The translations under genes and the position numbers were made by a program. Below, piece by piece: positions 1 to 30,932 of a stretch of 30,932 bases of DNA; the stretch's first letter is position 1; each line of letters begins with the position of its first letter. The DNA comes from Aurantiochytrium sp. KH105 (lineage: Eukaryota > Sar > Bigyra > Thraustochytrida > Thraustochytriidae): positions 1-30,932 of the forward strand of contig BGKB01000300.1 in the NCBI GenBank assembly GCA_003116975.1, read 5' to 3'. A model generated the notes under the pieces. It ran no database searches. It saw only the letters and a list, made by a program, of their open reading frames with translations, and was not told where the DNA came from.

Positions 1-1010
1 CATTTGCAGCGTAATAGTGCAGCGAGAGGGAAACGAGAGAGGCTGCGCAAGGGCAGAGATCTCGCCGGCGCTGCTTTTAGCCATGAAAACCCACCTGTGA
101 CAGCTAGCTGCTGCAGCTGCTGCTGCTGTGGCCAATGAGTGAGCACATTTCCTGGGATCGGGAAACAAAGAGCAAGAGATTGTATGGTGCACGAGAAGCA
201 GGAAAAATGCACTCACCAATGACTCTGACAGACAATGCATGCGATCGGTTGACCGATATGCCATCTATCCATTGGTGACGGGATGAACGCCTGTCGTCAT
301 CATCATTGCCACGAGACGAGATAAGTCCATCTGTACACACACGCAAAGCTCGTGCGTGTGCGTGTATGTGTGTGTTTACCGGCATCACATGACGATCGTA
401 GCATTCATTCTCTTCGTTTAGGAGCGTTTCCGCATGCACAGAATCTTGCTCCATGAGACAAGTCCACGCACGACTGCAACATGCATCCGTGTAGGCGATG
501 AAAGCACCTTGCCACCACCACCACCCGGGCGTGTCCGCTCCTGCCGTCGGAAACCAAGCTTTTCCGGGCCCAGACAGTCCAATTTCACTCGCACCGCGCC
601 TTCCTTCATCCCTTTCCTTCCTTGCCACCTCACCTTCACGCATCCGCTTTTCCGCGTTCAGACGATCGCTCCGGCCAAAGCATTCTTCATCTCGCACAGC
701 TCTCCCTTTCTGTGGCCCACCATGAGCGGCCGTCACTCCATTTCACGCCGCTGTCCGCCCCACCGTTCGCGCTCTCCGTGGCCGTCCCTCCCGACCTCGC
801 TGCGCTCCCGAGTCCGCCTTCGCAGCGGCTGCGGCTCGCATCCTTTCCGCCGCCTTTCGCGCGTCCCCAAGCCAGGCTTTCCCTTCGGCGCGCCGCAAGC
901 CCGCCTTCTTCGCGAGCTCTTCGGGGTCGCTCTCGGGCGCCTTCCCGCCTCCCTGCTTTTCGCTCTCTTTCCCTGCCTCTCTTTCCCCCATATCAGCCCT
1001 ATCATTTACG
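1..1010. other. Gene-free left flank
   Basis: I see no supported gene here. Open frames exist on both strands but are rich in Ser, Arg and Pro, have no recognisable domain and overlap each other. Short simple repeats occur: a CTG-rich stretch near 107-131 and a TG/CA-rich stretch near 336-375. From about 590 the plus strand becomes pyrimidine-rich. It may be the upstream region of the ribB-like gene, or the 3' flank of a gene outside the window. Confidence 0.5.
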
Positions 1011-1363
1011 TGCGCGGGCTCCCGCCCGTAAAGGCGGCCGCGCCCGATCCGCCCGGCGACCGACCGGCCCCGGGCCGCGGCCCGCGCCAAACCCGCGGGC
1101 CCCGCCGCGGGCCGCCTCCCCGCGCCCGCGGCGGCCTCTCCGCGGCGCGCGGGGGCCGGAGGCCGCGCGGGCGCGGCGGAAAAGGCGCGGGAAGGGCGGC
1201 CTTCCCGGGTCGCGGCCGCGCGCCGCGGCCTCATATTACATAGGCGCAACGTGTGGCTCCTGCGAGACAACTTCGCGATCCTGAACAAACCCGCAAAGAA
1301 AGGATCGTCTGCAAGCCAGGGAGCGAGCGAGCGAGCAGCGAGCGAGCAGCGAGCGACAGGACG
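1011..1363 (+). promoter_or_regulatory. CpG-rich leader upstream of DHBP synthase
   Basis: Positions about 1030-1240 are almost entirely G and C and very rich in CG dinucleotides. A purine-rich GCGAGCGAGC-type repeat (about 1320-1358) then leads directly to the ATG at 1364. The position suggests a promoter and 5' leader. No TATA-like element stands out. The assignment is by location and composition only. Confidence 0.4.
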
Positions 1364-2161
1364 ATGAGCGGCGCCGATGGAGAGAACGCGACGAGCGCCG
1401 GCACCATGAGCGAGGGCGTCAAGGCGTGCGTGGAGGCCTTCAAGAACGGCAAGCCGTGCATGGTCTTTGACAGCGCGTTCCGGGAGGGCGAGACGGACTT
1501 GCTGTTCCCCGGTGTCGGCACCAAGCCCGAGTGGATCCGCCGTCTGCGCAAGGAGTGCGGCGGTCTGCTGTTCCTTGCCATCGGCGACGAGGTCGGCGAG
1601 ATGTTCGGCATGCCCTACCTTCAGGACCTCTTCAAGGAGATGGAGGGCTCGCACGCTGTGCTCAAGGCCCTCGACACGACGGATCTCCAGTACGACTCGC
1701 GCTCCGCCTTTACCGTCTCGCTCAACCACCGCAAGACCTTCACCGGCATCACCGACAAGGATCGCGCCCTCACCACGGCCCGCTTCGCCGAGCTCACTAA
1801 GGAGCTCCTCGACGAGAAGGCGGACCAGGAGGCCTGCATCAAGCGCCTTGGCGAGGAGTTCCGCACCCCGGGCCACATTCCCGTGTGCCGCGAGAGCCCC
1901 GGCGGCCTCAAGAACCGCCGCGGCCACACCGAGCTCGCCGTCTCGATCGCCCGCCTCGCAGGTCTTGCTCCTGTCACTATTGGCGCTGAGATGCTCGCCC
2001 CCGAGGGCGACCTCGCGCTTCCCGTCGAGGAGGCCCGCGCCTACGCCAAGAAGCACGGCATCCCCATGGTCGAGGGCTACGAGCTCCTCGAGGCCCATGG
2101 CTTTGCCAAGGAGGCTTCCACTGAGGAGCCGGACGCCAAGAAGGCCAAGACCGACGAATAA
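1364..2161 (+). CDS. ribB: 3,4-dihydroxy-2-butanone-4-phosphate synthase (stand-alone, archaeal-like)
   Basis: This enzyme converts ribulose 5-phosphate to 3,4-dihydroxy-2-butanone 4-phosphate plus formate, supplying the four-carbon unit of riboflavin. The 265-residue protein carries the acidic substrate/metal motif REGETDLLFPG near residues 40-50, a GITDKDRA-type loop near 127-134, PGHIPVCRESPGG near 168-180 and the RGHTEL motif near 185-190, all in the family order. The REGETD form resembles archaeal enzymes as I remember them; bacterial RibB usually has an EDRENEGD-type motif. No GTP cyclohydrolase II domain is fused to it. The frame is open upstream to an ATG at 1253, but I chose 1364 (A at -3) because conservation begins later and the upstream part is low complexity; ATG 1406 is another option. 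The tail ends in a Lys-rich stretch, KKAKTDE. It appears intronless, and the next gene starts 890 bp downstream. Confidence 0.93.
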   Translation: MSGADGENATSAGTMSEGVKACVEAFKNGKPCMVFDSAFREGETDLLFPGVGTKPEWIRRLRKECGGLLFLAIGDEVGEMFGMPYLQDLFKEMEGSHAVLKALDTTDLQYDSRSAFTVSLNHRKTFTGITDKDRALTTARFAELTKELLDEKADQEACIKRLGEEFRTPGHIPVCRESPGGLKNRRGHTELAVSIARLAGLAPVTIGAEMLAPEGDLALPVEEARAYAKKHGIPMVEGYELLEAHGFAKEASTEEPDAKKAKTDE

Positions 2162-3051
2162 GCTCGACATTACACGTGTCTTGTCGCAAGTTAGGCGCTC
2201 GTCCTTTTCTTTTTCCAATTCTTCCCGCGCAAGCATCTCGATCGATCGTTCGTCCGTCCTGAGTCTTGTTGTCTCAGGTCACGTCAGGTTCCGCTGAGCT
2301 GGACAGACCGGCGGCATATGCGCCGTGTTCTTACTCTGCTGCAGGTAGGCGGTCCAGCACATCCTGGCGTCTGCGTCACCCTCACTGCTAGACTGTTTAT
2401 CTATTTTCTCATAATCAATATCATGCGCTGATGTTCAATCATCTGACACCCCAAAGTTCCTTTTTTCCTTGGTTGCTCATCTTCTCGTCATTGTCGCTTC
2501 CTTTGTTGCTTGTGCGAGAAGCTCCACTTCGTCGTTTCGTCCATGTTTGCCCTGTCTTGACTGACACGAAGCAGCTGCTTTTTCCACGCGACGAGCTCTT
2601 GATGTGATGCCGTGATCGTCACTCCAAATCACACATTTCATCGAAAATCCCTCTTCCCCTCCTCGCCACGACCTTCATACCTCCACGACCGATGCCCAAA
2701 ACAGCATCGCCGCTGCAAGGTCTTCTCGATCAAGGCGACCTTGGCTCCTCGAGATCGCCTTCGGGCTGGCTGGCTGGCTGGCTGGCCGGCGGGCCGGCGC
2801 GATGGTCTCGAGGGAAAGTCCACTTGCAGGCGCCGCCACTTACTTCAACTTCGTGCACCCGGCAGTGTGTGCCAGCGAGCCTTGTTTGGTGGCTCCGGCC
2901 AATCCAATCCGGAAAGACAGACTCGCAGACAGACGCCCACGCAGAACGGGAAAGCGCGCGGCGCGGCGAGCGGGAGCGCGGGCGCGGCGACCTAGCTCGC
3001 GCGAGGGCGGGAGAGCGAGCGGGCGGGCGAGCGGGCGAGCCGCGCGAGGCG
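2162..3051. other. Intergenic region between ribB-like gene and eIF3j gene
   Basis: No gene is supported. The first part is a T-rich likely 3' UTR. A GGCT tetranucleotide run with GGCC-rich flank lies at about 2764-2798. The last 150 bases become GC- and purine-rich (GAGCGGGCG-type repeats) immediately before the eIF3j start, similar to the leaders of other genes in this window. Confidence 0.5.
2764..2798. repeat. GGCT tetranucleotide microsatellite
   Basis: About five tandem GGCT units are followed by a GGCCGGCGGGCCGGCG stretch. It lies in the probable promoter or leader of the eIF3j gene. Confidence 0.8.
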
Positions 3052-3828
3052 ATGTCGTGGGATGACGACGACTGGGAGACGGCGGCCGACCAGGTGCTGG
3101 CGGCCGCCGACGGCGTCGACGACGACAAGGCCGCCGCCGTCCTCGAGGACAGCGACGACGAGGAGGTGGTAGACTTTGGCAACGAGGGCGAGGCCAGCGA
3201 GTCCACTAAGGCTCGCAAGCAAGGCGACGGCGCCAAGGCCAAGGCCAAGAAGATGACCAAGGCCAAGAAGAAGGAGATGGAGGAAAAGCTCGAGAAGGAG
3301 GCCGAGGCTCTTCGCAACGCCAAGCCACTCTCCAAGGAGGAGAAAATCGCAGAGAAGCAGCGCCTTCAGCAGCTTGCCGAGGAATCGGACCTCTCGCTCA
3401 TGGGCGAAATGTTCCAGGCCAAGAAGGACGAAGGCACTCTCGATGCCCAGGCCATCCAGAGCCTTTTGCAGGCCGTTCCCCTCGAAGAAGAGGAGCAGTA
3501 CAAGGACTTCGCCTCGGCGATCGGCCACCGCATCGAGGTCGAGGATGACTCGTTCATGACCAAGGAGTTCCTCAAGGAGCTCTGCCGTCACCTCGGCCGC
3601 ACCATCAAGGGTGAAGACTTTGCAGAGGTTGTTGCCGTGCTTAACGTTATTAAGAACGAGCGTGTCAAGACTGATCAGAACAAGAAGAAGAAGAAGGTGG
3701 GCAAGAAGTTTGCCAACGTTGCTCGTAGCAACACCGACGACCTTGCTGACTTTAGCGGTGCGGACGCTCGTGGCCTTGCTCACGCCGCCTCATACGTGGA
3801 TGAGAACCTCGACGGTGACTTTATGTAG
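3052..3828 (+). CDS. EIF3J: Eukaryotic translation initiation factor 3 subunit J
   Basis: eIF3j (yeast Hcr1) is a loosely bound eIF3 subunit that acts near the 40S decoding site and mRNA entry channel in initiation and recycling. The 258-residue protein opens with MSWDDDDWE, the acidic, tryptophan-containing start typical of this family. It continues with an acidic segment to about residue 60, a long Lys/Glu/Ala-rich helix (about 60-120), a globular helical core (about 120-210) and a lysine cluster (KKKKKVGKK). It ends in GDFM, close to the DDFM ending of known eIF3j proteins. Length matches the family. I chose ATG 3052 (G at -3) over an open extension to 2692 because the extension is low-complexity Arg/Gly/Ala. 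A pyrimidine tract follows the TAG stop. No intron is seen. Confidence 0.93.
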   Translation: MSWDDDDWETAADQVLAAADGVDDDKAAAVLEDSDDEEVVDFGNEGEASESTKARKQGDGAKAKAKKMTKAKKKEMEEKLEKEAEALRNAKPLSKEEKIAEKQRLQQLAEESDLSLMGEMFQAKKDEGTLDAQAIQSLLQAVPLEEEEQYKDFASAIGHRIEVEDDSFMTKEFLKELCRHLGRTIKGEDFAEVVAVLNVIKNERVKTDQNKKKKKVGKKFANVARSNTDDLADFSGADARGLAHAASYVDENLDGDFM

Positions 3829-3868
3829 GCTATGCCGCGATGTCGCAATTGATTTTGCTCTCCCTCTG

Positions 3869-3906
3869 ACCTTTCCTTTTTTCTTTTTTTTCTTTTCTTT
3901 TTTTAC
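3869..3906 (+). other. Pyrimidine tract in the eIF3j 3' flank
   Basis: An almost uninterrupted C/T stretch, mostly T, starts about 40 bp after the stop. It probably lies in the 3' UTR or marks 3'-end processing. No AATAAA is seen close by. Confidence 0.4.
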
Positions 3907-4016
3907 ATTTCGGCACTCTTTGTTGTATTCGCGTTTGCCCACATCCATCCGACCCCTTGGGTCTTGGTCCGTTCAAAGGCTGATGATGCTCGCTGGCTAG
4001 CGAGAATGGGGACTAA

Positions 4017-4942
4017 GACGCTGCTACGATTCGTTTTGAGCGTGGCGCAGACGTGGATCTTCAGAACAGCGGAGGGAACACCGCACTGATACTTGCTTGT
4101 GCTATGCCTTATTTGGCGGAAAAACTTGTTGAACACCGCACGAGCCTGAAGCTGCATGCAATCCATTGATAGCTGCTTGCGACACAATTGTGCAGAGTCT
4201 CGTAGATCATGGTGCTGACCTCGACACTTGCAAGACGTGATTGGGAATGCCGCTCTCATGTTTTCATGTTTTGTAGCCAAGCTAAAATTGCTAGAATTGC
4301 TAGATTTCCATGGCGCCGCCTTGAATGTCCAAGATATGGATGGCCAGACCTCTCTTATGCTCGCCTGTCGTTTTGCCACGCCAGATATCGCAAAAGAAAC
4401 TCGCTGAGTATGGTGCCAGTCTCGATATGCGGGACGACCATTGCAATTCTGCGCTTATGTTTGCATGCAAAAAGAGCCCTCAAAACCTGGAAATCGTTGC
4501 GAAGACCTCTTGGATTGCGTCAAGCTCTGTTAGGAGGCGGTGGCAGCTTCAAGCCTGATGGACGAGGAAGGCAATACTGCGCTATCGGTCGCGAACGTTC
4601 ATTCTCGGCAAGATGTTGTGGATTTTCTTGCATTCGTCATGTAACCTCTTGCGAGCCTTGGTACTTCGTTTCCTTGACTAATAATTCATTTCAGTGGGGA
4701 GGTGTGTGGACTTGACTGACGAGGAACTCGAATTGATGGGAGTGAGCTCGTCTGAGACTCGCAGAGCTATCCTGGAGCGCTTAGCGTCGCAAACGCCGTC
4801 CGAAAAGCCGTTGTCACGGTGGCTCTTCCAACGTGTGAGACAAGTTTTCTCTTGGCTAGCCTTGATCGTGGAACGAAACGAAGGATCTGATTCTTTATTT
4901 TTATTTCATTTGCGTCCAGCAGCCAGCTGTGCAAGCGAATAA
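4017..4942 (+). pseudogene. Decayed ankyrin-repeat plus SAM-domain gene
   Basis: Ankyrin-repeat sense can be read in short pieces that change frame. The piece from 4032 gives ERGADVDLQ and GNTALILACA, then a stop at 4167. The piece ending at 4238 gives PLIAACDTIVQ and LVDHGADLD. The piece 4240-4407 gives GNAALMFSC, LLDFHGAALNVQDMDGQTSL and LACR. The piece from 4397 gives LAEYGASLDMRD and SALMFACKKS. The piece from 4552 gives DEEGNTALSVANVHSRQDVV. After a 54-bp intron-like segment (4641-4694, branch-like TTGACTAATAA, ending TTTCAG), the end reads LTDEELELMGVSSSETRRAI, the last two helices of a SAM domain, and closes at 4942. Ankyrin plus SAM proteins are usually intracellular scaffolds. At least four frame changes and internal stops argue for decay. 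Assembly error is an alternative, though neighbouring genes are intact. Confidence 0.82.
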
Positions 4943-5339
4943 TTTTACTACTCGAAAAAATAAAGAAGAAAAGAAAGTTGTGTGCAGGGACGCTGATCAT
5001 AAGAACCGCCAGGAATCTGCCGAGAAACTATGCTTGATTGTTTGCTGCAGTCCTGACTGGCGAGTCTCTCGCATGGACGCTCTTTAGCGATGATCCGTCC
5101 CAAGCGTGCGAGTTCTTCCTTTTCACAGCATGGCGCGCAGTTTGGCGGACGGACGACCTCGCGTGAAAATGGAAAGAAAAATCGTATGAGACTTTGTTCA
5201 AGAACCACTTCCGACGACATTGTTCAGCTCAGACCCTTTGCCTCACCGAGGCTGGTTGGCTGGTTCTTTTCCCATAATGCTTATAGTGAATTCTCGACCC
5301 AAGCGTGCAGATTCTTCCATTTCACGGCGTGGCAAAATG
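4943..5339. other. Flank of the ankyrin-SAM remnant with a diverged duplicated segment
   Basis: No complete gene is visible. Two related stretches of about 40 bp (about 5096-5140 and 5296-5338) share CCAAGCGTGC, TTCTTCC and TTTCAC blocks in the same order and read as RPKRASSSFS and RPKRADSSIS in one sense. They may be remnants of a duplicated coding segment or a dispersed repeat. Confidence 0.4.
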
Positions 5340-6192
5340 GTGGTCAATCTGTCAGCGAGTCGGCCCCCAGGCAGCCGGCCAGCCAGTGGCCAACCAACCA
5401 ACCAGCCCTCCGTCCATTCGTCCGTCCCAGTGACGATGGCTACCGCGAGTCACACCAACAGGACTCGAGCGAACTGCTATGACGGACCGTTAAATTGGCG
5501 ACAACGACGACGTCGACGTCGACGCGGCCGCTGCCTGCCGCCGCCCCTACCGCCGCTTGGAGTGCTTTTCTTCCGACGCGTTGGAGCAGCGGCCGGCAGA
5601 CTTGTGCGTGAGAGGTTCGCGCAGCTCGCTGCTGATGTGCCTCGTCTTACATCTACTGCATCAAGCCACGGCGACAACGCAACGTCCGCGGACGTCGTTT
5701 CCATCCAAGAAACTCTTCCCGACAGGCCATGTCGAGTGCCTCGCGCATAACGGCCTCGCGGACGCGTCCCACGATCTGCTGCTGCTGCTACCTGCTGCCG
5801 GCTGGTCGTCGACAGCCGCACGCAGCATTGGCAGCTGGCCGCGCGAGCGACCAATCAATCCCCCACGCGCCGCGCAGATTGCGCTCGTAGGGAAGAAAGC
5901 TCCTTCTTGGCGGCGGTATCGTCGCCGCACAGCGCACAGCGCCGCGTCGTCGAGCTTGTAACGGTCGCGCTTTGTTGGAGCCGCGGGGTACCGGTGGGCT
6001 GGCGCGCGCAGCGACCGAGCGACGTCTTCGCGTCCGGTCCTCGCGCGCCTCGGAGACCGCTCGCCCATCGCGATCGCGTCCACCGGCCGCCCGCGTCGCG
6101 CGTCTGTCGCTGCGCAGAGGCGACGGTTGTTATGGACGACGCGGAGCGCCTCGCAACTTGAAGAGCACGGGCTCTGGGATTCCTAGCGCCTT

Positions 6193-6230
6193 AGCAAGCA
6201 AGCAAGCAAGCAAGCAAGCGAGCAAGCCAG
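6193..6230. repeat. AGCA tetranucleotide microsatellite
   Basis: A run of AGCA units with a few substitutions towards its right end (AGCG, AGCC). Confidence 0.85.
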
Positions 6231-6340
6231 CCACGAGCGCAGCGCTGGTGGTGTGGCGCGCCGAAGCTTCAGGCTAGAGCGCAGCGCTGCGCTCATGGAG
6301 TTCTCGTTGTGCGGGCGGCTGCGTCCGTGGCCGTATTCGT

Positions 6341-6383
6341 CCCAGTCCAAGTCCCAGTCCCAGTCCCAGTCCTAGTCCCAGTT
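6341..6383. repeat. CCCAGT hexanucleotide repeat
   Basis: About seven units of CCCAGT, with two single-base variants (CCAAGT and CCTAGT). Confidence 0.85.
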
Positions 6384-6764
6384 CGCGATAACGAGAACAA
6401 CACCTACTACTTTTATGATATACCCAACGGCCGTTCCCCCCGTCCCACAAGCCGGGCGCCGCCTCGGTCAGGACTCGGGTCAGGCCGCGCCGTGGTAGGA
6501 CCGCATGCGTTGCGCCCTCGTCTGCGGCGATGCGAGCACAACCAGCCAGCCAAGCGACCAGGTCGCATCGGTTGGAGCGAGCGAGCCTGTGCTTCGCTCG
6601 TCTCGTCGCTGCGAAAGCGAGCCGCCATCGAGAGGCGCGTGCTCTCCCTCGCGCCGGCTGTTTGGTTTCGCGTGCGTGCAGTGCACTGCAGCCGGCACGG
6701 GCAGCGCACACCGCACCGTCTATCTACGAGACGAAGATTCCACGAGGCCAAGACCACGACTACC

Positions 6765-6812
6765 TCTGCAGCAGCAGTTGCAGCAGCAGCAGCTGCAGCT
6801 GCTGCTGCTGCA
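6765..6812. repeat. CAG/CTG tract with a perfect 34-bp palindrome
   Basis: CAG repeats run into CTG repeats around a centre between 6795 and 6796. Positions 6779-6812 are a perfect inverted repeat with no spacer, so either strand could fold into a hairpin or the duplex into a cruciform. Confidence 0.9.
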
Positions 6813-7513
6813 GATGGAATCGGATGGATAATGCCACTGGCCATGGCGGCTGGCCGAAGAAGCGAAGAGCCAGGAACAGACAAGACCGAGACTAACTTGA
6901 AAACGGGCGAAGATTGGGATGGGCCAGAAACCACTTTCACGGTCACAACGATTGGTCAAGAACTCCGAACAAGTATCGGCTCGCTTGCTAGAAAGAAATT
7001 GACGCCGTGCATTTGATCCGCCCGAGCGCACTTCTATACTTTCCCATTCCAACCCGCGGCAGCATGCCGCGCCAAAAGAGGCCGCAAGCAGCAGCAACTC
7101 TAGCACCAGTATCCGACGGGGCTCGCCGACATTGGCGGTCGCGATCACATCGTCAGCGCGCGTCGCGGCGGCGCGTTCGCAAGCGCCCCTCCTGCGCGCC
7201 ATACCGTGGCGGGTGACCAGGAGGAGGAGACTCGAAAGCGGAGGCCTGGATGGAAATGGAAATGAAATGCGAATAACCGCACGAGACCAGGCTCCGGCGC
7301 ACACAAAAACAAACAAAGACAAGTTCTGCACCGTTCGATCGGATGAAAAACCCGCCTATTCATCCCGCAGCCGCTGCCGCTGCTGCCAGCTGCGGTGGCA
7401 CGGAGATGGACGGGTCCTCGGGAGCCACGCGACTGACTCGCCCCGCGACGTCTGTGCTGCTGCGCCCTGACTGGCGTCTGCGGCATCGCCTCTGCCTCCG
7501 TGCCTCCTCGCCC

Positions 7514-7542
7514 AATCGATCGGTCGGTCGATCGGTCGGTCT
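7514..7542. repeat. CGGT/CGAT tetranucleotide microsatellite
   Basis: Alternating GATCGGTCGGTC units repeat twice in tandem. Confidence 0.75.
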
Positions 7543-7789
7543 GTGTGCCTGGCTGCCCTGCCCGCCTCCGCGCCTGCGAGGAAAGGCGGCAAGGCGCGGC
7601 GCGGGAGGCGTCCATGTGCACGCTCGCTGTGGGGATTCTTTTTCTCCGAAGTTACCGCAGTCCGCGCGACTGTTCACGGGCTGTGGCCGCGCGAAAGACC
7701 GGGCCACCTTCGGCCCCCACAGCGTAGCACACAGGGGCCCCTAGCTTGCTCGGGACTGCTCGCCCGGCCCAGGCCAGCCTCGCGTCGCC

Positions 7790-7820
7790 TAGCGTCGCAT
7801 CGCATCGCATCGCATCGCAG
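7790..7820. repeat. CGCAT pentanucleotide repeat
   Basis: About five CGCAT units in tandem, followed by related GCGACTCGCGTCGC sequence. Confidence 0.8.
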
Positions 7821-8211
7821 CGACTCGCGTCGCAGCCATCCCTCCCTCCATGGCCATCCGTCCGTCCATTCGCCCATTGATCGGCTCGCCCCCGACCAGC
7901 CGCTCGCGCGTGAGCCCTTCCTTCCTCGCCCCAGGCTCAGCCGCAGCGCGCGCGCGCGCGCACGCACTCGCTCGCTCCGTCCATTCAGCATAGCTGGCAA
8001 CAAGCACTGAGCCCAAGTAAGTACGTGGATTAACGCCTTCCCCAAGTGAACTCGAGTGCGATGCATGGGCTGCGCCCAGCGGGAGAGAGGCACGACGCGT
8101 AGCAAGTGCTTTCTGACACATGGGCGCCCCAAGACCGCCAAGGTTGCCCAGAGGACTTGGCACGGACCCCGGGTTTTGTACGATCGAAGTTAGGCCCGGC
8201 GCAGTTTTGGC

Positions 8212-8252
8212 CGCCAGCCAGCCCGCCCGCCCGCCCGCCAGCCAGCCAGCCA
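8212..8252. repeat. CCAG/CCCG tetranucleotide microsatellite
   Basis: Runs of GCCA, then GCCC, then GCCA units; a tetranucleotide tract with an internal block substitution. Confidence 0.8.
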
Positions 8253-9083
8253 ATCAACGTCTGCAGCCAACCAACGATCGAACCAATCAACCGGCCGGCC
8301 GCGAGCGATGTTGTTCGCCTTTAGCATTGTTGGTGCCTTTGGCTGTCACTCCCGGACGACCGACCACGCAACCAATCAGCAGCTCCGGTTCGGCGCTTCG
8401 ACTGGTGGGTGGCCAGGCGACCAGTCTCGCCCCGATTCCCGGCGTAGTCGACAACACGTCGCCGGCCGCCGTTCTTGGTGGCACGAAACGACACCAGCTC
8501 AGGCTCAAGCTTCGCAAACAGCGCAGCGCAACTCGCAGCGACGCCAGAAACCCCGTGCGAGCTGCTGCTGCTGCTGCTGTTTTTGCTGATGTTTTTGCTG
8601 TTCCTGCTGCTGCGAATGCGAGCTCCTCACACACGGTTTGCCGGTCGCTCGTCCGGTTCCAGCTGCACGCGAACCCTCGCTGAGCGCGGCTAGCGAGCGT
8701 GCATCGTTGATCATGTCGCGGCAGCTCGAGAGACGCGCTCGACGATGGCGTGGTTGCCGATTGGCCGAGGCGCACGCAGCCGCAGCGTTGGGTGGGCCCG
8801 TGCCTCGCAAAGCGAACCTTTGGAGCAGAGGAGAAAAAATGATTTCTTGCGAACGTCTGACCTGAAACCGCAGGGCTCGACGGGACTGGTCTCGTCTAGG
8901 TCTGGTCTCGGGATGTCTCTTTTTGTCTCGTGTCGGCTAGGCACGCACGCACGCTCGCGATGCGGACGAGACTGGTCTCGTGGCCCGTGCCTGGAGCCTG
9001 GTGCCTGGGGTCTCGCCATCGTTTCGTCTCGCATCATTTCGCCGACCGGGAGTGTCTCGGCGACTTGCCTCGTGCCGCGGTTT

Positions 9084-9163
9084 CCTTCGCCAAGCTTCGC
9101 AGCTTCTCCTTCGCCAAGCTTCGCAGCTTCTCCTTCGCCAAGCTTAGCAGCTTCTCCTTCGCC
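9084..9163. repeat. 24-bp tandem repeat, 3.3 copies
   Basis: The units start at 9084, 9108 and 9132, with a partial copy at 9156. Each full copy contains CCAAGCTT (a HindIII site) and GCAGCTTCT. The copies are nearly identical. The 24-bp period keeps frame, but no surrounding gene is supported. Confidence 0.9.
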
Positions 9164-9278
9164 GGCGATTTGGCTTGCTGGCTTGCACTGGATTTCCGCA
9201 GAGCTGTTCGTCTGGCGGGCATTCCTTTCTCCTCATGATCTTGATCTTGCTCTTGCTTGTGTCGCTTGCCATTGCAAT

Positions 9279-9303
9279 GCTGTGCTGTGCTGTGCTGTGC
9301 TGC
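9279..9303. repeat. GCTGT pentanucleotide repeat
   Basis: Four to five GCTGT units in tandem. Confidence 0.8.
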
Positions 9304-9562
9304 GCCGTTTGTTGTTGCTTGTTTATTTGTTTGTGCTTGTGCCGCGTCAGTGGTGGCGGTCCCTCCATTTACGTCTTCAAGATTGGTCCTCTGCGCTGCG
9401 TCTTCATCTATCTTGTCGGCAGGCAGCGACCGCGCTTCGCCTCGCTCGAACGCCGAATCGCTCGGCGGCGATGCGAGCGCGAGCGTCTCGATTCTTCTTC
9501 TCCTTCTTCTGTCTCGGCCTTCTGCGAGCCCCAACGCCTCGGAGAAGATGATGAAGAAGCGA

Positions 9563-9624
9563 GCCTTGCCGTGCCGTGCCGTGCCGTGCCTTGCCGAGTC
9601 GAGCCTTGCCTTGCCTTGCCTTGG
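9563..9624. repeat. TGCCG/TGCCT pentanucleotide repeat
   Basis: Two blocks of pentanucleotide units (mostly GTGCC, then CTTGC) are separated by GAGTCGAG. Confidence 0.8.
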
Positions 9625-10027
9625 CTCGAAGGCAACCTCCTCCCACGTGCTTTGGGGCGACCGACCGACCAGGCGAATGAGTCGCAGTGGCGGCTGCGGG
9701 GGCGCGTACCCACACGCGTCCCGCACCCCGCCGCTCAACGGTCACTCACTTACTTCGGCGCCCCGTCCACGCCGCCGCAATCGCAGCGTAAGCAGGCAGG
9801 CTAGCGCGCGGCCAAGCGGTGTGCGCCGGTAGGCAGCCTGCCTGCTTCTGGCCCGGCCCCGCCCGTGCGGCAGGCTCGCGCTTTCTCCTCCCCTCCCCTC
9901 TCCCTCGCTCCCCGTCACCTCCAACTTCCTTGCGCGGCAGTGCGTGCATGCCTCGCATGCCTGCGCGTGCTTCCCTGCGAGGCGAGGAGGCGACGGATCC
10001 GCGCGTCCCATTGGTCCGGGCCGGCGG

Positions 10028-10077
10028 GTCTTTCAAGCCGCGGCGCGTCTTTCAAGGGCGGCGGCCGCGTCTTTCAG
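10028..10077. repeat. Three spaced copies of GTCTTTCAAG
   Basis: Copies begin at 10028, 10047 and 10069 (the last is GTCTTTCAG), separated by GC-only spacers of about 10 bases. The regular spacing of an A/T-containing decamer in nearly pure GC sequence upstream of the kinase gene could be a cis-element cluster or a decayed tandem repeat. Confidence 0.6.
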
Positions 10078-10300
10078 GGCTCGCCTGCTTGCGAGGGCGC
10101 GAGGGCGCGGTACTCGACAGTGGCCGAGCCGGGGTCCCGGACGGACGCTGGCCGAGAGGGGAGGGGACGAGACGCCACGCTGCAGCCACCGACGACGGGG
10201 CGCGCGTATCTTGGCCTCGGTCTGATAGTTTTCCCGCGCCCGCGACGACGATTCTTCCTCGCCGCGGAGGCGAGAAAAGGAGGAAAAAAGTAGAGGAAGA

Positions 10301-10321
10301 GGGAAGGGGATGGGGAAGGGG
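10301..10321 (+). promoter_or_regulatory. G-quadruplex-capable motif in the kinase leader
   Basis: Four runs of three or four G (GGG, GGGG, GGGG, GGGG) separated by AA, AT and AA lie on the coding strand about 640 bp upstream of the kinase ATG. The pattern meets the usual G3+ with short-loop definition. Whether it is transcribed is unknown. Confidence 0.5.
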
Positions 10322-10955
10322 AGTGAGGAAGGCAGAAGAATCCGCGGGGAAGGAAGAGCCCCAGCCAGGCGGGCAGCGAGGCGCGCGCGCGAGTCGCGGC
10401 TGCGAGGGTCTTCTCGGAGGGAGGCAGAAGCCGCGAAGCTCCAGGCGAGCGACGAGCCGCCACCGCAGCGCGCGGCCGCGGCGAGGCGCGAAAGAACCGG
10501 CGGCAGACGCGGGGCGGGCGGCAGCGGGCGGGGAGGAGGGGCCAAAGCCGCAGCCCCACCGCGGTGCGTGACTGCGGGGACGAGGGCGGCAGGAAGAAGC
10601 GGCCAGGAAGGAAGCGAGACATGATCGACGTGACTGACTGCCAGTGACAGACAGGGGCCCCCAGAGAGGGGCGCTGCGAGGGAGGGACAGGCGGGCGGGG
10701 TCCGAGTGCCGGGCGGGCAGAGGGAGCGAGAGGGAGAGGGGAAAGGCGGAGGTAGAAAGACACGCGGATCGAGTAGAGCATAGCAGAGCGGAGCAGAGCA
10801 GAGCAAAGCGCAGCAGAGCAGACCGCCAAGTGCCGAGCGAGGCTGCGTCGAGCGCGAGAGGCGGTACGCGGAGGCAGACGCGCGCGCACGCTCGAGGCGA
10901 CGGCGCGCGGCGCAGCGGCGCGGAAGCAGCGGAGACGCTGGCGCGGAAGGAGCGG

Positions 10956-11042
10956 ATGGAGGGGATGATGATGGCGATGCCGGCGCAGCAAGAGGCGGGG
11001 ACGCCGCGGCCCAGGCCGACGGACGCGCAGCGACAGGCGGGC

Positions 11043-11079
<37 letters not shown>

Positions 11080-13430
11080 CGAGGAGAGGCGCAAGGACGA
11101 AGCTCGTGCGCGCGTTCCGAAGCGAAGGCGCGACGCTCGAAGGCAGACGCTCCGACGAGGAGGTTGAGGAGGAGGAGGAGGCCCTGGCGAACAGGGCCAA
11201 CAAAAACTCGAACGTGGAAAAGAACCCGCGCTGGCACAACAACAACAACAACAACAAATGGCCCGAGGTCGACGCAGACACTGACGACGGAGTGCGCGGG
11301 AAAAGCAACAACGATTCCAACCAGGAAGAAGAGGACGCGCAAGTCAACCCATTCTCCACAGGCCAGGCGCTCAGGAAAAGCAAAAGCGACCTTCAGCGAA
11401 GAGGATCCGCGATGAGCCACGGCGAGATCCTCGAGCAGTATCAGCTGGGCCAGCTTCCCCCACCAATGCAACGCAACCTCGTTCGACCATCCCAGAGCGA
11501 CCTTGGCCTCATGCTCGAGTCGCGCGTCTCCACCGGAAGCGACACGGACGAACCCAGCGTTGCGGGCTTTGATAGCAGCCTGCACCTCGGGTCGCCCTCC
11601 TCAGGCGCTAGCTACGAGTCAGGTTCCACCTTTTTCATGTCTCCGCGCACGCCGAAAAACTACCTTGGTTTCGAGATCCCCTCAAGAGGCAACTTGCGCC
11701 GATCGAACTCAGCCGACGAGATCCCGGAAATGCAACCATCTTTTCCGAACTCACCACAACCACACTGCCCTCTGCCGCCCCAGCCTCCGAGTAAGGCCTC
11801 CCCACACAAATTTAACGAGGCCCCCGGGGGCATGTACCGCACTGGCGGCGGCAACGGCGCGCGAAGACGACTCTCGCGATCTCCGCGTCATCAGCGGAAC
11901 ATCACTGTAAGTCTTCTGCCCGAACATAACATGACGGACATGGAGAACTTGCAACGCATGAGCAACTACCTTCCCGAAGCACCCTCAAACAACAACAACA
12001 ACAACGCTACACGCATGCCACGTCGCAACACCCGTTTGGACGCGGAACGCTCCAAGTCAGATCTTGCGCTCGCGCAAGCAAGCGGCCGACCCATCGGCGG
12101 TGCGCGTCTCAACTCGCACCGCAAACGGGTCGTTCGTCCCCATCTCACCGCCATCAAACCGGTCGATGAGACCGCAGAGATCCACAACCCAGACTCGCCT
12201 GCGTCCTCCACAACAGTCGTTGCACCGCATGGCGTCTCGCCGGTCTCGGGAAGGTTCGTTCGCCCGTACCAGCGTCCGGATCGTCTCGGGCGCAACTACA
12301 CGCAACAGGGCGAGAGACAACCCCGCGACCGCCGCCACACCGACTCCGTCCTGCCCGTGCCGCGCTACACGCCTCTGTCCCCGGACCACCCTTCAGTGTC
12401 CCGGGGCCGGCTGGCGCCTCGTCCTGGGCTCAAAACGACCATCGGAGCTCCAACATCCACGCGCTACTCGCCGCGAGACCACAGTCCACGTCCAGTGCAC
12501 CCCACATTGCCTTCGTCCACCTCGTATTTGCCGCGTCGCGACTCGATCGCCTCTCACGCAAGCACGAGCTGCAGCAGCAACAGCGGGGGTGCTGGAATAC
12601 ACTCAATCATGGACATTGATTTCGACAGCGTCGTCGTCAATGAGATTCCCTTTGGTAAGGGATCCTTTGGCAGCGTCCACCGCGCGCTCGACAAGCGGTC
12701 TGGCACACACTACGCCGTCAAGCGGCTGCGGACCGACGTCAGCGACGACGTCAAGCGCCAGCACGAAGAGGAAGTCATCGTCATGCGGCGGCTCGAGCAC
12801 GAAAACATTGTACAATACGTCGCGACGCGCTTTGTCGAGCAGGAAACAACCCTGGAAATCTTTCTCGAATATGTGCCCGGAGGAAGTCTTTCCAGCGTCA
12901 TCAAAGAGTTCGGCGCCCTCTCCGTTGATCTCACCCGCAAGTACACGTACCAAATGCTCTTGGGTATTCAATACCTGCACAGCATGAATGTCATTCATCG
13001 GGACATTAAGGGAGCCAATGTGCTGGTCACGCTTGACGGCACTTGCAAACTTGCGGATTTCGGATGCTCTCGGATTCTCTCCGAAATGGGCACTGCCGAC
13101 CGTGACGAGACCCTTCGTCGCATTCGTGGCTCGGTGCCTTGGATGGCGCCCGAGGTCGTCAAGGAAACAGCATACAATTTGCCTGCCGACATTTGGTCGC
13201 TCGCGGCAACTGTTTTGGAAATGTCTTCGGGTTCGCGACCCTGGCCAGGCGTTGATCAGCCCATTGCTGCTATTTTCAAGATTGCAAGTTCCCCGAACGG
13301 GCCTCCCATCCCAGACGTTGTTCCATTGCAAGTGCGCGCTGTCCTCGACCTGTGCTTTCAAAAGGACCCTGACGCGCGCCCAAGCGCCCTTGATCTCCTC
13401 AATCACGACTTTTTCTTTCAGATCGACTAA
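10956..13430 (+). CDS. STE11/MEKK-type protein kinase (MAPKKK-like) with long disordered N-terminus
   Basis: This is an 824-residue Ser/Thr kinase of the MAP3K group, expected to phosphorylate MAPKK proteins. The catalytic domain spans about residues 555-822. It has the glycine loop GKGSFGSVH (567-575), Lys589 in YAVKRL, HRDIKGANVL with Asp683 and Lys685, DFG at 701-703, and GSVPWMAPEV with APE at 731-733, a wording typical of STE11/ANP/MEKK kinases. The C-terminus ends right after the kinase lobe. The first 550 residues are low complexity: a poly-Gln run (CAG repeats, about 11042-11078), poly-Asn runs, and Ser/Pro/Arg-rich sequence with four R/K-S-x-S-D/A motifs. The first in-frame ATG is 10956, followed by three adjacent ATGs from 10965; the open frame upstream has no ATG. 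A GTAAGT at 11907 is not used as far as I can tell, because the frame stays open. Confidence 0.93.
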
Positions 13431-13756
13431 TTGTGCATGTATACTTACGATTTTCTACAACTACCTACATTCCTTTTCACTCATTCACTGTCAATCATTC
13501 GTTCATTCGTTCATTTTTGGTCGGCTTGTCTTGTGAAAGAGACAATCTTGGCAGGAGCACTCGTATGACCATCGAAGTCGCGTGGGATCCAATCAACTTC
13601 ATTTCTAGTCACGAATATTTGCATTGACTAAAACTGAACCACCAACTCCCTTCTTGACCACAGAGTGCTCATTCTTGCCGTCACCATGTCGATTGCAAGT
13701 TGGTTGTCGAGATAGACATAAGGGGGCTTGCATGCATTCATCAAGCATTGGCTATG
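13431..13756 (+). other. 3' flank of the kinase gene
   Basis: The sequence is T-rich with a short TTCATTCGTTCATTCG-type repeat near 13490-13515, probably 3' UTR. No gene is seen. Confidence 0.5.
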
Positions 13757-14101
13757 CTATGTCATTTGGCGAAGCCGTTCGGCTCCATTATCATTCCCAC
13801 TGACGACTTTTAGTTGTTGCAGCATCATTCCACTTTGCCCGCGCACCATGACGCCCCATTCGCCGCAATATCGATCACGACTGGCAAACACACTCAGGTT
13901 TTTCTGCATTCCGAGTGCCGTGCAGATTGCCAGAGACGTGCAGATGGCGAAAACCATGCAAATTGCGAGAGCCGTGCAGGCTCTTCAGCTTGACCGCGCA
14001 CGAATGCGCCAGTTCTTTATTTTGCGAAATATGCACGTCGCGAAAGGCAATGCAAACAGCAGAGTCACCACGGCGATTAGCAGCGCGTAGCTAAACTCCA
14101 T
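13757..14101 (-). pseudogene. Small membrane-protein frame with two hydrophobic segments, interrupted by an in-frame TGA
   Basis: On the minus strand an ATG at 14101, in good context (GCGCC before, G after), opens MEFSYALLIAVVTLLFALPF, a clear membrane segment, then a basic stretch RKIKNWRIRAR. A TGA follows at 13985-13987 after 38 codons. In the same frame beyond the TGA, a second hydrophobic segment is built from an 18-bp tandem repeat (TALAIC, MVFAIC, TSLAIC, TALG). A polar tail then runs to a stop at 13757. The matching frame and membrane character on both sides of the TGA suggest one two-span protein broken by a nonsense change. A functional 38-residue protein, or readthrough, are alternatives. 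I recognise no family. Confidence 0.4.
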
Positions 14102-15147
14102 GGCGCGCGCCCGCTACCGCGTCGAGCGCGGCGTCCGCGACGTCTTGCCCACGACTGACTCCCGAGCCACACTCGTGGTCTTGCTTTCGGATTTGCCGGG
14201 TTATTTTACAATGTACCGGTATATGACCGTTGCGGAATTCTGGCGACACGGACTCGATTTTGGGTGAAAATATTCGACTTTAAAGGGAAAGCGCATGAAC
14301 ACAAGGGAAAAAGAAATCGTATGGCGCGCGCTGTCTCGGCGTGTGGCGCTCGCTTTCTCGGCACTGGTTAGTCTGAAGTTCTCACAGTCCAATGACATAG
14401 GTTCTACAGATCAGAGAGAGGCCTATGCTGCGGCATGATGAGAGAATTGCGGATCATCAGTCCCAAATCGTTTCTCAGCTTTCAATCTCTAGGCTCGAAC
14501 CCTAAAGAACTCTCGGCATCGTTGTGATGCTCGTTTGAGCCGGAGTGAGATCGAGAGCAGGACAAAAAGAAGGAGACTTCGGCGGAGTTGCGTTGCAGTG
14601 CGAACGCCATCCGGGCGGACACGTCCGCCTCGCCAGCATCTGATCACAGGGAATACATCTCACTACAAGTCTCGCATTCTGCAATCGCAGAGCAACGAAG
14701 GTTTGCGGTAACACTAGAATCGCCAAGGATCCGATTGTCTGCAGCAGCAAAAGGGTAAATAAGGCTGCTCTTGCTCTTCCTCGACTGGATCTCCTCAGCA
14801 ACGAACGATCGTCCCATGAATTTACATTTTCTTATTGTGCTCTTCACTGGTTCACTCTGCCCGCGCTGCCTTGATCCCCGAGCGAGGGAAAATCACGGAC
14901 GTCCTCAAAGGTGTGCGGGCTCGGACGATCTCGCCGAAGAGCAAAACGGCCGTTAGACTCCCTCCCCCTTCACACTCTTTTCCCTTCTTCTTTTTTCCCC
15001 CTCCGGGCTCGGTCGGGGCCCCTTGGTGCAGGCAGCAGCGAGCGCAGTGCCGATTTTCTTGGGCGCTCGCGCGCAGGCGCTCGGCTGATCGCGGCCAGCG
15101 TGGTCTCGACGCGCAGACGGGTGATCGGGGCGGAGAGTCGTCGCGCG
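14102..15147. other. Region without a supported gene, with a second TGA-interrupted minus-strand frame
   Basis: On the minus strand an ATG at 14817 opens a 57-codon frame, polar and Cys-containing, to a TGA at 14644-14646. The same frame stays open and protein-like for another 53 codons to 14482. It may be decayed or part of a spliced gene. From about 14955 the plus strand is pyrimidine-rich and is probably the leader of the phosphatase-like gene. Confidence 0.3.
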
Positions 15148-17025
15148 ATGGCAGCCAGGGTCGTCGACGGTCTCTTCGTGGGCGACGCGCTGTCGTCCAT
15201 GGACGTGAACTTCCTCGTGGCGAACAAGATCACGAGGGTCATCAACTGCGCGGCTCTCGAGCTGGAGAATCGGTGGGAGGCGCTCGGCATCGAATACCTG
15301 AGCTTTGAGTGGGTCGCGGAAGAGAATTTTGATTTGCTCGCCGCAGACGGAATGACTCAAGCCTGGGGTCAAGACGCGAATGAGTTTGAAGTCGAGGGCT
15401 GTCCTTGCGTTTGGCTTGGCAAAACGTGCGCCTTCATCGAGGAAGCCCTGGAAGTCGGCGCCGGAGTGCTCGTGCACTCTCAAGACGGCACGAACCGCGC
15501 ATGTAGCTGCGTGCTCGCATATCTCATGAATGTCTACGGCTGGAGTTTGCATAAGTCCATGTCTTTTCTGCAACGCAAGCGATCCGACTTGTTGCCCAGC
15601 CAAAAGTTTGTCAAGCAGCTTCAGCAGGTCAGCGATTGGCTCGAAACAACCTACCTTGATGCCATGCCGCACGCTGCAGACTGGGCTGCGCGCAAATTTA
15701 GATCATGGAACGTGGCCGACATCGATCTCCACATGATTAGCACGCGCGCGAACGAGGAGCTCCTCTTGCATAACACCTATCTGAATAGCGACGCCAGTGA
15801 ATCCCAGCCCCATGCCGTGTGGGCAAAGTCAGGACACGATGCCGGAAACCTTTGCCCCAATGAATCCTCGAGGACCACGGAGATGCCATTACTTTCTGAC
15901 CAACAGAAAACGCTTGCCCCTGTGACAGTCTCATCACCGCACCGCGCGAAAAGGCGATCACGACGCGAGGCAGGCTTGGCGTGTAGGGAGCCCAAGTCAG
16001 TGTCATGGATTGACGCGGATGAAATCGTGAAAAGTGGCCAGCCCGTCATGCGGAGCCCCTTCAGCAAGCGCGTCGTGCCCGAGCGTCCTCCCGGTCCCTC
16101 GTACAGGTCCCTAGCGGCGACAGGTCAATGGAAGGAGCTCGAGTCTTCTCCTGCTGCAGATTCGCATCGGAGTCCAAGCAAAGCGGCAATGTCGTCTCTG
16201 AGCCCGGCAAGAACGGTCTCGTCTCCCGTTAAATTCGCAACCATTGTATATGAAGAGGGTGAGGTCACTCATGAAGAGGAGGAGTTGGGTTTGAGACTAA
16301 AACCTAGAGCGACAAGACCTACACCTGAGCCACCCGGGATGGCCGAGAGTCTCTGGACTGGACCCGAAGCTTCCAGCATGGCCGAGAGTCTGCTGAGCGT
16401 CCGCGAGGACCATGCAAATCCTGCGGACGAAGGCCATTTCGAGAATACAGCTCATGCGAGCGACACAGCAAACAGGAGCGGCGCTTCGACAAATCTTCCG
16501 TTAATGTTGGATAATTTAAACCTTGGACACTTACGATCAGCGCTCATGGCCAAGGGCGTCGTCGAAAGTGGGTCTGTGCACGCGCATCGGCCACCTTCTC
16601 CGCCCGTATCACCGCCGCGTCGTCGCACAAAAAGAGCTTCGAAACCTGGACAACGGCCCTCTGCATCCCTCACGAGGCCCACATCTGCATCTGCGAGCCG
16701 TAGTCGCGAAATGACACGGGCAGCGTCAAAATCCACTGCCAAAAGCAAGCGACTGTCCTCTTCAACAAAGACTGTCAGGTCTTTAAAAAAAGGGTCGTCT
16801 CAGAAAATGAACCCCAAGGCGCCGACGTCATCTCGGCGTAAGCGACTAGGTACCGAAAACGTTGAACCGCCGCCGATGCTGTCCAAGTCTTGCCCGCCTC
16901 GCCGTCCTGCGCGCATCGCGAGGAATCGTGGAAAGGCTCGCGCTCTCTCTCAAGATGACCATCACAATCTCACCACAACGCTTGCCGTGGACGCAGCGCA
17001 ATTGAAAGTTTCCTCACGACGCTAG
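15148..17025 (+). CDS. Dual-specificity phosphatase-fold protein, predicted pseudophosphatase
   Basis: The 625-residue protein starts with a dual-specificity phosphatase domain (about residues 3-166): VVDGLFVGDALSS and VINCA at the start, the signature loop at 108-118, then a helical end (FLQRKRSDLLPSQKFVKQL) typical of this fold. The signature reads VLVHSQDGTNRA, where active enzymes have HCxxGxxR-S/T: the catalytic Cys is Ser111 while Arg117 is kept. STYX-type proteins with such changes bind phosphoproteins without hydrolysing them. A binding or scaffold role is therefore inferred. Residues about 170-625 are low complexity, first acidic or mixed, then strongly basic and Ser-rich (RRRTKRAS, SSRRKRLG), possibly nuclear or microtubule-binding. 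MAESL occurs twice near 16338-16395. I chose ATG 15148 (G at -3), since the open frame upstream has no ATG. It converges with the LRR receptor gene, 255 bp away. Confidence 0.85.
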   Translation: MAARVVDGLFVGDALSSMDVNFLVANKITRVINCAALELENRWEALGIEYLSFEWVAEENFDLLAADGMTQAWGQDANEFEVEGCPCVWLGKTCAFIEEALEVGAGVLVHSQDGTNRACSCVLAYLMNVYGWSLHKSMSFLQRKRSDLLPSQKFVKQLQQVSDWLETTYLDAMPHAADWAARKFRSWNVADIDLHMISTRANEELLLHNTYLNSDASESQPHAVWAKSGHDAGNLCPNESSRTTEMPLLSDQQKTLAPVTVSSPHRAKRRSRREAGLACREPKSVSWIDADEIVKSGQPVMRSPFSKRVVPERPPGPSYRSLAATGQWKELESSPAADSHRSPSKAAMSSLSPARTVSSPVKFATIVYEEGEVTHEEEELGLRLKPRATRPTPEPPGMAESLWTGPEASSMAESLLSVREDHANPADEGHFENTAHASDTANRSGASTNLPLMLDNLNLGHLRSALMAKGVVESGSVHAHRPPSPPVSPPRRRTKRASKPGQRPSASLTRPTSASASRSREMTRAASKSTAKSKRLSSSTKTVRSLKKGSSQKMNPKAPTSSRRKRLGTENVEPPPMLSKSCPPRRPARIARNRGKARALSQDDHHNLTTTLAVDAAQLKVSSRR

Positions 17026-17280
17026 CGACGGTGAAAGCGAGTCGACCTAAAACATCTTATGGGACCTCATTCTACATTTGGCAAGGCCGCATTCGCAAAA
17101 GGAGGGTGCTAAACTCACGCAACAGGAACAAAACAATTGAAAGGTGTGGACCAAGGCAGTGAGCATACCACAAGGAAAATGTATGTGAAGAAAATATGAA
17201 TTAACAGAGTATAGTAATCTCTTTGAAACGAAAGTAGAAACAACTTTGTTGTATTGAGCAAACGGTGCAAAGGCCTTGAA

Positions 17281-19945
17281 TTACTCGCGCGAAGCGCTGG
17301 TAACTGCAACTTGAACAGGTTGCTTCTTGTCGCCTGCGCTTGGATCCTGTAATCGTAGACGCCGATGGCGAAACCAAAGAAGAGCGATAGCGCCGCACAC
17401 GGCCATGACACCAACTACAGCACCAACAATCACTTCCCAACTCGATCCCGATTCCGACGAGGAACAGGGCTCGGTTGTGATATTATTGAACTGACTTGGC
17501 TGAGGTCCGCAAAGTGGGTTTCCTTCAGCGAGGCTTTAGATGCGAATCCATTCAAATATACTCGTCAGCGGTCTCGACAAAGGCGGCCAATTATCTCATC
17601 GCGAGATGCCTTTTGTCTCTTGCACTTACAGGGTTGTGAGCGCCGTCATTCCCGAAAAGATATCGGGAAGGGTTCTGAAATTGTTCGATCTCAGATCCCT
17701 TGTGACGCAACATAAAGTGAGCAACATTTTTGGTTAGAATTTGCTCGTTTGGCACAGGTACGGGCAAATCAAGGCACATGTAACGTACAGGTACGTGAGA
17801 TTGGTCAGGTGTGCAAAACTCTCTGGCAGCGTCGAGATCTGGTTCGAGCTGAAACTCCTACAGATTTTCTCGTCAAGTTAGCTCTTGTACCAAGTCTTTC
17901 ATGTAGAGTTCCAGACTTTCATAAATGCGACTTACAGGGCCAGCATGTTGGTCATGCCACCGAATGTGTCTGGTAGATTGGAGAGCATGTTCTCATCGAG
18001 AGTCCTGCAACTTCAATTGTCAGATGCACTGTATTCGCCTCGTTAGGATAATCTTCGAAACGAACTTACAAGGTTTCCAGGATAGAAAGGTCGCCAATGT
18101 GATCGGGAAGCGAGGACAGCAAATTGGAAGAGACGTAGCTGTGACATGATTTACGGGAGGGCAAGCATCAGTCAGTAAGAGCGCCGAGCTGCTGCCCATT
18201 GATCAGAATGAAAACGCCGTCAAACTCACAAGTCAGTCAGCTTCGTGAGCATAGTCAAGGTCTCCGGAAGAGAAGTAAGCTGGTTTGATTGAAGAAACCT
18301 GTTGCGATGAATGACTTCGTTGGCTTTTCGGTTTGATGCGCTTGAGCGATTCCTGTCCATGTTCAGCTTACAGTGTGTCGACGTGGGTAAGCAACCCAAA
18401 GTCATCTGGAAGAGAGGAGAGCTCGTTCGTGTCGAGGTACCTGTCGGCGATGCAGAAGCGTTTTTGTCAGACCTTGACAACGCAGATGACCTCGGGAAAA
18501 AATGAGAACTAACAGTCTACTAAGAGCAATCAGATTAGTAAAGCTCTCTGGAAGGGAGGAGAACTGGTTGCCAGAGCAATAGCTTTCGAATTCGAGATTG
18601 AGCAGGTTAGAGAAACGTTCAAACGCACGTTTGACGTCAGGTGTGCGCAAACTCACAAACGTCGTAGGGCCGTCAGGTTGCCAAAATTCTCGGGTAGAGA
18701 GGTAAGAGCATTCTTGTAGCAGCGGCTGTTGCGGCGCACGGTGTTTTATGATTTTATTTTTGGTCAGCTTCAAACGAGATGCCTCGCGACACACTTAAAA
18801 ATAAAGTCGCTCAACTCACAGGTCAGAAAGCTTCTGGAGCTCGCAGATTCCTTCCGGAAAAGATTGTAAAAGGTTTGTGGAAATCCGGCTGTGACAAAAT
18901 ACGAACATATTGCGTAAGTTCGAAGAAAATGCTGTGCAAGCTTGCTCTAAACGAATTTGCACCTTTGACGAAGTGACTTACAGAGTTCTGAGCTCCTCTA
19001 AAGCGTTGATCGTTGTTGGGAGAGAGGTAAGGTGGTTGACTTCGAGGTCTCTGTGCCGTGGCAACGAGCGGGTCAGTTTTGTGCTGCTAAAGGGAAACAG
19101 AATGCACAGCCCTCCTTTCACGTTGTTGCTCCGCCGAAGGTGGACTCACAAGGTTCGAAGAGCGTCGAGCGCCCCAATTCCTTCAGGAATCGAGGTGAAG
19201 TTGTTGCTGGTGAGACGTCTGTAACAATTTGGGGCAAAGGTAAGTCAGTCTTTGGCTCGCCAAGGATCATTCAAACCTGTACTTTAAACTCACAAGCTCG
19301 TCAGCGCAGCGAGAGTGGTGATGGCATCTGGGAAAGTGGAAAGCTGATTGGTTCTCAGGTCCCTATTCCAATGTGCGACGCGTTAGTGAGCTTTGAGCCT
19401 CTGGATATCGTATTTTGGAACCTAAACTCACAGTTTTTTCAGGGAATTAAGGTCGCTAATGCAAGTGGGGACCGAGGTTATGTTCGTTTCGCGCCAGATT
19501 CTAGTATGAACGAAGACAAATCAAAAGTTAGCGGGCGCGTTTTCCGTTTTGTTTCACAAGGTTCGTTTCAAGGCCGAGCGGAACACGTACAATTCTGTCA
19601 GTGCCGGCAGAAGGCAGACAGTGTCCGTCATTGAGGTGAGATCGAACGACGATAAGATGGCGCTGAGCGAATAATAAAATAGACCAACAAAAGCAGCATT
19701 AGCATTCAGCTTGATATATGCGACGAGGGGGAACGAGGAGCTTGGCTCTTGGGGAGAACGTACAGATACTTGAGGTCCGGCACATCGGTGAGAGATGGAA
19801 TCATCGCAAGAGAGCTCATCTCGGTGCAGGTGAGCTCTGTCGATGCTCCACTGCAGATCTCGGTGTCGCAAAAGCAAGAGGCCCAAGCCACGCGCGTGCA
19901 GACGGCCGTGAGGCCAAGACACAGTATCCATCCCGCAATACGCAT
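17281..19945 (-). CDS. Leucine-rich-repeat single-pass membrane receptor, 16 exons
   Basis: Exons by ascending position: 17281-17533, 17630-17698, 17789-17857, 17936-18004, 18070-18138, 18230-18298, 18372-18440, 18514-18582, 18657-18725, 18820-18888, 18982-19050, 19150-19218, 19294-19362, 19432-19500, 19591-19662, 19764-19945. They total 1404 nt and encode 467 residues. Exon 1 gives a signal peptide (MRIAGWILCLGL...) and a Cys-rich cap (CFCDTEIC). The next exon encodes a 24-residue repeat-like unit, and the following 13 exons are exactly 69 nt, each one 23-residue LRR of the form LxLxxNxLxxLPxxIxxLxxL. The last exon has a capping NPLCGP motif, a Ser-rich stalk, a membrane helix (VIVGAVVGVMAVCGAIALLW) and a 29-residue basic tail without a kinase. 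All introns are GT-AG, phase 2 and 65-101 nt. It is likely a cell-surface recognition or adhesion protein needing a signalling partner. The start at 19945 has A at -3. Confidence 0.93.
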
Positions 19946-20188
19946 CTTCGTCCTGCCTCGATGAGTGCCTCTCTCCGAAGGTGTCTTTTCTGACTTTCTT
20001 CGTAGCTTCTCCTCGTTCGCGTTTTGCACACCATCCTCGCTCGCTCCCTTCGTCACCTCCCTTCCTCTTATCGATCCCACTCTCTCGGTCGCGCGAGCTG
20101 AGGTATACGAACCGCGTAAAGTCTCGAGCAAACCTTGGCCGCGAGGGCCTTTCGTGTCCCACCTCCGGACCGCCGCGCGCCAGCCGTG
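19946..20188 (-). promoter_or_regulatory. Upstream region of the LRR receptor gene
   Basis: About 240 bp separate the LRR receptor start from the end of the tentative minus-strand gene at 20189. On the minus strand the frame is open through this segment into exon 1, but the Arg/Glu-rich extension would hide the signal peptide, so I treat it as 5' UTR or promoter. Confidence 0.4.
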
Positions 20189-20997
20189 CTAGAGCGCCAT
20201 TCCACCCTTCAAGTTCTGCTCGGCCGAATTCGCGGCGTCCACGCCACGGAAATCGTCGACCTTCACCACGCCCTCCGCGGCGGGCCTCGAGTGCTACGCG
20301 ACGACGTTTTCCGTATACACCAATGCGTTATCCTCGGGCTGGCTGACCTGCATTCGGGCCTCGCGATGTTCGTTCAACCTCTTGCAGGAGCTCCTTTTCT
20401 TGACGGGAGAGGCCGCGACTCGTACGAGTTCCTTCGTAGGAGGGAATCGTGAGTGTGGGTGTGCGCGATCGTGCCGCCGTTGTTGTTGTAGTACTGCTGA
20501 GGGTGTGGAAACACGAGCTTTTTGGTACGTATACTATACGTGTATACTATCCGTGTAAGACGAGAATAGAATAACGGGGAGCCAAATTGAAGGCACGCAC
20601 AGAAAGCTCAGTGTCGCGAAGTGAGGATAATCGTAAGCTTTGCGTTGCGTTGTGTTGCGTTACGTTGCGTTGTGCGCATTGCGCTGTTGCCGGAGGCCCC
20701 TGGCCATCTTTCCTCGTCGGTCCGTCAGTCATGCATGGTCCGAGGCAAGGAAGGACTCGGCAAACGTGCATGTAAGGTATACGTATCTAATAACGGTCGT
20801 ACTACGACGTCTACCATGCGAGTCGTTGTAAGCGCGGAGAAGTTGGTGTTGTCATCGATCACCTCGGCGGCTCGAGGCTCGCGGCTTCCTCGTGTCAGGG
20901 CATGAAACAACGAAAGCGAATTCATGAAGTGAAGAACGCGAAGCTCGTTAGGGATCTTGGGTGAGTGCGTCAACGTAAGTAAGGATGGCATAACCAA
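20189..20997 (-). CDS. Possible small spliced gene of unknown function (unresolved)
   Basis: Two minus-strand stretches look protein-like. The first starts at an ATG at 20991 and reads on to about 20770, with pieces such as IPNELRVLHFMNSLSLFHAL and RAAEVIDDNTNFSAL. The second, from about 20545 down to a TAG at 20189, contains PTKELVRVAASPVKKRSS and EGVVKVDDFRGVDAANSAEQ. A pyrimidine-rich CCCCGTTATTCTATTCTCG stretch ending in AG precedes the second part. An in-frame TAG near 20291 is removed if a 54-bp GT-AG intron (CAG/GTCAGC to GCGTAG, about 20291-20344) is spliced out. Codon third positions in the second part are mostly G or C. I cannot fix the junction between the parts or identify a family. 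The plus strand of the second part is also open, so the coding strand is uncertain. Confidence 0.3.
20636..20690. repeat. GTTGC-type pentanucleotide repeat
   Basis: Degenerate tandem GCGTT/GTGTT/ACGTT units. If the flanking minus-strand gene is real, this would lie in its intron. Confidence 0.65.
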
Positions 20998-21011
20998 ACG
21001 AGCAGAAGACC

Positions 21012-22751
21012 ATGACGCAGCACGGAGAAACGACGAGCGCGCTCGGCGAGGGGGGCGGCGGGCGCGGCGCGCGGTGGCCTGCGCTGGCGTGCGGATGCCT
21101 GCTGCTGGTGGTGGCCGGGAACATCTACGCCTTTGGCGTGTGGAGTGAGGCGCTCTCGCTGCGATGGCCCGAGCACGAACGCGCCCACGGCCAGGCGCTC
21201 TTGAGCACGCTGTACGAGTGCACGCTCGTGGGTACCTACGTGCCAGTGTCCGGGTTCTTCTTTCATAAATTCGGCACGCGCAAGACGATGCTCGTGGGCG
21301 CCGTGCTCAACACGTGCGCCTACGCAACGGTGTATCTGCAGTTCTTTAGCGGCCCCGAACGTGCCCCGAATGTCTTGTCCTACGTGGCCTTTTTCATGAT
21401 TGGCCACGCGACGAGCTTCATCGACATTGCCATCATTGGCAGCACGGTGCGCAACTTTTCCCTCCAAAATCGTGGCACCGTCATGGGCCTCCTCAAGGGT
21501 TACTTTGGACTGTCGGCAAGTCTCCTTGCGCTGGTGCACGAGACGGGACTCTCAGCAAGCGCCTTTCTCTTTGTCCTTGGTCCCGTCGGCTCAGCGCTGG
21601 TGCTCATCTGTCTGCCTTGGACAACGTCTCCGAAATCATTGCTGGAGAGCGAGCCTCTCGCGTGGTGGAAGCTCCGTTTCCTCTTGAGTGTCGAGGTTAC
21701 CATCGCAATCGTTCTCTTTTTACACTCCGTCTTGGCCCAAGACGCGCCCCAATTCGTCACACTCGTAGTTCTAGTACTGGTCGCCGGAGCATTGGGGACC
21801 ACATTCTTTACAGACTATGCGATACTGCTGTCACGCGCGCTGCGAGCCGACGGAGTTCTGGGGGGCTTGCGCGCCCCCGAGTCGCCAGATGCTTCGCTCA
21901 ATGATGTCTTTGGGGACTCCCCGCGCCACCAAGAGTCCTCAGCCCTTCTTGAGGAGGAGAGTCGTGCCTCTGCACAGCTTGCACGCGAACACGGGACGGC
22001 ACAAGTGCCGTCCAGCCACGCTGCGGCTGAAGATATTCAAGAAGAATGTGAACCGACACGCAGTGGTGGGGCTGAGGAGGACAAGGTGGTGTCAATGACA
22101 ATGTCAGAGGCCCTCCGATCTGGCCGATTTTGGCTGTTCTTCTTGATGCTTCTCGTGACGATGGGCGGAGGCCTTTTCCTCGTGGGTAATGCAGCGCGAA
22201 TTGTCGCGTCCAAGGGTGGAAATGATTCAGAAATCTCCATGCTGGTGTCGGTGATTTCCGTGTCGAACTGCCTCGGGCGTGTGGGCATTGGTTTTCTTGC
22301 GGACCACCCCGTGCTGCAGCGTCACAACATAGATCGAACGTGGCTTCTCATGGGCGTCACGCTCGCTATGGGCGTGGCTCAGATTCTTTTTGCTGTTCTC
22401 CCGCTCTATGCGCTTCCTTTGGCGGGAATTCTAGGCGGCGCCTCGTACGGCGCGTCGTGGACCTTGGACCCCACGATTTTGGCAGACATTTGCGGGCTCG
22501 AGTACTTTGGTCTCCTCTATGCGGTGGTTGGCTTTGCGCCTACGTTCGGGTCTCTTATCTTCTCCAACATTCTTGCTTCCCTCGTCTTTGAGAGCCACGC
22601 CACCGAGAACCCCGACACACATGTGGACGAGTGTTTCGGAAATCAGTGTTTCGGCTTTGCGCATTGGCTCACGGCCTGTGTCGCCATCATCGCGAGCCTC
22701 ACCGCGGGCCCGCTGCTGTCGCGCCTGCAAGCTCGCGCCAAGGCCAACTAA
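21012..22751 (+). CDS. Nodulin-like major facilitator superfamily transporter
   Basis: This is a 579-residue polytopic membrane protein with about 12 hydrophobic segments in two halves. The first half runs from about residue 24 to 285 (RWPALACGCLLLVVAGNIYA opens helix 1). An acidic hydrophilic loop spans about 285-360, and the second half runs from about 370 to 570. Family-specific features are GTVMGLLKGYFGLSASLLA in the first half, close to the GLLKGxxGLSxA motif of plant Nodulin-like/NFD4 proteins, and the C-terminal GSLIFSNILASLVFES with a paired-Cys ECFGNQCFGF element, which matches the end of those proteins. The MFS loop FFHKFGTRKTML lies between helices 2 and 3. The substrate is unknown; relatives are variously linked to metal or small-metabolite transport. 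The ATG at 21012 has A at -3. No intron is seen. Confidence 0.88.
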   Translation: MTQHGETTSALGEGGGGRGARWPALACGCLLLVVAGNIYAFGVWSEALSLRWPEHERAHGQALLSTLYECTLVGTYVPVSGFFFHKFGTRKTMLVGAVLNTCAYATVYLQFFSGPERAPNVLSYVAFFMIGHATSFIDIAIIGSTVRNFSLQNRGTVMGLLKGYFGLSASLLALVHETGLSASAFLFVLGPVGSALVLICLPWTTSPKSLLESEPLAWWKLRFLLSVEVTIAIVLFLHSVLAQDAPQFVTLVVLVLVAGALGTTFFTDYAILLSRALRADGVLGGLRAPESPDASLNDVFGDSPRHQESSALLEEESRASAQLAREHGTAQVPSSHAAAEDIQEECEPTRSGGAEEDKVVSMTMSEALRSGRFWLFFLMLLVTMGGGLFLVGNAARIVASKGGNDSEISMLVSVISVSNCLGRVGIGFLADHPVLQRHNIDRTWLLMGVTLAMGVAQILFAVLPLYALPLAGILGGASYGASWTLDPTILADICGLEYFGLLYAVVGFAPTFGSLIFSNILASLVFESHATENPDTHVDECFGNQCFGFAHWLTACVAIIASLTAGPLLSRLQARAKAN

Positions 22752-23090
22752 GGTAAGGTAATCTGTCTCTGGAAATCGTCAATTGATTGTGAAGCCAAGC
22801 CGGAGTCCTGGCACGGCAAAGAGCGTGCGAGGGTGGTATGGTTAGATAGATATCCGGTGAGCGCTCTCAGGCGGTACACACCTTTTGCTTGCCCTTGGCC
22901 GAAGACGAACCAAGTGGCTCGCGCAGGCAAAGAGAGGGCGCGCGTCTGCTCGAGTGTCGCGCACGCGCGCGCGCAGAACCAAGGCTGCGCCAGGGTCTGG
23001 CGTGGCGCTCGTGTCGGGCTTCGCGCACGTACGCGCCTCCTTCGTCGCTTGACAGCTTGGTGGCCGGTGACACGGGTTGTCGCGGGCGCA
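22752..23090. other. Intergenic region upstream of the IQ-motif gene
   Basis: The 339 bp hold no supported gene. The frame of the IQ gene is open through most of it but has no ATG and is Arg/Ala-rich, so it probably contains the 3' UTR of the transporter gene and the promoter and leader of the next. Confidence 0.5.
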
Positions 23091-24863
23091 ATGGTGGAGG
23101 AAGTGAAGGCGACAGCAGCGTCAAGACCGCGGTCGCGCACGGCGGCGCGCTCAAGGTCCAAGTCTCCGGGTCGAGCGACGCCCGCAGCGCGGTCAAAGTC
23201 CGCCGGCGTGGTGCTGGCGCCGCTCGGATCGCCAGAGGAGCGTGTGGAACAGACGCGCGCGCTGTATCTGAGTGCCGGGTCGCTTGGCGCTTCTGGCGCG
23301 GCCGCTGCCGCAGCTGCCGCGGCCTCAGCAGCCGTCGACGCGAGCACCTTTCGGTCAGAGCTACTCTGCAAGAACGCTGCGCGGCCAACGCGACGAAGAA
23401 ACGAGACGCTCGCTGCAGATCTGGATCGTCGCATCGACCAACTCTTGAAACTGGCTCGAAGATGGGCCGCGAGCGCTGCGAATGCGAGTGAGGCGATCGG
23501 GCCAGTCTCTCCTGGCGGAGGTGGCGGCGCCAGTGGTGCTGCGATGATGATGAGCATTGGCTCGGTGGAGTCCGGGCCTGGGCTCGGCGTTGCGAAAAAG
23601 AGGAGGCCGCGACCGCCCTTTGATTATGCCGGCGCCGTACTGAAGCTGTCGCATGACTTTGACAGTCGCGTGCAGGAACCCACGGTACATCGTTTTCTTT
23701 CCTCGCTGCTGGCCCTTATTCGGGGCAAGCCTCTGGGAAAGCGGGACATTGCGCACCTGCGATCGGATCTGGTGATCTTGGGCGTTCAGGCACCGCGCGC
23801 GGAAATCTTTGCGGGTCTGCAGCAGTTGCACAAGGACGCGATGGTGAACAAAGCTTCGGAAGCGGCGCGAGCCTTGCGCATGCTTGCGTCGCTCGTGCTC
23901 AAGAGCACGTTGATCGCCTCTGCAACCAAGGTTCAGGCCGTGGCTCGAGGCCATATGCAGCGCGCTCTTCTTGTGCGTCAACAACGCGAAAAGGAGGAAG
24001 CACGTGCGGCGACAACCGTTCAAGCTGCAGCGCGCGGCAAGCTTGTGCGAAAGGCGAATCGTAATCGTACTATTGCGGCCCAAAAGGTTCAGGCTGTGAC
24101 GCGTGGGCACGCGGTGCGGAAAGAACAGGCTCGTCAGCATGGGGCCGCGACGAAGGTGCAAGCACTGGCGCGCGGGCAGCGCGATCGCAAAGAGATCAAG
24201 CGCCGTCACAAGGCAGCCACCCAAGTTCAAGCAATGGCTCGTGCGCGTCACGAGCGCAGAGTCTTGCAAAAGAAGAAGGAGGCTGCTATAAAGGCCCAAG
24301 CCTTGGCTCGTGGGCGCATTGTACGCCGCGAGCTTGCGGCGAAACGACGATGCGTGACGCAAGTCCAAGCTGTTGTGCGTGGGCATCACGCTCGCGAAGA
24401 ACGCAAGGCACAGACAATGGCGGCTGTCAAGGTGCAGGCGCTTGCGCGAGGACGACAACAACGCAAGCGTGTTTTGTCGCGAAGTCAGTCCGCGGTCCAG
24501 ATTCAGGCTGTTACGAGGGGCCATCTCGCTCGCGTTTCGCAATCCGCGCGAAATTTGGCCCAATCGGCAGAGATCCACGAGGGTCTTGAGGATCACGTTG
24601 ACGAGATGTTTGAGGCCATGGCATCGGACGCCAATGCCGCGATTTGCATGAGTGAAAACTCTGATGACAAGATGGCGCTGACGGTAAAGGATGCTGAGGC
24701 AGATGAAGCGATCAAAGAAGTTGAGGTTGCGGAGGAAGGTAAAATCGAGCATGAGGCGAGTCAGGAGCCCAATGAGACGAATCAGGAGCCCGAGAGGGCG
24801 AGCCAAGAGCCTGAAATTGCAAAGTCTCCGATCGATGAAAAGTCGAATGATCTTGCAGTTTAA
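23091..24863 (+). CDS. Protein with nine IQ calmodulin-binding motifs
   Basis: The 590-residue protein has a basic Ser/Arg-rich N-terminus (SRSKSPGR), a poly-Ala run (about 70-82) and a helical region (about 100-275, including FDYAGAVLKLSHDFDSRVQE) that I do not recognise. Nine IQ-type motifs follow (about 279-482), each of the form xVQAxxRGxxxR, e.g. KVQAVARGHMQR and QIQAVTRGHLAR. The core Gln residues lie at about 282, 311, 334, 357, 380, 403, 426, 449 and 472: after the first gap all are exactly 23 apart. Such arrays bind calmodulin or related EF-hand light chains along a helix. There is no myosin motor, so a calmodulin-loaded scaffold is the inference. An acidic tail with repeated SQEPE/NQEPE elements ends at TAA 24861. 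ATG 23091 has G at -3 and no earlier in-frame ATG exists. The frame continues protein-like past the stop (next entry). Confidence 0.85.
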   Translation: MVEEVKATAASRPRSRTAARSRSKSPGRATPAARSKSAGVVLAPLGSPEERVEQTRALYLSAGSLGASGAAAAAAAAASAAVDASTFRSELLCKNAARPTRRRNETLAADLDRRIDQLLKLARRWAASAANASEAIGPVSPGGGGGASGAAMMMSIGSVESGPGLGVAKKRRPRPPFDYAGAVLKLSHDFDSRVQEPTVHRFLSSLLALIRGKPLGKRDIAHLRSDLVILGVQAPRAEIFAGLQQLHKDAMVNKASEAARALRMLASLVLKSTLIASATKVQAVARGHMQRALLVRQQREKEEARAATTVQAAARGKLVRKANRNRTIAAQKVQAVTRGHAVRKEQARQHGAATKVQALARGQRDRKEIKRRHKAATQVQAMARARHERRVLQKKKEAAIKAQALARGRIVRRELAAKRRCVTQVQAVVRGHHAREERKAQTMAAVKVQALARGRQQRKRVLSRSQSAVQIQAVTRGHLARVSQSARNLAQSAEIHEGLEDHVDEMFEAMASDANAAICMSENSDDKMALTVKDAEADEAIKEVEVAEEGKIEHEASQEPNETNQEPERASQEPEIAKSPIDEKSNDLAV

Positions 24864-25085
24864 AGCAAAAAAGCAGATCGAGGAAAGACGGATGCCTTGG
24901 AAAGCTGTGAAGTGACGGAGCGCGACCGCAATGAAAATCCCGAGGACTAAGACTCATCGTCTGAAAAGGAAGAAGACAAAGTGAATGCTGACGCACTGGG
25001 GACGAGTACAGAATTTGAGGAGAAAAACTTTGGCGAAAAGCCAGACGATGGTAATAAACCTGCAGAGGAGCAAGCATCAAAGTGA
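24864..25085 (+). pseudogene. In-frame coding-like tail beyond the stop of the IQ-motif gene
   Basis: In the same frame as the IQ gene, the 73 codons after its TAA read as a Glu/Asp/Lys-rich sequence like the annotated C-terminus (KTDALESCEVTERDRNENPE, then DSSSEKEEDKVNADALG, then GNKPAEEQASK). One more TAA lies at 24948 and a TGA ends the frame at 25083. The protein probably once ended at 25085 and was shortened by nonsense changes. Readthrough, or an intron covering the stops, is possible, but I see no good splice pair. Confidence 0.6.
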
Positions 25086-25783
25086 GTAGCGAGCGGAGCG
25101 AACAGTTGGCGTCCCTGCAATCCCGGGGTGTCTCCGAAGGAAACGTGAGAGGAACACCAAAGTGAGATCTTAATTTTGTAAAGTATGTAAAGCGAGATCA
25201 TTGCGCTCGTTTGACTCGCGCACTTGGATATGCGCGCACATGACTCGTGTCATTAGAAATCATCAAGTGGACTCGGCTTTACGAGGTCACAAATTCACTT
25301 GCCACAATGGCGTATAATAACGCACCAATGCACAAACTTAAGTGCTCAACTTATAGCTACCAGCGCACATGACTCGTATCAATTCGAAACCTCCAGTGGA
25401 CCCGGCTCCAAGACGTCTTAAATCCATGTGTCACAATGACGTAAGGTTACGCAACATCACACAGATTTTATTGCTCAACTCATGGTCAGCTTCCAAGTAT
25501 TGGCTGCAAACCCGCGAATGGCTTCTGGCTTGTGCAGAGAGGATCGCTGCTGCGATTGTCAGATTGCAAGCGAGTCTGCACTTGTTTTCTTCACCATTAG
25601 GCGAGAAAATGAAGTTCTTGAAATAATTCTAAAACAAGTCAAACCTTTCCAAAAGATGAAAGTTTGGTTTGGGTCGACGCTGGCTGAAAGGCAAAATACC
25701 TTCGAATGCAAGTGCTGCTTGGATTGGGAGAACTTGTCCGTCATAACGAATGCGATATTTTTCAGCTGTAATCTACGATCCTG
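25086..25783. other. Intergenic region with a tandem duplication
   Basis: The region lies between the IQ gene (+) and the PhyH-type gene (-), which converge. Composition is more A/T-rich than in flanking genes. No gene is supported. The main structure is the 129-bp duplication listed separately. Confidence 0.5.
25234..25490. repeat. Diverged 129-bp direct tandem duplication
   Basis: Copies start at 25234 and 25363, both with GCGCACATGACTCGT. They share further blocks in order: AGTGGAC-CGGCT, CACAATG-CGTA and TGCTCAACT. Identity is roughly three quarters by eye. No conserved reading frame is evident. Confidence 0.75.
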
Positions 25784-26719
25784 TCATGGCGTGTACGTTT
25801 GAGGGAAGAACTCGTCGCGTGGGCTTGCCTCTTGAGGCAGGTAGTAACGTCCGTAAATATAGTCCGGTCGACGGGTGTCACGCCACGTTACGTCGGATCG
25901 AACGAGGTGGACACCGAGAGCGCGTCGGTGACGCGTGGAAGATACACTTGCAGCGCTACCATGCCACACGTCCTGGTGATGTACAATTGCCTCGCCTGCG
26001 CGCACAGTGATCCGCTGAATGTCAATATCTGCATCCGAGACCCCTGCATTGCGCGCAGCTTGAGCAAGTGGGCCAAGATGATGGGCCTGGCCATGAAAAG
26101 CGGACCCGCTGGCGGTTGTTTCCTTGGCCTTGTTGTTGGGCCAGAGATGAGAGCCAACACAATATTCTACAACGCCAGTGTCTTGGTCTGCATCATCAAG
26201 GGCAATCCAGATGGTGACGCTATTGTTCTCGTACGGTTTAAATTGTGCAGATATATAGGCTGAGTCCTGATGAAACGCGACGCCGCCTGCCAAAGGAGGC
26301 TTCCAGAGCACATCGTCTTGAGCAAGTCGTGCACCGTCAGGCCAGCCCATGAGTTCCGTGGCAAGTTTACCGAGCGTTGGGGATCGTACAATTCCAGCGA
26401 TTTGAGAGTCTGCCTTCCAGCCATTGACAATCTCACGAAAGGCGTCGGGCTTGGAGATGCCCTCGCGCCAGTGCCACTCGTCTGGGTAGATGCCCGTGTC
26501 GAAGTTGCCCTTGAAGAGGTCCTCAAAGCGGCCGCGCGCGCGTTGCACGTCATCGTCCGAGAGTACCTTGCCGACCGCAACAAAACCATCTCGTGCGAGC
26601 TTGGCCGACGCGTCGGCAGAGACGACTGGCGCAGTGGTCGAGGACAGTCGGCGCGGCAGGGCTGACAGCGTCTGGGCCGTCACCCTCTTGTTTGTCCTCG
26701 CCACGTTGGAGACCAACAT
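25784..26719 (-). CDS. Phytanoyl-CoA dioxygenase (PhyH) family Fe(II)/2-oxoglutarate oxygenase
   Basis: This is a 311-residue member of the PhyH family of non-haem Fe(II), 2-oxoglutarate-dependent oxygenases. The metal-binding HxD motif is FHQDSAYIS (about His150, Asp152). The distal His is in VWHGSAAS (about His253), followed by the 2-oxoglutarate-binding Arg in RHRRALGVHL (about 265-266), at normal family spacing. The N-terminus (MLVSNVARTNKRVTAQTLSA then LPRRLSST) is basic, hydroxylated and free of acidic residues, as in mitochondrial presequences, so I chose ATG 26719 (A at -3). An in-frame ATG at 26779 would add 20 residues and weaken that signal. The substrate is unknown; the family includes phytanoyl-CoA hydroxylase and many small-molecule hydroxylases. 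The stop is TGA. Confidence 0.87.
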   Translation of the reverse strand: MLVSNVARTNKRVTAQTLSALPRRLSSTTAPVVSADASAKLARDGFVAVGKVLSDDDVQRARGRFEDLFKGNFDTGIYPDEWHWREGISKPDAFREIVNGWKADSQIAGIVRSPTLGKLATELMGWPDGARLAQDDVLWKPPLAGGVAFHQDSAYISAQFKPYENNSVTIWIALDDADQDTGVVEYCVGSHLWPNNKAKETTASGSAFHGQAHHLGPLAQAARNAGVSDADIDIQRITVRAGEAIVHHQDVWHGSAASVSSTRHRRALGVHLVRSDVTWRDTRRPDYIYGRYYLPQEASPRDEFFPQTYTP

Positions 26720-27175
26720 AGTTATCTTCGCTTCGCGTCCCGAGTTTGTTAGTTTGCAAAATGCCTGAAAGATCGTCATCACCACCCGAGGAACAAGCCG
26801 GAAAATCCATCAAAATCGGTTAGCCATGTGGAAGCTTGCAAATGCCGTGGTGACGAGACCGGGCTTCCGAAAGTTTATGATCACGAGAGACTTTGGCGTA
26901 CGCTTCACGCTTGCAACGAAATTCCGCGTCAAAAGTTTTGATCTCCTCCCGAGACTTGATTGATAATATTTTTTCCTAAAATTGGTGACTCTCGCGACGA
27001 GTCGAGAAGAGAACTGTGTTGAGTAGCTCGGTATTGTTTCAAGAACGCGACGCGAGGTTTCATATCGATACGCTTAGTCACGTAAGCGCGGGAAGACGAC
27101 GGAGTTGCTGTAGATTTGCAGCAAAGTGCAGCGAACTCTCGATACATGGCGCAAAGGCGATTCAATTATTTATTT
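26720..27175. other. Intergenic region between LRR-kinase-TIR gene and PhyH-family gene
   Basis: Both flanking genes are on the minus strand. The 456 bp should hold the 3' end of the LRR-kinase-TIR transcript and the promoter of the PhyH-type gene. No frame or repeat of note is seen. The minus strand just upstream of 26719 stays open to an alternative ATG at 26779. Confidence 0.5.
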
Positions 27176-30100
27176 TTATTCAGGCGCTGGTCCATGCGCT
27201 CTTCCATTCCTCAATTTTCGTGCGCGGGAACAGAGCTCGTCGATGAGTGCAGGGTGTTCGTGGCCCACGTCGCAGTTTCCTATTGACGGAGATGAACGCC
27301 ACATCAAGACTTCCAGGCGGTCAAAGAGCCTGCTCTGAAGTTCTGGGGTAAACTCGCCCTTGTGAGCATCATCGAATTTCCATTCATCCTCGACCGCAAT
27401 GGCCAAGACAGGCTGTGCACCGAGCTGGTTCGAAACCAAAGCCCTTTCCACTTCATGTTGACAGCCTTGTTCCAAAACCACGACAACCACTGATGACGCT
27501 TCGACAGCATCAGACTTATTGTGGAATAGAGTAACATGCACATTGAGCTTTTCGTGTTCTTTTTCAAGCTTCTTGAAAAGCTCTCTCGTAACCCTTGAAC
27601 TCGCCATTCCAGCAACTACAATCGAAAGTTCCTCCGAGCTCGCGCTGCTGGCAGGAGGCAATGTATCGAATCCAGCGCGAGTAATGAGAGCTTGAAGCAT
27701 TGCCTCTTCCTCATAGAGGCGACGACGGTAAGGTATCTTTTTGCAATGCTTGAGTGCTAGTTCCGCGTTAGCCAGAATCTCCTTTGAAGACACGGGATCG
27801 CCTTTCCAATTTTTCAAGCCTAGGTCGTGCAGAGTCCTTTTCAATTCACCGGCTTCTATGACACGTTGATCCCCGTTCGCTTCCGTTCCTTCACGCCAAG
27901 GCACATCACTTTCACTCCACTGATCGAAGCGATCATCCATCTCGACGATAAAGAAGATGTTCCATTCCAAAGCATCGTATCGAGATGAAGTTTTGAAGAA
28001 TTCAACCGCAAAGTAAAGTTCTGCGAGAGAGTATGGCCTGAAGAGCACGCCCTTCGTGAGTACCATGACAAAGCGCCTTGATGCCAAAACACCTCGATAC
28101 ATCGACTCGAGTGTGATTTCTGACGCGCGCATATCGATCCACGATGACAGCTGGTGCCGTTCGAGGCCAGCTGCAAGGTCCTTGACGATCCCGGCCGCCT
28201 GCGACTGCATGTGCGACAAGAAAAAGTGGTACGTCGGGAGCTCTATGAGTTCACTGTGAGCACCTTGTTCGTAAAATTTGTTCGGTGTCGTGCTTCTGCG
28301 CAGCCGCGCTTTTGTGGTGCGTCCGAAAAGGCTGAACCGACGTGGAATAATGGCTTTGTGCAGACTCATAACGCGGCGTGAGAAACGCGGGGGGGTGGAG
28401 CTACTCGCGCGCACTGGCGTATGCGTATTGATATCCTCCTCCTCCTCGCTCGGCTCGCACGTATTTGTTCGAATTGATTCAAAGAAAGGGTGCTCGTCGA
28501 TGATCTGCTTCACGGTGATACGCTCTTCCGGGTCACCACGCAAGCACAGACGAACGAGGTCACGGGCGGCCTCGATCTCAAATTCAGTTGCACCGAGATC
28601 ATCTACCTTCCTCTTCCCCTTGCTCTCGCGCAGCTTGATGCGATGTAGACGTTCGTCATCCACCCCGAGCCAGTTCATAAGCTCAGTCTTCTCGCGACTT
28701 GTCACGAGATTATCGTCGGATTCGTCGACCATGAAGAGTTTTGTACCAGAGAGCAACTGAAAAAGCACCACGCCAAAGCTCCAAACGTCGATTGCCGGGT
28801 CGGCCTTTGGGGCCATGTCCTCTTTTGCTTCGTGTAGAAAGTGCCACTTGGCCAGTTCAGGAGCTGCGTAGCCAGTGCTCACCTTTTCCGTGACGACACT
28901 CTTTTTCTTCGGCACCTTTTCAAAATTTATCGGTGCCGACGCGTCCAAATCAATAAGTTGCCAGTCTTCGTCACTTGCGGAGACAGAACGCTCTCCCGTC
29001 ACATTTTCTCGCCATTCTTTTGGAACCTCGAGACGATCTCCTTTCTTAGCATACGAGAATGTGTGTTGCTTTGAAGCAGCGAGACGCACAACGTTGCGTG
29101 GCTTGATGTCACCATGAATTCGACCGCTGTCGTGCAGACTTTTGACTGCAGAAATAATCTTGTACGTAATCGTCCGGATTTTCTGCAGGTCACGGCCGGC
29201 AAAGCGCTCCGTGTTGATGGCTTCAAACAGTGAACGCGAGCCTCTTTTCATGACCAGGCACAGCTCATCATCAAGGCGCTTAGCGAAATTGCCATCCTCG
29301 CGGTGGAGAAGTGGCAAACAGCCTGCGAGTTTCGGGCCTCCGCCGTCTGCAACCTTGCGTGCACCAATTTCACGATTGTACTGCTCCTGTTTTCGCATCA
29401 TCTTGAGCGCTACTGCTTTGTTTGTTTGGATGTCCGTGGCGAAGTGAACCGCGCACGTTTTAGATTCGTGAACGGGAGGGCCTTCCACGATGCTGTAACG
29501 ATCGAGATACGTGCCATACGTCTTCGCCCACTCCTTGGTGTTTTTGTTGGTGAGTGCAAGTGATCGAAGAGATCGGCCGCCTTCATCTTCGGCCATCATC
29601 AACTGGAGCCCATCTTCGAGAGACAAGCATCTTGCGAGAACTTCATCGCAAAACCATTGCGGAAGTGAGTATGTTGTTTTTGTCGCGTGGCAGTCGAAAA
29701 GTGCATGGATCAAAGGAACAGCGGAATCATCTTTCTCGATCGAGATTTTATCATCACTCGCTCCCTCGTTTCTGAGAAGCCACACATTGGCTTTTCCGAG
29801 ACGATTCTGCACACTTGGTAAATAGCAAACGCATAGAGCAGCAAGAAAAACGGCGAATAGGTCTGCGTGCTTTTCAGCTAATTCATGCGCGGCCGGAGTC
29901 CATTTCTTTCCATCTTCGTTCAGATAAAATTCCAAAATTCTCTCCACACGAGCACCGCCTTTCGAGAGCTTCAGCAACTCCTTCCAAGACAAGGATGGAA
30001 GACGACGTATGCCACTAAATAGGAGGACGGAAATTAGTATGAAGGATGTAATACGTATCCACACAATGCACAAGCCATTCCAGACAAAGCTTACCTAAAC

Positions 30101-30863
30101 TCGTGCACACGACAATTCTGAGCCAAAAGAACAATCAACAACGCGAATTCGCCATCTGGGCCGATCTTGTTTTCCTCAAGCCTGTGCATGACGATTGTGG
30201 TGTGACATGGCATTCATTACATTGATTGCATTCATTGATGAGCGCGAAATGGCTGTCAGTGTCCACCCTCATGTCGCCGTCGTCGTCGTCTTGGCGCAGT
30301 CCCGCCTTTCTGCTCTCCGCCACGAACGCCCACCTGCCTTCCTTCACGCAGAAATCCACGCATGCCGCCTTCTTGCGTTGTCCAATCCAAAGTCTTGCCT
30401 CCAATCAAACGCAGCAAAACACAACCGAACCAACTTACTTCAAAGACGTAAGCGAGCTGTTCTTGCCCAAGCCTTCCCTGAGCCCAAGGGCGCCATCGTC
30501 GCCGATCTTGTTCGACTCAAGACTGTGCATGATGATTGTGGTGTGGCATGGCATTGATTGCATTGATTGCATTGATTGATGAGCGCGAAATGGCTGTCAG
30601 TGTCCACCTTCATGTCGCCGTCGCCGTCGTCTTGGCGCAGTCCCGCCTTTCTGCTCCCCGCCACGAACGCCCACCTGCCTTCCTTCACGCAGAAATCCAC
30701 GCATACCGCCTTCTTGCGTTGTCCAATCCAAAATCTTGCCTCCAATCCAACGCAGCAAAACACAACCGAACCAACTTACTCCAAAGACGTAAGCGAGCTG
30801 TTCTTGCCCAAGCCTTCCCCGAGCCCGACGGCGCCTGAGTCGCCGATCTTGTTGTCGAAAAGA
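27176..30863 (-). CDS. LRR - protein kinase - TIR fusion protein, 5' end outside the window
   Basis: Exons by ascending position: 27176-30014, 30095-30181, 30439-30522, 30780-30863; more must lie beyond 30932. The three small exons each encode one ribonuclease-inhibitor-type LRR (LFDNKIGDSGAVGLGEGLG, LESNKIGDDGALGLREGLG, LEENKIGPDGEFALLIVLL) in a continuous phase-2 frame. The large exon gives a helical linker, a kinase domain (about 29512-28478), a basic linker, a TIR domain (about 28234-27970) and a C-terminal alpha/beta domain (about 27631-27299). The kinase has VALKMM (Lys codon at 29404), HGDIKPRN instead of HRDxKxxN, DLD instead of DFG (from 28951), GYAAPE (28873-28856) and DVWSFGVV. The TIR domain has YHFFLSH, WIDMRASEIT, GVLASRRFVMVLTKG and RPYSLAELYFA, with Glu at 28021-28019 in the position of the NADase catalytic Glu. 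An upstream ATG at 30073 is intronic. An intracellular sensor with immune-like signalling is the inference. Confidence 0.9.
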
Positions 30864-30932
30864 CTGTGCATGATGATTTTGGTGTGGCATGGCATTCATT
30901 GCATTCATTGCATTCATTGATGAGCGCGAAAT
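30146..30932. repeat. 341-bp tandem repeat, each unit one LRR exon plus one intron
   Basis: The sequence GATGAGCGCGAAAT recurs at 30237, 30578 and 30919, a period of exactly 341 bp, and the array runs off the right edge. Each full unit is an 84-nt LRR exon plus a 257-nt intron on the minus strand. Hand alignment of the two full introns (30182-30438 and 30523-30779) gives 11 differences in 257. The exons 30439-30522 and 30780-30863 differ at 13 of 84. A short TTCATTGCA/TTGATTGCA nonamer repeat occurs inside each intron (about 30212-30236, 30553-30577, 30894-30918). The left end of the array is the last, more diverged LRR exon. Confidence 0.93.

Follow-up and report, generated by a model that had tools for sequence, protein, structure and literature searches.

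The stretch of DNA that we analyzed, called the window here, is the entire 30,932-nucleotide contig C300. Its minus strand carries a gene in which 3 LRR exons of 84, 84, and 87 bp are followed in frame by an effector exon of 2839 bp (Table 1). The original prediction of a reading phase kept across 3 GT-AG introns was correct: the introns are 257, 257, and 80 bases long, all 3 have GT-AG borders, and the joined exons form a single open frame of 1030 aa. When the spliced protein was scanned with Pfam, LRR_6 (1.1e-10, 3 stretches), Pkinase (3.4e-22), and TIR_2 (1.2e-07) all scored above their curated cut-offs, and the TIR match at 28225-28001 agreed with the location predicted for that domain (28234-27970). 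The gene lacks its 5' end because the contig stops inside the LRR array. No NB-ARC or NACHT match was found with Pfam at E values up to 10 in the part of the spliced protein that is present, with its 5' end missing; the predicted absence of a nucleotide-binding module thus holds for the part of the gene in the window. The Pfam scan also found no ROC-COR module in the window gene.

Table 1. Features of the LRR-kinase-TIR gene, with their positions in the window.
Feature	Coordinates	Strand	Evidence
84-bp LRR exon with a single RI-type repeat, the first that the contig retains	30780..30863	-	AG/GT borders; LRR_6
Hypervariable codons 2-3, first LRR exon	30854..30859	-	position-by-position comparison
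Array intron, 257 bp, part of 341-bp cassette	30523..30779	-	GT-AG; period-341 tandem repeat
LRR exon, 84 bp	30439..30522	-	AG/GT borders; LRR_6
Hypervariable codons 2-3, second LRR exon	30513..30518	-	cassette comparison
Array intron, 257 bp	30182..30438	-	GT-AG
Last LRR exon, 87 bp	30095..30181	-	AG/GT borders; last LRR exon also 87 bp in L009-L013
80-bp last intron, beyond the cassette array and divergent among loci	30015..30094	-	GT-AG; intron comparison
Effector exon, 2839 bp: inter-domain region, kinase, TIR, C-terminal region, stop TAA	27176..30014	-	open frame
Conserved inter-domain region, exon residues 1-180, without assigned fold	29474..30013	-	paralog alignment of residues 1-80; no Pfam match
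Protein kinase domain	28481..29449	-	Pkinase 2.7e-22; alignment
TIR domain, conserved Glu of FRPxxLAEL; core Pfam match 28001-28225	27881..28246	-	TIR_2 9.6e-08; PDB profile search
C-terminal conserved region, without assigned fold	27179..27868	-	alignment

The domains could instead be divided between 2 adjoining genes, one for the LRRs that stops before 30014 and another for kinase and TIR. The LRR-to-kinase splice junction is predicted from sequence, the kinase-TIR frame stays open across the last intron (972 aa, to 30094), and the last LRR exon, if left unspliced, meets a stop at its own donor. However, most of the other array exons would likewise end in a stop at their donors, and reading them in this way would leave one-repeat proteins. 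Furthermore, LRR, kinase, and TIR lie in one uninterrupted frame at 3 loci of the same genome (L028, L029, and L030; the TIR_2 score of L030 was 27.7 against a cut-off of 28), and the acceptor and phase of the kinase exon were conserved at every one of the 17 loci examined (17 of 21, with L015, L018, L027, and L028 left out). The borders of the LRR exons are not due to chance, since 160 of the 173 LRR-like matches that a protein pattern picked out in 21 loci lay between a preceding AG and a following GT 84 or 87 bases apart, compared to an AG(84)GT background of 0.44% of positions in the same DNA. Two separate genes are hardly credible in light of these data. The predicted splicing, the Pfam matches on the spliced protein, and the unbroken frames all agree with the prediction of a single gene in the order LRR-kinase-TIR and indicate that the fusion is real.

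The LRR-kinase-TIR family has approximately 34 loci in the genome assembly, which appears to contain both haplotypes. At least 2 LRR exons in the same phase were present upstream in 19 of the 21 loci read; at L027, no LRR pattern was found in 6.5 kb upstream. The array exons are 84 bp in length, each encoding one LRR of 28 residues, and have one common phase. Because the initial exon pattern demands N4, I/L/V6, G/Q7, and G/C10, the constancy of these positions partly reflects the pattern itself. When 12 loci were searched with splice sites and other positions as criteria, 70 exons were returned, with N4 in 67, G7 in 69, and G10 in all 70; in the 8 kinase loci, this second search recovered 4 exons that the pattern had missed. 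Several arrays are at contig ends, and the stretches read include 100 N in L011 and 1043 N in L021; because of the N in L021, the comparison of L021 (7 exons) with L023 (11 exons) as an allelic difference in array length was dropped. A second cassette type of 274 bp gave 49 matches on 8 contigs (6 with kinase-TIR loci; the matches on C54 and C316 were weak). A relatively small number of LRR proteins is reported for another thraustochytrid (PMC8917795), a point against the receptor account given below. No account of TIR domains in thraustochytrids was found in the open-license literature. The organism is probably a marine protist and possibly a labyrinthulomycete, as originally proposed; PfaA-type matches in the genome, strong but below cut-off, are consistent with the latter, but the same search was also positive in 11 of 14 control genomes.

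The kinase motifs (the VALK lysine, HGDIKPRN, and DLD) are all kept in the window protein. In the paralog alignment, the lysine was found in 20 of the 20 rows with letters at that position, and all 21 rows have the HxD and DLD aspartates. Inspection of the window protein found no GxGxxG of a glycine-rich loop upstream of VALK. The conserved TIR glutamate, whose counterpart is catalytic in AbTIR and SARM1, is present in the window gene; 19 of the 21 loci retain it, which makes NAD signaling by the TIR domain possible. The 2 others, L014 and L016, have a glycine and are probably two alleles of one locus. When the TIR profile was compared to PDB, the best E value was 0.00065, and this was the only solved structure below 0.001. 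The nine best of the 20 PDB matches were, by name or presumably, TIR or TIR-like chains, followed by unrelated monooxygenase chains (E 0.38-0.58). The family's conserved glutamate aligned with a glutamate of 7uxr, 4lzp, Cat1, and 7uwg (4 PDB alignments). A region at the C-terminus looked TIR-like by eye, and profile comparison gave it a probability of 0.6%; since the TIR profile was thin (Neff ~2), a second TIR is unsupported rather than excluded. Hydropathy of the window protein reached its maximum, 2.02 over 19 residues, at spliced residues 135-153, where a membrane segment is possible. No 19-residue stretch exceeded 1.6 in L028, L029, or L030. L009 and L018 have putative first exons, where a signal peptide would be expected, and no 19-residue stretch there exceeded 0.95. 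Two single-sequence structure predictions, with mean pLDDT of 35.3 and 42.0, were too poor for use.

Array introns were up to 98% identical between genes with a synonymous difference of about 0.6 in kinase-TIR. Between the window gene and L010, they were 96.0% identical on average with a kinase-TIR pS of 0.598, and the 2 array introns within the window were 95.7% identical to each other. These genes could be ordinary duplicated receptors whose array introns are alike through constraint and not through cassette exchange, and both the length and the sequence of these introns are indeed similar at many loci. However, just outside the array, the last introns of these genes gave identities of only 65-77% throughout the 14 non-allelic pairs from 6 genes, and synonymous sites of kinase-TIR differed by 0.28-0.63 between loci. 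Nor did cassettes group by locus; array intron distance was 0.116 within loci and 0.110 between loci (30 cassettes, 5 loci; permutation p 0.81). Constraint restricted to one intron type, in 2 gene classes, is also the less economical account, and we regard it as highly improbable. The intron comparisons fit an exchange of cassettes, which would probably occur in the germline through unequal crossing-over and gene conversion; the common exon phase would allow this without breaking the frame.

Variation within the LRR cassettes was concentrated at codons 2, 3, 5, 8, 9, 25, and 26. Over 435 pairs, the base difference was 0.544 at codons 2-3 compared to 0.112 in introns and 0.086 at codons outside the variable set. 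Codons 2-3 of the 2 hypervariable sites in Table 1 have 0 of 6 bases in common, although the introns that follow them are the nearly identical pair described above. These codons would lie on the expected binding face of the LRR. The pN/pS at codons 2, 3, and 5 was 1.05, but both values were near 0.5 and saturated, so this ratio is not proof of positive selection. We infer that selection keeps the contact residues different.

A different source of hypervariable codons would be targeted mutation or templated copying, either of retroelement type or resembling lamprey VLRs, in place of selection on exchanged cassettes. The difference at codons 2-3 barely tracks intron distance (0.588, 0.590, 0.589, and 0.624 in 4 bins from 0.02 up), falling to 0.333 in the 7 closest pairs. 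Codons 2-3 also vary at all 3 positions when adjacent silent sites scarcely do; codon 4 was AAC in 64 of the 70 exons, which were found without a sequence pattern at codon 4. However, selection plus conversion would be expected to give an identical picture, and mutagenesis directed at adenines should also strike codon 4 (AAC) and codon 20, which is AAG in 62 of the same 70. Retroelement (adenine) mutagenesis is unsupported by these counts and by the variation of codons 2-3 at all bases, and targeted mutation or copying as a whole seems very unlikely. Selection on exchanged cassettes is the explanation that we prefer.

Near-identical LRR cassettes also precede Roc-COR-TIR frames in the same genome. 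The introns of 4 Roc-linked cassettes differed from those of the nearest kinase-linked cassette by 0.013-0.025; the difference between L011 and L037, both of which are away from contig ends, was 0.021. LRR cassettes therefore appear, at the level of intron sequence, to be common to the kinase-TIR and Roc-COR-TIR families. Mixing of the 2 classes is incomplete, with a between-class minus within-class intron distance of 0.027 (permutation p 0.03). Arrays away from kinase-TIR matches were considered as dedicated silent cassettes, and this was rejected as those on C303, C101, and C90 precede Roc-COR-TIR frames. C66 ends inside its own LRR array, and the array on C342 is directly followed by a Roc-type match that contains one stop; the arrays at C9:125k, C143, C133, and C217 were left out of this reading. 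No earlier description of cassette sharing between 2 receptor classes was found in the open-license literature.

Taken together, these data suggest a family of nonself sensors, probably cytosolic, with germline exchange of their LRR cassettes between 2 TIR receptor classes. We consider this account the probable one, although by a modest degree, and the gene models behind the arrays, the exchange mechanism, and the receptor function are all inferred from sequence. The one-per-exon LRRs, of ribonuclease-inhibitor type, would form a binding arc, the protein kinase domain would be a switch or transducer, and TIR would be the output, either as an NAD-consuming enzyme or as a TIR-TIR signaling platform. 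Binding of a ligand would cluster the receptors and activate the kinase, followed by TIR assembly and a danger signal or cell killing. Such a pathway would be NLR-like nonself recognition without NB-ARC or NACHT in these proteins. More tentatively, hypervariable LRR cassettes that are pooled across the genome and moved in frame between kinase-TIR and Roc-COR-TIR chassis could be an anticipatory repertoire that has no NB-ARC or NACHT there; in the boldest form of this proposal, contact codons would be renewed by dedicated or clonal (somatic) diversification.

The same molecule could also serve self/nonself recognition between conspecific cells (mating, fusion, or colony recognition) and not antimicrobial defense. 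Allelic pS was 0.183 for the receptor compared to 0.074 and 0.076 for 2 neighbor genes, and this high divergence would suit an allorecognition locus as well. L022 and L024, which are perhaps alleles, have 11 and 6 LRR exons, respectively, and are 92.5% identical over nearly 5 kb with a kinase-TIR pS of 0.204. However, allorecognition usually needs less than the approximately 34 loci, the second receptor class, and the TIR matches (at least 150) found here, and we find this role unlikely. With near-identical cassettes on 2 chassis, sensor swapping between receptor classes, and the rise of such repertoires beside NLR immunity, become directly testable. Should the organism prove to be a labyrinthulomycete, it has culturable relatives, which would make clonal sequencing and challenge experiments practicable.

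Of the known systems, the bacterial TIR domains Cat1 and AbTIR gave a weak profile match to the window TIR core, and to our knowledge bacterial TIR proteins of this type are without LRR and kinase. Plant TNLs couple an LRR sensor to a TIR output, and TNL and NLR families are large and variable. In contrast to plant TNLs and animal NLRs, the window gene has its kinase in the middle and TIR towards the other end, with no NB-ARC or NACHT found. We know of no C-terminal TIR in oomycete or plant LRR receptor kinases. These receptors have LRR plus kinase in common with the window gene but are described with a transmembrane helix (PMC2939053).

The original prediction also held this domain order to be undescribed, and that claim fails. 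In 2018, Richter et al. described 'Kinase TLRs' (LRR-TM-kinase-TIR) and 'Kinase TIRs' from choanoflagellates, and the former have LRR, kinase, and TIR in the order of the window gene (PMC6040629). There, 'Kinase TLRs' are defined as having a transmembrane segment that separates LRR from kinase, and in the data set of that study only choanoflagellates had them (PMC6040629). No clear segment of this kind was found in the window gene, and the lineage here seems different. One LRR per exon and shared cassettes also set the window gene apart from the published description. The order of domains is thus already known, and the surprise is the sensor.

Brown algae, which are stramenopiles, as the organism here would be if it is a labyrinthulomycete, provide the comparison for that sensor. 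LRR-ROCO genes with shuffling LRR exons were reportedly found in brown algae by Zambounis et al. in 2012. In another account, the shuffling exons of these genes carry one LRR each in one phase, as in the window gene, and an immune role is proposed (PMC11378527). The brown-algal exons are 72 bp and encode 23-residue LRRs on LRR-ROC-COR only (PMC11378527), whereas exons here are 84 bp, encode 28-residue LRRs, and occur on kinase-TIR and Roc-COR-TIR with cassettes common to both. The shuffling of brown-algal LRR exons, a proposed route to diverse immune receptors, used one chassis; here, in another protist, near-identical LRR cassettes are found on 2 signaling chassis, with the variable codons pinpointed.

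The four exons of the window gene that are left in the contig join into one frame across three GT-AG introns, two of 257 bases and a last one of 80. Every exon begins at the third base of a codon, and the exon borders are therefore in a common phase, as the original prediction had it for the three introns. The spliced product of 1030 aa carries LRR_6 in three stretches (1.1e-10), Pkinase (3.4e-22) and TIR_2 (1.2e-07), each over the Pfam cut-off. The original prediction saw no nucleotide-binding module, in agreement with the Pfam result for this 1030-aa product, in which none was found; the 5' end lies beyond the contig. The LRR part is a tandem repeat (period 341 bp, 92% matches) of cassettes, each a one-LRR exon plus an array intron, and the 5' end is missing because the contig stops within this array. 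The window is complete contig C300 of an assembly of 76.03 Mb in 367 contigs.

Coordinates of the window gene, its neighbors and features of related loci in the same genome
Feature	Location	Strand	Remark
Exon 1 of those left in contig	window 30863-30780	-	GT-AG borders, frame open
Exon 2	window 30522-30439	-	GT-AG borders, frame open
Exon 3	window 30181-30095	-	GT-AG borders, frame open
Exon 4 (kinase-TIR)	window 30014-27176	-	frame open
DHBP synthase (riboflavin) gene	window 1430-2161
Strong protein kinase gene	window 10638-13430
Dual-specificity phosphatase gene	window 14875-17025
Nodulin-like MFS transporter gene	window 20994-22751
Protein with seven IQ motifs	window 22752-24863
PhyH-type dioxygenase gene	window 25787-26752
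Putative first exon	L009, ~2.6-4.1 kb		mutually similar
Putative first exon	L011, ~0.7-2.2 kb		mutually similar
Putative first exon	L015, ~3.9-5.4 kb		mutually similar
Putative first exon	L018, ~0.2-1.4 kb		mutually similar
Roc-COR-TIR frame	L036:812-3553		behind window-like LRR cassettes
Roc-COR-TIR frame	L037:849-3590		behind window-like LRR cassettes
Roc-COR-TIR frame	L039:1104-3770		behind window-like LRR cassettes
TIR frame	C54:206305-209848		weak matches to 274-bp second LRR cassette type ~3 kb upstream

It is formally possible that the LRR exons and the kinase-TIR exon are two separate genes, since the window's last LRR exon, if unspliced, hits a stop at its own donor and the kinase frame stays open across the whole last intron. 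However, three relatives carry the LRRs and kinase, and the TIR too, in one unbroken frame. L028 (contig C180) and L029 (C53) each match LRR_6, Pkinase and TIR_2 over cut-off within a single frame of 1313 aa; they are 96% identical and may be alleles. In L030 (C16), a stretch of 1435 aa from a longer open frame matches LRR_6 and Pkinase over cut-off, and its TIR_2 score is 27.7 bits, where the cut-off is 28. The AG acceptor and phase of the kinase exon were identical in 17 of 17 loci checked, a set without L015, L018, L027 and L028, which are broken or built differently. The predicted LRR-kinase-TIR fusion was thus confirmed by the spliced frame, the Pfam domains and the unbroken frames of relatives.

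A protein search found at least 78 matches to the window protein in its own genome (48 of 186 first-look candidates scored). These grouped into 37 loci, and about 34 were left after two generic-kinase-like loci and one TIR-only locus were set aside; some have stops or are fragments only. The assembly appears to contain both haplotypes, because 24 PfaA-family matches sit on five contig pairs, L014/L016 and L019/L020 are 91% identical across ~10 kb, and the neighboring transporter gene has a single other match (98%), on contig C42. The haploid number of loci would be roughly half of the ~34. PfaA-family matches reached 930 bits (E 1.4e-278), under the family cut-off of 1010 bits; of 14 control genomes, 11 also gave matches, all of them under cut-off. 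As a lead to the organism, the PfaA-type matches are in keeping with a protist that has a PUFA synthase, for example a labyrinthulomycete. Among 21 loci (the window and 20 others), 19 showed at least two split LRR exons bounded by AG and GT, and splice sites flanked 160 of 173 LRR-like hits. L028 has unsplit LRRs, and no LRR exons were seen in 6.5 kb of L027.

The C42 transporter copy (98% identity) adjoins L009, whose flank is 95% identical to that of the window gene over 10 kb, and L009 was taken as its allele. Between the two, pN and pS were 0.061 and 0.183 in the kinase-TIR part, 0.005 and 0.074 in the transporter gene, and 0.014 and 0.076 in the PhyH-type gene. Along the exon, divergence ranged patchily between 0.027 and 0.18 per 50 codons, which is compatible with alleles maintained for a long time or with conversion by paralogous genes. 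Another pair of possible alleles, L022 and L024 (pS 0.204), has 11 and 6 LRR exons.

The kinase keeps the VALK lysine, HGDIKPRN (HAD in L028) and DLD; no recognizable glycine loop was found. A TIR profile built from eight family members matched 20 PDB chains with E values of 1 or less. Only 7uxr was under 0.001 (E 0.00065), and toluene monooxygenase chains came after the nine best, which by name or from general knowledge are TIR or TIR-like chains, including Cat1, TcpB and AbTIR. The family Glu, presumably catalytic, aligned with a Glu of the match in all 4 alignments printed. It is kept in 19 of 21 loci and is Gly in both L014 and L016 (CLAGL), which suggests that the TIR of that locus lacks NADase activity. 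In four relatives, the putative first exon has a short basic start, a long acidic run and then an LSGQRA...KAI.LMRNG stretch. No hydrophobic start was found in the two scanned, and no 19-residue hydropathy window exceeded 1.6 in L028-L030; in the window protein a single stretch is borderline (2.02). The receptor is likely cytosolic.

Array introns of the window averaged 96.0% identity (best 98.4%) with those of L010 and 93.7% with those of L011, at kinase-TIR synonymous differences of 0.598 and 0.602. The last intron, which is outside the array, served as a control in six genes: identity was 65-77% in the 14 pairs that are not allelic and 89% in the allelic one. Forty cassettes from eight related loci passed a spacing and sequence filter; after 7 of L018 and 3 too close to a contig end were dropped, 30 from five loci (13 from L012) were aligned with flanks. 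The mean intron distance was 0.116 for the 119 pairs from one locus and 0.110 for the 316 pairs from different loci, and introns did not group by locus (permutation p 0.81, 30 cassettes). The LRR arrays of different loci behave as one pool. We infer a cassette-exchange mechanism and an immune function for these receptors.

One cassette of the window, used as a DNA query, found 83 matches, including arrays that lie away from any kinase-TIR match. We read four of these: L036 (C303), L037 (C101), L039 (C90) and L038 (C66). In the first three, a frame that matches Roc, COR-A and TIR_2, all over cut-off, comes after the array; in L038 the contig stops inside the array. The LRR-Roc splice join is a prediction with possible alternative acceptors; L036 and L039 have a possible 80-81-base intron ahead of the Roc exon, with identical acceptor and phase. 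The nearest Roc-linked and kinase-linked cassettes (four) differed by 0.013-0.025 in the intron; between loci away from contig ends, the difference came down to 0.021 (L011-L037) and 0.039 (L009-L037). Of 52 cassettes, 11 had their nearest intron within their own locus, 29 in a different locus of their class and 12 in another class; 6 of these 12 involve L038, of unassigned class. Without L018, between-locus distance was 0.110 among kinase-linked, 0.157 among Roc-linked and 0.143 across classes (class permutation p 0.03); the two sets of cassettes are not fully mixed. The genome holds at least 59 matches to one Roc protein (50 of 295 candidates scored), at least 150 to TIR_2, all over cut-off (150 of 258 scored), 2 to NB-ARC (both over) and 17 to NACHT (15 over); these six-frame counts ignore introns and include both haplotypes. 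The C54 TIR frame, with its weak upstream matches to the 274-bp cassette type, is perhaps a further receptor class.

Within the LRR (L-x-x-N), residues 2 and 3 had an entropy of 2.7-3.2 bits in 44 exons of one cassette type and 39 of another, and L1, L14, L18 and L24 were nearly or fully fixed. N4, I6, G7 and G10 were fixed in the same exons but are required by the search pattern; among 70 exons found without it, N4 was kept in 67, G7 in 69 and G10 in all 70. By base, codons 2, 3, 5, 8, 9, 25 and 26 varied most among the 30 cassettes, all of which were identical at the silent sites of codons 4, 7 and 14. Averaged over 435 pairs, codons 2-3 differed by 0.544, introns by 0.112 and the codons not in the variable set by 0.086. 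The difference at codons 2-3 was 0.59 where introns differed by 2-5% (106 pairs), the same at 10-20% (600 pairs), and averaged 0.33 in 7 pairs with introns under 2% different. Two window cassettes with introns 95.7% identical have 0 of 6 bases in common there. From LRR folds generally, we take the hypervariable residues to lie on the concave beta face, which binds ligands. At codons 2, 3 and 5, pN/pS was 1.05, which does not prove positive selection because both values are near 0.5.

The surprising part of the gene is this common, hypervariable sensor cassette. Neither LRR cassettes common to two receptor classes nor an LRR-kinase-TIR family with one-LRR-exon arrays was found described in the open-licence literature searched. 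The original prediction was partly right: the fusion stood, and the novelty of its domain order did not, LRR-kinase-TIR being described in choanoflagellates (PMC6040629). In brown-algal LRR-ROCO genes, one-LRR-per-exon shuffling is described for phase-2 exons of 72 bp that are also alternatively spliced, and TIR is named among domains on ROCO proteins of other organisms (PMC11378527). The window gene has the domain order of choanoflagellate kinase TLRs (PMC6040629), and its array has one LRR per exon, as in the brown-algal LRR-ROCO genes (PMC11378527).
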